Source: Liolophura sinensis
Lineage: Eukaryota; Mollusca; Polyplacophora; Chitonida; Chitonidae
NCBI RefSeq assembly: GCF_032854445.1
Contig: NC_088306.1
Span: 20,989,764-21,053,763 of the forward strand
DNA: 64,000 nt
Direction of reading: 5' to 3'
Shown here piece after piece: positions 1 through 64,000 of the stretch (position 1 is its first letter; the number at the start of each line of letters is the position of its first letter). The position numbers and the translations under genes are program-made. The notes below the pieces were generated by a model. The model ran no database searches. It saw only the letters and a list, made by a program, of their open reading frames with translations, and was not told the DNA's origin.

Positions 1-2926
1 ATAGCATTGGGCAGAAGATACCAAACCTTTTGAAATGTCCACACAACGACCCAGGCTGAAACACAAAACAAGTTTTGTGTATCCCTGGAGGAACACTTTT
101 GGATGTTTCTGGTAGCATCAGTGTTAGACCAATAATATTTGTTCATGACATGTTCTTAGCTCAGTGACATTTACTCAGATGGGGTACCCTAGGTGGACAA
201 AGACATGTTCTACATGAAAAATTTTACATATCAGAAATAGAAAGAGCTTTGTAGCTTGTCGGTGCTATTTTCTTAGCACATAGTGATTCCTGGTGGATTA
301 ATATATACTGTCTATGTTTGCTTTTTATGAACATTATTTTGAGTTTTTCGTTGTAAGATATGCCAGAATACAAATGTTTAGATATGTGACATTAGGAAAC
401 GCTTAAATACGTTCATTCTACGTACGATTCTCCCCAGGGGGAAAGGAAAGGACCTGGTGCGGTCAGGCGGAGAATCGGCCCCAGAGAGGTACGATAAGAA
501 AGTGCTAATTTCAAAATCCCAGCACAATTCAGTAAATTTCGCAATCAGTAGTATAAGACTTGCTCGAAGCACACATGAAAATTATAATTTTGTAAAAGAG
601 ATGGTTGCTTAGGAACAACCCTTTAAAACGCCCACTCGATCAAAAATGCTAATTTTTCGTTCAAACCAGGCACTGTTTTTAATTTACAGTATGAAGATTA
701 ACGTTAACTAGAAAAATATCTTTACTGAAAGTTTCATCTTTTTTTTTTCTACGTGCTGTCAAAGTTTCGTTGGTTAACATTTGTCTTCATGTGTAAAACA
801 ACAACTTCATACTGTGATGAGTTTCGTCATGTTTTAGCAAGTGTAAAGTCTGTGTTTTGTGCCACGATCTGTTAGGCATTTTCCACAGTACACTGGACTA
901 ATAAAGTTACTGTGGAGAACAGTTTGCATATCCGGTAAAAGTACGACTTTTTGTGCCTCTTGTTGTTTTTTTCTTTGAAAAGATGCTTTTGAATGAGTAA
1001 GGATGTAGGCCGTCTTGCATTGAATAAGTGTTATCATGGATTAGAATGGATAAGCAATGATGTTACGTGATATATGGCAACCATAGGGACATCATACGTG
1101 AATCCTGGCTGAGAGTACTGTTACGCGTAGAGGAAGTTTAAGGCTGAAAATTAATATTTGTTATATATCTATTTAATTGATTGGTGCTTAACGGCGTGCT
1201 CAAGGATTTTTTTAGAAAGTTACATTTGTAGTTCAGCGATTTTCATAACTCTACAATGCCTAATGCAAAAAAAAGGTATTTCTCTGTGACTGGAGCCGGA
1301 TAGAAGTTTTCTAGTTTACGACTTATACATCGATTCAGCGCATGTTTGGAGCTTTATAAGCCGCATGCTTGCCATATAACAGAAACGGACCAGTAAAATA
1401 GAAATGAAAAAAGTAGCCTTACCACTCACATATGTAGTCAGTTTCGGTACTTAAGGTTCACAGATCAAACGGGCATGTTTGTTCTGTATAAATGGAGAAG
1501 GTATACTGTTTGTTCTTGTGTGGAAAACGTCAATAATTAAAGCTTTCTCTCTCTACTTGTTGCATTTGCTTTGGCCGGTTTTATCAGAAAACATGTTAAT
1601 CAATTCGTTATTATTTGAACTGATTTATAATTGGTGACTGACTACATGCTTGCTTTGACATTACGGACAACTCTTGCTAAAAATAGAGACACTTAACTGT
1701 TGCGTTTCTACTACACCTGTGCAGCAGGAGTTCAGGCAAGCCAGTGGTGAAAGACATTGTAGAGAATCTGTAGTGAATCCGGTTACGGACAGCATTACTA
1801 GAGGTGAATGTGCAGTGATGTTAATTGAAATATATTTGACGTTACTGGTTTAACTTTACAAGGTACAATAATAGGTTAAAATATTTTAAAAGACACCCAT
1901 GGCTGCGGTACTGCACAGGTGGCGTTAAGCCATTATTATTCACTTGTGATACTGGGACACTGTGACTACCATTGTGTGCGTTACCTTGCTGAACCATTTA
2001 ACCAAAGACACAAGGATAACCAGAGCTAAAGAAACCACCGGGATTAGAATCGGTGCTTATCTCGGTGCTTCCGTCAGTCAATTTCCTTCTTCAAGCACAG
2101 GGGAGATCAGTGAAATGTCTGACGAATTTAGTTAAATCTCACAAATTTCTTTTCGAAGAACCAAGGTCTCAACAGTCATTCCAAGACCGGCATCTCAAGG
2201 TGCTGGTCAGAACGCACAACCTGATTTACTCGGACGTTATGTAGAACTTACGAATATATGAAAATAGGTGTGATATATCATCGGGACGGTCACATACATT
2301 TCTGGGTAAATTACATAAAGGGATATCTCTAGCTCAGTCTTCCTCTCTACGCAGGGATATAAGTTATGGGTCATATTCAACAAAAACGCACATCACTGAA
2401 TATGCGTTTTAGGAAATCTGACAACTGCTGCTCACAAAATGAATTCAACGAGTTTGTTGATATAAGGCGTAGGTGAGTTTTGAGGGCCATTTAACACTGA
2501 GGACTAGACAGACTAATGCGGAAAACCATCTTGATACAAAACATTAATTACACCTTAATCAGGTCAGCAGCAAATATGAAACTCAATGCTGATTGGCTGA
2601 TAAACCTCCAAAAATGTCACATTGGGTTACACCTTAATCTTGTTTACCTGAAAAATAATGGAAAACATTACAATTGCAAATATTACATGCACTTAAATAT
2701 TGGATGTTAACTAAACAGGAGGGTTGACATCTTTATGCCAAATGAACGTGTATTTGTTTCTCCATTGGTAATGTGTCTCCATGACATATCAGAGAGGCTA
2801 AGCTGGTGTGTACCGACAACTCAAGGGATTGTAAGCAAGTTAACGTTGACAAACAGCATGTCTAACTAGCTAAATATTTGCTTACGACCAGAACTGTAAG
2901 GTACACATTGACGAGAAAATCAAATT

Positions 2927-2934
2927 TATAAAAG
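2927..2934 (+). promoter_or_regulatory. TATA box of GPCR copy 1
   Basis: Sequence TATAAAAG, a consensus TATA box about 290 bp before the GPCR start codon. It is preserved exactly at 7519 and 63849 and degraded at 59262. This is the best visible core-promoter candidate. The start site would then fall near 2957, leaving a 5' UTR of about 270 bp. Confidence 0.6.
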
Positions 2935-3058
2935 GGACCGTGATTTGCCGGCTGCATCTGCTAAAACGTCTTGCTAAAAGGTCTTGCAGCTTTCTCTTAT
3001 AGTTTGTGACTTCGTTTGATTCCTATATTGAAACAATCAGATGCCTGTTTTCTTCGAT

Positions 3059-3073
3059 GTTACCCATGGTAAC
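3059..3073 (+). promoter_or_regulatory. RFX-type X-box, GPCR copy 1
   Basis: GTTACCCATGGTAAC matches the X-box consensus GTNRCC-N(0-3)-RGYAAC perfectly, with symmetrical 6-bp arms and a 3-bp spacer. It lies about 150 bp upstream of the GPCR ATG and about 125 bp after the TATA box. It is conserved at 7651 and 63981, with one mismatch at 59461. X-boxes are bound by RFX factors and are typical of ciliary or ciliated-neuron genes. The role here is inferred. Confidence 0.55.
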
Positions 3074-3224
3074 AGCAGGGCATGACAGACGTAAATATAA
3101 GCAAAAGTCGGTTATGAACTAAACGACATTGGTTCTTCTCTGAAGATCACATGCGATAATACCTAGTTAACAATGCAAGAAATTTGAAAGGTGTCAACAC
3201 AAGAACCACAATCACAGATCTATC

Positions 3225-4331
3225 ATGGAGATTCCAGAGTCAATCATTCCCTTCAACTTCACCAACTGTAGCACAAGCCTTGCTGAAGTCGGTCAGACAA
3301 ACATCACCTTGCGTCCGATTTTCGCGAGCGAAGTTGCTCAGGCTGACCTCTCTGTTCCTGTGTGGCATCAAATTTACACTGTCTGTGTCTCAGTGGTGGC
3401 CACACTAGCTAATCCTATCGTCATTGTCTGCTTGTGGCGAGATCCCGGTTCGGAGGTTTCTGGCTTCTCTACCTACGCTGTCTCAGTGGCGTTCACCGAT
3501 TTACTGGTAGGTGTAGTTCTTATGCCTGTTAAATTTATTGAAGCGATGTTGACAACCTGGCCCTTTGGACTCGCTGGCTGCATTTTGTGGAGACAAATCG
3601 ATTTTGGACTGACTTCTGTGTCCGTGTTTCTCTTTCTGGCCATGGGTTACGATCGGTACCGTTGTGTGACAGCCCCTCTACAGTATCGTTCTCAGTTTAA
3701 GACAACCAAGGCGGCTTGGATATCGGTATTTGTGTGGATAGTAGGCTTTGTTTTATGGACACCGTATTTATTACTGAAAATATTTATGCATCAGGTCAAC
3801 TGCATTTTGTTTACTTTTGGACCTAATGTTTTAGAAGTAATCCAATTTACTGTAGCCTACTACATTCCCATTTTAGCACTTATTATAATGAACAGTATTT
3901 TGATATGGACACTGAACACCCGGATTCCCCGATCACAATCGTCAGCAGTCAACAGCCGGCGGACGCCAGCTGACATTTTAACGGTGACTGACGTCAATGG
4001 GCATCACTCCAGGTCATGTGAACCTGTGACAAATGTGTCCGTAATGGGAGTGAACAGAGGATATGTGGCGAAGAAGAGGCGTTCAGGAATGGCCTCAAAT
4101 TATAAAATTGTCCTCCTGGTGGTCGTGTTTTGTGTATGTTGGCTGCCATATTGCATCACGTGGCCTGCAAATGGGCTGTGTCCCACGTGCATTTCAGAAG
4201 AAATCAGATATATTTTTGGATACTTTCCTTATGGACAATCGGCCATTAATCCGTTGATCGTTATTTGCACAAGTCCACAAATTCGTACCAAGCTAGCTCG
4301 TGCATGCACTGTGCATTTACGGAAAAAGTAA
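3225..4331 (+). CDS. Rhodopsin-family GPCR, aminergic-like (paralogue 1)
   Basis: Single-exon seven-transmembrane receptor of 368 residues. The extracellular N-terminus has sequons at N11, N14 and N26. Landmarks: N63 (1.50), D92 (2.50), C119 (3.25), D126 (3.32), DRY at 143-145, W171 (4.50), P215 (5.50), C-W-L-P-Y at 305-309, ECL3 cysteines 319 and 322, Y336 (7.43), and N342-P343 (7.49-7.50). D3.32 and Y7.43 are typical of amine receptors, and the ECL3 cysteine pair recalls muscarinic and histamine receptors; the ligand is unknown. Oddities: NPxxY reads NPLIV, so Tyr7.53 is Val. TM1 has the residues around N63 changed to LANP, where the paralogues have P/A-A-N-L. The third intracellular loop is about 60 residues and basic. 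The start was chosen because all paralogues share M-[DE]-[IT]-x and the Phe-Asn-Phe-Thr-Asn-Cys block. Confidence 0.93.
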   Translation: MEIPESIIPFNFTNCSTSLAEVGQTNITLRPIFASEVAQADLSVPVWHQIYTVCVSVVATLANPIVIVCLWRDPGSEVSGFSTYAVSVAFTDLLVGVVLMPVKFIEAMLTTWPFGLAGCILWRQIDFGLTSVSVFLFLAMGYDRYRCVTAPLQYRSQFKTTKAAWISVFVWIVGFVLWTPYLLLKIFMHQVNCILFTFGPNVLEVIQFTVAYYIPILALIIMNSILIWTLNTRIPRSQSSAVNSRRTPADILTVTDVNGHHSRSCEPVTNVSVMGVNRGYVAKKRRSGMASNYKIVLLVVVFCVCWLPYCITWPANGLCPTCISEEIRYIFGYFPYGQSAINPLIVICTSPQIRTKLARACTVHLRKK

Positions 4332-7300
4332 ATACTTTCCCGGTAAGGGTTTTCGCTATTCGCTTGTGGTGATTCATCCATTGTACACGTGATAAGCAAT
4401 TACTTATGAGAACGAGGAGCTTGAGCCCCCAGGTCCTGTGTTACCCCTTACCAGATGTGTACCCGAGATCAAACACCTCAAGCGATTGCCGATAACCTAC
4501 TGTGTTAAATACGCCATGTGCTTCATTTTGCGTATTGCCCATTTTCGAGGATCATTCTTGTTGTATTGAAAGATAATGACATTGGGCAGAAGATACCAAA
4601 CTTTTTGAAATGTCCACACAACGACCCAGGCTGAAACACAAAACAAGTTTTGTGTATCCCTGGAGGAACACTTTTGGATGTTTCTGGTAGCATCAGTGTT
4701 AGACCAATAATATTTGTTCATGACGTGTTCTTAGCTCAGTGACATTTACTCAGATGGGGTACCCTAGATGGACAAAGACATGTTCTACATGAAAAATTTT
4801 ACATATCAGAAATAGAAAGAGCTTTGTAGCTTGTCGGTGCTATTTTCTTAGCACATAGTGATTCCTGGTGGATTAATATATACTGTCTATGTTTGCTTTT
4901 TATGAACATTATTTTGACCTTTTCGTTGTAAGATATGCCAGAATGCAAATGTTTAGATATGTGACATTAGGAAACGCTTAAATACGTTCATTCTACGCAC
5001 GATTCTCCCCAGGGGGATAAGGAAAGGACCTGGTGCGGTCAGGCGGAGAATCGGCCCCAGAGAGGTACGATAAGAAAGTGCTCATTTCAAAATGCCAGTA
5101 CAATTCAGTAAATTTCGGAATCAGTAGTATAAGGCTTGGTCGAAGCACACATGAAAATTATAATTTTGTAGAAGAGATGGTTGCTTAGGAATAACCCTTT
5201 AAAAATGCACACTCGATCAAAAGTGCAAATTTTTCGTTTAAACGAGGCACTGTGTTTTTTATTTACAGTATGAAGATTAACGTAAACTAGAAAAATATCT
5301 TTACTGAAAGTTTCTTCTGTGTTTTTTTTCTACGTGCTGTCAAAGTTTCGTTGGTTAACATTTGTCTTCATATGTAAAACAACAACTTCATAATGTGATG
5401 AGTTTCGTCATGTTTTAGCAAGTGTAAAATCTGTGTTTTGGGCCACGATCTGTCAGGTATTTTCCACAGTACACTGGACTAATAAAGTTACTGCGGAGAA
5501 AAGGTTGCATATCGGGTAAAAGTACGAATCTTTGTGCACCTTGTTGTTTTTTTTCGTTGAAAACATGCTTTTGAATGAGTAAGGATGTAGGCCGTCTTGC
5601 ATTGAATAAGTGTTATCATGGATTAGAATGGATAAGCAATGATGTTACGTGATATATGTCAACCATAGGGACATCATACGTGAATCCTGGCTGAGAGTAC
5701 TGTTACGCGTAGAGGAAGTTTAAGGCTGAAATTCATATTTGTTATATATCTATTTAATTGATTGGTGCTTAACGGCGTGCTCAAGAATTTTTCAGAAAGT
5801 TACATTTGTAGTTCAGCGATTTTCATAACTCTACAATGCCTAATGCAAAAAAAAAGGTATTCCTCTGTGACTGGAGCCGGATATAAGTTTTCTAGTTTAC
5901 GACTTATACATCGATTCAGCGCATGTTTGGAGCTTTATAAGCCGCATGCTTGCCATATATCAGAAACGGACCAGTAAAATAGAAATGAAAAAAGTAGCCT
6001 TACGAGTGTGTGTCAGCAGCCGTCACTCACAGATGTAGTCAGTTTCGCTACTTAAGGTTCACAGATCAAACGGGCATGTTTGTTCTGTACAAATGGAGAA
6101 GGTATACTGTTTGTTCTTGTGTGGAAAACGTCAATAATTAAAGCTTTCTCTCTCTACTCGTTGCATTTGCTTTGGCCGGTTTTATCAGAAAACATGTTAA
6201 TCAATTCGTTATTATTTGAACTGATTTATAATTGGTGACTGACTACATGTTTGCTTTGACATTATGGACACCTCTTGGTGAAAATAGAGACACTTAACTG
6301 TTGCGTTTCTACTACACCTGTGCAGCAGGAGTTCAGTGGTGAAAGACATTGTAGAGAATCTGTAGTGAATCCGGTTACGGACAGCATTACTAGAGGTGAA
6401 TGTGCAGTGATGTTAATTGAAATATATTTGACGTTACTGGTCTAACTTTACAAGGTACATTAATAGGTTAAAATATTTTAAAAGACATCCATGGCTGCGG
6501 TACTGCACAGGTGGCGTTAAGCCATTATTATTCACTCGTGATACTGGGACACTGTGACGACCATTGTGTGCGTTACCTTGCTGAACCATTAAACCAAAGA
6601 CACAAGGACAACCAGAGCTAAAGAAACCACCGGGATTAGAATCAGTGCCTATCTCGGTGCTTCCGTCAGTCAATTTCCTTCTTCAAGCACAGGGGAGATC
6701 AGTGAAATGTCTGACGAATTTAGTTAAATCTCACAAATTTCTTTTCGAAGAACCAAGGTCTCAACAGTCATTCCAAGACCGGCATCTCAAGGTGCAGGTC
6801 AGAACGCACAACCTGATTTACTCGGACGTTATGTAGAACTTACGAATATATGAAAATAGGTGTGATATATCATCGGGACGGTCACATACATTTCTGGGTA
6901 AATTACATAAAGGGATATCTCTAGCTCAGCCTTCCTCTCTACGCAGGGATATAAGTTATGGGTCATATTCAACAAAAACGCACATCACTGAATATGCGTT
7001 TTAGGAAATCTGACAACTGCTGCTCACAAAATGAATTCAACGAGTTTGTTGATATAAGGCGTAGGTGAGTTTTGAGGACCATTTAACACTGAGGACTAGG
7101 CAGACTAATGCGGAAAACCATCTTGATACGAAACATTAATTACACCTTAATCAGGTCGGCAGCAAATATGAAACTCAATGCTGATTGGCTGATAAACCTC
7201 CAAAAATGTCACATTGGGTTACACCTTAATCTTGTTTACCTTAAAAATAATGGAAAACATTACTATTGCAAATATTACATGCACTTAAATATTGGATGTT

Positions 7301-7518
7301 AACTAAACAGGAGGGTTGACATCTTTATGCCAAATGAACGTGTATTTGTTTCTCCATTGTTAATGTGTCTCCATGATATATCAGAGAGGCTAAGCTGGTG
7401 CGTACCGACAACTCAAGGGAGTGTAAGTAAGTTAACGTTGACAAACAGCACGTCTAACTAGCTAAATATTTGCTTACGACCAGAAGTGTAAGGTACACAT
7501 TGACGAGAAAATCAAATT
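4332..7518 (+). other. Intergenic flank between GPCR copies 1 and 2
   Basis: This is the 3' flank of copy 1 and the 5' flank of copy 2, colinear with 1-2926. It also matches 60680-63848. I find no exon, RNA gene or SINE. The conservation is explained by recent duplication. Confidence 0.8.
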
Positions 7519-7526
7519 TATAAAAG
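7519..7526 (+). promoter_or_regulatory. TATA box of GPCR copy 2
   Basis: TATAAAAG in the same relative position as at 2927, about 290 bp before the copy 2 start codon. Confidence 0.6.
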
Positions 7527-7650
7527 GGACCGTGATTTGCCGGCTGCATCTGCTAAAACGTCTTGCTAAAAGGTCTTGCAGCTTTCTCTTATAGTTTGTG
7601 ACTTCGTTTGATTCCTATATTGAAACTATCAGATGCCTGTTTTCTTCGAT

Positions 7651-7665
7651 GTTACCCATGGTAAC
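7651..7665 (+). promoter_or_regulatory. RFX-type X-box, GPCR copy 2
   Basis: GTTACCCATGGTAAC, identical to the copy 1 motif at 3059 and about 150 bp before the ATG at 7817. Confidence 0.55.
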
Positions 7666-7816
7666 AGCAGGGCATGACAGACGTAAATATAAGCAATAGT
7701 CGGTTATGAACTAAACGACATTGGTTCTTCTATGAAGATCATATGCGATAATACCTAGTTATCAATGCAAGAAATTTGAAAGGTGTCAACACAAGAACCA
7801 CAATCACAGATCTATC

Positions 7817-8899
7817 ATGGAGATTCCAGAGTCAATCATTCCCTTCAACTTCACCAACTGTAGCACAAGCCTTGCTGAAGTCGGTCAGACAAACATCACC
7901 TTGCGTCCGATTTTCGCGAGCGAAGTTGCTCAGGCTGACCGCTCTGTTCCTGTGTGGCATCAAATTTACATTGTCTGTGTCTCAGTGGTGGCCACACCAG
8001 CTAATCTTATCGTCATTGTCTGCTTGTGGCGAGATCCCGGTTCGGAGGTTTCTGGCTTCTCTACCTACGCTGTCTCAGTGGCGTTCACCGATTTACTGGT
8101 AGGTGTAGTTCTTATGCCTGTTAGATTTATTGAAGGGATGTTGACAACGTGGCCCTTTGGACTCACTGGCTGCATTTTGTGGAGACAAATCGATTTTGGA
8201 CTGACTTCTGTGTCCGTGTTTCTCTTTCTAGCCATGGGTTACGATCGGTACCGTTGTGTGACAGCCCCTCTACAGTATCGTTCTCAGTTTAAGACAACCA
8301 AGGCGGCTTGGATATCGGTATTTGTGTGGATAGTAGGCTTTATTTTATGGACACCGTATTTATTACTGAAAATATTTATGCATCAGGTCAACTGCATTTT
8401 ATTTACCTTTGGACCTAATTTTTTAGAGGTTATCCAATTTACTGTAGCCTACTACATTCCCATTTTGGCACTTATTATAATGAACAGTATTTTGATATGG
8501 ACACTGAACACACGAATTCCTCGATCACAATCGTCAGCAGTCAACAGCCGGCGGACGCCAGCTGACATTTCAACGGTAACTGACGTCATTGGGCATCAGT
8601 CCAGGCCATGTGAACCTGTGATGAATGTTTCCGTAATGATGTCAAAGAAGAAACATTCTAAAATGACCTCCATTTATAAGATCGTCATCCTGGTTGTCGT
8701 TTTCTCTGTGTGTTGGCTGCCATATTGCATCACGTGGCCATTGGATGGACTGTGTCGCATGTGCATATCGGGTGAGGTCAGACAAATTTGTGCACTCCTC
8801 ACCTATGGACAGTCCGCCATTAATCCGTTGATCGTCATCTGCACAAGTCACCAAATCCGCTCCAAGATAGCCCGCACATGTGTAAAGCAAACAACGTAA
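7817..8899 (+). CDS. Rhodopsin-family GPCR, mosaic (paralogue 2)
   Basis: Single-exon receptor of 360 residues. Residues 1 to about 270 are almost identical to paralogue 1, including D3.32 at 126, DRY at 143-145 and the TM5 proline. TM1 has the family-typical P-A-N-L. From about residue 274 it switches. The loop-to-TM6 stretch reads S-K-K-K-H-S-K, resembling the minus-strand paralogue at 40.3 kb (S-K-K-R-H-S) rather than copy 1. TM6 is C-W-L-P-Y, TM7 Y-G-Q-S-A-I-N-P-L-I-V, and the tail ends V-K-Q-T-T. The switch coincides with loss of 3' flank homology, so this gene looks like a recombinant between subfamilies. The reading frame is intact, so it is probably functional. Confidence 0.92.
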   Translation: MEIPESIIPFNFTNCSTSLAEVGQTNITLRPIFASEVAQADRSVPVWHQIYIVCVSVVATPANLIVIVCLWRDPGSEVSGFSTYAVSVAFTDLLVGVVLMPVRFIEGMLTTWPFGLTGCILWRQIDFGLTSVSVFLFLAMGYDRYRCVTAPLQYRSQFKTTKAAWISVFVWIVGFILWTPYLLLKIFMHQVNCILFTFGPNFLEVIQFTVAYYIPILALIIMNSILIWTLNTRIPRSQSSAVNSRRTPADISTVTDVIGHQSRPCEPVMNVSVMMSKKKHSKMTSIYKIVILVVVFSVCWLPYCITWPLDGLCRMCISGEVRQICALLTYGQSAINPLIVICTSHQIRSKIARTCVKQTT

Positions 8900-11564
8900 A
8901 TACCGATCAGAGCTAGATCGGTTGAACACTTTTATTGCCGTATAGACATTTCATGATCAAGCATTGATTACCGACGGAAAGTAACGAGGTTATAATGTTT
9001 GTCCGCCTGTTGTCTTTAACTTTAAAGGCGGAGAAAAAGTAAAAATGAAGTAAGCTTCATACAGAAAGAACGTCAAAAGTTATTTGTAAATATGGTTATC
9101 AATAATTTTCCGATTTTTCCTCACGGAGAAAAGAACATTTTAAAATAATTTTGTATCTTGACATTTGGGACCACCTCTTGGTACACATAGTCTTTCCGTA
9201 ATAAAGTCCTAAGTAAGGAGGTGACTCATGTCCAGTTAATATATTTGGGCTTGCTTTTGGGTTTTCCTTCGGTAGAATGTTTTTAACCAATATTTTGATC
9301 ATATTTATTATAACAACATTTTCCTTGTCATAATTTAGATTTCAAGCATGTGTCTATATATAAACAACAAATTTACATTCAGACAAATTTATTACACATG
9401 CATCACATCATAATATGGAACATTTTTATGGAAAAAAAAAACACACACATACCAAAAAAATGGTCCCAAACATCCACCTTACAAAAATCATGTCCTTTTC
9501 GTCCGTTAAAAAATATTGAAAAAAATATTTCAGATCATATTTACGAAAAACTTTTCATGCTTTTTCATCTGAAATTTGCAATCTAATTAAACACGATGAG
9601 TATAATGCCCCCAGCACCTGTACGCCAATGAAAAATTCTAAAGACATATGTAAAGGTGATTTTAGACATACTGTTCGACATTCTTTCCGCTATCGCTTGC
9701 TTCTTCTTGGTGTTCAGTTTCACATAAATATGAAACATTTAGATGACACATTCGGATACAAACTGCATCTACACTTTGATTTGACTTGAATGTCAGACCA
9801 TTTTTACTACATATTTACGCATTCCTTTTATTAAGATAAAATAGTTCGACTTAGTGTAAATTGAAGAGAGCAGACACATTACAACGCTACAAGTCAGAGG
9901 ATGGTATTGTAATAAAAGTTATTTAAATTAGTTCTGGTGTACACCAGTGTGATGTAAGCAGTGTCTTGATAGTCTTCTTCAGGGAATCGACATATACCAA
10001 TAAAGAGTCGCGAGTTCGAATCCAGATTCTGTCTGCTTTCACAACAGTCGGATTGACAATAATTACTGAGGTTAAATGCATGAATCCAGTCCTTATTTTA
10101 TCAGCAGCGGCTCTGAAGTAGTTGACTCGCCATGAAGTACCTGGGGAAGGGCAATGTTTTTTTTTCGTTTATATTCATGTACTTAAATATCATCTGGAAG
10201 TGTATTAAAAGTAACATTTAATTGCTGAATTAATTTATGCTTGTTTCGCCAAAATGAAGGCCTGTAAAGAAACAACAGTTCTAAGCTGTTGTCCACATAC
10301 CATAGTTGAATAGCGGGTTGCTAGAGAGCCTAATGGTGTAACGTTATGCACTGAGTGTTTGGTTACGACCTTATCTACACAAGGTCAAGGTCATTAAACT
10401 ATACAATGTCATCAGCATATGTTAATAGCACTTTACTGAAAAGAATTCTACGGCTCTGCTTTGACTGCCTTGCGTCAAGGGAAATGTTACCGCTCCGTTT
10501 TCACTCTCTATACTGTAGTTTTATATCATATGACTGTGAAACCAGGTTTCTGATTGTTGACTGAGCATCCCGAAGGCCTGGCCCCCTTGCATTTGCTGAA
10601 GGTGAATGTTTATTGAATGTGACAACACAGCATTTTGAGTAATTCTAGACCAGTGATGTCTAATAAATTGCCACAACACTACTGCCTTTTTACCATATCC
10701 TTACAATTATTGATTCATGGAAAGGCTTATTAAACATATGTAGGCCTCTATCTTTACTCATACAAAAGTACGTTCCCAATAAAGAACTACTAAGATTTCA
10801 ACTAGGATGTATGAACATGGAGATAGAATAGAAGGAGGCACAATTATGAGGCTTCAAAGTGTTCGGTGTAGGTTACCGACACCGTGGGGGCCGCTCTCTG
10901 TCGTGACAGGAGATCAGAGCTCTCAGGCTTGGTCAGGGCTTGACGCAAGCGCTCATGCGAGGCTGTCGAACAGCCAGGACGCGTGTTTTGATAGACTTAA
11001 GTCAAGCTCGCGGACATTTGCCGACAGCTCCTGTAATTTTGTGTACTTCAGTTTGTGGGTTTTTTTTTTTTTTGGCTGAACTGGCCGGCGTCTTGATCTT
11101 GGAATCACACGAACAAAGGCAGAATATACACGTAGATGTGTAATATTAAAGTTTTTATTAAAGTCATGTGACTTGTTGATGGTTCTTTATTTAGCGTTTA
11201 TGCCCACTATGCAATAAGAAACAAAAACTCCAGAAATTATAGGGTCTATATGGTTACAAATGTTGATCTACAGTTACTGAATTTAATGGATTTATCAGCT
11301 TATTGTAAAAGGTTCAGTAAATCTGATAAGTTACATGTTTGTGGTCGATGCATTCCTACGGGTTTCTTTAATTCGGTTTGGAACAACGTGCAGTTTACAT
11401 CAAAACGTGACAAGGCTGCATGAAGCCTTTTCATAACTCAATAGACAAGCATGCGTTGAGCGGGTCAGTCAATTGTAACCAGGCCGAGTAGTGCTCCATA
11501 TTCTACCTCCATGATATGAATGTATGTTTTTGCTTTTACTTTGTACTTAACAGTTTTTCAGCCA
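8900..11564. other. Gene-poor AT-rich stretch
   Basis: No supported exon. Near 10010 a B-box-like GAGTTCGAATCC suggests a decayed tRNA-derived SINE. A fragment at 10060-10160 resembles one near 53880-53950. A relatively GC-rich patch at 10860-11050 ends in a T15 run and may be an old retroposed fragment; I do not recognise it. Confidence 0.5.
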
Positions 11565-11830
11565 TATGATGACGAGAAGTCATTAGGTGTGTTCATATAC
11601 TGTTTTTTCTTGCTGGAGGGCGAGTCCATGCCGCCAAAGTCCTGCCACCACTAAAGCATTACGCCGAAGACACCAGATTTGACACCGCACTCTGTGGCAT
11701 TATACTGACACCGGGCAAACTAGTCTTGTTTCCTTGCTCTAATTGCTTGTACCATTTTTAAAGTCTTTGGTATGACCCACCTCGGATTTGATCCTAATGT
11801 TCTAATCATTACGCCACGAAGCAGTTCATT
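11565..11830 (-). repeat. tRNA-headed SINE, second family (degenerate)
   Basis: Shares the blocks TTTTTCAG-ATATGACGACGA, AGGGCGAG and GCCGAAGACACCA with the better copy at 43345-43652. It reads as a minus-strand element. The tRNA-like head near 11780-11830 is eroded. Confidence 0.6.
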
Positions 11831-11898
11831 GCTGACATGAAGGCGGTTCTGAATGTGACAGGAAGTGAATCAATGATTGATTGATTGATTGTTGCTTA

Positions 11899-12003
11899 AT
11901 TTATTTATTTATTTGATTAATGATTTACCCCGTACTGAAGAATATTTCGCCTATACAACACCGGCCAGCATTATGGTGGTAGGAAACCGATAAAACTACG
12001 ACC
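11899..12003 (-). repeat. SINE body fragment (GATTGGTGTTTTACGCC family)
   Basis: A (TTTA)n tail, then a diverged copy of the conserved block ending at the CCAGCATTATGGTGG motif. It is truncated before the tRNA head. The following 12004-12590 shows no feature I recognise. Confidence 0.7.
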
Positions 12004-12596
12004 AGATCATGGTTTAACGCTATTTCGGCAATATTGTTGCCATATGGAGGAGTGGACAGACTATAACTGGAATAAACCGCCCCGTGTGACCAGATGTTAG
12101 ACAAAACGTCAGGCTGTATCCGTGACATTGGCAGTGGATGCAAACAGGGGATACTGTAGAACCAAACAGCTTAGTACTGGTGACGCCAACGTTCATCGGA
12201 ATAGAAGAAGGCTTTTACTATTTCGTTTTTGGAACTGACTTCATTAAATGGCATTTCGAAGATGAGTTAGATAGCATAGCAAATATATAGATCACAATTT
12301 CTGTTTTTTCAGTGAGAATCGTTGTGGTATAGGTGCTAATACCGTTATGGAATTGTAATTCAATGGTGAAATCAATAAATCGACCATTTATCCCCTGTCT
12401 GTATGTTTACCTTTGGGAAAAGTCGTCTGTCACACCATAACCATGTATAACCTTTTAATCGATCACTGGGTTAATGGCATAAACAAACCATTCTATAATA
12501 TCAAGGCAAGCTGAGCAGATTGTTCTCCCCGGTTATAAAATCTCCCTGTCAATTATTTATGTGATCCTATAGACAATTTTTCATTTGTTCAGTCCA

Positions 12597-13358
12597 CTAG
12601 AGATCACGCAACACTCCTTCGAACATGTGACATGCAGGACCAATTAGATACACGTCTGAGAATTCCCTCTCACCCACGCGCAAAGCCGTCACCGTTAGTG
12701 TCCCAAGACGAACTCTGACATTAACTTTCACTGACGTCGGTTCAGTGAACGCTGACCCTCGACTTACCGTGACAAGCGCAGCGCCAGTTCCACACGCCAG
12801 CGTCTCGCCGTTGACGCCGCACTCGTAACTTCGCATGGAAATCTCACTCGTTTTTTCGGGGCAAGTTTGGACGTAAGCTTTGACAAATCCCTGTTTGTGT
12901 CCGGTGTCATATATTTTCCGAAGTTCATCGCCATCCTGCTGAACGTCAATGCTTTCTAGGTCGTCAAAGTATGCAACGAGGGTTAAGGTGCCGGTAAAAA
13001 TCTGATAATTATTGTTTACCACTCTATCAATCCCCCTGTCTATGTCTTTCATCTTAAGATGCACCAGGCCAGACTGACTGTCCACACGGCCAACGTGTTC
13101 TCCGTCGTATGCACAGAACGTAACATCCTCGTCTGCCGAAGCCAGGCCAAGCTGAATTGCAAACTTCACAGCACAACGCCCACCGATCTCCACCAACCCG
13201 TCCGCACCAATCCCAGTTCTAGGCTCGCATAATCTGACGACAAAAGTTTCTTGAGAGACGTCTATCCGCCTGTCTCTGTTGTCCATAAATATGAAATTGT
13301 TTCCCAAAGCGTTGTACTTTGAAAATTCCATTGTTTGTACCCGCCAGCAACTGTTCAT
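12597..13358 (-). CDS. Diaminopimelate epimerase-like protein (DapF fold), active-site deleted
   Basis: Intronless frame of 253 codons. The real start is probably the second Met (13331), giving M-E-F-S-K-Y-N-A-L-G-N-N-F, the standard DapF opening. Bacterial DapF interconverts LL- and meso-diaminopimelate with two catalytic cysteines. The G-I-G-A-D-G-L strand is followed directly by G-G-R-C-A-V-K-F, so about 20-22 residues that normally hold N-A-D-G...C-G-N-G, with the first catalytic Cys, are missing in frame. The second motif (E-T-L-A-C-G-T-G-A-A) is present. The substrate-contact segment before the D-D-L-E strand is altered (T-L-T for an expected x-P-H), and the G-T-N-V-N-F segment is shortened. 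Epimerase activity is therefore unlikely. Animals lack this pathway, so bacterial origin by transfer is inferred. A decayed paralogue lies at 54930-55560. It may be a domesticated protein or a young pseudogene. Confidence 0.75.
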   Translation of the reverse strand: MNSCWRVQTMEFSKYNALGNNFIFMDNRDRRIDVSQETFVVRLCEPRTGIGADGLVEIGGRCAVKFAIQLGLASADEDVTFCAYDGEHVGRVDSQSGLVHLKMKDIDRGIDRVVNNNYQIFTGTLTLVAYFDDLESIDVQQDGDELRKIYDTGHKQGFVKAYVQTCPEKTSEISMRSYECGVNGETLACGTGAALVTVSRGSAFTEPTSVKVNVRVRLGTLTVTALRVGEREFSDVYLIGPACHMFEGVLRDL

Positions 13359-14085
13359 TCAGTAAAATCTGTTTTCAGAAGTCCCGACGTGGAGTGCTAA
13401 TTACAAATATCTATCTGTATGTGTCATGACCTACATTTCATTCGCAAGGCGTGTGAAGTAATCTTATAAACACGATACTAGAGACTTTATTGTGTACATT
13501 ACATATCTCCACTACGTTATTGTCAGCACGCTACGCATGACCGCGCATGAAGTGCTATTTCAGTTCGTTACGCTACCAGCGCACGGATTAACAAAGTGTT
13601 GCTCATCTCTCACGCCGTCCAATCAGAATCGATTCTGTATGCAATGAAGCCATGGTGATTCCTCCTACTTCATTTATTTTCCTGTAACCGGGTTGGGCTA
13701 CATTAGACACAGTGGGTACCCTACTTAAAAGACAAAGTCCATTTCTCCGTTTGAATTGCTATATTCAAGGGAAAATTATAGCGGAGGGAAAACAGTGGCT
13801 TCACGCTGTAATGTCACTGTAATATAAAGACACAAGTGTCAGCTGTGATTTTTGTGCAGAATATTTACAGTGTATACAAATCTCACAATATGACAAGTAT
13901 TACAGTTTATCGGAATATTACAGTGTAACGTAGCACCCACAGGGCGAACATCACAACATTGCTGTAACCTTGACAACATACAACATCTAAATCTGTCAAA
14001 TACACATCCCCACATAAGACTAAGGAATTAGCCAAATTTACACAACTTGCCTTCCGTAAGTGGTCTCAGTGAAGAAGCACTAGAT
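13359..14085. other. Upstream region of the DapF-like ORF
   Basis: No gene seen. It would include the promoter of the minus-strand DapF-like frame, but I cannot identify a TATA box with confidence. Confidence 0.4.
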
Positions 14086-14089
14086 AAAA

Positions 14090-14215
14090 GAGCGGTGGAA
14101 ATCCGTCCTGCAACAAGGAGTAACATTACACGTACATGCACCCTAAGGACTCCTTCGTCGTCATATGACTGAAAAATTGTTAAATATAAGCGTCGAGTCC
14201 GACATTCATATACCA
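14090..14215 (+). repeat. SINE 3' fragment (CATATGACTGAAAAATTGTTAA type)
   Basis: TCCTGCAACAAGGAG, then a CGTCGTCATATGACTG block and a GTTAA-containing end. This is the complement of the GAGTGAGTGCTTGG-GTTTAACGTCG end seen at 54706. Confidence 0.55.
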
Positions 14216-14279
14216 TTCGTAGTCCGTAAAAGGCGTTCCAAGTCGATAATCGCAAGATCCATTTCCAAAACAACGTTTA

Positions 14280-15735
14280 ACACTAACTGCCAAATACAAA
14301 GGTAGGCCTATGTAAGAAATTATACAAATAGGAAATAAAGGCGGTAACACACAAGAGAGAAGCGGTCATCAGTTTTCAATCATGCCGGGCAGACAATGAA
14401 TATTCCAGGCATGAATTCCATATCAAAGTTCAAATTCGTAGTCCTTGAATGAGTTCCATGTCAAATAACAATTAAACAAGTATCTCAGTCGCGCTTAAAT
14501 TGCAACTGTTCATAAAGGCATTATGCTGATGTAATGAGCATGGCTACCTTTACGGTCCCTAGCCCCAGGTTGAGCGGTATTAGATACAGTTTGAAAATGA
14601 CGAGCGTTACAGACTCTAACCGATCAGATTGTGATTCCAAAGTAACGGACGATTACGTCTTTCCCGTTAATATGTAAAGATCTCATGCTACAAGAGGCGC
14701 CATTTATGATGTTACACATGACATACAAGATAGGCGGTTACACTGGGCAACCAGCGCCATCTATGTTGTTAAATACCATGTTCGTGATAGATATGTACAT
14801 AGGAATAACAGCGCCGCCTATGTGGTTGATCACAATGCAGATCGCCAGAGATTCTGAACGCTCTGTCCATACCTGCCAACGAGAGTGTTATACTCATTGT
14901 AAAATTTGAGAAACTTATAATGAAGGCGTTTGATGGAGTATCCTTGACAAACTAGTTTTTGAACTACCAACTTGTGACGCAGATTGAAGTCATCACAATT
15001 AACGCAAGATCTGACAAATGCTACAAGTCGAGATATGCATACGCCATATGCCACACGGCCTTTGGTATATTGCTATGTAAATAAGGATAATTTACAATAT
15101 CAAAATTGAAATTATCCCTGGTTATGGAGGTCATTGCTCACAGGCCACCTTAGATTTGCTTCACCATCACCGTCGTATGGTCAGCATTTGACAGCAAATC
15201 GCTTCTTTAACTCCACGACGTCTTGACGAGTTGGTCTATGGTCAGTGTGCGTGCTTTTTTTGCAGGGCAGAGGCGGAACTGACTAGTGGCGCCCTCACGG
15301 GCTGCTAACACTATTGTAAGGGGAGATAACGCATATACCATTTGCACAATGGAAGGAGACGTCCCTCCGGCTACATTTCATTTTTATAATTTCTTATACC
15401 ATAGAAAATGTACAATTTGGAATTGTACAATATTGTATAAAACCGTGGGAATGAAACCGAGGGTGTTGTTTTATTCCTTCAAATAGAATACTAGTTCACT
15501 GCATAAAGAACAGAAATGTGAAAAATTCAGTCATAATGAACATGAATTACTTTCAGAACTAAAACAGCCATAATGACGATATATTTTCTACTAGAAAATA
15601 TAACGGAAAAAGTACCATATAGCATTAGCAAGGATACTGTCGCGGTCCAATATATATTGTTTTATATTTTTATTAAATGACGACATTGGATTTAAATAGG
15701 CGCTTACGGCGTTTACTTTGCAAAGTTCGGAGACC
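14280..15735. other. Gene-free stretch with short degenerate repeats
   Basis: No exon supported. Around 14690-14835 three related blocks beginning GCGCC(A/G) with ATTTATG, ATCTATG or GCCTATG recur at about 60-bp spacing, a decayed short tandem repeat. Confidence 0.4.
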
Positions 15736-15737
15736 TG

Positions 15738-16268
15738 GGCCCACTTGCACAGAAAGGTTTAAGCCATAATCGACTGTAGACCGTACAACTGAGTCAGAAT
15801 TTATTCTATAAAAAAGCTCGCCGCTTGCACATAGAAATTGTCGAGCGGTTGGAATTTTTTGAAGTTACAATCGAGAAGGTAGGCCAAATGCAATTCGTAC
15901 ACAGACATTGTACCAGTCAATATCTTTTCTTGTCTTCATTTTCAAAAGAGTTCTACATCATAATAATTCAGCAGCATGTGACAAAACGCTCGTAACATAT
16001 TTTTAAGACAATTGTATCGCTCATCATTGCAAACCCAGTCAAAAAGTACTAACTAAGGCAAGTATTTGTTCTTAACTTTAACTGTGAGGCTATTGTAAAT
16101 ATTTACAGCGGTTTTGACTCGATTGTAATTTCTGATTGTAAGTTACAACAATCGTAGCTTACAATCCTTTCGTGCAAGAGGGTGTCGATTGTAAGCTATG
16201 GCTACGATCAAGATCTTAGTGATTTGCAATCAACTTAAGCCTATGGCCCTTTTTGCAAACTGCCCCTA
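15738..16268. mobile_element. Possible MITE-like inverted-repeat element
   Basis: The left end reads GGGCCCACTTGCACAGAAAG...TTTAAGCC. The right end, reverse-complemented, reads GGGGCAGTTTGCAAAAAGGG...GGCTTAAG. The ends are approximately inverted and the interior has repeated CGATTGTAAG/CTTACAATC stretches on both strands. A related edge (GAGTGCACAAAG...TTAGGCTTAAG) appears near 29924. No transposase is visible. Boundaries and class are tentative. Confidence 0.35.
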
Positions 16269-16314
16269 GGAATGAAGCTCAGCTCCGGCAGGTCCTCGTC
16301 ATACCTTAAAGAAT

Positions 16315-16545
16315 AGTAGGCCGTGTTATTGCTGCCTCCCCTGTCGCTCAGCAATTGGAGGTTAGAGCAGAGTTGTATCGTTGTCAGTGTAATTGGGTGT
16401 AACTGGGTGGGGTATCATTATCTGGTGCCTTCGACATGAGGGCACTTTGGGGGCATGGACTCGTACTGCCACAAGAAGACATAATTTATGTACACACATC
16501 GTCTTGTGACTGAAAACTTGTTAAGTGTGACGTAAAGAGCATAAA
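16315..16545 (+). repeat. tRNA-headed SINE, second family, plus strand
   Basis: The tract from the GTGTAATTGGGTG region through GGTGCCTTCGACATG and GCCACAAGAAGACA to TGTGACTGAAAACTTGTTAA parallels the complement of 43345-43652. The following 16546-16970 has no gene I can support. Confidence 0.55.
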
Positions 16546-16970
16546 TATATGTGGTTACATGTGATCACTTTGCCCTCACTGCTCTGGTTTTACTCGGTGT
16601 GCTGTACAAGTGTAAAAACAATCAAACGATAGGTGCATTTGTTTATGTATACGCATCATCTTCCTCACTAATTGTCAACTGTGGAAATGATTTTGAGAGA
16701 ACAGCTATTGAAGATTGTACCCGTAAATGTAACCCGTGAAAAGGATCACAGTGTAATTGTCGAAATAACTCACGTAACCCTGGGAGCAAAGGACGTAGCT
16801 ATGATATTAATATAAAACATAATTAAAGACACAGTAGTGCACAAAACTAGAGCGGTGGCAGTGCAATAGTCACGTCAGCGGTGAAATCTCTAAGAGCAGC
16901 AATCTACACACCACCTTACACCATGGCTTGAGCAAGATCAGAAAAAAAATGTGCAGTGATCTTAAAGGCA

Positions 16971-17195
16971 TTTTATTAGATTTATTTATTTATTTCATTG
17001 GTGTTTTACGCCGCACTCAGGAATATTTCACTTATACGACAGCGGCCAGCATTATGGTGGGAGGAAACCGGGTACAACCCGGGGGAAACTCACGACCATC
17101 CGCAGGTTGCTGGCAGCTCTTCCCACTTACGGCCGGAGATGAAGCCAGCATGAGCTTGACTTGAACTCCTCCCATCCCCCTCCCGTTTTATTAGA
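16971..17195 (-). mobile_element. SINE with 10-bp target-site duplication
   Basis: Element body at 16981-17185, flanked by TTTTATTAGA at 16971-16980 and 17186-17195. Minus orientation: (TTTA)n tail, GATTGGTGTTTTACGCC core, the CCAGCATTATGGTGGGAGG block, truncated inside the tRNA-related region. The duplication shows insertion by retrotransposition. Confidence 0.85.
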
Positions 17196-17340
17196 CGGTA
17201 CTCCAAATGCTGTGTTGTGATAACATTTAACATAGAAAAAATAACAGACTACGGTTATGGTTAGTCTACCAGCAGAATCCTGGATTACACAGAGAGTGAT
17301 TTTCTGCATATTGTTATTCATTTAATAATAAGGCTTTAAT

Positions 17341-17371
17341 CTCTGCACTAAACTCCCCCCCCCCACCCCCC
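17341..17371 (-). other. C-run, G-quadruplex-prone on minus strand
   Basis: An interrupted homopolymer of about 18 C near 17356-17373 (CCCCCCCCCCCACCCCCC). On the minus strand it is G-rich and could fold as a quadruplex. It may also be an assembly-error hot spot. Confidence 0.4.
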
Positions 17372-17476
17372 GATATCCGACCACTCTAGGGAATGAGGCT
17401 ACAGTGTTCTCAGTGGACTCGTCCATTTTGAAAGGTATTTGTGAGGTTTGTTTGGAAGATGTCTTATTATACTGCA

Positions 17477-17722
17477 GGGTCCTCTGTGGCTGAGGGGCTA
17501 GCGTGTCAGTGCGGCCCAATGACTCAAGAGCCTCTCAAACCCAGCTTATGCTGGCTTCCTCTCCGATCCTACGTGGGGAAGTTTGTGAGCAGCCTGCGAA
17601 TGGTCGTGGGTTTCCCCGGGTTCTGCTCTGTGTCCTGCCACCATAATGCTGGCAGCCTTCATGTAAGTGAAATATTATTGTGTACGGCGTAAAACACCAA
17701 TCAAATAAAGAAATAAATAAAT
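17477..17722 (+). mobile_element. Near full-length tRNA-headed SINE
   Basis: Plus orientation: tRNA-like head (GTGGCTGAGGGGCTAGCG), conserved body with GGTCGTGGGTTTCCCC and CCACCATAATGCTGGC, a GGCGTAAAACACCAATCAAA end, and an (AAATA)n tail. No convincing target-site duplication seen. 17723-18047 has no other feature. Confidence 0.8.
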
Positions 17723-18047
17723 CATACCGAAAAATGTAAGTTTTATGACTAAAAGAGATTTATTTGAGTCGACAATGCACTTTGTGGAGAGGGGTGGGGT
17801 GGGGATTTTAGGTTATTTATACTGCTTGGCTTTAATACCTTTAGGGTATTGTGCCTGTATTGTGGCAATTTATGATATTAACTCTGGTGCTGCCATCTTT
17901 CAATTCAGAAATAATTAATCAATCAATCAATTAATCAACTACTTTTCGGTAAAAGAAGAGGGAGTGGTAAAGTAGAATTATGTTTATATACGGGTATGTA
18001 TTAGTCCAGTTTTATGGTCATCAAACTGAGGTTCAAAGTTTGTACAA

Positions 18048-18883
18048 TCAGAGTTTGATGTCACAGAACGACTTTTGGATTCGTCTAATTCTGGCCTCCC
18101 ACTCTGTTCGTTCTGGACCCGATATCCCCCACTTTTGTCGCTTGTGCACTGGCAAAGACGGACGATTCCACAACTGGAAATTGATATCCACCATTTCTTG
18201 TCGTCTGCCTAACAGAGACGACTGTATACCTTCGTGCTGGAATATTGTCGGTCGAGACACATATCGTTTAAACTGTAGATTAATTTCATTGAAATGAAGA
18301 TAGAGGACGTCATTTGGTTGCTCGCTGTAGAATAAGGTAAGAAATTTGGCTAGCTTCGCAACGTCTGGAGAACGGTAAAACTTTCCAATGAATCCGATCT
18401 CTGAGAATTCCAGGCACACCCATTCGGGAACCTTTCCCATGAATCTTCTGATAGCTGTGACGTAACCAGGCACTGTAATAACGTCATCCTCCAGTTGAAG
18501 GTAGTATGCGGATATACGCTCGCTGTACGTCATCAAGAAGGCAAAGTCTAAGTTCTGCTTTGAGCGCCACCTGACGCGGGAAACGCTGTGGTTGTACGTC
18601 ATTTCTAGATAATCGGGTGGGGTCGGATACAAAGTTGGATAAAAACTGTCCGGTGCTTCGATAGTTTGAAGTAGACCTGACTGGAAATGCTTTCGGTATT
18701 TATGAAGCAGCTGAACGTTGATCGCTTCTCGCGACGTTATCTCTCGGTCCGCCAACAAGACGACAATGGTGACGCTCTGACGTTCGTTTACGTCGGTGTT
18801 ATTTATCAGCGAGTCTAGGGTCAGTTGAATGTATTGGGTACCATTTGGTCTGGACGCAGTCGGAATGCCAATAGTCATGAAAC
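18048..18883 (-). CDS. GT54 (MGAT4-like) catalytic-domain exon A
   Basis: Last exon of an N-acetylglucosaminyltransferase-IV-like gene. Family members add beta-1,4-GlcNAc to the core alpha-1,3-mannose arm of N-glycans in the Golgi. The exon begins after a clear acceptor (pyrimidine tract, CTTTCAG) in phase 1, giving G-F-M-T-I-G-I-P-T. Other landmarks are S-G-L-L-x-x-I-E-A-P, R-V-R-W-R-S-K-Q-N-L-D, Q-L-E-D-D (metal-site acidic motif), L-E-F-S-E-I-G-F-I-G-K and I-F-Q-H-E-G-I-Q-S-S-L. The frame stops 50-60 residues later, so the C-terminal lectin-like region of vertebrate MGAT4A/B is absent. The N-terminal anchor must lie in an upstream exon, none of which is visible nearby. Apparently intact. 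Confidence 0.85.
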
Positions 18884-19214
18884 CTGAAAGAGCAGACGAA
18901 GTCTCACTGTATTTATGTGTTATATATTTGATTAATGTTTGGCGCAGAATTAACACATTTTTATTATACGATGGTAACAGAGAACGTCCGCCACCTGCCT
19001 AGGCGCTCTTTCCTCAAAGCCAGTTTTGACTAAGGTCAAATGTTGAATTGTTATTCAACTCGCCTACTTTTTGATAATATGATCTAAAATTCGGAATATG
19101 AACTGAGTGTTATTTTATAAAGTTGAATTTCAAAAAGTCCATGTAGAATTTGCCCCAGGTACCTAACAAACAGTTTAAAACAATCTCAAAATCGGAACAA
19201 GTCGAAAAGATGGA
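18884..19214 (-). other. Intron or upstream sequence of GT54 exon A
   Basis: Begins with the acceptor and pyrimidine tract of exon A. No upstream exon was recognised before the repeat-rich stretch that follows. Confidence 0.5.
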
Positions 19215-19380
19215 ACGGCTCTTAAGTGTCTTGTAAACGACGATTAGCCCTTCGTTATTGGGGTCGTGAGTTCGAGCCCAACTCTCGCAGGCCAGGAAAT
19301 TCATCTGGCACCTGGCGAGGTACAGCATTATGCATCTCATGCTGCTCGTTTGGGCGTTAAACATTAGTAAACTCAATGAC
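19215..19380 (+). repeat. Degenerate tRNA-headed SINE
   Basis: B-box-like GTGAGTTCGAGCCCA near 19267, and a GGGCGTTAAACATTAGTAAA end typical of the SINE tails in this window. The body is diverged. Confidence 0.5.
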
Positions 19381-19429
19381 AAGTAGTTACACCTCTATTT
19401 ATCAGCAAAATCCCCTCACGTCACAAGAC

Positions 19430-20250
19430 GTCAACGGCGACCACGGCAATATAATTATAGACATGCAGCATAGAAAGTAAAACCAGAGCAGCGACGACAG
19501 AGTGACAGTTGCCAAATGGTCACATGTAACCGATAAAATATGGTCTCCTGTCAATCTGCCTCAGTTAGGGTTTTATTCTAACTGTTCATGTAAATGCTTA
19601 AACAGTTCTAAATTACACGCCCCCTAGCACTATGGCTTAAACGGAAATAGGTCAAAAAAGTGCACTGATGTTCATTGCAACTGGACTAAACCATCACATT
19701 ACAACAGTGGGACATTGTGTTTTACCAAGGCCGTCACTTTATCAATCACTTCGTGTGGTCCAATAAAAGCGCAAAAGATGTAAAATACAAAGAGAATGGT
19801 AGAGCAGCGGTGACAATGTAATTGTTGGCAAATGATCAAACATAACTCAGTCTGGTAAAGTCTGGTCTCTTTATGCAATTGCTTCAGTGGTAGCAACGTA
19901 GACACTCCATGGCACCATGACATTCGCAGAATTATGTAAAAAACTATAATGCAGCTATGTTGACAACAATGTATTGGACCTCACTGGTCTAGGTAGAATT
20001 ACTCAAAATGTTGTGCTGTCGTCACGTTACCTATTGATATTACAACGACAGCATTAATAACAATGCAAAGAGACCAGGCCAGGGGGATACTTATCAGACC
20101 AGCAAATATCACAGTGTGAAAGATAGCCTCGATTGAAAAACCTGATCTGCAACAGCAGTGTGATAGTTAGCAAATGGGTCACATCCAATCGGCCACATCT
20201 GGCCTCTTGTTAATTTACCTCAATTACGAACTGATAAGATATCGCGAACA
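19430..20250. repeat. Three degenerate copies of an about 330-bp repeat
   Basis: Blocks around 19485, 19803 and 20150 share a core of AGCAGCG/AC-GACAG/AA-GTGACAGTT-GCAAATGGTCACA followed by TGGTCTC(C/T)TGT. Spacing is about 318 and 347 bp. A further dispersed copy is near 38895-38985. Family unknown. Confidence 0.5.
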
Positions 20251-20467
20251 TCACTGCGCTGAATGAGTTTTAAGGGCTCTGACCGCAAGGCAAGATCTGA
20301 CCGGTGTCAGCGAGCTTGCTGTCACTGGACAAGCCGTCATGTGTGACTGGCGTCATCGGCATAGCGTCCCACAGAGGCAGAACTATACCTTTATTAAGTC
20401 TTAAGTCTACCTCCTTCGCCGTCGAATCTGGCAAGAATGATGATAAAAGCGATGCTAAACCTCTTTC

Positions 20468-20549
20468 CTCCCATCATAATGCTGGCCGCCGTCTTATAAG
20501 TGAAATATTCTTGAGTACGGCGTATAAAAACTATGAAATAAACAAATAA
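20468..20549 (+). repeat. 5'-truncated SINE fragment
   Basis: TTTCCTCCCATCATAATGCTGG, then the GTGAAATATTCTTGAGTACGG core and an AATAAACAAATAAA tail. No tRNA head. Confidence 0.75.
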
Positions 20550-20711
20550 ATACCTGATGTCTTCAAAAAGACCTGAACATTAAACAGCTACACCAATGTC
20601 AAAACCTCTGCTTTTTGACAGCAGAGGTTAAATGATAACGACCAGGACAAGTCTAAAAAGCTTTCTTAAATTTTACTAAAATGCAGAGTATTAAAAGCAC
20701 TATCGTCTCCC

Positions 20712-20796
20712 CCCAACAAAATGTTGGCCGCCGTCTTATAAGTGAAATATTTTTGCGTACGGCACAAAATACCAATCAAATAAATAAAAAAATAAA
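20712..20796 (+). repeat. 5'-truncated SINE fragment
   Basis: GTTGGCCGCCGTCTTATAAG core with an AATACCAATCAAATAAA tail. It lies about 160 bp after another fragment of the same family. Confidence 0.75.
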
Positions 20797-20857
20797 ACCA
20801 CTCTAGCTAGATTGGGGAGATGATACGGAAACAGCCCATACACCTATCGCTGACGTA

Positions 20858-21134
20858 TATAATGACTACACTTTCAAACATTATTACAGTATAGTTGCCT
20901 TACTCAATGTTATATAATGACTACACTTTCAAACATTATTACAGTATAGTTGCCTTACTCAATGTTATATAATGACTACACTTTCAAACATTATTACAGT
21001 ATAGTTGCCTTACTCAATGTTATATAATGACTACACTTTCAAACATTATCACAGTATAGTTGCCTTACTCAATGTTATATAATGACTACACTTTCAAACA
21101 TTATTACAGTATAGTTGCCTTACTCAATGTTATA
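20858..21134. repeat. 55-bp minisatellite, five near-identical copies
   Basis: Period 55 bp, five copies containing ATGACTACACTTTCAAACAT...GTTGCCTTACTCAATG. The copies are identical apart from the first few bases and one T-to-C change near 21050, so the array is very young. Confidence 0.95.
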
Positions 21135-22085
21135 CCTGTCTTCTTCTCAGGCAGGCAATATTATCACGTTACATCAGGCGAATTTTACGGACACTGCCAA
21201 AGATTTTTTTACTGTAGAAGACTCTTCATTTGCATGAGCTAAATAGTGTTATTTCGCCGTAAATCTCTTTGAACTATGGTGTTAGCTGTGTACCATAGAC
21301 GTTATCATTAACGTTTTTTATCATTTTAGAATTTCTGACTAGTTTCTATTAGAATTGGAATATCTCTAAAACTACATCCGAACCCCTAATCAGGGGTACT
21401 CAAATACTTACATTTGTTTTACGATCTGCCTGGGAGATACTGATATTGCGTAATCATTTGGTATATAGCGAAAAGGCAAAAGATTAGTTCTCTCAAAACA
21501 TATGTGTGACGGGCTTTTGCGCTTCAAAGTTTTCTAGAAAGAGAGGTTGGTCTATTAATAATGTTTTCTCTCTAATACACTGACGTCATTAAGAATCGAT
21601 CAGGTCAGTATAGTTTAGCACTCTAGTATAAACGCTTGGTCTAGCTGCATTTGTTGTAGTGCGAGACAATGTTCTGTTATACATGTACATAGTGTTTTCC
21701 GCAGTGGTCTCCATTGTCTCTTTAAAGGCGTTCCTTTTTCCAAGATAAGCCTCTCTGGCAGGAGCAATTTCCCTTCAAGGTCTCAACCCATTACAGCAAT
21801 TTTATTCACTTTGAACAACACTGCTACTTGAGGAATGCATCATTCAGAATAGCTTTTGCTTGTCACAACTATCCCCTGTTTAGAAAACACCCTCTCACTA
21901 CAGTACATTACATCAGAGTAGAACCTTTCCTTGCTGGGCTACTCGCTTCAAGAGGTTCCTTAACTTCTAAAAAAACTATCCCGTAAGAAAAATCTATCCA
22001 CGTGGAGCGCTTCCACTATCCAGATCCACCATTATTGTGTGAGTTGAAGAAACTTATGTTGTTTTTGGTTAACAAAATATTTCCC
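21135..22085. other. No recognised gene
   Basis: Downstream side (minus-strand sense) of GT54 exon B. I see no exon, SINE or tandem repeat here. Confidence 0.5.
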
Positions 22086-22933
22086 TCAAGACTTTTTTCT
22101 TTCTTCCCACAGTTCTTGTTCAGGACCTTCTTGATTGTTCAGTCGTCTGATTTCAGCTGGAATTAATCCCTTTCTTTCAGAGCTAGAATCGTTCATGGAA
22201 GCATTCGGGCTGAACATTAGGTCTATCAGGGGCTCTCGTTTGCGATGGAGGCTCGAAACGAATCCTCTGTGTTGAAATATGGTAGGTTTCCTAAGATACC
22301 TCCTAAACTGGAGCATCATTTCGTTAAAGTGAAGGAGGAGGACGTCGTTGGGTTGTTCATTGTAGAAAAGTTTAAGGAGGCTGGCTAACTTCGTGAGATC
22401 GTACGAATGAAAGAGTTTTGCAATGAAGCCAAGTTCACTGAACTCCAAACAAGTCCACACGCCCGACCACCAGTCCTGTCCTGCTTTTCTGTTTATTCTG
22501 GCAATGTACTGTTTTATTAGCCTCACATATATGGGCACAGTAACTACGTCGTCTTCCAACTGAAGATAAAACTCAGAGATGCTTTGACTTTATTGCATGA
22601 GGAAGGCAAAATCGAAATTCTGTTTTGAACGCCAGATGATCTGATCCATTGGATGCTTGTAAGTCGTCCTAAGGTTAGACAAGGACGGATAAAACTCACG
22701 CGGTGCTTCAATGATCTGGATGAAGCCAGAGTCGATGTAGGTTGGGTAAATCAATGTGATTTTTGTCCTCAACTCGCTTCGCAAACTTGGATCAAAATCT
22801 GACAAGAAAACAACTACCACAACTTCACTTTTGTCCTCTTCTCTGCTATGTTTGATCAAAGAATCTAGTGTCTCCTGTAGGTACCAGCGATCAGACCGTC
22901 TGTGCATTGTCGGGAGGCCTATGGTCAGGAATC
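22086..22933 (-). pseudogene. GT54 (MGAT4-like) exon B with in-frame stop
   Basis: Homologous end to end with exons A and C: acceptor TTTTTACAG then G-F-L-T-I-G-L-P-T; R-S-K-Q-N-F-D-F-A-F-L-M; Q-L-E-D-D-V-V; L-E-F-S-E-L-G-F; F-Q-H-R-G. The frame holds throughout except for one TAA at 22590-22592, where exon C has a Tyr codon after L-M. The stop lies just before the E-D-D motif, so any product would lack the catalytic centre. A single-base change explains it. It could be a young pseudogene, an allelic null or a sequencing error. Confidence 0.82.
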
Positions 22934-23642
22934 CTGTAAAAACACCAGAACCACAAGCATTATACGTCCTGAATGGGGAATCCCATGCCTCTGCAGATTG
23001 CTCGTTGATTTTCACGCCATTTCTACACTATAAGAAATCAAACTGAGGTGATCCAAGGTGATCTCGCTGTCACTCAACTTTCTTTTCTATTTATAAAGAT
23101 AACCCGGTACTTATCCATGATCTGGAGCGTGGAGAAAATGACTGACTTGAAAAGCAGAGATTGCTCTTGATGTTGGGAAATCCAGAAGGATTTAACATGA
23201 TACATGCACCGGCCTCTGTTTTCAAGCGTATGTACAATGGCTGATATATAGAGCAGAGTTTGTTCTTGTATTCGCCAAGCCTCAAAGGAACAGATTTATT
23301 TACAACAATACTTTATGAAGTAAGCAATTAAGCTACTACGCTAAGCAACTACGTTTCCATCATTTTCTTATATTGGCACTGGCCAAGCTAATCCAAAAAG
23401 TTGGAATGTGTTTTGATTTAGATGAATTTACAAATGTGTTTACCGAAGACTGTAACTTTAGCGCAGTTTTACTTGTTTCAGATTTATTATTCTTATGTTG
23501 GGTTTTTACCTAAACATTTTTATTTCATTAAATGAAAACGTTTAGACAGCATCATCTCTTATCAAATAATGCATAACTGAGTGATTGCACATCGCACAAT
23601 ATACAATAACAACGTGATGGTTTAGCTGCAAATATACATTTA
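22934..23642 (-). other. Spacer between GT54 exons B and C
   Basis: Contains the exon B acceptor tract and the exon C polyadenylation signal AATAAA (complement at 23639-23644), which begins inside the exon C stop codon. I find no separate 5' exon for B in these 700 bp, so B may never have had its own N-terminal exon. Confidence 0.5.
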
Positions 23643-24535
23643 TTATTTCCCTTTTAGTTGGCAAAATATCTCCTTAAAACGCCTTTTCCTTTCTTCGACC
23701 ATTGGCTGCTCTGGACCTTGCAGATAATTTATTCGTCTACGTTCAATGGGAAGAACTGTCTTCCTGGTCTGCTTCGAAATGAAATGACTCATAGAAATAT
23801 TCAGGCTGAACATCACGTCTTTCATGGGGTTCCGTCTTAAAACGAGGCTGGGTATGTTCCCTTGATGGTGAAATATGATAGGCGTTCTAATGTACCGCTT
23901 AAACTGCAACATCATCTCATTAAAGTGAAGGAGGATGACGTCATTTGGCTGTTCATTATAGAAGATCATGAGAAGTCTCGCTAACTTAACGAGATCATAC
24001 GAATGAAAGAGTTTAGCGAGAAAACCCTGATCACTGAATTCTACACAAGTCCACACACCTGGCCAGTATAGATCTTCGGCTTTTTCTTTGGTTATTTTTC
24101 GTATGAACAATTTTATTGTAAACACATAATTGGGCACAGTGACAACGTCGTCTTCCAGCTGAAGATAAAACTCTGAAATGTTTTGGCTATAGAGCATCAG
24201 AAAGGCGAAATCCACGTTCATTTTGAATCGCCATACAACCTGGTCCACTGGGTGCTGATAAGTCGTCTTTAGGTTAGCAAAAGATGGATAAAACTGACTC
24301 GGTGCTTCAATAATCTGGATAAAACCAGAGTCAATGAACATTTGGTAATTCGCTGCAAGTTTTCTCTTCAATAAGTTTCTAATAATTGGGTCAAAATCTG
24401 ACAAGAAAACGACTAGCACGATTTCGCGTTGTCTGTCCCAAAGGCTGCTGTGTTTGATCAGCGAATCTATAGTGTTCTTTAGATACCAATAACCTGGCCC
24501 TCTGTAAATTGTCGGGAGGCCTATTGTCAGAAATC
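23643..24535 (-). CDS. GT54 (MGAT4-like) catalytic-domain exon C
   Basis: Intact 297-codon terminal exon. A strong acceptor (T11 tract then CAG) gives phase-1 G-F-L-T-I-G-L-P-T. It carries V-V-F-L-S-D-F-D, S-G-F-I-Q-I-I-E-A-P, F-Y-L-Q-L-E-D-D-V-V-T-V-P, C-V-E-F-S-D-Q-G-F and I-F-H-H-Q-G-N-I-P-S-L. One family-conserved stretch is changed: W-R-x-K-Q-N reads W-R-F-K-M-N, so substrate handling may differ. The stop is followed at once by AATAAA. It is a tandem paralogue of B (closest) and A. The Golgi signal anchor must come from an upstream exon; the only visible candidate on this strand is at 37511-37616. Confidence 0.85.
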
Positions 24536-25107
24536 CTGAAAAAAAAAAACAACATCAAAATCACAGGCATTACCACCAACCAGACCATCTTCGGTCATCT
24601 CCAGAAATCTCGCGTATTACAACGATTTCTGTTAACGCCTACCGTTTTCTTAAAAAAAAGAAGTGAGGGTACATTTCATACCAAGCAATATGTGTCCTCT
24701 TTTTTCTTGCAATTTGTCCTAAGAAATAAAGGTGGTACAGATTTGCTTTCCGAACCCATTTATGACCCATACAAAGTATGGTGGAATAAATTCCATTTGG
24801 GTTAAAGATGCAGCGTGCATTTATTTTATGAATGTGGAACATGGGAGCACAGAGGAGGAGAGACCTGGCTACGTTCTAAGGTGGATGAATCCCAGTAGCT
24901 GGCACATGAAGTGTGGGTTTAATGACAACATGGGAGAAGCAACAACTAGATTTACCGACATTGTTCGTTTTCACCACTGGTACAATAAGTTCTCAACGGC
25001 ATTCGTGGAGTAGTATGACCAGTTTTACCAGTTCGCCCAGGGCCTCTTAATCTTCCATAAGTATGTGTTGCAAGTCTATATGACACACGTGGAAACATCC
25101 TTCAGTA
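24536..25107. other. Sequence upstream of GT54 exon C
   Basis: Intronic or intergenic. The hydrophobic minus-strand frame reading through the pyrimidine tract is out of frame with the exon and is not a signal anchor. Confidence 0.5.
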
Positions 25108-28100
25108 AGTTGCAAAAGACTGACAGAATACAGAATGTCTCGCTCAGCCACATAAACACTGGCAGAACACAGAATGTCTCTACTGGTCACATAAATACTG
25201 ACAGAATACAGAATGCCTCACTCAGCCACATAAACACTGGCAGAACACAGACTGTCTCAACCGGTCACATAAATACTGACAGAATACAGAATGTCTTAAC
25301 CGGTCACATAAATACTGACATCACACGGAATGTCTCAACCGGTCACATAAATACTGACATCACACGGAATGTCTCAACCGGTCACATAAATACTGACAGA
25401 ATACAGAATGTCTAACTCAGCCACATAAACACTGGCAAAACACAGAATGTCTCAACTGGTCACATAAATACTGAAAGAATACACAATATCTCACCCGTCA
25501 CATAAATACTGACACAACACATTATGTCTCCCACAGTCAAATAAGTACATATAGTATACTAAGTACATATAGTATACTGATCTAACTGAAAATGTCTCAC
25601 CCATCCACATAAAAACTGACCTAAATCAAAATGCCTCACCCAGCCACATAAATACTGGCTGGACACAGAATGTATCACCCAGCCACATAAATACTGGCTG
25701 GACACAAAATGTATCATCCAGCCACATAAATACTGGCTCGACACAAAATGTCTCATCCAGCCACATAAAAACTGGCTGGACACGAATTGTCTCACCCAGC
25801 CACTTAAATACTGGCTGGACACAAAATGTCTCACCCAGCCACATAAATACTAACTGGACACAAACTGTCTCACTCAGCCACATAAATACTGGCCGGGGAT
25901 ATGTCTCACCCAGGCACATAAAACCTGACCTAAATCAAAATGTCTCACCCAGCCACATAAATACAGACTGGAGAAAAAATGTCTCACCCAGCCGCATAAA
26001 AACTGACTGGACACAATGCGTCTCACCCGCACCCAGCCACATAAAAACTGGCTGGGAACTAAATGTCTCACCCTGCCACATAAATACTGACCTAACTCAA
26101 AATGTTTCACCCAGCCACATAAATACTGGTTAGACACAAAATGTCTCACCCAGCCGCATAAAAACTGACTGGACACAATGCGTCTCACCCTCACCCAGCC
26201 ACATAAAAACTGGCTGGGGACTAAATGTCTCACCCTGCCACATAAATACTGACCTAACTCAAAATGTTTCACCCAGCCACATAAATACTGGTTAGACACA
26301 AAATGTCTCACCCAGCCACATAAATACTGGCTGGGGACAAAATGTCTCACCAGGCCACATAAAAACTGACCTAACTGAAAATGTCTCACCCAGCCACATA
26401 AATACTGACTGGCCATAAAATGTCTCACCTAGTCAATTAAATACTGGCTGGACACACAATGTCTCACCCAACCACATAAATACTAACTTGACACAAACTG
26501 TCTCAGTCAGCCACTTAAATACTGGCAGAACACAGAATGTCTCACTCAGCCACATAAGCACTGGCAGAACACAGAATGTCTCAACCAGTCACATAAATAC
26601 TGACTGGACACAAAATGTGTCACCCAGCCACAAAATACTGGCTGGAGACAAAATATATCACCCAGCCACATAAATACTGACAGAACACAGACTGTATCAC
26701 TCAGCCACATAAATACTGACAGAACACATTATGTCTGCCCCAGTCAAATATGTAAATGTATGCTGACCTAACAGAAAATGTCTCACCCATCCACATAAAT
26801 GCTGACCTAACTCAAAATGTCTCACCCAGCCACTTAAATACTGGCTGGAGACAAAATGTCTCATCTAGCCTCATAAATACTGACAGAACACAGAATGTCT
26901 CACTTAAGCACATAAATACTGGCAGAACACAGAATGACTCACCCAGCCACTTAAATACTGGCACAACACAGAATGTCTCATCCGGTCACATAAATACTGA
27001 CAGAATACAGAATGTCTCACTCAGCCACATAAACACTGGCACAACACTGAATGTCCCATCCGGTCACATAAATACTGACAGAATACAGAATGTCTCACTC
27101 AGCCACTTAAATACTGGCACAACACAGAATGTCTCATCCGTCACATAAATACTGACAGAATATAAAATGTCTCACTCACCCACATAAACACTTGCAGGAC
27201 ACAGAATGTCTCAACCGGTCACATAAATACTGACAGAATACAGAATGTCCCACCCAGCCAGATAAACACTGGCAAAACACAGAATGTCTCAACTGGTCAC
27301 ATAAATACTGACATCACACAGAATACAGATAATCTCACTCACCCACATAAACACTTGCAGAACACAGAATGTCTCAACCGGTCACATAAATACTGACATC
27401 ACACAGAATACAGAATGTCTCACTCACCCACATAAACACTGGCAGAACACAGAATGTCTCAACCGGTCACATAAATACTGACAGAATACAGAATGTCTCA
27501 CTCTCCCACATAAACACTTGCAGAACACAGAATGTCTCAACCGGTCACATAAATACTGACAGGATATAGAATGTCTCACTCAGCCACATAAACACTGGCA
27601 GAACACAGAATGTCTCAACCGGTCACATAAATACTGACAGAATATAGAATGTCTCACTCAGCCACATAAACACTGGCAGAACACAGACTGTCTCAATCGG
27701 TCACATAAACACTGACATCACACAGAATGTCTTAACTGGTCAGATAAATACTGACAGCATATAGAATGTCTCACTCAGCCACATAAACACTGGCAGAACA
27801 CAGGCTGTCTCAACCGGTCACATAAATACTGACAGAATATAGAATGTCTCACTCAGCCACATAACACTGGCATAACACAGAATGTCTCAACCGGTCACAT
27901 AAATACTGACATCACACGGAATGTCTCAACCGGTCACATAAATACTGACAGAATACAGAATGTCTTAACCGGTCACATAAATTCTGACACAACAAATTAT
28001 GTCTCCCACTGTAATATGAGTACATGTGTAATGGCCTACCACATAAATACTGGCTGGAGACAAAATGTTTCCCCCGGTCAAATAAATACTGACAGAACAC

Positions 28101-28128
28101 AGAATGTCTCACATGCATAAATACTGGT
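25108..28128. repeat. 39-bp minisatellite, about 75 copies (3 kb)
   Basis: Basic unit around CACATAAATACTGACAGAAT...AATGTCTCACTCAGC, period 39 bp. Several subfamilies form blocks: GGCTGGACACAAAATG types in the middle (about 25.6-26.5 kb) and GACAGAATACAGAATG or GGCAGAACACAGAATG types on both sides. Longer irregular spacers lie near 25530-25590, 26740-26765 and 28000-28030. The period equals 13 codons, so long open frames arise in both directions, but all are broken by stops and I do not call a gene. Confidence 0.95.
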
Positions 28129-28394
28129 CAATAACAAACAATGCAGTACACTCAATCATAACACACTGCTATCGGAGACACGGTGTAATCTTGGTGGTGA
28201 AATCCACGAAAACAAAAATCTTTTCAAATGAGTCAGGATCGAAAACCCATGTCATAATTAACCAATCGCTACTCCCCAACTTAAAATGTGGTAGGAAATA
28301 ACTTATGCGAGGAAAAGTCTTGCTTAACACAGGTCATTAGGGATCTTCTGTTGCGGTTTTTCTTGATGTTGTTATGAAATACTATTATTGTAGA

Positions 28395-29625
28395 GCCTGG
28401 CTGGTTTTACTTGTAAAGAGCTTCGCTGGTTCTACTTATAAAAGACTTCTCTTGTCTTACTTGTAAAGGACTCCGCTAGTTCTACTTATAAAACACTTCT
28501 CTTGTCTTACTTGTAAAAGATTCCGCTAATTCTACTTATAAAAGACTTCTCCTGTCTTACTTGTACAGGACTCCGCTAGTTCTACTTATGAAAGACTTCT
28601 CCTGTCTTACTTGTACAGGACTCCGCTAGTTCTACTTATAAAAGACTTCTCTTGTCTTACTTGTAAAGGGCTCCGCTAGTTCTACTTATAAAACACTTCT
28701 CCTGTCTTACTTGTAAAGGATTCCGCTAGTTCTACTTATAAAACACTTCTCCTGTCTTACTTGTAAAGGGCTCTGCTGGTTTTACTTATAAAACACTTCT
28801 CTTGTCCTACTTGTACAGGACTCCGCTAGTTCTACTTATAAAACACTTCTCTTGTCTTACATGTAAAGGACTCCGCTAGTTCTACTTATAAAAGACTTCT
28901 CCTGTCTTACTTGTAAAGGACCCCGCTAGTTCTACTTATAAAAGACCTCTCCTGTCTTACTTGTACAGGACTCCGCTAGTTCTACTTATAAAACACTTCT
29001 CTTGTCTTACTTGTACAGGACTCCGCTAGTTCTACTTTTAAAAGACTTCTCTTGTCCTACTTGTAAAGAACTCCGCTAGTTCTACTTATAAAACACTTCT
29101 CCTGTCTTACTTGTAAAGGACCCCGCTAGTTCTACTTATAAAAGACTTCTCTTGTCTTACTTGTAAAGGACCCCGCTAGTTCTACTTATAAAAGACTTCT
29201 CTTGTCCTACTTGTAAAGGACTTCGCTAGTTCTACTTATAAAACACTTCTCTTGTCCTACTTGTAAAGGACTCCGCTAGTTCTACTTATAAAAGACTTCT
29301 CCTGTCTTACTTGTAAAGGATTCTGCTAGTTCTACTTATAAAACACTTCTCTTGTCTTACTTGTACAGGACTCCGCTAGTTCTACTTATAAAAGACTTCT
29401 CTTGTCCTACTTGTAAAGGACCCCGCTAGTTCTACTTATAAAAGACTTCTCCTGTCTTACTTGTAAAGGATTCCGCTAGTTCTACTTATAAAAGACTTCT
29501 CTTGTCCTACTTGTAAAGGACTTCGCTAGTTCTACTTATAAAACACTTCTCCTGTCTTACTTGTAAAGGACTCCGCTAGTTCTATTTATAAAACACTTCT
29601 CTTGTCTTACTTGGAAATGCCTCCG
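28395..29625. repeat. 50-bp minisatellite, about 24 copies
   Basis: Unit CTCCGCTAGTTCTACTTATA, then AAAGACTTCTCTTGTCTTAC and TTGTAAAGGA, period 50 bp. A few sites alternate (CTTGTC/CCTGTC, AAAGAC/AAACAC, GTAAAG/GTACAG) and recombine among units, which suggests unequal exchange. The 28129-28394 spacer separating it from the 39-bp array has no gene. Confidence 0.95.
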
Positions 29626-31435
29626 CTTGTTACCACGAGTTCACGACAATAACCACGACATTTATAAAGTTGCGTATATATGTACGAGACAGCTAGATTC
29701 GAATACACAACACCCAACCTGATGAATTTCTTTGGGATGATGTTCACAAAAATGTTCACAAAAATGGTGTTTGCGATTCCTGAAAAGGAGTGATCTACAC
29801 CACCCTAATGGCGTCCTCTGTTGCGTCCTAATGATTTTAAGCCTTCCTCTCGTCGCCGTCGATCACTTTGACCATTAAGCTCACAGACGTGAATCCAGCC
29901 CTCACAGGAGGTTTGTTAAGGGGCGAGTGCACAAAGCCACGTTTAGGCTTAAGTTATACTTAATAAAATGTGAGTTAAACATTTATTTTTGAATTTTACA
30001 TGCTTTAAATAAAAAACATTTGGGGATCTTGGGCCATAAATTGCGCATTTTGTCTGTTTCGAGGTTTCAAAACTTGACTTAATTCAATTTGTGGAATAGA
30101 CCCTGGTACCGGAAGTAGGTGTTTCATTGCGAGAACTTCCACTTCTTCCATTTATGAAACTTATCACCTTCAGAAATGTTGAGTGTCACGTTAAGTAACA
30201 ATCAAATAAATAAATACTCTTATTAAACCATGTCAGATTTGTCAAGGCCCTAATATCGTGATTAAGATGAATTGCTTGTAATTTGCAGAAGTTGAAGACA
30301 TGTTCTACGGCAAACACAAATAAAGTACAACACGAAGAATAATTACCTTTTTTCTCCCGCCTCTTGCCGGCAACAAGTGCGCTTTGGTACATTTCCTCCG
30401 TAAACTCTCCGACACCCTGTCAGAAAAAAATAGTTGTAGTTTCATCCACTTTTTGTTCCCTGAAAACTGCTTTTTTATTATTCGGGATCGTATCTAAAAA
30501 AATAATTCATTCATATATCATCGACAGGGGCTGACAGTCGTGTTGATATAAAGGAAAATAGGGCACATTTTTTAGGCATGTTACGACTGTATCTCAGCAA
30601 AATTTTGTATGTCACAGAAATATTATACACTGCCTTCACTTTTTTTCTTGTAGAGCGTACCACGCTGTCGCCGCATCTCTGGTTTTACTCTGTATGCAAA
30701 TCCGGAGTGTTGAGAATAGGTATAACATGGTTTGCTTGTTTGCCTGTTGTTTAAACACCATGCTCGGATTTTTTCTACTCATATGACGGCGGTAAGCATC
30801 ATGAGTGGAAGAAACCGAAGTGCTTGAATTATAAACCAACAAGTTTAGGCAAATTATTAACGAAGTTTTCATGTGTGACGTACAAATATAGACCCCATAT
30901 TCAAATTTGGTGAAAAACAAATGGTCTTTAACAAATGTTAGGCTCTTACAACTGTCACTCGGTAGTTGTCAATAGCTTACTGTCACCAAGGTCAAACGAA
31001 GACTAACAGCGGAGTAATATACCCAATCCCTGAACTATTTTTATCAAGTTTGAGGCTGTTTTTCTTCTATGACTTTGACAGCCATTCTCCTTAAACTCCA
31101 GACCGGTAGAAGACGTGTAGTCTGTTTCTAGAACAATACTTTCAGTATGCTTGCTCTAATGGAATATAAGCTCGATTATCACATCAGTCCAATCTACAAA
31201 TTATACACAATCGATCTACACCGGAATCAGCAATAAACAATCTATACGTATATGATAGAGTGAATGACTGGTGAACTTACCGCAGAGTGTAAGTGTTTTG
31301 GAACTTGTCTTAAAGTCGCTTCATCTCAAAATGGTAAAAACAGAAAAAAACGAAAAAGAATCAAAACATACTGTGGACGTTATCACCCACTTCCAATCAA
31401 AAATTGTCTTCAAAGATTTTGTTTCCTTTTGCCTA
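29626..31435. other. Gene-poor AT-rich stretch
   Basis: No exon supported on either strand. An edge resembling the 15738 element begins near 29918. Confidence 0.4.
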
Positions 31436-32300
31436 TAAGGCCACTTATGGGGGACAGCAGTCACCAGGCAAAACACCTTCACGGGGTCACAGTATACTAA
31501 CAGCCAGTACATATCACCATTAGTCTGGAGACATATTCACAGTGCTGCCTCACTGAAACACCATGCAAACACCCTTACCCAATATACTAGCAGGAATAAC
31601 CTGCTAATGCTCATTCTCATCATGCAGCAGTCACGAGGCACAACACTCTCACTCAGTCACAGTATACAAACAGCCAGTATTTATCACCATTAGTCTGGCA
31701 GCATTTTCACTGTGCTGCTTCACTGAAACACCCTGCAGCAGTCAACATGCACAACACTCGCACTCCGTAACAGTATACTTACAACCAGTACATACCACCA
31801 CTAGTCTGGAGACATATTCACAGTGCTGCCTCACTGAAACACCATGCAAACACACTTACCCAGTATACTAGCAGGAATAGCCAATACTCATCCTCATCAT
31901 GCAGCAGTCACGAAGCACCACAATCTCACTCAGTCACAGTATACAAACAGCCAGTATTTATCACCATTAGTCTGGGAGCATTTTCACAGTGCAGCTTCAC
32001 TGAAACACCATGCAGCAGCCAACAGGCACAACACTCGCACGCCGTAACAGTATACTAACAACCAGTACATACCACCACTAGTCTACACTATTCACAGTGC
32101 TGCTTCACTGAAACACCATGCAGCAGTCAACAGGCACAACACTCGCACGCCGTAACAGTATACTAACAACCAGTACATACCACCACTAGTCTGGGGACAT
32201 ATTCACAGCGCTGCCTCACTGAAACACCATGCAAACACCCTCATGCAGTCACGGTATACTAACAGGAATAACCAATACTCATCCTCATTATGCATAAGCT
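31436..32300. repeat. Higher-order tandem repeat
   Basis: Monomers of about 110-125 bp (CAGTATACTAACA-CCAGTACAT, CACCA(C/T)TAGTCTGG, CACAGTGCTGC, TCACTGAAACACCATGCA) alternate with a second block (GCAAACACCCTTACCCA...AATACTCATCCTCATCATGC). The compound unit is about 280 bp, as seen at 31563 and 31845. The next is at 32231, with one extra monomer. Confidence 0.88.
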
Positions 32301-32960
32301 TAGGTTTAACACCAATCTCTCTTTGCCTCGGGTGACGTCATAATTATTCAAAAGCTAGTTGCATGCTAGCAAATGGACGTGGAGAGTAATTTATTTTACA
32401 AAGGCTGCACCAACAAGCGGTTAGAACAAATTTGCACGCAGTAACACAACCTATACTACTATCCCTGGGAACAGACTACATCGCGTTAATTTCCCAACAT
32501 CCATCTGTAAATCTATTCTGCAGTTAGATCCTATACTGCAAGAAAGAAAAAAAATCCCTTTTTAGGCCATATTAAACCAAAACGGGTAGACAATTTCAAA
32601 TATAGCAGTGTCAGTAATAGGGTCTGTAGATAAATCGATAACAGTTCAGGAAACTGGTGTCGCCCTCCGTCAAAACATGTTAACTCCGCCCAATATCCAG
32701 AATGCCACTGGTTTTGAATAGTCCTGACCTCAACCGAGGCAATGTGTTTTTGCCGCCGAAACCGAGCTCATGGACTTAGGTATTAGAAAAAGTGTTCTAA
32801 CTAGATTTTACTTACAAGAAAATGAACTTCCAACCTATCCATGTCTTGTGGTTACGTGTTACTGACTAAAGGCAGTATTGGTAGCAAATATGACTGATTT
32901 TAAAGATAGCCGAATATGGGAGAACTTGGTATAAGAAACAGACTGTAGCCCAGGGATAGA
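32301..32960. other. No recognised gene
   Basis: Non-repetitive AT-rich DNA. I looked on the minus strand for the missing 3' exon of the CTLD gene and did not find one. Confidence 0.4.
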
Positions 32961-32964
32961 CAGT

Positions 32965-33025
32965 AATTTAGCCCCAGGTTTCCGACTTGAGAGGTGACCG
33001 CTCTAACCACTTGTCTACCAGTCAA
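32965..33025 (-). repeat. tRNA-like SINE head remnant
   Basis: The complement reads TGGTAGACAAGTGGTTAGAGCG followed by GGAAACCTGGG, an A-box and degraded B-box arrangement. Confidence 0.4.
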
Positions 33026-33277
33026 AATTACGTTTGTAAAAACAAAAATACCGTAAGTAGCTTCCAGGATTTCTGAACGGTGCACTGAACGTTGGCAAAC
33101 GTAGCGTCGAATTGACGTCAGCGAGCACGCAACGCTGGTCCATTTCTTAGTTACGTCAGAGATGCTCACACAAGGCTTCGTGCTGGTGGATGTGGGCTCA
33201 CCTGTTAACCCAGAGAACTCAGTTATCTCCCTTTTCAAGAAATTTATATATTTATATTTTCATTTTTTTATTCATTT

Positions 33278-33400
33278 ATTTTTTTTATTTATTTGATTGG
33301 TGTGTTACGCCGTACTCAAGAATATTTCACTTATACGACGGCAGCCAGCATAATGATGGGAGAAAAGGGGGAAATCCTCGACAATCCGCACATTGGCAGA
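33278..33400 (-). repeat. SINE body fragment
   Basis: T-rich tail, GATTGGTGTGTTACGCC, GTACTCAAGAATATTTCAC core and the CCAGCATAATGATGGG block. The head is lost. Confidence 0.75.
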
Positions 33401-33679
33401 TCTGCTCACGTTCAGTTAAAGAAATCAAAACATCTAGTTGAGACTTTGAAATGTTATATATTGATTATTCTGCAAATAAATATGAAAGACCGTTCAAATT
33501 AAGAAATATACTTATACATCTGGTGAAAGTGTGGCTTTGTAGAGTGACTTAATATTTTTACAATGGTAAGAACATGACAGGCTTCATTTCCCCTGCCTTC
33601 ATTGTTCATGGGGTCTCGGTGACAATTACGCCCAATTGCACAGCCTGACCACTGCGTTTAAGACCACTTTTCTTTCTTT

Positions 33680-33840
33680 CATCTGAAGGCGCCATATGTT
33701 GTGAAGTTCACCAGTAACTTGCCAAAGGTAGATGCTTTTCCCCGGACTCTCGGGTTGTCACCAATAATGCATAAAACGGACTGTCATGACATAAATTAAT
33801 AACTCTCCGGCTAGGCGTTAAACAAATATAAACTAAACCA
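33680..33840 (+). repeat. SINE body, third variant
   Basis: GTTCACCAGTAACTTGCCAAAGG, CCCGGACTCTCGG and a GGCGTTAAACAAATATAAAC end. A related fragment with ACCAAAGGTCGATGG occurs at 34490-34525. Confidence 0.5.
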
Positions 33841-34572
33841 AATTTTACCTTGAAGCAAAAACGAGGTACAGGACATTTTTATTTTCAATATAAAGAAAAT
33901 TTTCTTATTTTCTAAATCGTATCTTTATAAAATTGGTAGGGAACAGGATGATGCTTATGAATTTTGTAACAACAAAAAAAGAATTCAATGAACATTTATT
34001 TCTACAATGTGAAAACGCTAAAAATTTTGATATCGTCTTTTGAAAAGTGGCTAAGGCAGGAATGCACGTTTACTTGCAGCATAAACAACGTTACAGTAAT
34101 TCTAGCCCTAGCCAACGAAAAAACAATAATAAACACTCTACTTATATTAACAAAGCAGTGGATTTTTGGGTCAAAAACAAAAGTTAAGAAACCATTACAT
34201 TTAGAAAATATACTGACAAAAATCGTCCAATAATTAGAATGAAAGAATATATTGCCACAATAACGAGGATGGAAAATCACTTCAGAGAGAAATGGAGTAG
34301 TAGCTATACGTTATTCAAAGAACAACCAAATGAATAACAAACGTGAGTGGAAATGAGAGGGAAAGACGGGCTGTTGCATATAGAGATTAGTCCTCTGACT
34401 GGTGAAAAGAAATAGAAAATCAAATTACTTGTCATAGTACGTGTGCGAATCTGTACGTTACTCGTAAGAAAGTTCGTCAGTATAACTTACCAAAGGTCGA
34501 TGGTTTACTTTGGGCATATTTGCTTTGCTACATACGTTTACATAGGTATTAATTCTTGATTGATTATCTCAC
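33841..34572. other. Presumed intron or 3' sequence of the CTLD gene
   Basis: Begins (minus sense) with the GTGAGA donor of the CTLD exon. No further exon recognised. Confidence 0.4.
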
Positions 34573-34854
34573 CATGAGCCCAGTTCGTGAAGTTTAGCGC
34601 AGTCCCGTCATGCCATTGATATGTACCGATCACTGTGCTGTACACCAAACCAATGAAAGCCGGTCCATAGGCGGCGCCCTGCTCGTTCAACAGCGAATGA
34701 ATGAACGCGTTATTCTCCCGTGAGGCGAGGACTGCCGGCCAACCACTGGACTCGAGACAGCGAGGTATGGTGTCCTTGTACTCAAGAGAATTCACCTGGT
34801 AAAATGCCCTGTAGCAACTGTTTTCAAACCTCATCCATCCCTTGGGGCAAACGT
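34573..34854 (-). CDS. C-type lectin-like domain exon (N-terminal part)
   Basis: 282-bp exon between acceptor AACTTCCAG and donor ATG|GTGAGA, phase 1 at both ends. It encodes V-C-P-K-G-W-M-R-F-E-N-S-C-Y, then C-L-E-S-S-G and L-A-S-R-E-N-N-A-F-I-H-S-L, F-I-G-L-V-Y, Y-Q-W-H-D-G-T-A-L-N-F-T-N-W. This is the first two-thirds of a long-form CTLD up to the W-x-D-G/N-W loop. The C-terminal part with the Ca-site and last two cysteines must lie in a downstream exon that I cannot find. CTLD proteins are often secreted or membrane glycan-binding proteins; the ligand cannot be inferred here. Confidence 0.82.
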
Positions 34855-35216
34855 CTGGAAGTTACCAATAAAACGACAGAGGTTTTAATATTTTTTTAAA
34901 ATATAGTTTAATGTGTACTTGTTGTTTGAGACGCAGTTACTTGTGGCAATTGCATATCCAGTGTCATTCTCTCGCTCGGCCTGCCCGGAACACGAGTCAA
35001 ACTGCTCCAGGTCAGTGCAGCTGCCTTATTATTCCAACTACTGGTAAATATTCACACAAGCGAGCTAAGAATACAAACCCCATTTCCATCACCATATACA
35101 AACACCTAAAAACAAAAATAATATCTTAAGTTAGGCACTGATTATAGAAACCGAAGAAACAAAGTACATACAAAGAAATATTTTGTTACTGCCAATAGGG
35201 GAAAGTTGTATTTATT

Positions 35217-35464
35217 ATTTTACTTTATTTGATTCCTGTTTTAATACATACTCAAAGATATTTCACCTATACCACCTATGCTAGCAGTATGGTGGAGGAA
35301 ACCCATGCTTATCCGCAGGTTGCTGGCAGACCTTCCCTCGTATGGCCGGAGAGGAAGCCAGTATAAGTTGCAATTGAACTCAAAGCGACCACAATAGTGA
35401 GAGGCTCTAGAGTCCTTGGGCGGATGTGGCGCGCTAACCAGCTCGGTCACGGAGGGGGCCTCCA
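35217..35464 (-). mobile_element. Near full-length tRNA-headed SINE
   Basis: Minus orientation with tail, core, CCGCAGGTTGCTGGCAG block and tRNA-like head (complement GAGCTGGTTAGCGCGCCA with GAGTTCAATTGC as B-box). A short GTTGTA match at both flanks is a weak target-site duplication. It sits inside the putative CTLD intron. Confidence 0.78.
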
Positions 35465-35639
35465 GGTTGTAATATCACAGCGTTCATACGGAGTGAGCTC
35501 TGTCTGTGTGTCTGTAGGGTTAAATGCATTGTGTTGTAATCTGTATCACGGACTTGCCATAGTAAATAATACTGACATTTGGCATGGCTGTGCACTGCCG
35601 ACTCACTGGACTCACTGGCTCAATTTATACTGACATATT

Positions 35640-37125
35640 TTACCTGACAAACCTCCGCTCAGCATTGGTTACCTGATAAACCACCACCCATCACCATGTA
35701 ACTGTCAAACCAACGCCCATCATCAGGCACTTGGCAAATCACTGCCCATCACCAGGTACCTGACAAACCTCCGCTCATCACCAGGTACCTGACAAACCAC
35801 CGTTCATCACCAGGTACTTGACAAACCACAGCTCATCACCAGGTACCTGACCACCCTCTGCTCATCACCAGGTATCTGACAAACCACCGTCCATCACCAG
35901 GTACCTGACAAACCACCACTCATAATCAGGTGTCTGACAAACCTCTGCTCATTAACAGGTACCTGACAAATCACTGCCCATCACCAGGTATTTGACAAAC
36001 CACCACCCATCGCCAGGTATCTGGCAAACCACTGTCTCTAACCAGGTATTTCACAAACCACCGCCCATCACCAGGTACTTGACAAATCACCGTCAATCAC
36101 CAGCTACCTGACAAACCTCCGCTCACCACCAGTTACCTGCAAAGCAGCGTGCATCACCAGGTACCTGACAAACCACAGCTCATCACCAGGTATCTGGCAA
36201 ACCTCCGCTCATTAGCAGGTACCTGACAACCTCTGCTCATCAACAGGTACTTGGCAAATCAGCTCCCATTAGCTGGTACCTGACAAACCACCACCCATAA
36301 CCATGTACCTGACAAACCAACGCCCATCCCCAGGTACCTAACAAGCCAACACCCATTACCGGGTACCTGACACACCACCACTAATCACCAGTTACCTGAG
36401 AAGCCACCGCTCCCCACTAGGCACCTGTCAAACCACCATCTATCACCAGGTACCTAACAAACCACCGCCCATTACCATGTAAATGACAAACCACCGCCCA
36501 TCATCAGCAACCGGGCAAACCACCGTCCATCACCAGGTACCTGACAAACCCCTGCTCATCAGTATGTACCTGGCAAACCTCCGCTCATCTCTATGCACCT
36601 GACAAACCTCCACTCATCACCAGGTATCTGACAAACTACCACCGATCATCAGGTATCTGACAAACCATCATCCACCACCATACACCTGACAAACCACCGC
36701 ACATCACCAGGTGCCTAACAAACGACCACCCATGCAGCTGACAAACTACCGCTATTCACTAGGTGCCTGACACTCCACCGTCCATCACCCCGCAATTCAC
36801 AAACCACCGTCCATCCGTAGGTACCTGACAAACCACCGCTCATCATCAGGTGACTGACAAAACTACCGCTCGTCACTAGGTACCTAACAAACCACCGTCC
36901 ATTACCAGGTACTAACAAACCACCACTGATCATCAGGTAGTTGACAAACCGTTTCATACAACATGTGCCTGACAACCACGTCAATCACCAGGTGCATGAC
37001 AAAACCACCGCTCATCACCAGGGACCTGACAAACCACCGTTCATCACCAGGTACCTGACACACCACTTCATATCACTATGTACCTGACAACTACCGTCCA
37101 TCACCAGGTAACGGACAAACCTGCC
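35640..37125. repeat. 29-bp minisatellite, about 50 copies
   Basis: Unit ACAAACCACCGCCCATCACC then AGGTACCTG, period 29 bp, diverged among copies. Most units contain the palindrome CAGGTACCTG (KpnI site, E2-box-like half-sites). The array lies in the candidate intron between the signal-anchor and CTLD exons. Confidence 0.93.
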
Positions 37126-37510
37126 TTTGAGGAAAAAACTCAAACCGATGCTTTTAAAACACCGTAGCACAAATTAATCAAACTTAGATTTAAACTTACA
37201 GTTTCAATACAAACATGGCATTTGTAGTTCAACTTAGATAACGCTATTTGTCGAATAAAAGGTAGGGATAGAATGAAATAACTGTAGTTTGAAGAATGAA
37301 CCCTAAGTGAAGCTACTCAAGTTCAAACACATAGGCTTTTATCACCACCTAGCAATTGGGAGTAGTCAAGCTGATTGTCAATATACGGCACGCATATTAC
37401 TTTACTTTTAGTTTAGTTATTTTTTAAAATGTGATGAGGAAATCAAACCTGGGCCTTTTTCACCATCTGTTACACAGGTACTATAATCCAACGTACGAAA
37501 ATGTTCTTAC

Positions 37511-37616
37511 CTGTCTTGACCTCTCGCTTGCTCTGAATGACCGGGCCGTCATTCTTCAACCAAATCAAAATATAGATCAGAAACACGGGGATAAATAGCA
37601 GGGAGTACTTTCTCAT
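37511..37616 (-). CDS. Signal-peptide/signal-anchor first exon
   Basis: ATG at 37616 opens M-R-K-Y-S-L-L-F-I-P-V-F-L-I-Y-I-L-I-W-L-K-N-D-G. This is a short basic start plus about 15 hydrophobic residues, as in a signal peptide or type II Golgi anchor. The frame runs 35 codons plus one base to the donor CAG|GTAAGA. Phase 1 fits the CTLD exon at 34854, giving K-T-D-V-C-P-K-G-W, which I take as the likely partner. It fits the GT54 exons A-C equally well (G|GN gives Gly), so a glycosyltransferase partner cannot be excluded. Confidence 0.6.
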
Positions 37617-38285
37617 TGCCGTCTCTTCCCTTCGCCTTTACGTCCTATTACCTGCGGTTACCGTAGGCATACTTCCGAAAAGAATCTATCTGATGTTAAC
37701 GTTACGCCACATAAGCAGTCTCCCAGGTATACAGTGACGAGTAAACCTGATATAGGCTTGATAGGGACACGTAATGCGCCGAGCGCAAATCCCAGCTGCT
37801 TTGTAGGTTGCTTATGGCTAGAGCCTTATAATTACATGCACGCTTTGTGTGAAGCAACAAGTTCCCGATAGCACGCCCTAGCAACGCCAAACTTATCTGC
37901 ACCATAGCGGAGTACATAGCATACAAAAGGCTATATTTACTATGCCAACGGAAAAAAGACACCCATTCAAAGTGATATAAAGAGGAAAGTTTTAGTTAGG
38001 ATCATACAGAGAAAAAAGGTTAAGATACATTTCAATTTGTATGAGGTCATGTATTCGAATCGAAATTTACCCCATTTTCAGAATAAATAGCAAAATAATT
38101 CACCGCAGAAGCCAGGATTCGACTGGTAGACTAAGCAATCCCGTGCCCTCGTCCCTTTGCATTGTTTACATGTATTATTAGATGTGACGACAACACAGCA
38201 AAATATAAGGTCTTATTTTTTGACCTTGAAACCCTGTTGCACAATTTATAGAGTTACTATAAATTTGTTACTATTATAGAGTTAG
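37617..38285. other. Upstream of the signal-anchor exon
   Basis: Would contain the promoter of the minus-strand CTLD/anchor gene. No clear TATA box or other element recognised. Confidence 0.35.
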
Positions 38286-38289
38286 TGAA

Positions 38290-38458
38290 AAGCTACGTGA
38301 AATTCTGCAGGTATCCCAAATGGTGTTAACAGATACGTTGAATTCTGCAGGGCGATGTATCAACACCATACACGTATCCCAATAGGTGATAACAGCTAAG
38401 CGAAATTCTGCAGCGAATGTATCAACATCATACACGTATCCCAATAGATGATTACATT
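38290..38458. repeat. Short tandem repeat (about 61 bp, 2-3 copies)
   Basis: Blocks around (G)AATTCTGCAG, ATGTATCAACA(C/T)CATACACG and TATCCCAATAG(G/A)TGAT recur. The first copy is shorter. Confidence 0.7.
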
Positions 38459-39027
38459 GCTCCCTATGAATGAAAGGGTTCAAGGCTCCAAGGTTGCTGT
38501 CATAGAATACGGGATATATAAAAGCCCGTGATTCACTAAAAATGGGAGGAAATTTTGGAGATGTATAGCTCGCGGCTGGCTGGTGCCCGTACCTTCCGTA
38601 TTAACACCATTCAACGTCTGAAATGCAGTCAGTTAAACTTTAATATTTAATGAAAACGACATTGTCATCGTGAGATCCTCTAGAGGATTCTCAGTCGACC
38701 GAGAAAAATAGAAGCTTGAAACAGAGTTATACCGGCGTCCATTTGTATACAGCAAGTTAACTCAGAACAGAAATCGAGATAACAACGCCGGGATGGGCCT
38801 GTTTGAATCTGTAAGTGTAACATTACATTTCCAGGTGGCATCGTAACATCACCAGCACAAGATCATTTTAGACGTACAGAACAGAGAGGAAAAACAGGGC
38901 AGTGATGACAGGGTGATAGCTGGCAAATGGCATTTAGCATTTCACGTAAATGGTGAAATACTGCCTTTTGTCAATTTGCCCAAAATATGAGAAAAAAAAT
39001 TGCATTTTTAAGTCGTATTTTGTATAT

Positions 39028-39165
39028 CTTAATTTATTTATTTGATAGCTGCTTTACGCCGTACTCAAGAATATTTCACTTATACGACGGGTGTCAGAAT
39101 TATGGTAGGAGGAAACCATGGAGAGCCCGGGGAAAACCCAACACCATCGGCAGTTTATATATCTT
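39028..39165 (-). repeat. SINE body fragment
   Basis: TTTATTTATTTGAT, then TACGCCGTACTCAAGAATAT core and GAATTATGGTAGGAGGAAACC. The tRNA head is absent. Confidence 0.75.
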
Positions 39166-40335
39166 TACAGACCCATCTGTTAATAACCCATCCGTCAATG
39201 GTCGGAAACTTCAAAAATGGCAACATCGATGAACAACATCTGGGAACGCAAAACTAGTGCTCCTCATTCGCTGTCAATCACAGGGTCGTTTTGACAGGTA
39301 TCACCGTTTACGCGTGAAGAGTGCACTCTACTCAATTTTACGACCGACCGCTTTAGGAACATAGTAACTTAAAATCATTTACAGGTCCCAAGAAGAAAGA
39401 TGAGAAGTTTATGTGGTATTTTTTTGTTAGGACACAGTCTAAGGTACATACTAAGAAATAAGAAAACTATCATTTCGTGTAACCCCAACAATCACAGGTC
39501 CGTATTCAGCCGTCGTGAAAGTCCCCAAGACCACCACGCCACAATCTGTTTGTCTGTTTCAATTCTTTGAGCCGCAAACAAACCCACAGCCATATGGAAT
39601 CGTGCCAGTGACCCCTTTAGTGCAGGGTAGGTAGGGATTCCAATAGTTGAGATATCCTGACAATGTTTCGGTCGATTTTCTCCTGATGATAACATCCTGG
39701 GCTAGAAGTTTTTGGTTTGAAGTGTAAAATTTAACTGTTAGAGGTAAATTCACTTTTCAGACCGACTAAATAAAAACACCTTTTTCTTTGATACTGTTGT
39801 GTGACAAATGTTAAAGAACTTGCTGATCATTGCTTATTTTATAATCATTGCTTATATCACATAAGTGTCAAAGACCCTGTAGTTGTAAAAACTTCACACT
39901 TAATTGTGAAAAACAAAATTAGCTCCAATATCATTTTTATTTTTTTAACAATTCAGTTGTATACCCTCAGAGCAAATGGTCGCTTCGAATACAGTCCACC
40001 GCAATCACAGATTCAAGATTTAAGCTTGTTGGCAATATACATCATATCCATGTCTAGTATTCCAGTCGGAAAGTATTGCAGCAAAAGGACACCGAACAAT
40101 ATTGAGCAAACTTCAACGAGAAGGTCTTTAAAAACTATATCTGAAACTATGGTAAATGGTACACGGTCATACGGTTTTAGTATTTTTCACGTTACAGAAA
40201 ATCTTATCAAGTACTTGAATTCTATGATGGGCTCTTTTCAAACATATTAATAATGTCAAATGACGGTTATGTGAAAATCTATATTTTATTTTCACATTGG
40301 GGAGAATTTTTGGACTTTTTAGATGATGAACCCAT
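39166..40335. other. 3' flank of the minus-strand GPCR; no recognised gene
   Basis: The longest frame (39801-40250, plus) has no family I recognise and a composition like translated AT-rich DNA. I leave it uncalled. Confidence 0.4.
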
Positions 40336-41412
40336 TTACTTTGACCGTGAAAGACATACACAAGCTCTGGTTATCCTTGAGCGGATCCGGCGACTTGTAG
40401 AAATGACGATCAGCGGATTAATGGCGGACTGTCCATAAGTGAAGAATCCACAAAACTCTGTCACCTCATCCGTTATGCACGTGCGACACAGTCCGTTTAC
40501 TGGCCATGCGATAAAATATGGCATCCAAAACACACAGAAAATCACGACCACGATAACAATCTTATAACTGGAGGCATTTCTCGAATGCCTCTTCTTCGAC
40601 ACCTGTTTTCTGCTCGCCATTATTTCTGACCCACACATCACATGACGACATGGCCTGGAATGATGCCCGATTGTGTCACTCACTGTTGAAATGTTACCTG
40701 GTATCTGTCGACCGTTAGCTGCTGATTTACGTGATAGGGAAATCCGTGTGTTCAGTGTCCATAGCAAAACGCTGTTCATTATAATCAGTGCAGTCAGAGG
40801 AATGCAGAATGCTATTGTCACTTGTATTGCCTCAAAAACATTAGCTCTAAAGATAAAGACAGGACAATTTGAGTCAAACGACTTCCTCTCGTTCAGCAGT
40901 ACTTTTAACAATGTGTAAGGTGTCCATAAGATAAAACCTCCTATCCACACACATACGCACATCCGGGTTATCTGGGTTGTTCGAAACTGAGAACGGTATT
41001 GAAGTGGAGCTGTCACACATCGGTACCGATCATAGCCCATGGCCAGAAAGAGCAACATGGACACAGAAGTCACCCCATAGTCGACAAGTTTCCACAAAAT
41101 GCAAACAGTCAGTCCGAACACTTGTTCTGCCCATAACGATCTCATCAGTCTAAAAGGCATAAGAACGACACCTACGAGTAAATCAGTGAACGCCATGGAG
41201 ACAGCGTAGGTAGTGAAGCCAGAAACTTTCGAACTGGGGTCTCTCCACAGGCAGACAATGACGATAAGATTAGCTGCAGTCGCCACGACAGAGACACAGA
41301 CAGTGTAAATGTGATGCCACACGGGAACCGAGAAATCAGTCTGAGCGACTCCAGGGAGGCTTGTGCTGCAGTTGGTGAAGTTGAAGGGAGTCATTGACAC
41401 AGCAGTCTCCAT
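40336..41412 (-). CDS. Rhodopsin-family GPCR, aminergic-like (paralogue 3)
   Basis: Single-exon receptor of 358 residues sharing the N-terminal Phe-Asn-Phe-Thr-Asn-Cys-Ser-Thr block. D111 (3.32) lies 18 residues before R129 of DRY, as expected. TM4 ends L-W-T-P-Y. TM6 has F-W-M-P-Y in place of C-W-L-P-Y, so W6.48 is kept but Cys6.47 is Phe. TM7 is Y-G-Q-S-A-I-N-P-L-I-V, again with Val at 7.53. The third intracellular loop is about 60 residues and ends S-K-K-R-H-S-R. The tail contains C-V-C near its end, a possible palmitoylation site. It is clearly diverged from the young array and belongs to an older part of the cluster. Ligand unknown. Confidence 0.93.
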   Translation of the reverse strand: METAVSMTPFNFTNCSTSLPGVAQTDFSVPVWHHIYTVCVSVVATAANLIVIVCLWRDPSSKVSGFTTYAVSMAFTDLLVGVVLMPFRLMRSLWAEQVFGLTVCILWKLVDYGVTSVSMLLFLAMGYDRYRCVTAPLQYRSQFRTTQITRMCVCVWIGGFILWTPYTLLKVLLNERKSFDSNCPVFIFRANVFEAIQVTIAFCIPLTALIIMNSVLLWTLNTRISLSRKSAANGRQIPGNISTVSDTIGHHSRPCRHVMCGSEIMASRKQVSKKRHSRNASSYKIVIVVVIFCVFWMPYFIAWPVNGLCRTCITDEVTEFCGFFTYGQSAINPLIVISTSRRIRSRITRACVCLSRSK

Positions 41413-42296
41413 GTTGCGTCTGTGCTAGGGACACAAAAGTGAATATTCGTTTCAGATTTCAAACCTTGTTCCGTTGTTACCAACCAATGTTGTTTTCTTT
41501 GTTGTTTGATGTTGATTAGTTCGGGCTCAAGTCATCCCATCCAGCTCTACTTCTTGTGTCTATCTATATCGATCTTGTCTCGCTAACAACACTAGTCACA
41601 TCAATAAAACAGCCCTTATACAGATAAATAAGAATTCAATCTCAAGCTGGAGTTCTGTGCTTGTGATCCAAAGGTCAGTACCCAGTCCACCGTATTAGCA
41701 ATTTTATCTTAAAATACTTTTCGTTGATGCCGATCTTAATTGTCCCGCAAGTAAATAAGAATTAAATCCTAAGCTGGACTTTTTAGAGCGGCCAAAGCAT
41801 CTACATCTCCAACATGTGCCATGGATACGAGGAAAATACCAACTCTACTACTGCGGTGATTTTAATGATGAAGTTTTAAGAAATACAGCAGGCTGGTTAA
41901 ACTTATCAACATTTAAGTTACTAAATTAAGTTAATTTATCGCCTCACACTCGGCATAAAGTTTGCTGTCACATTCACCATACAGGTGCTTTTAGTGACCA
42001 GATGCAAAGCATGTTACTTATCGCCATTAACTTGTTTAATCTGCCGTTACAGAAAAGTGTTAGGCACACACACGCTAAACGCCACTATTTTCACACAGGT
42101 GTCCCTTTATGCAGACGGAGGAAAAGTAAGGTATAATGCAACAAGTAAATATTAACGTTTCTGTCGATCAATGAAATATTACAGTACATCTAACATTACC
42201 CACAACACTACCGCCCTTCGTCTGGTGTTTCTGGTCAACCATTCTGATTCAGAGATGCTGAATCAACATTCTGATCCAAAGTGACCACAGCATTCA
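41413..42296 (-). other. 5' flank of GPCR paralogue 3
   Basis: Lacks the perfect X-box and TATA pair of the young array. No exon seen. Confidence 0.4.
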
Positions 42297-42489
42297 CACA
42301 GTCTAAGTGGCATAAGGACGATATAATCAAAATGTAAAGTATACAGACGAAAAAAGAGCAGAACAAAAGAGACACTGACCGTGTAAATCTGACGCCACAA
42401 GGGACCAGTGTGCAGTCTGGGCCACTTCAGAAAAGCTTGTACTAAATTTGGTGAAACTGAATGGAGCGATTAACACAACAAATGTCCAT
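42297..42489 (-). pseudogene. GPCR N-terminal remnant
   Basis: The complement from 42489 starts ATGGACATT, and then, after an indel, encodes A-P-F-S-F-T-K-F-S-T-S-F-S-E-V-A-Q-T and a TM1 start (x-I-Y-T-V-S-V-S). This matches the family opening with frameshifts. Near 42300-42325 a TM2-end match (V-L-M-P-L-R-L) follows after a large internal deletion. Nothing of TM3-TM7 remains. The sequence upstream of it (42.5-44.0 kb) matches the 5' flank of paralogue 4, so a whole unit was duplicated and then lost. Confidence 0.72.
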
Positions 42490-43340
42490 GGTGTATCTCT
42501 GTGGGTAGTTAAATATTTGAGGTGCGTTTTACAAGTTTTAGATTGTTCACGGGCTTTAACAAACCACTTGGTGTCCTAGAAACCAAATCTTCCGACCCAG
42601 TGCATGTCTTTTTATCCATTTCCGTTTCCTTTGTGTCTCAACCTCGCCTCTGTCTTTAAATCTTACCTATGTCCATTTGTAACATGCATGGGACATATAC
42701 AGGTCAATTATTAAACTGTTCACTATTCGACACGAAGCAAAGTTTTCCGGAATGACTTTGTTTAGCTGTGTTTCTTGTTTCTGCCTGCTGCTAGCATCGG
42801 TAACATCTATGCAGTCATCGGAGTTAAAGTGGTAAGTGAAACAGAACTCCTAAATAACCGATGCCGATGCCAGAAATTTGTCTTAATCTGTAAAACTGCC
42901 TTGAATGTGAGGCAGTGAAAGCTCATACACCCACTATACACAGCCTTGAATAAACACAGCATGTTAACTTATTCACTGATCGGTACAATTTTTCCACCTG
43001 TAATTTTAATGTCATAGTTAACACACTTTATGTAATGCTGGTCGAAGCGTGATATACAGTACAATACCTTCCGCCGTTAGCTTGTCACACCTCCGGCTGT
43101 ACAAGTGTTCCGTACACACAAGCTTCTCGATTCTGTCTGCATACAGAAGCTTATAATGGATCAACAAACATCAGCTAAATTAGCAAATAAAATGTTACGT
43201 CATGTGATAATCCATAAATCCAATGTTTAATTGTTCAGCGTTTACAGAATTTTACCTGTCAAGTAAGTCTTGACCTGACTTGTCACAGGCCATACGGGGT
43301 CAGCGGAAACAACTCTATAAAGTATGAATAAATGCTTAAG
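42490..43340 (-). repeat. Duplicated 5' flank (pairs with 47490-47950)
   Basis: Shared blocks in the same order include CTCCTAAATAAC, TGTGAGGCAGTGA, TTAGCTTGTCA and CACACAAGCTTC. They match the upstream region of paralogue 4. No exon. Confidence 0.75.
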
Positions 43341-43344
43341 ATTT

Positions 43345-43652
43345 AACGTCATACTTGACAATTTTTCAGTTATATGACGACGAGGATTAGGTGTGTGCAC
43401 ATATACGGTGTCTTCCTGTGGCAGGGCGAGTGCATGTCGCCGGTGCTGGCTCCACTGAAGTATCATGCCGAAGACACCACATTATAATGACACCGGGTCA
43501 ACCAGTCCTGTTCCCTTGCTCTAACATCCCAGTGCTAAGTGCCAATCAAAGTAGCAGCGAGTACCATTTTTGATGTATCACCCGTCCCGGGTTTGATCCC
43601 GGGTCTCCCGACTTCGAGGCGGGCCCTCTAGCCCTTGGGCAACCGAAGGCGT
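43345..43652 (-). mobile_element. tRNA-headed SINE, second family, nearly complete
   Basis: Minus orientation. The complement starts with a tRNA-like head (GGTTGCCCAAGGGCTAGAGG, then a GGGATCAAACCCGGGA B-box), continues through GGTGTCTTCGGCATGATAC and CCTGCCACAGGAAGACACC, and ends GTCGTCATATAACTGAAAAA with GACGTTAAATC. The head has anticodon-like and T-arm pairing but is not a stand-alone tRNA gene. Confidence 0.75.
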
Positions 43653-44047
43653 CTAAGCTTTAAAAAATACATAAGTGAAAAACAAGTCAACACTGAACTG
43701 TGTCCAGGTATATTTTAAAGCAATAAATTTCTCCATTGGAATATATATTTTCTAAAGAGTTTACACGTTACTTAGAGCTCATAATAGATCGTGCGCCCAA
43801 GGAAGTTTATCACAGATGATTTTACACAAAATTACTTTTTCAAAATGTTCAGTAGACAAATACAAAAGTTTTCTAAAGAAAATGACTTGACGCCACATTT
43901 CTTAAATGTGGTCCGAAAAGACCACTGTATTTTTTTCTATTTTAAATGCTTTTGATGTCACAGCGTGAACACTTACAGTTGTTATCCAACAGTGCTGGAG
44001 TCCTTTGTCGCTTCTGGTAGCATGTAGTCTATAAAGTTCATGGTCAT

Positions 44048-44073
44048 TGGGGGCGGGTGGGGGGGGGGGCACA
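44048..44073 (+). other. G-run, quadruplex-prone
   Basis: GGGGGCGGGTGGGGGGGGGG: four or more G-tracts with 1-base loops, which fits a very compact G-quadruplex. The rest of 43660-44220 has no gene. Confidence 0.5.
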
Positions 44074-44222
44074 AAAGATGGTAGGAATTATCCAGATTTC
44101 ACCCGGAGAATGTTAGAATGTTGATTGGGAAGAGAGAGCTGTCACAGGGGACAGAAAACATATATATTCAAACCTTACACTGAAGCGATGAGCTTCAAGC
44201 GTTTACAGGAGGGGTTGGTGCT

Positions 44223-44494
44223 TGTAGTGTAATGAAGGGGTGTCCGTGGCTCAGTTGGTTAGCGCGCTAGCGCAGCGTAATGACCCAGAAGCCTCTCACC
44301 AATGCGGTCGCTGTGAGTTCAAGTCCAGCTCATGCTGGCTTCCTCTCCGGTCTCTCAGCAACCTGCGGATGGTCGAGGGTTTCCCCCAGGCTCTGCCCGG
44401 TTTCCTCCCACAATAATGCTGGTCGCCGTCGTATAAGTGAAATATTCTCGAGTGCCGCGTAAAACACCAATCAAATGAATAAATGTAGTGTAAT
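44223..44494 (+). mobile_element. Full-length tRNA-headed SINE with 11-bp target-site duplication
   Basis: Flanked by TGTAGTGTAAT at 44223-44233 and 44484-44494. The head GTGGCTCAGTTGGTTAGCGC (A-box) and GAGTTCAAGTCC (B-box) is followed by the conserved body and a GGCGTAAAACACC-like end with an AATGAATAAA tail. This is the best reference copy of the family in the window. Confidence 0.9.
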
Positions 44495-46393
44495 CAATGT
44501 ACTTCAGGGACTTTGGTGCTTTGCGCAGCTCATTTGATAGCGTCCATTCCAGCCATAACTGTGCAGGTAGATGCGCTATATAAATTACACATGCGAATGT
44601 GTTAAATATTGTAAACTGGCCATTTCGATCATTTTAAACCCCTACAAGTCTAGTATTTATAAACACAAATCTTTCAGCTTTACAGCTTTAACAGTTTTTT
44701 GTCACGTGATCTGCAAATGTGGTGGAAATTGCGCATTTTTGCAATTTGATCTCAACTTGAAATAAAGGAAAGAATTAAGACGAGATTCATGACCAAGACG
44801 TCAAACTTCGTCGGGCAGCATACTTACAATATTCGTACATTCATCCTTGACATGAACACATTGTAAATGCATTATAAGGGATATAGATCTAAAAGGTACT
44901 AAACATAGTCAACCGTTATTTAGATAATTTTTCAAGCACCGTAAGTCCTGCATTTATTAAGAGACCTCAACAGTTTTCGGCACACATATAGTACAGACAA
45001 CCCTTTGCAATCAGCCATTTTCAGTTTGACAGCTATATCGGTTTTCAATCAACTGACTTATAAATATGGGTGAAGTTGCACTTTTTCGGACTTTAATCCC
45101 AATTGTCGACATAACTATGCATCACACAAAAAAAACGACCAGATTCGTGATCTAAACATCAAACTACGTCAGGCAGTCTACTTAAAATATTTAAATTGAA
45201 AATATTTTGCTCACGTGACAAATTCGGCAATTAGTGCACTTCAGCAGTTTTCAAGATATATAACTGACTTTCACAGGCTTCATTTGCATTAGCTTGGTCT
45301 TTCTTCATTCTAACTTTTAGCTCAATCGCATAAACCCTTCAAGAAAAAGAGATGTAAACGCCTTCTGCCCATGACAGTATGGTGCCAAAAGTAGGTCAGA
45401 CTGAAAATTCAAAATTATGGAAAAAAAAAATTCCGGGATGCATTTTAAAAGCGAACTGATTTCAACCTCATACTGTTAAATATTGTATGAAATAAATGTA
45501 AAGGACCACGAATGTAATAAACTGGACGCAGACTGCTATGACTGGTATTTTAGCGTCTATTAGTTTCATGAGAGTTGGGGAAAAAAGAGAAAAATGATTG
45601 TCAGGAAATAACTGTATTTGAACCTTAGACTGCTGGGGACAATGTTCAATGAAACTATGGTGAAAGCCAGCGGAAGGAAAATAAACAGTGCTCTCAGTGA
45701 CTGACACTGGCATCTCTATGAGCTACCTGGCTACCTGTTAGTTGTCCAATTGCCAAAATGCGTTTCTCATTTCGGCAAACTTGCCCACATACATATTTCA
45801 GAAAACCACAAGTAAACATCAGCTTTTCTCTTCTGACAGAGGATAAAACAGTTTTAACTCAGACAACAATTTCACAAATATTCCAAGTCAGCATGTTTAA
45901 ATGTATACAGCTGGGTGCTTTGTATGAAAATACAGCTATGCGTTTAGTCTCAACGATGTACAATGGTAAATTTGCGGAACAAACGGGATAATCGTGGTAA
46001 TTGCAAGACCGGTTACGTCCACGTGCATTGGGCTTGGACAACAAAGCTAAGAGAGTCTCTAGAGTACATAAGGGTGTAGCTATGGAAACACCGGCAAACA
46101 GATGTAAACCTTCAGGTTTCAGGAAACATTGAAGAAGAGGAATCAAGATTATTTTACTTTCCAGCCTATGAAGCTTAGTGTCCCAAAATGTAGGTTTTCA
46201 AACCAGAGAAATGTGTATGTAACATTAAATTCAAAGGTGGGGGTTTTTTGGTAGGGTTTACTTCTGCAAGGTGAACTCCTACCCTCAGCTCGTGTTATTG
46301 CACATTCAAATACAAATATAGGTGCAAACTTTTCTTTCAATTTAGGGGGTGAAAACCTTGAAACTGTTAGAGTTTTGTCCATATTTACATCGT
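44495..46393. other. Gene-poor stretch, 3' of GPCR paralogue 4
   Basis: AT-rich, with no recognisable exon. Minus-strand frames at 45859-46146 and 46149-46412 have no known motif and I do not call them. Confidence 0.4.
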
Positions 46394-47464
46394 TCAAGGA
46401 CGTGAAACACATGCGCGGGCTATCTTTGAGCGGATTAGATGACTTGTATAAATGACGATTAGCGGATTAATGGCCGAGTGTCCATAAGTGAAGATTCCAG
46501 AGAATTTCCTGACCCCTTCCGGTAAGCACGTGCGACACAATCCTTGTACAGGCCACGTGATGTAAAATGGCAGCCAAAACATGCAGAACACGACAACCAG
46601 GGCCACCATCTTATAACTGGGGGCCATTTTAAAACGCTTATTCTTTGACATATGCTCTCTGCTCACTGTCATCACTGACACACTCGTCACAGGTTTACAT
46701 GGCCTGGAGTGATGTCCGATCATGCCACTCACCGTCGAAATGTTACCTGACCTCTGTCGGCTGCTAACTGTTGACTTCTGTACGCTTGATCCAGTAATCC
46801 GTGTGTTTAGCGTCCATAGCAAAACACTATTCATCATAATAAGTGCCAAAAGGGGAATGTAATAGGCTACAACTATTTGGACTATCTCGAAAATATTAGC
46901 TCCGAAGATAAAGATGGAGCAAGTGCTGATAAAAGATTTCACATCATACAGCAGTATCTTGAGGAATATGTACGGCGTCCATAGAAGAAGCCCTACTATC
47001 CACACACACACGGATATCCGGGTTATCCGGGCTGTCCGGAACTGAGAACGGTACTGCAGTGGAGCTGTCACACAACGATATCGATCATAACTCATGGCCA
47101 GAAGGAGTAGCATAGACACAGATGTCAGACCAAAGTCCAAGAGTTTATACAAAATGCAACCAGCGATTCCGATCTGCCACGAAAGATAAGTTAACATGAG
47201 ATTTATGGGCATAAAAACGACACCTACCAGTAAATCGGTGAACGCCACGGAGACTGCATAGGTAGGAAAGCCAGAAATCTCCGCACTGGGGTCCTTCCAC
47301 AGGCAGACAATAACGATAAGATTAGCTGGGGTCGCCACAACGGAGACACCGGCCATGTAAATCTCATTCCATAAGGAACCAGAGAGTTCAGTCTGAGCGA
47401 CTTCAGGGAGACATGTGCTACAGTTGGTGAAGTTAAAGGGAATCTCCGACACTGGAATGTCCAT
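46394..47464 (-). CDS. Rhodopsin-family GPCR, aminergic-like (paralogue 4)
   Basis: Single-exon receptor of 356 residues. It opens M-D-I-P-V-S-E-I-P-F-N-F-T-N-C-S-T-C. TM1 has A-N-L-I-V-I and TM2 F-T-D-L-L-V-G-V. D110 (3.32) lies 18 before R128 of DRY, TM4 has W-I-V-G-L-L-L-W-T-P, TM5 Y-Y-I-P-L-L-A, TM6 F-W-L-P-F and TM7 Y-G-H-S-A-I-N-P-L-I-V (Gln7.45-type residue replaced by His; Tyr7.53 again Val). The tail is short, ending C-V-S-R-P. It is the closest visible relative of paralogues 3 and 5. Its 5' flank is duplicated at 42.5-44 kb beside the dead remnant. Confidence 0.93.
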   Translation of the reverse strand: MDIPVSEIPFNFTNCSTCLPEVAQTELSGSLWNEIYMAGVSVVATPANLIVIVCLWKDPSAEISGFPTYAVSVAFTDLLVGVVFMPINLMLTYLSWQIGIAGCILYKLLDFGLTSVSMLLLLAMSYDRYRCVTAPLQYRSQFRTARITRISVCVWIVGLLLWTPYIFLKILLYDVKSFISTCSIFIFGANIFEIVQIVVAYYIPLLALIMMNSVLLWTLNTRITGSSVQKSTVSSRQRSGNISTVSGMIGHHSRPCKPVTSVSVMTVSREHMSKNKRFKMAPSYKMVALVVVFCMFWLPFYITWPVQGLCRTCLPEGVRKFSGIFTYGHSAINPLIVIYTSHLIRSKIARACVSRP

Positions 47465-48780
47465 GATGAATAGCCTTGCTGTGTTCCTTGTTTCTGTCTG
47501 CTAATAGAGCTGGTGACATCGATGCAGTCGTCAAGGGTAAATGGGTGCGTGAAAGAGGACTCCTAAATAACTGTTGCTAGAAATTCAAAAGCGTCTAAAT
47601 GTGTACAACTGCCTTAAATGTGAGGCAGTGACATGTCAGCGAAAAGGTACACAGTTTTAAAGCATTTAATTGGTCGATGGATCGGTACAATTTCTCACCT
47701 GTATTTTTAAAATTATGGTTAATATACTAGAGCTGCTCGTAACGGCATGTACAGTACAATACCTCCCACCATTAGCTTGTCAAAACTTCGGCTTCACAAG
47801 AGTGGTCCGCACACACAAGCTTCGCGTTTTCATACAACCATTCCCACTAGATCGACATCAGCTAAAGTATCAAGCAAATGTTACCTCATCCTATAATCGA
47901 TCAATCATATGTAAATGCATTCAGTTCACAGTTTACACAGTTTTAACTTAACTGGTTGAAGGCCCTACGGTTTTGACAAAAAGAATTCTTTAAAGTGTAC
48001 ATAAGTGAAATGTTTTCCTCAAATGAAAAGCCAACAGTTTACATTATTTGTATTACCAAAAAGTTCTGGAATGGCAGTTATCTTCCAGGGTGGTTATATC
48101 CGTCATACCTTCGGAAGTGTTTTCACATTATTTGAAAAGATTAGATGTGGCTTGAAAAGTCCACCGTGTTTTATCCTACTTTAAATGCTTTTCATGGCTC
48201 AGCAAAAGGTTTGTATGCGATTTGGAAGCTGCAGTTTGCCAAACGAGTAAGTTTGTTTCCACGTGACCAGATCACAAATCACAATGAGCCTGCCACATAT
48301 AGGTTAATTTACAATATAGTCATATCTTTTACCCAAACGGGTTTTATATAAGTCGCTATACATTCATTATAGTAATGCTACATCACAGTCTCCAAATAAC
48401 CGCGTTGTGATAGCTGACACATTTTGTCTCTCTCTGAAGCCACTGCTTTAGAGCGCTGTAATAAACATGTCCTGCGTTTAGTTTTGGAATAAAAAGACTG
48501 TAAATGAAAGTATTAGTAAATCCATAGTAATATTATTAACTTCACGAACGTGTTTGTCCTTCAAGGTTGCGATTCGTTTAGGGGTTGATACTTACAACAG
48601 TTGTTAACTCCTGATCAATTTGTTACTGTTTAGATTCCACAGAGCTAGAACATCACCTCTACGCGACCTCTTTCTGAATTTACCGAGGTCAAACGCCGGA
48701 GAAAGTTCTGCAGATCCATTGGCTGTGTCAGTAATAGCCTTTGCCACACAGGTAGATGCTGACTTTTGCTTTTTTTCTTA
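47465..48780 (-). other. 5' flank of GPCR paralogue 4
   Basis: Colinear with 42490-43990, including the TTTAAATGCTTTT(G/C)ATG block near 48180. No exon, and no X-box matching the young array. Confidence 0.5.
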
Positions 48781-48955
48781 TTCATTTTATTTATTTATTT
48801 ATTTATTTGATTGGTGTTTTACGCCGTACTCAAGAATATTTCACTAATACGACAGCGACCAGCATTATGGTGGGAGGAAACCGGGCAGAGCCCGAGGGAA
48901 ACCCACATACGGCCGGAGAGGAAGTGAACTTGAACTCACAGCGACGGCATTGGTG
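48781..48955 (-). mobile_element. SINE with internal deletion
   Basis: (TTTA)n tail, GATTGGTGTTTTACGCC, and the body through GGGAGGAAACCGGGCAGAGC. It then jumps to CATACGGCCGGAGAGGAAG, lacking the CCGCAGGTTGCTG block, and ends within the tRNA-like region. Confidence 0.8.
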
Positions 48956-49599
48956 TTCTGATTCATGATGTATGTAATACACAAGACTATTCGCATAATG
49001 CGACATCAGGAAGATGTTGTGCATGAATTGGGAAACGATTATATTGTCCAAGGATCAAAGTAGGCATATGGCTATCTAGATGTTGTCTGCATAGACATTT
49101 GCATGTTAAATGTGATGACAAATTAGCATTGTAAGTAATTCTAGACGAGTGGCGCCAATAAGTTTAACGTGATTTTGTTTCACCTAATCCTGGTTAAGCC
49201 ATGCTGCTAAGAATGAACAGTTAGGATTAAACCTTAACTGATGTTAATTGAAATAAGTTGTATTTCACTGAGTGATCATTTGTCAATCTTCACATTATTA
49301 TCGCTGCTCTAGTTTTAATTTCTATGATGTAAATCTTGTTATATATCACTAAGAACATTTTACTATTCCTATCTCAATCTGATTTTCGTTTTTCCCAGGT
49401 CATATAAAAACTGCTACACTTTTAAAGTACACATAATATCACTTTCTTCGTGGAATGTAATGGTGCAAGATATCATTTTAAAAAATGATTATGAAATGAT
49501 GAAACATTTTAAAAACCTCATCTTCTCGTCATCGTGCATTGTTCAATCAAATGTTTTTTAATATGAAGCTATCAAAAAAGAAAAATACGTAGTAAACTT
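48956..49599. other. No recognised gene
   Basis: AT-rich sequence between two same-family, same-orientation SINEs. Confidence 0.4.
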
Positions 49600-49897
49600 T
49601 CACACATAATCTATTTATTTATTTATTTATTTATTTGATTGGTGTTTTACGCCGTACTCAAGAATATTTCACTTATACGACGGAGGCCAGCATTATGGTG
49701 GGAGGAAACCGGGCAGAGCCCGGGGGAAACCCACAACCATCCGCAGGTTGTTGCCAGACCTTCCCACTTACGGCCGGAAGGGAAGCCATCATGAGCTGGA
49801 CTTGAACTCACAGCGACCGCATTGGTGAGAGGCTTCTGGGTCATTACGCTGAGCTAGCGCGCTAACCGACTGAGCCATGGAGGCCCCCTCACACATA
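49600..49897 (-). mobile_element. Full-length tRNA-headed SINE with 9-bp target-site duplication
   Basis: TCACACATA at 49600-49608 and 49889-49897. Complete in minus orientation: tail, core, CCGCAGGTTGTTGCCAG, B-box (complement GAGTTCAAGTCC) and A-box (complement TGGCTCAGTCGGTTAGCG). Confidence 0.9.
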
Positions 49898-51040
49898 TTC
49901 ATGTACATTTCAACAATGGAGTGAATTTGTAATAGAACTAAATTTTTACGAATGTCAGTAACTACAGACCACATGCTAACAGGGCACTGTGGCTAAGATT
50001 TCAGTTATTCCTTTACGAATGACTTATTTGTTTGTCTCTTTTCGTAACCGGACAACTGGTCATACCGAACGGCTGTTGTGATTACGGGAGGTAGATTGAC
50101 TGGACTACGGACTTACTGCTGATTAAGACAGTTCAGAGGATATGTTTCCATTCAAATTTGAATTTGATCGCCATCTTGTGACATATTTCCCTTTTTATTA
50201 TTTTGATATTAAAAATATGAAAAGTTTCTATGTACTTTCAAGGGGCTACAAGTTGTTCTGATCTTCTTAGCTGATGTAGTCTTAAAACGGAGTGATTATA
50301 TGGGACTAAATGAGAAGAGAACATTGAAGACTCTGATGTTGAATTGGATGAGAGCAAACTTAGCAATATAGCTCAGTTACTGGTAACTTCTTAGGCAGCT
50401 ATAGAATCACAAAAACAGGTTAAAAAGGGACGTGACGAGACGCGGTGATTTCCCCAGGGGGCTTGATCAGGTTGTCAGCACAGTGTGAAATAAACGAATG
50501 CAAACTGGTTTACCTTTGACTACTGTTTTAATGTCTGTATTCAAAGTGTTTGTGGTCTCTAAATGACATGGTCTTTTAGGATGACACCACATAGATAGTG
50601 TTCACTACGAACTGAGAATCTATAACCACCTGGAAACAGCTCTGTATGCATGGCTACATATGTAATTTACAGTTTTCTTGAAGTTTATTATTAGTAGTAC
50701 AATAAGCAATTATCGGTGAAATTTCCCGACAGCTATCATTGTTCTTTTAACACACTGTAAAACATAAAAAGAAAACGTGTATTTCGGGTTTGAGAACTCT
50801 TCTCTGCCCGAAGCATATGCTTAATGAGATTTCGTGTTCAAACGCGGTTGATGGAACTAATCAGGGTGATAACGACAAGGTACTTGGCAAAGGGCAGTGG
50901 TTTTATTAAATCTAAGTCCGTTTTCTCCACTCCTTATATACAATATCACTATCCTAGCATAATTTTTATAACTATATATATAAATATATAAGTAAAACTC
51001 ACGACGAAGAGAGACAAACACATATACTCATACTAACCTG
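49898..51040. other. No recognised gene
   Basis: AT-rich. I see no exon or repeat family beyond short A/T runs. Confidence 0.4.
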
Positions 51041-51216
51041 ATTTCTTGGCTGAATGAAGAACTTTGGGTTTCCAAGAGCTTTCGCTGATTTAGGTATAAA
51101 ATACTTGTTCTTGTGGTAAGCGATAGGCCAAAGACGCTGTAAGCTCGGAAGTGGCAATCCCTCTGTATAGTTTGCTTGTTCACATCTTACACAGATGAAA
51201 TTAAATATTTGATGCA
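51041..51216 (-). CDS. Possible orphan exon (weak)
   Basis: Minus-strand frame with a protein-like composition (P-L-P-S-L-Q-R-L-W-P-I-A-Y-H-K-N-K-Y-F-I-P-K-S) that ends at a donor-like CAG|GTTAGT. I recognise no family and no partner exon, and the acceptor is unclear. It may be chance. Confidence 0.2.
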
Positions 51217-51239
51217 TTCATTGCTGAGTTACGTATTTT

Positions 51240-51769
51240 AATGGTGATTTATCTTATGTTTGTTGCTCCATTACGGATGGATAAAGATACGCTAAACTGG
51301 TGTGTACCGAACACTCTTTTGTAGCGGGGATTATTCAGCCTAATGGCGACAGGTGATGCGCTGAGGATCTGGTTGCGGCCGGTACTTCGTGGTGGATAAA
51401 AACGATGACATCAAGCTTAAAACTCAACGAGTGTGCTGGTGAGTGGACAGTCTAACTAACGTGCTGTGTCTGTTATTGGCTTTCAGAGAAGCTCTGCAGA
51501 TGCAGATTCTTCCTACGTTCTGAAATCAGCAATCCAGAACGCCACTGTCATTTACCTTTTTGCCCATAATGGACTTAATAGTGATACTAATGCTGATAGC
51601 AGAAAAAGGCTCGACGAACAAAGAAACAAAAAGCAGAGATACAGCAGAATATATTTCGAAGAAAACAATTCAGAAAAACTTCGCTTCTAGTTAGACCAGT
51701 TAAAAGTGCAAAAGTAGAATACACAGAATGTGAAATGGGCCTCGGCTCTTAAACCACCAGCATAGATCC
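51240..51769 (+). promoter_or_regulatory. 5' flank of GPCR paralogue 5, conserved with young array
   Basis: TGGTGTGTACCGA at about 51299, preceded by GCTAAAC, matches the block at about 2802-2818 of copy 1 at a similar distance from the ATG. A GGATAAAAA near 51399 occupies the TATA position. No X-box is present. This suggests an older shared promoter architecture that predates the X-box. Confidence 0.45.
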
Positions 51770-52840
51770 ATGATGGACATCCCAGTGTCAAGCACTCCCT
51801 TCAACTTTACCAACTGTAGTACAAGCCTTTCTGAAGTCGCCCAGGCTGACCTCTCTGCTCCCTTGTGGCGTCAGATTTACGTGGTTTGTGTCTCTGTCGT
51901 GGCGACTGCCGCTAATCTTATCGTCATTGCCTGCTTGTGGCGGAACCCCAGTTTGGAGGTCACTGGTTTCTCTACCTACGCTGTCTCCGTTGCGTTTACT
52001 GATTTACTGGTAGGTGTTGTACTTATGCCTTTTAAGTTCATTCAAATGTTATGGCCAGGGTGGTCCTTACTACTTCCTGCCTGTGTTGCATGGAAATTTT
52101 TGGACAATGGACTCATTTCTGTCTCTATGCTGCTCTATCTGGTTATGAGCTATGACCGTTACCGATGTGTAACAGCCCCACTTCAATACCGGTCTCAATT
52201 CCGGACGACCCGGATAATCCGGATATCCGTGTCCTTCTGGATAACAGGTTTTATCCTGTGGATACCGTACGTACTGCTAAAGGTATTTATCTATAATGCG
52301 GAATCTTTTCAGACAAGGTGCCCTGTGTTTACCTTCGGACCTAACGTTTTTGAGATAATCCAAATAACTGTTGCCTATTATATTCCTATTCTGGTCCTCA
52401 TAATAATGAATACCATTTTACTAAAGAGGCTGAACGTATGGACTCACGGATCAGGTACGCGAAAACCAACAACTGACAGCCGGCAGAGACCATCCAACAT
52501 ATCAACGGTGAGTGGCGTGATCGGACATCAATACAGACCATGTACACCTGTGACGAGTGTGTCAGTGATGATAGTGAGCAGAGGACATATGTCAAAGAAG
52601 GCCTCCCGTTATAAGATCGTCATCCTGACTGTGGTTTTCTGCGTGTTTTGGCTGCCACATTTCATCGCGTGGCCTATAAACGGAATGTGTCGCACATGCG
52701 TATCAGATGAAATCAGGGAAGATTTTGGATTCCTTACTTATGCACAATCCGTCATTAACCCGCTGATCATCATTTCCACAAGTACACAAATTCGTTCCAA
52801 GCTATCACGTGCATGTGTTGTGCTCTCGCGGATAAAGTAA
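51770..52840 (+). CDS. Rhodopsin-family GPCR, aminergic-like (paralogue 5)
   Basis: Single-exon receptor of 356 residues. Two adjacent Met codons open it; the second aligns with the other paralogues. D112 (3.32) is 18 before R130 of DRY. TM3 has F-L-D-N-G-L-I-S-V-S-M, TM4 W-I-T-G-F-I-L-W-I-P-Y, TM5 Y-Y-I-P-I-L-V, TM6 F-W-L-P-H and TM7 Y-A-Q-S-V-I-N-P-L-I-I. Position 7.53 is therefore Ile, and the Gly before Gln is Ala, making it the most diverged TM7 in the set. The loop before TM6 is shorter (S-K-K-A-S-R-Y). It is plus strand, opposite to paralogues 3 and 4. Confidence 0.93.
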   Translation: MMDIPVSSTPFNFTNCSTSLSEVAQADLSAPLWRQIYVVCVSVVATAANLIVIACLWRNPSLEVTGFSTYAVSVAFTDLLVGVVLMPFKFIQMLWPGWSLLLPACVAWKFLDNGLISVSMLLYLVMSYDRYRCVTAPLQYRSQFRTTRIIRISVSFWITGFILWIPYVLLKVFIYNAESFQTRCPVFTFGPNVFEIIQITVAYYIPILVLIIMNTILLKRLNVWTHGSGTRKPTTDSRQRPSNISTVSGVIGHQYRPCTPVTSVSVMIVSRGHMSKKASRYKIVILTVVFCVFWLPHFIAWPINGMCRTCVSDEIREDFGFLTYAQSVINPLIIISTSTQIRSKLSRACVVLSRIK

Positions 52841-53398
52841 ATACAGATTGTTATAGAGTTGGCGTGATGGTTTTAGCACCAAAAGGAAATTTAACATCCC
52901 AAATGATTGGAAAAACGGCTAACAGAGAAGAATTATATGAGTACGGTGGTCATCTTGTGCTAGTTCGCAATGGTGCAGATATTAAAATGACGCGGTTGCC
53001 AGCAACGCTTGGCGTTGCTAGAACAAAATGTCGCAGTTTGTTTTGAACAAACTATTCAGGAATAAACTATTCACCTTAAATTTACTTTAGATTGGCATTG
53101 TCAAAACATGATATGTTTGTAGGGGTAAGTTTACATACAGAATTACACTGTTCTATTCTGTGATCTGGAACTCGGTCTTGCCATTCGCTAGAAAAACATG
53201 CAGTTTTTCCGATGGCATATCATGGATGTAAATGACCCGAACGTCACAAATGCACGGAAACCTGGAAGGGACATCCAATGGTAAAAGAAATCGCCAAAAA
53301 AGGCAGATGACGGGTGGCATTCACCGCCTCCCTGTGAGATGCCTTGTACATCTCATGACCCTATGATATAATCTACTAAGGTTGACTAGAAATAACAC
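52841..53398. other. 3' flank of GPCR paralogue 5
   Basis: No gene supported. The frame at 52813-53046 overlaps the receptor end out of frame. Confidence 0.4.
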
Positions 53399-53597
53399 TT
53401 GAATATCACGCATACCAGTGTCCTGTCTCACCGTGTGTGGGAAAGTGCCACCAGCCTGTGGGTGGTCGTGGGTTTCCCCCGGGCTCTGCCCGTTTTCCTC
53501 CCATTATAATGCTGACCGTCGTCATATAAGTGAAATATTCTTGACTACGGCGTAAACACCAGTCAAATAAATAAATAAATAAATAAATTGAATATCA
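53399..53597 (+). mobile_element. 5'-truncated SINE with 10-bp target-site duplication
   Basis: TTGAATATCA at 53399-53408 and 53588-53597 flank a plus-oriented body (GGTCGTGGGTTTCCCC, CCCATTATAATGCTGACC, an AAATAAATAAATAAATAAA tail) with only a shortened head. Confidence 0.82.
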
Positions 53598-54635
53598 TGT
53601 TAACTTAACCGATAGAGTTTGTAAGTTAGGCAGTACAGCATGCAGTGTCACCTTTGCGTTGTGGCCTTGTCAGGACTCTCGCTAGCGGTTCCTCTGTATC
53701 TCCGCGTTGTTAACGTTGTCTTTTTGTACATTTAATGCCACTGTACAACCTACCGTACGAGCTGGCTTGGTATTATTCATTTTATATGCATAAAGCATGT
53801 CTGTTGCAGCCCCCTAGCTTGTGGTATTTGAGGATTTAATTCCCCAGTAGGATATCGACTAATAATGAAAATCATTAGGAGGCCGGCAGAGAGCTGATTT
53901 TTTTCTTAAGTCAATCGCCATGAAGTAGAATGCCAGGAAACGTTGGCGTTTGGGGTAGAAAACACTCTGAAACAGGCTACGGTTTGTTGGGACTGATTGG
54001 TAACTCTGGATAAGAAAGTAGCTGGTTTCCCTATCGGCGTTGGAATATATTTACTGGTTCTCTCTGTGTAGAAGTTTTTCACAATAATCTGTACCAGCGA
54101 GAGGCTTATTCCAGGCTAAGGGTTTCTCATTATTACAGGAAAAGACCTCTAAAAATCGAAGTAGGCATCACTAAATAGACCACTTAAAACAATGCATGAA
54201 TATATTTCCATTTTTTTTTTTAGGATTTTTGTGAAAAGCGCTAAAAACGTTCAAACATTTGAATTCTAAGGTGGACTTTATGGACCATACTGTCAGAGTT
54301 TCTGACGTCAGAGGAAGTTTTTCCAACTCTAATCACCAAACTAAATGTTGGAATTATTACTCTCTTTACCCTTGAGTAAAACATCACTGAAATAATGTTC
54401 TCAAAAATATCTTTCTTTTGGTGAACATCAGGATAAAAAGGTGATGTGACGTCAGAGTTCCTAGATACCGTCAATATGGCTCATAAAGCCCACCAAAGTA
54501 TTCAAATATCTGAATGCCTTAAGGCAATCTTCAAAACTCTGAATAAGTAAATGAATGTATTTTTGCTCATAGTTTTCAGTTGTCTACATGATGAACCTTA
54601 CTTCACATTTTATTTCTTTTACTTTAGGCGTATGA
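53598..54635. other. Gene-poor stretch
   Basis: No supported exon. 53880-53950 shares a fragment (AATCGCCATGAAGTA) with 10110-10140. Confidence 0.4.
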
Positions 54636-54671
54636 TTTATTTATTTGATTGGTGTTTTACGCCGTACTCAA
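54636..54671 (-). repeat. SINE 3'-end fragment
   Basis: Only the tail and GATTGGTGTTTTACGCC plus GTACTCAAG remain, an extreme 5' truncation. Confidence 0.7.
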
Positions 54672-54705
54672 GCTTTAAGCATATGTCCTTATAATATTAT
54701 AGTGA

Positions 54706-54815
54706 GTGGGGGAGTGAGTGAGTGAGTGCTTGGCGTTTAACGTCGTCTTTCCAGATATTCACGAAGGGCAGCAAACATTAATTAACATTATAGACAAGTG
54801 GTTCCTTATTACTTA
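54706..54815 (-). repeat. GAGT-tailed SINE 3' fragment
   Basis: GAGTGAGTGAGTGAGTGCTTGG then CGTTTAACGTCGTC. This is the 3' end, in minus orientation, of the element type also seen at 14090. Confidence 0.55.
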
Positions 54816-54929
54816 TCATTCTATACCGCAGGAACAACTCCGCAACTTACGAGTGCATATAGACTGAAATATAATTCAATGTTCAGGTTAGGACATCCGA
54901 AAATCAGTTCCATCGAAGGAGCAGTCAGT

Positions 54930-55566
54930 GACGAGTGAAGACATGGAGTTTTGGGAAATAATTTTATATTTGTGGATAACCGAGACAGGAGAGTTGACTT
55001 CTCTGAGGAAGGCTTTGTCGTCAGATTGTGCGACTCCAAAACTGGGATTGATTCGGACTGGTTGGCCGAGATCCGTTCTGTGAGAAGGCCCAGCACCGTC
55101 CCTGTGCTTTTGTTTATTTATTTATTTATTTATTCGATTGGGGTTTTATGCCGTTATACTAATACGGATCAACCAGTTGTTGCACTATCCACTTCACGTT
55201 GAACGCTAAACGAGGAAGTTACAACTTAGGTCTGACTCGACCCAGGATTGACACTGGATCTACCGCTCCCGAAGCGGGCGCTCTACCAACTGTGCTATCG
55301 AGGCCGGTCCTGTGCTTTTGAGTTTGTGTAGCACTGTAGCGACGGACGTACAGGAGGGTTTTGCGGGGAGGGTGGACGAAAAGTTACGAGTGCGGTGTCA
55401 GCGGCGATACGGAACTGACGCCATTGGCGCTGCGCTTGTTACGGTAAGTCGACGGTGTGCGTTCACTGAACCGACTGAACGTCAAAGTACGCTGTCGGTG
55501 ACGGCCAAGAGCGTGGGTGAAATGGAATTCTAAGACGTGTATCTGACTGGTCCAACATGTCACGTC
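54930..55566 (+). pseudogene. Decayed DapF-like copy, split by a SINE
   Basis: Starts near ATGGAGTTTTGGG (54942), where about 14 bases are missing relative to the 12.6-kb copy. It recovers G-N-N-F-I-F-V-D-N-R-D-R-R-V-D, then T-G-I-D-S-D-W-L-A-E-I. After the SINE (55113-55308) it has V-T-V-S-R-R-C-A-F-T-E-P-T and ends V-Y-L-T-G-P-T-C-H. The second catalytic-cysteine motif is destroyed by a deletion between the G-D-T and G-T codons, and most of the middle is gone. A stop interrupts E-F before D-V-Y-L. It is non-functional and more decayed than the 12.6-kb copy. Confidence 0.82.
55101..55320 (-). mobile_element. SINE with a different tRNA head, 12-bp target-site duplication
   Basis: CCTGTGCTTTTG at 55101-55112 and 55309-55320. 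The tail and GATTGGGGTTTTATGCCG end belong to the common type, but the body is short. The head (complement GATAGCACAGTTGGTAGAGC, GCGGGAGCGG-like arm) is a different tRNA-like sequence. It is inserted into the DapF-like pseudogene. Confidence 0.85.
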
Positions 55567-55574
55567 TAGGATTC

Positions 55575-56275
55575 TTATATATCAGGTCAACTGCATTTTA
55601 TTTACCTTTGGACCTAATGTTTTATTTATTTATTTATTTGATTGGTGTTTTACGGCGTACTCAAGAATATTTCACTTATACTACGGCGGCCAGCATTATG
55701 GTGGGAGGAAACCGGGCAGGGCCCGGGGGAAACCCACGACCATCCGCAGGTTGCTGCAAGACCTTCCCACTTACGGCTGCAGAGGACTAATGTTTTAGAA
55801 GTAATCCAATTTACTGTAGCCTATTACATTCCCATTTTAGCACTTATTTTAATGAACAGTATTTTGCTATGGACACTGAACACACGCATTCCCCGATCAC
55901 AAACGTCAGCAGCCTACAGTCGGCAGACGCCAGCTGACATTTCAACGGTGGCTGACATCGATGGGCATCACTCCAGGCCATGTGAACCTGTGACGAGTGT
56001 GTCAGTAATTGGTGTGAACAGAGAACATTTGGCGAAGAAGAGGCGTTCAGGAATGGCCTCAAATTATAAGATTGTCCTCCTGGCGGTCGTGTTTTGAGTG
56101 TACTGCCATATTGCTCAAGTTGCCTGCAAATTGACAGTGTCCCACGTGCTTCTCAGAAGAAATCAAAGATATATTTGGATACTTTCCCAAAAGACAATCC
56201 ATAATCAAGTCCACAAATTCGTTCCAAGCTAGCTCGCGCATGCACTGTGCATTTACGGACAAAGTAAATACTTTC
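55575..56275 (+). pseudogene. 5'-truncated GPCR pseudogene, split by a SINE
   Basis: Begins abruptly in the TM4/ECL2 region (A-T-C-A-G-G-T-C-A-A-C-T-G-C base match to the array copies), right after the DapF-like tail. After the SINE it continues N-V-L-E-V-I-Q-F-T-V-A-Y-Y-I-P, the whole third intracellular loop, and S-N-Y-K-I-V-L-L-A-V-V-F. A TGA at 56095-56097 replaces the TM6 Cys codon and small deletions follow. TM7 is shortened by a larger deletion (the S-A-I-N-P block is lost), while the C-terminal tail and 3' flank remain recognisable. It cannot make a receptor. Confidence 0.88.
55614..55797 (-). mobile_element. SINE in GPCR pseudogene, 11-bp target-site duplication
   Basis: CTAATGTTTTA at 55614-55624 and 55787-55797. 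Removing the insert restores the exact array sequence across the site. Body only, truncated before the tRNA head. Confidence 0.92.
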
Positions 56276-59261
56276 CCGGTAAGGGTTATCGTCATTCGCT
56301 TGAGGTGTTCCATCACAGTTGTACACCTGATTAGCAATTAATTATGAGAACAAGGAGCTTGAGCCCCAAGGTCCTGTGTTACCCCTTACCAGATGTGTAC
56401 CCGAGATCAAACACCTCAAGCGATTGGCAATAACCTACTTACATAATGACGCTATGTGCTTCATTTTGCGTGTCGCCCATTTTCCAGGATGTTGTATTGT
56501 TGTAAGATAATGACATTGGGCAGAAGATACCAAAGTTTTTGAAATGTCCACACAACGACCCAGGCTGAGACACAAAACAAGTCGTTTTGTATCCCTGGAG
56601 GAACACTTTTGGATGTTTCTGGTAGCATCAGTGTTAGATCAATAATATCTTTTAATGCCAATGATATTTTCTAAGCTCAGTGACATTTTCTCAGATGGGG
56701 TGCCCTAGATGGACAAAGACATGTTCTACATGATAAATTTTACATATCAGAAAGAGTTTTGTAGCTTGTCGATGTTGTTTTCTTAGCACAAAGTTAGGTG
56801 ATTCCTGGGGATTTATATGTATTGTTTATATTGGCTTTTTATTAGCATTATTTAGAGTTTTTCGTTGTAAGATATGGCAGAATACAAATGTTTAGACGTG
56901 CGACAATATGAAATGCTTAAATGCTTAAATGCTTTCATTCTACGTACGAGGCTCGCCATGGTGATAAGGAAAGGACCTGGTGCGGTCAGGCGGAGAATCG
57001 GCCCCAGAGAGGTACAATAAAAAAGTGCTAATTTCGAAATGCCAGTACAATTCAGTAAATTTCGGAATCAGTAGTATAAGACTTGATGATTTTTGTCATG
57101 TTTTAGCAAGTACAAAATCTGTATTTTGTGCCACGATCTGTCAGGTATCCCCACAGTACACTGGACTAACAAAGTTGCTGCGGAGAAAAGGTTGCATATC
57201 GGGTAAAAGTGCAAATCTTTGTGCCTCTTGTTTTTTTTTTCTTTCGAAACATTTTTTTTGAATGAGTAAGGATGAAGCCCGTCTTGCATTGAATAAGTGT
57301 TATCATGGATTAGAATGGATAAGCTATGATGTTACGTAATATATGGCAACCATGGCGACTTCATACGTGGATCTTGGTTAAGAGCACATGTGGTCTTTTA
57401 GCTATTATTAACCTTAACATGTTATGCTTAGGGGTGAGTCAAGACTGAAAGTGAATATTTGTTATATATTTATTTAACTGATTGGTGCATAACTGAGTGG
57501 TCAAGAATTTTGCAGAAAGTTTCATTTGCAGGGCAGCGATTTTCATAACTTTACAGTCTCTAATGCAAAAAGTAAAGAGATATTTCAGTGTGACTAGAGC
57601 CGATTTTTTTCGATTTTACAACCTATACGTCGCTTCAGTGTATGGTTGGAGCCCTATGGTTGTTATATGACAGGAACGGACCACTAAACAGAACTAAAAA
57701 AAGAAGTAGCCTTACTAGTTTTTTAGTCTCGTCTCGCTACTCGAGGTCCACAGTTTCTTGCACTGTGGCCGATTCCCCACCTTACCATAACAGGTCCTTT
57801 CGAGGGTCCATGAAACGGGAAAGGTGCATGTCTGTTCCGTATAAATGGAGAAGGTATAATGTTTGTTCTTGTGTGGAAAACGCCAATAATTGAAGTTCAG
57901 TTTTCTTTAGCTTATATCAGAAAACACGGGAATCAATTCTCATCGTTATTATTTGAACTGATTTATAATTGTTGACTGACTGAATGTTTGCTTTGACATT
58001 ACGGATACTTCTTCGTAAAAACAGAGACACGTAACTGAAGCGTTCCGACCACACCTGTGGAGCGGGAGTCCAGACAAGCCAGTGGTCAAAGACATTCTAG
58101 TGAATGTCTGGTTGTGGCCAGCATTTACTTTAGGTGCATTAGGTAAAAAAAACACGCCGTTATGTTAATTGAAATATATTTGACGTTACTGGTTTAACTT
58201 TACAAGGTACATTAATAGGTTAAAATATTTTAAAAGACATCCATGGCTGCGGTACTGCACAGGTGGCGTTAAGCCATTATTATTCACTCGTGATAATGGG
58301 ACACTGTAACGACCATTGTGTGCGTTACCTTGCTGAATCATTTAACCAAAGACACAAGGATAACCAGAGCTAAAGAAACCACCGGGATTAGAATCGGTGC
58401 TTATCTCGGTGCTTCCGTCAGTCAATTTGGGTGAGATCAGTAAAATGACTGACGAATTTAGTTAAATCTCACAAATTTCTTTTCGAAGAACCAAGGTCTC
58501 AACAGTCATTCCAAGACCGGCATCTCAAGGTGCAGGTCAGAACGCACAACCTGATTTACTCGGACGTTATGTCGAACTTACGAATATATGAAAATAGGTG
58601 TGATATATCATCGGGACGGTCACATACATTTCTGGGTAAATTACATGAAGGGATATCTCTAGCTCAGTCTTCCTCTCTACGCAGGGATATAAGTTATGGG
58701 CCATATTCAACAAAAACGCACATCACTGAATATGCGTTTTTGGAAATCTGACAACAGCTGCTCACAAAAGTAATTCAACGAGTTTGTTGATATAAGGCGT
58801 AGGTGAGTTTTGAGGACCATTTAACACTGAGGACTAGACAGACTAATGCGGAAAACCATCTTGATACGAAACATTAATTACACCTGAACCAGGTCAGCAG
58901 CAAATATGAAACTCAATGCTGATTGGCTGGTAAACCTCCAAAAATATCAGACTGGGTTACCCTTTAATCTTCGTTTACCATAAAAGTAATGGAAAACATT
59001 ACTATTGCAAATATTACATGCACTTAAATATTGGATGTCAACTAAACAGGAGGGTTGTCATCTTTATGCCAAATGAACGTGTGTTTGTTTCTCCATTGGT
59101 AATGTGTTTAAGTGAAAAGAGAGATGCCAGGATGGTGTGTACCGACAACTAATGTATAAAGCAGAGTAAGCAAGATATAGTTTATAAATAGCATGTGAAT
59201 CTAGCTAAATAGTTGCTTACGACCAGAACTGTAAGGTACATATTGACCAGCAAATCAAACT

Positions 59262-59267
59262 TATATA
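59262..59267 (+). promoter_or_regulatory. Degraded TATA box of GPCR paralogue 6
   Basis: TATATA with altered flank (ACGGAACC) replaces the TATAAAAGGGACC of other copies. It may be weaker. Confidence 0.4.
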
Positions 59268-59460
59268 CGGAACCGTGAATTTGTCGACTGCGTCTGCTAA
59301 AACGTCTCTATGGGAATGGGTGAAGTTCTCCAGTTCAGCTTTCACTGAGCCGTATGTAAGGTGTGGAAACAGATTTAAAACGTCTTGCAGATCGGAAAAT
59401 ATAGTTTGTGACCTTGCTTCATTCCTATATTGAAACTATCGGGTGCCTGTTTTCTTCGAT

Positions 59461-59475
59461 GTTACCCATGGTAAG
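59461..59475 (+). promoter_or_regulatory. X-box with one mismatch, paralogue 6
   Basis: GTTACCCATGGTAAG: the final C of the second half-site is G. The other half-site is intact. Confidence 0.45.
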
Positions 59476-59626
59476 AGCTGGATATGACAGACGTAAATAT
59501 AAGCAAAAGTCGGTTATGAACTAAATGACATTGGTTCTTCTCTGAGGATCACATGCTATAATACCTAGTTATCAATTCAAGAAATGTGAAAAGTGTCAAC
59601 ACAAGAACCACAATCACAGATCTATC

Positions 59627-60679
59627 ATGGAGATTCCAGCGTCAATTACTCCCTTCAACTTCACCAACTGTAGCACAAGCCTTGCTGAAGTCGGTCAGAC
59701 AAACATCACCTTGCGTCCGATTTTCGCGATCTGTGTCTCAGTGGTGGCCACACCAGCTAATCTTATCGTCATTGCCTGCTTGTGGCGAGACCCCGGTTCG
59801 GAGGTTTCTGGCTTCTCTACCTATGCTGTCTCAGTGGCGTTCACCGATTTACTGGTAGGTGTAGTTCTTATGCCTCTTAGATTCATTGGAGCGATTTCGA
59901 CAACGTGGCCCTTTGGACTCGCTGGCTGCATTTTGTGGAGATATATCGATTTTGGGCTTATTTCTGTGTCCATGTTCCTCTTTCTGGCCATGGGTTACGA
60001 TCGGTACCGTTGTGTGACAGCCCCTCTACAGTATCGTTCTCAGTTTAAGACAACCAAGGCGGCTTGGTTATCGGTATTTGTGTGGATAGTAGGCTTTGTT
60101 TTATGGACACCGTATTTATTACTGAAAATGTTTATGCATCAGGTCAACTGCATTTTGTTTACTTTTGGACCTAATGTTTTAGAAGTAATCCAATTTACTG
60201 TAGCCTATTACATTCCCATTTTAGCACTTATTATAATGAACAGTATTTTGATATGGACACTGAACACACGAATTCCCCGATCACAATCGTCAGCAGCCAA
60301 CAGCCGGCGGACGCCAGCTGACATTTCAACGGTGACTGACGTCATTGGGCATCACTCCAGGTCATGTGAACTTGTGACGAATGTGTCCGTAATGAGAGTG
60401 AACAGAGGATATGTGGCGAAGAAGAGGCGTTCAGGAATGGCCTCAAATTATAAAATTGTCCTCCTGGTGGTCGTGTTTTGTGTATGTTGGCTGCCATATT
60501 GCATCACGTGGCCTGCAAATGGGCTGTGTCCCACGTGCATTTCAGAAGAAATCAGATATATTTTTGGATACTTTCCTTATGGACAGTCGGCCATTAATCC
60601 GTTGATCGTTATTTGCACAAGTCCACAAATTCGTTCCAAGCTAGCTCGTGCATGCACTGTGCATTTATGGACAAAGTAA
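59627..60679 (+). CDS. Rhodopsin-family GPCR, aminergic-like (paralogue 6)
   Basis: Single-exon receptor of 350 residues, closest to paralogue 1. It has an in-frame 54-bp deletion after N-I-T-L-R-P-I-F-A. This removes the S-E-V-A-Q...W-H-Q-I-Y-T stretch, so the juxtamembrane N-terminus and the first turn of TM1 are replaced by P-I-F-A-I-C-V-S. D108 (3.32), DRY at 125-127, C-W-L-P-Y and Y-G-Q-S-A-I-N-P-L-I-V are intact. TM1 could still span the membrane using the joined hydrophobic residues. From the third loop to the end it is almost identical to paralogue 1, including the 3' flank, while TM2-TM3 carry more changes (I-S-T-T, W-R-Y-I-D-F-G-L-I-S-V-S-M). That points to local gene conversion. 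Confidence 0.92.
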   Translation: MEIPASITPFNFTNCSTSLAEVGQTNITLRPIFAICVSVVATPANLIVIACLWRDPGSEVSGFSTYAVSVAFTDLLVGVVLMPLRFIGAISTTWPFGLAGCILWRYIDFGLISVSMFLFLAMGYDRYRCVTAPLQYRSQFKTTKAAWLSVFVWIVGFVLWTPYLLLKMFMHQVNCILFTFGPNVLEVIQFTVAYYIPILALIIMNSILIWTLNTRIPRSQSSAANSRRTPADISTVTDVIGHHSRSCELVTNVSVMRVNRGYVAKKRRSGMASNYKIVLLVVVFCVCWLPYCITWPANGLCPTCISEEIRYIFGYFPYGQSAINPLIVICTSPQIRSKLARACTVHLWTK

Positions 60680-63600
60680 ATACTTTCCCGGTAAGGGTTT
60701 TCGCTATTCGCTTGTGGTGATTCATCCATTGTACACGTGATAAGCAATTACTTATGAGAACGAGGAGCTTGAGCCCCCAGGTCCTGTGTTACCCCTTACC
60801 AGATGTGTACCCGAGATCAAACACCTCAAGCGATTGGCGATAACCTACTGTGTTAATGACGCCATGTGCTTCATTTTGCGTATTGTCCATTTTCCAGGAT
60901 CATTCTTGTTGTATTGTAAGATAATAGCATTGGGCAGAAGATACCAAACTTTTTGAAATGTCCACACAACGACCCAGGCTGAAACACAAAACAAGTTTTG
61001 TGTATCCCTGGAGGAACACTTTTGGATGTTTCTGGTAGCATCAGTGTTAGACCAATAATATTTGTTCATGACATGTTCTTAGCTCAGTGACATTTACTCA
61101 GATGGGGTACCCTAGATGGACAAAGACATGTTCTACATGAAAAATTTTACATATCAGAAATAGAAAGAGCTTTGTAGCTTGTCGGTGCTATTTTCTTAGC
61201 ACATAGTGATTCCTGGTGGATTAATATATACTGTCTATGTTTGCTTTTTATGAACATTATTTTGAGTTTTTCGTTGTAAGATATGCCAGAATACAAATGT
61301 TTAGATATGTGACATTAGGAAACGCTTAAATACGTTCATTCTACGTACGATTCTCCCCAGGGGGATAAGGAAAGGACCTGGTGCGGTCAGGCGGAGAATC
61401 GGCCCCAGAGAGGTACGATAAGAAAGTGCTAATTTCAAAATCCCAGCACAATTCAGTAAATTTCGCAATCAGTAGTATAAGACTTGCTCGAAGCACACAT
61501 GAAAATTATAATTTTGTAAAAGAGATGGTTGCTTAGGAATAACCCTTTAAAACGCCCACTCGATCAAAAGTGCTAATTTTTCGTTCAAACCAGGCACTGT
61601 TTTTAATTTACAGTATGAAGATTAACGTTAACTGGAAAAATATCTTTACTGAAAGTTTCATCTTTTTTTTTCTACGTGCTGTCAAAGTTTCGTTGGTTAA
61701 CATTTGTCTTCATGTGTAAAACAACAACTTCATACTGTGATGAGTTTCGTCATGTTTTAGCAAGTGTAAAGTCTGTGTTTTGTGCCACGATCTGTTAGGC
61801 ATTTTCCACAGTACACTGGACTAATAAAGTTACTGTGGAGAACAGTTTGCATATCCGGTAAAAGTACGACTTTTTGTGCCTCTTGTTGTTTTTTTCTTTG
61901 AAAACATGCTTTTGAATGAGTAAGGATGTAGGCCGTCTTGCATTGAATAAGTGTTATCATGGATTAGAATGGATAAGCAATGATGTTACGTGATATATGG
62001 CAACCATAGGGACATCATACGTGAATCCTGGCTGAGAGTACTGTTACGCGTAGAGGAAGTTTAAGGCTGAAAATTAATATTTGTTATATATCTATTTAAT
62101 TGATTGGTGCTTAACTGCGTGCTCAAGAATTTTTCAGAAAGTTACATTTGTAGTTCAGCGATTTTCATAACTCTACAATGCCTAATGCAAAAAAAAGGTA
62201 TTTCTCTGTGACTGGAGCCGGATATAAGTTTTCTAGTTTACGACTTATACATCGATTCAGCGCATGTTTGGAGCTTTATAAGCCGCATGCTTGCCATATA
62301 ACAGAAACGGACCAGTAAAATAGAAATGAAAAAAGTAGCCTTACCACTCACATATGTAGTCAGTTTCGCTACTTAAGGTTCACAGATCAAACGGGCATGT
62401 TTGTTCTGTATAAATGCAGAAGGTAGACTGTTTGTTCTTGTGTGGAAAACGTCAATAATTAAAGCTTTCTCTCTCTACTTGTTGCATTTGCTTTGGCCGG
62501 TTTTATCAGAAAACATGTTAATCAATTCGTTATTATTTGAACTGATTTATAATTGGTGACTGACTACATGCTTGCTTTGACATTACGGACACCTCTTGCT
62601 AAAAATAGAGACACTTAACTGTTGCGTTTCTACTACACCTGTGCAGCAGGAGTTCAGGCAAGCCAGTGGTGAAAGACATTGTAGAGAATCTGTAGTGAAT
62701 CCGGTTACGGACAGCATTACTAGAGGTGAATGTGCAGTGATGTTAATTGAAATATATTTGACGTTACTGGTCTAACTTTACAAGGTACAATAATAGGTTA
62801 AAATATTTTAAAAGACACCCATGGCTGCGGTACTGCACAGGTGGCGTTAAGCCATTATTATTCACTTGTGATACTGGGACACTGTGACTACCATTGTGTG
62901 CGTTACCTTGCTGAACCATTAAACCAAAGACACAAGGATAACCAGAGCTAAAGAAACCACCGGGATTAGAATCGGTGCTTATCTCGGTGCTTCCGTCAGT
63001 CAATTTCCTTCTTCAAGCACAGGGGAGATCAGTGAAATCTCTGACGAATTTAGTTAAATCTCACAAATTTCTTTTCGAAGAACCAAGGTCTCAACAGTCA
63101 TTCCAAGACCGGCATCTCAAGGTGCAGGTCAGAACGCACAACCTGATTTACTCGGACGTTATGTAGAACTTACGAATATATGAAAATAGGTGTGATATAT
63201 CATCGGGACGGTCACATACATTTCTGGGTAAATTACATAAAGGGATATCTCTAGCTCAGTCTTCCTCTCTACGCAGGGATATAAGTTATGGGTCATATTC
63301 AACAAAAACGCACATCACTGAATATGCGTTTTAGGAAATCTGACAACTGCTGCTCACAAAATGAATTCAACGAGTTTGTTGATATAAGGCGTAGGTGAGT
63401 TTTGAGGGCCATTTAACACTGAGGACTAGACAGACTAATGCGGAAAACCATCTTGATATAAAACATTAATTACACCTTAATCAGGTCAGCAGCAAATATG
63501 AAACTCAATGCTGATTGGCTGATAAACCTCCAAAAATGTCACATTGGGTTACACCTTAATCTTGTTTACCTTAAAAATAATGGAAAACATTACAATTGCA

Positions 63601-63848
63601 AATATTACATGCACTTAAATATTGGATGTTAACTAAACAGGAGGGTTGACATCTTTATGCCAAATGAACGTGTATTTGTTTCTCCATTGGTAATGTGTCT
63701 CCATGACATATCAGAGAGGCTAAGCTGGTGTGTACCGACAACTCAAGGGAGTGTAAGCAAGTTAACGTTGACAAACAGCATGTCTAACTAGCTAAATATT
63801 TGCTTACGACCAGAACTGTAAGGTACACATTGACGAGAAAATCAAATT

Positions 63849-63856
63849 TATAAAAG
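63849..63856 (+). promoter_or_regulatory. TATA box of the next GPCR unit
   Basis: TATAAAAG, same relative position as 2927 and 7519. Confidence 0.55.
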
Positions 63857-63980
63857 GGACCGTGATTTGCCGGCTGCATCTGCTAAAACGTCTTGCTAAA
63901 AGGTCTTGCAGCTTTCTCTTATAGTTTGTGACTTCGTTTGATTCCTATATTGAAACTATCAGATGCCTGTTTTCTTCGAT

Positions 63981-63995
63981 GTTACCCATGGTAAC
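63981..63995 (+). promoter_or_regulatory. RFX-type X-box of the next GPCR unit
   Basis: GTTACCCATGGTAAC, identical to 3059 and 7651, ending 5 bp before the window end. Confidence 0.55.
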
Positions 63996-64000
63996 AGCAG

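Follow-up and report, generated by a model that had tools for sequence, protein, structure and literature searches.

The receptor array

The window (the whole stretch of 64,000 nucleotides that was analysed) contains six intact receptor genes, referred to here as g1 to g6, and the remains of two others:

3225–4331 (+): g1, intact intronless rhodopsin-class receptor, 368 aa
7817–8899 (+): g2, receptor, 360 aa, apparently chimeric
40336–41412 (−): g3, older paralogue, 358 aa
46394–47464 (−): g4, older paralogue, 356 aa
51770–52840 (+): g5, older paralogue, 356 aa
59627–60679 (+): g6, young paralogue, 350 aa, with a 54-bp in-frame deletion just before TM1
55784–56264 (+): pseudogene within the young array, the 3′ remnant of another receptor copy
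42362–42470 (−): probable N-terminal relic of a dead receptor (tblastn, two short pieces, best E 8e-5)

The six intact ORFs are intronless, encode 350–368 aa, and all matched 7tm_1 (PF00001) with 109–127 bits against a cut-off of 30.5. DRYR, Asp 3.32, and Tyr 7.43 were present in six of six receptors, and NPLIV or NPLII replaced NPxxY in all of them (residue numbers were counted by hand from DRYR and INPL). D3.32 and Y7.43 are features of aminergic receptors. When g1, as the only query, was searched against solved structures, muscarinic, histamine, beta-adrenergic, dopamine, and serotonin receptors and TAAR13c were among the best 60 of 482 matches. The V or I that ends the NPxxY motif in g1 to g6 distinguishes them from the aminergic and TAAR receptors. 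In general description the genes also resemble the Aplysia AcCRa–c receptors, which are rhodopsin-class and whose subfamily b consists of 38 full-length intronless genes of 319–364 aa (PMC2700072); the presence of D3.32 and Y7.43 sets g1 to g6 apart from them.

The g6–g1 comparison gave a dN/dS of 0.60, and the other 14 of the 15 receptor pairs gave 0.27–0.41. This ratio and the 54-bp deletion indicate that g6 may be under relaxed constraint; it was not called dead because TM1, judged by eye, keeps its hydrophobic stretch. Per 100-column bin, g2 differs from g1 by 0%–5% up to about nt 750 and by 13%–64% thereafter, 3′ flank included. It looks like a chimeric receptor, as would result from unequal crossing-over or gene conversion, and the X-box-bearing 5′ part described below therefore appears joined to another receptor end. 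With the 3′ remnant, the probable relic, and this chimera, the array shows a pattern of tandem expansion and of birth and death.

Several other features were recorded in the window. An intronless ORF at 12597–13358 (−), in DNA that appears to be of animal origin, belongs to the diaminopimelate epimerase family (PF01678, 8e-12; TIGR00652, 80 bits, below the cut-off of 114.65). One relative, with 31% identity, was confirmed in the single bacterial genome scan, and fragments of a second copy (54939–55073 and 55426–55566, +; 63%–64% aa identity) lie near the receptor pseudogene; lateral acquisition of this ORF is possible. The MGAT4 conserved region (PF04666) is present in three ORFs (18048–18956, 22086–22559, and 23643–24419, −), perhaps a small glycosyltransferase array within the receptor cluster. 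Large minisatellites with units of 39, 50, and 29 bp occupy 25115–28005, 28407–29631, and 35641–37121, respectively, and GC skew goes down to about −0.3 in the 26–28 kb and 36–38 kb bins. A tRNA-like match at 55233–55304 (−; Rfam RF00005, 32.1 bits), where ARAGORN found no tRNA, looks to be in a tRNA-derived SINE; the type of SINE and the GC content are suggestive of a mollusc.

The X-box-like dyad and its copies

A palindrome resembling the X-box of RFX factors had been predicted ahead of the young receptors. Four copies were located:

3057–3075 (+): X-box-like dyad of g1, ATGTTACC-CAT-GGTAACAG, with 7-bp arms; the exact 15-mer is at 3059–3073
7651–7665 (+): dyad copy of g2, exact
59461–59475 (+): dyad copy of g6, last base C to G
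63981–63995 (+): dyad copy in the unit truncated at the end of the window, exact

Exact matches to GTTACCCATGGTAAC at 3059, 7651, and 63981, and a match with one mismatch at 59461, are present just where the original prediction placed them. The arms measure 7 bp (TGTTACC-CAT-GGTAACA) in all three exact copies, and the receptor that belongs to the copy at 63981 (hereafter the end copy) falls outside the window, past its end. The predicted distances needed correction. In g1 (3225), g2 (7817), and g6 (59627), the dyad precedes the ATG by 166 bp and not by about 150 bp. Its spacing from the TATA position, supposedly always about 125 bp, is 132 bp in g1, g2, and the end copy, all of which have TATAAA; in g6, whose TATATA is separated from the dyad by extra sequence, it is 199 bp. 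The dyad had also been described as absent near g3, g4, and g5. This holds for the 700 bp upstream of each of them, where the best match has 4 mismatches, but by the degenerate consensus GTNRCC-N0-3-RGYAAC a site at 50376 (−) lies 1,397 bp upstream of g5 and another at 52995 (+) lies 155 bp past the g5 stop (g5 distances were measured from the second in-frame ATG, 51773). The dyad is limited, as predicted, to the young sublineage (g1, g2, and g6) among the six receptors in the window.

These two sites and the three exact array copies make up the five window sites of the degenerate consensus, for which 60 shuffles gave a mean of 0.58 per window and a maximum of 4. The search for GTTACCCATGGTAAC at up to 3 mismatches returned 12 rows against 1.8 expected, a count that includes opposite-strand readings of the exact sites and a duplicated CDS site (3646/8238/59994). 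As a single event the perfect palindrome is beyond chance, though the motif was chosen after the fact. The window holds 105 perfect dyads with 6-bp arms, and matching one of them to a known factor is therefore partly post hoc.

All copies of the dyad are inside duplicated blocks. Positions 4580–8871 match 5–4297 with 95.0% identity, and 59730–64000 match 3382–7670 with 96.5%. The part upstream of g6 is more diverged, with 88.0% between 57820–59307 and 1467–2971 and 93.6% between 59400–59729 and 2998–3327. Overall, identity is 95%–99% among g1, g2, and the end copy and 87%–94% for the upstream part of g6. A further block joins the two ends of the window (1–3078 and 60924–64000, 99.2% identity), which may indicate that a block of about 61 kb is itself repeated or that the assembly has placed two haplotypes side by side. 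Since the 1.0–1.2 kb upstream of g1, g2, and the end copy are 98.2%–99.4% identical, the identity of 15 bp among these three is uninformative. The original prediction had itself named recent duplication as a possible cause of this identity, and our results bear that out. The copies are segmental duplicates, so the dyad counts about once and not as a fourfold recurrence beyond chance. It is one ancestral sequence, and the identity among its copies is due to recent copying.

The only copy informative about conservation of the dyad is that of g6, compared with g1, and as a single comparison it is weak. Changes were found at 18 of 227 noncoding sites and at 1 of 15 sites in the dyad, which places the dyad at the background rate. 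Among the 213 windows of 15 bp in this comparison, 72 had no change, 63 had one, and 78 had more. Conservation of the X-box above background in related promoters was thus not found between g6 and g1.

A shared element upstream of each receptor lineage

The coding sequences of g1, g3, g4, and g5 are separated by dS values of 0.58–0.81, and the best local alignments of their upstream regions converge on one block. The element in this block was found 5′ of all six receptors, of the end copy, and of the probable receptor relic:

2796–2822 (+): shared upstream element of g1 (GGCTAAGCTGGTGTGTACCGACAACTC)
2927–2933 (+): TATA-like sequence of g1 (TATAAAA); the element core lies 121 bp before it and the dyad 132 bp after it
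7395–7414 (+): shared upstream element of g2, 1 mismatch
59132–59151 (+): shared upstream element of g6, 2 mismatches
63725–63744 (+): shared upstream element of the end copy
51297–51316 (+): shared upstream element of g5
47800–47819 (−): shared upstream element of g4, 3 mismatches to the CTGGTGTGTACCGAMMACTC pattern
42055–42071 (−): shared upstream element of g3, 2 mismatches to the shorter pattern
43103–43122 (−): shared upstream element ahead of the probable relic of a dead receptor, 3 mismatches

Each intact receptor lineage in the window has this element of about 26 bp, distinct from the dyad, upstream of the coding region. It reads GCTAAGCTGGTGTGTACCGACAACTC in g1, GCTAAACTGGTGTGTACCGAACACTC in g5, GCGAAGCTTGTGTGTGCGGACCACTC in g4, and GTTTAGCGTGTGTGTGCCTAACACTT in g3, and in the intact receptors its core lies 352–659 bp away from the ATG. 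The pattern CTGGTGTGTACCGAMMACTC at up to 3 mismatches had 7 matches in the window and none in 100 shuffles; only those at g4 and at 43103 are independent matches, because g1 and g5 were the source of the pattern. A shorter pattern, fitted to g4 as well, occurred at 9 places against 0.12 expected and added g3 and a weak site at 44971–44987 (−). The latter, in the interval between g3 and g4, has 2 mismatches and is probably due to chance; its core failed to line up with the other elements.

We scored each 17-mer in the 600 bp upstream of g1, on the same strand, against all three upstream regions of g3, g4, and g5. The top 8 windows were all the shared element, and the X-box windows ranked 368 and 458 of 584. 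The best summed mismatch, 9, was unreached in 200 dinucleotide shuffles (lowest 11). The 3′ flanks had no comparable block, their best summed mismatch being only 13.

Pairwise alignments of the upstream regions differed in strength. Within g3, g4, and g5 the block is homologous, with scores of 30–32 against control maxima of 19–20 (200 block-wise shuffles each), and the similarity spans roughly 100–200 columns (about 100 for g3–g4 and about 200 for g3–g5). The pairs g1–g5 (22 vs. 20), g6–g3 (21 vs. 19), and g6–g5 (24 vs. 21) were narrowly above their controls, and three of the nine pairs did not exceed them: g1–g3 (15), g1–g4 (16), and g6–g4 (14). The alignments of g1–g3 and g1–g4, though not above the controls, traverse the same shared element; that of g6–g4 does not.

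With loose patterns, a TATA-like sequence was found 95–121 bp after the core in g1, g2, the end copy, g5, and g4. In g6 two such matches lie no more than 50 bp from the core and a third is at 126 bp; none was found after the core in g3 or in the relic. Another candidate, element B (GBTTRCGRSCRGNWCT), lies between the shared element and the TATA in g1, g2, g6, the end copy, g4, and g5. It was not counted because its 17 matches (3 expected) include many unrelated places.

Interpretation of the element and the dyad

The shared upstream element is, from these comparisons, a better supported finding than the RFX/cilia reading of the dyad. We consider it probable (about 0.62) that the element is the promoter module of the family and that the X-box-like dyad hitch-hiked with duplication. 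Transcription of each receptor would depend on a promoter of the TATA type, which in g1 and g2 lies about 300 bp ahead of the ATG. Expression of the whole family would be set by a regulator that binds the element, roughly GYTAAGCTKGTGTGTRCSGAACACTC. The dyad, situated about 100 bp past the likely start site, would have been carried along with the duplicated unit and would not define expression. Two findings count against hitch-hiking: the rarity of the palindrome when taken as one event (the perfect 6-bp-arm form, GTTACC-N0-3-GGTAAC, averaged 0.03 per window in 60 shuffles), and the position of the dyad inside a 31-bp run that is identical in g1, g2, and g6 and is the second longest in the 227-bp stretch. 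Weaker constraint on g6 could also explain its dyad mutation without the dyad being idle.

As an analogy for the shared element, the ADL E-box of Caenorhabditis elegans (CACCTG, HLH-4), reported in 68 of 73 ADL sensory receptors of the GPCR and rGCY types (PMC5908064), seems better than the dual signature of X-box and FKH-8, which is reported in 62% of core and 6% of subtype-specific ciliome genes (PMC10393296). In both the ADL receptors and the present array one element is common to a battery of receptor genes, here to all lineages in the window. The present element, GTGTGTRCSGAACACTC, is a putative regulatory sequence, different from the E-box and longer.

It is quite improbable, in our estimate, that the element is non-regulatory, for instance a first exon that is noncoding but conserved, or part of some other feature copied with each receptor. 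The case for its function is drawn from conservation and position, and its distance from the ATG is variable, which would suit such a passive feature. However, it sits 5′ of every intact receptor, and the best alignments between lineages (dS 0.57–0.83) fall mostly on the block, g6–g4 being the exception. Mere shared descent fails to explain its retention, because the alignments between lineages favour the block and the 3′ flanks have none. A role of the dyad in RNA is the least credible of the readings and very unlikely: it would tune translation by folding into a hairpin whose loop carries the AUG of a short upstream frame. Use of the TATA would place the dyad in the leader, its AUG begins a frame of 18 codons in g1 and g6, and the predicted fold of g1 has a 7-bp hairpin. 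The fold is nevertheless ordinary for its composition (z −1.5 in g1 and −0.6 in g6, which has a shortened stem), the frame of g2 has only 13 codons, and a spliced leader is a possible alternative. The AUG of the dyad is not special, since the leaders of g1, g2, and g6 have 7, 8, and 10 upstream ATGs, respectively. A splice-donor reading of CATG|GTAAC/GTAAG was considered and not adopted.

In another reading, which we regard as doubtful, the dyad functions as an RFX site that arose in the ancestor of g1, g2, and g6, and it adds RFX input, and with it expression in ciliated cells, on top of the family promoter. The 2-bp AT spacer 14-mer is the preferred X-box form of C. elegans and mammals. The spacer of the dyad is CAT, of 3 bp, and the 14-mer GTHNYYATRRNAAC has a single site in the window (46076) and none at the dyad positions. 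Three of the four copies match the published consensus GTNRCC-N0-3-RGYAAC exactly (that of g6 fails at the last base), and RFX dimers are reported to bind inverted repeats of this type (PMC10530576). The spacer is not disqualifying, because RFX targets in flies include 3-bp spacers: among RFX-dependent genes, 16 of 23 have a conserved X-box, and the first listed Drosophila melanogaster site has a 3-bp spacer in 4 of these 16 (PMC2375033). One of the four, CG18631, has GTTGCC CAT GGCAAC, with the same spacer as the dyad, but it and another are 2.5–2.7 kb upstream; the remaining two are 60 and 71 bp from the ATG (PMC2375033). The same source gives palindromic sites as over-represented in RFX targets and places 12 of the 16 fly sites 60–321 bp before the ATG, a range that includes the dyad. 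The location of the dyad downstream of the likely TATA, a difference from the X-box of ciliary promoters, is no objection, since the robust window for human X-boxes extends from −500 to +500 around the start site (PMC5838959). The original prediction is partly supported: the dyad fits the consensus and lies in the usual range of positions, but g6 shows no conservation above background.

The changed base in g6 is the outer base of a half-site, and none of the older paralogues has the dyad within 700 bp; its confinement to a single sublineage would fit a gain in the ancestor of the young genes. According to PMC2375033, presence of an X-box alone is "not predictive" of RFX dependence in flies, and conservation of both site and position separates RFX targets from controls; in g6, the sole comparison available, the dyad does not show this combination. 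The genes concerned are receptors and not core ciliary genes, unlike those with the X-box of ciliary promoters. The evidence from gastropods points both ways: Aplysia receptor cDNAs came from ciliated rhinophore groove tissue, but the antibody to AcCR29b, a candidate chemoreceptor, labelled cells whose processes are described as "containing no apparent cilia" (PMC2700072). Among the literature matches listed, titles and abstract openings that join RFX or the X-box with chemoreceptors or molluscs did not mention an X-box in a chemoreceptor array, and no paper was on promoter motifs of gastropod chemoreceptors by its title. An RFX/cilia role for the dyad is possible, and the one comparison able to support it does not. 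We think it unlikely that both ideas apply in full, with an element close to GYTAAGCTKGTGTGTRCSGAACACTC defining the battery and the expanding sublineage capturing an RFX site downstream of the TATA, so that its receptors moved into ciliated sensory cells and the site spread with the amplified unit and onto the chimeric g2.

A motif common to recent duplicates is weak evidence of function. An element common to old paralogues, in upstream DNA that otherwise aligns poorly, is much stronger evidence. If the shared element is the promoter of a receptor battery, it could serve to search for the whole family in its genome and could lead to the regulator by which these receptors are chosen. An X-box that also works would mark a dated gain of ciliary input by a receptor family undergoing expansion.
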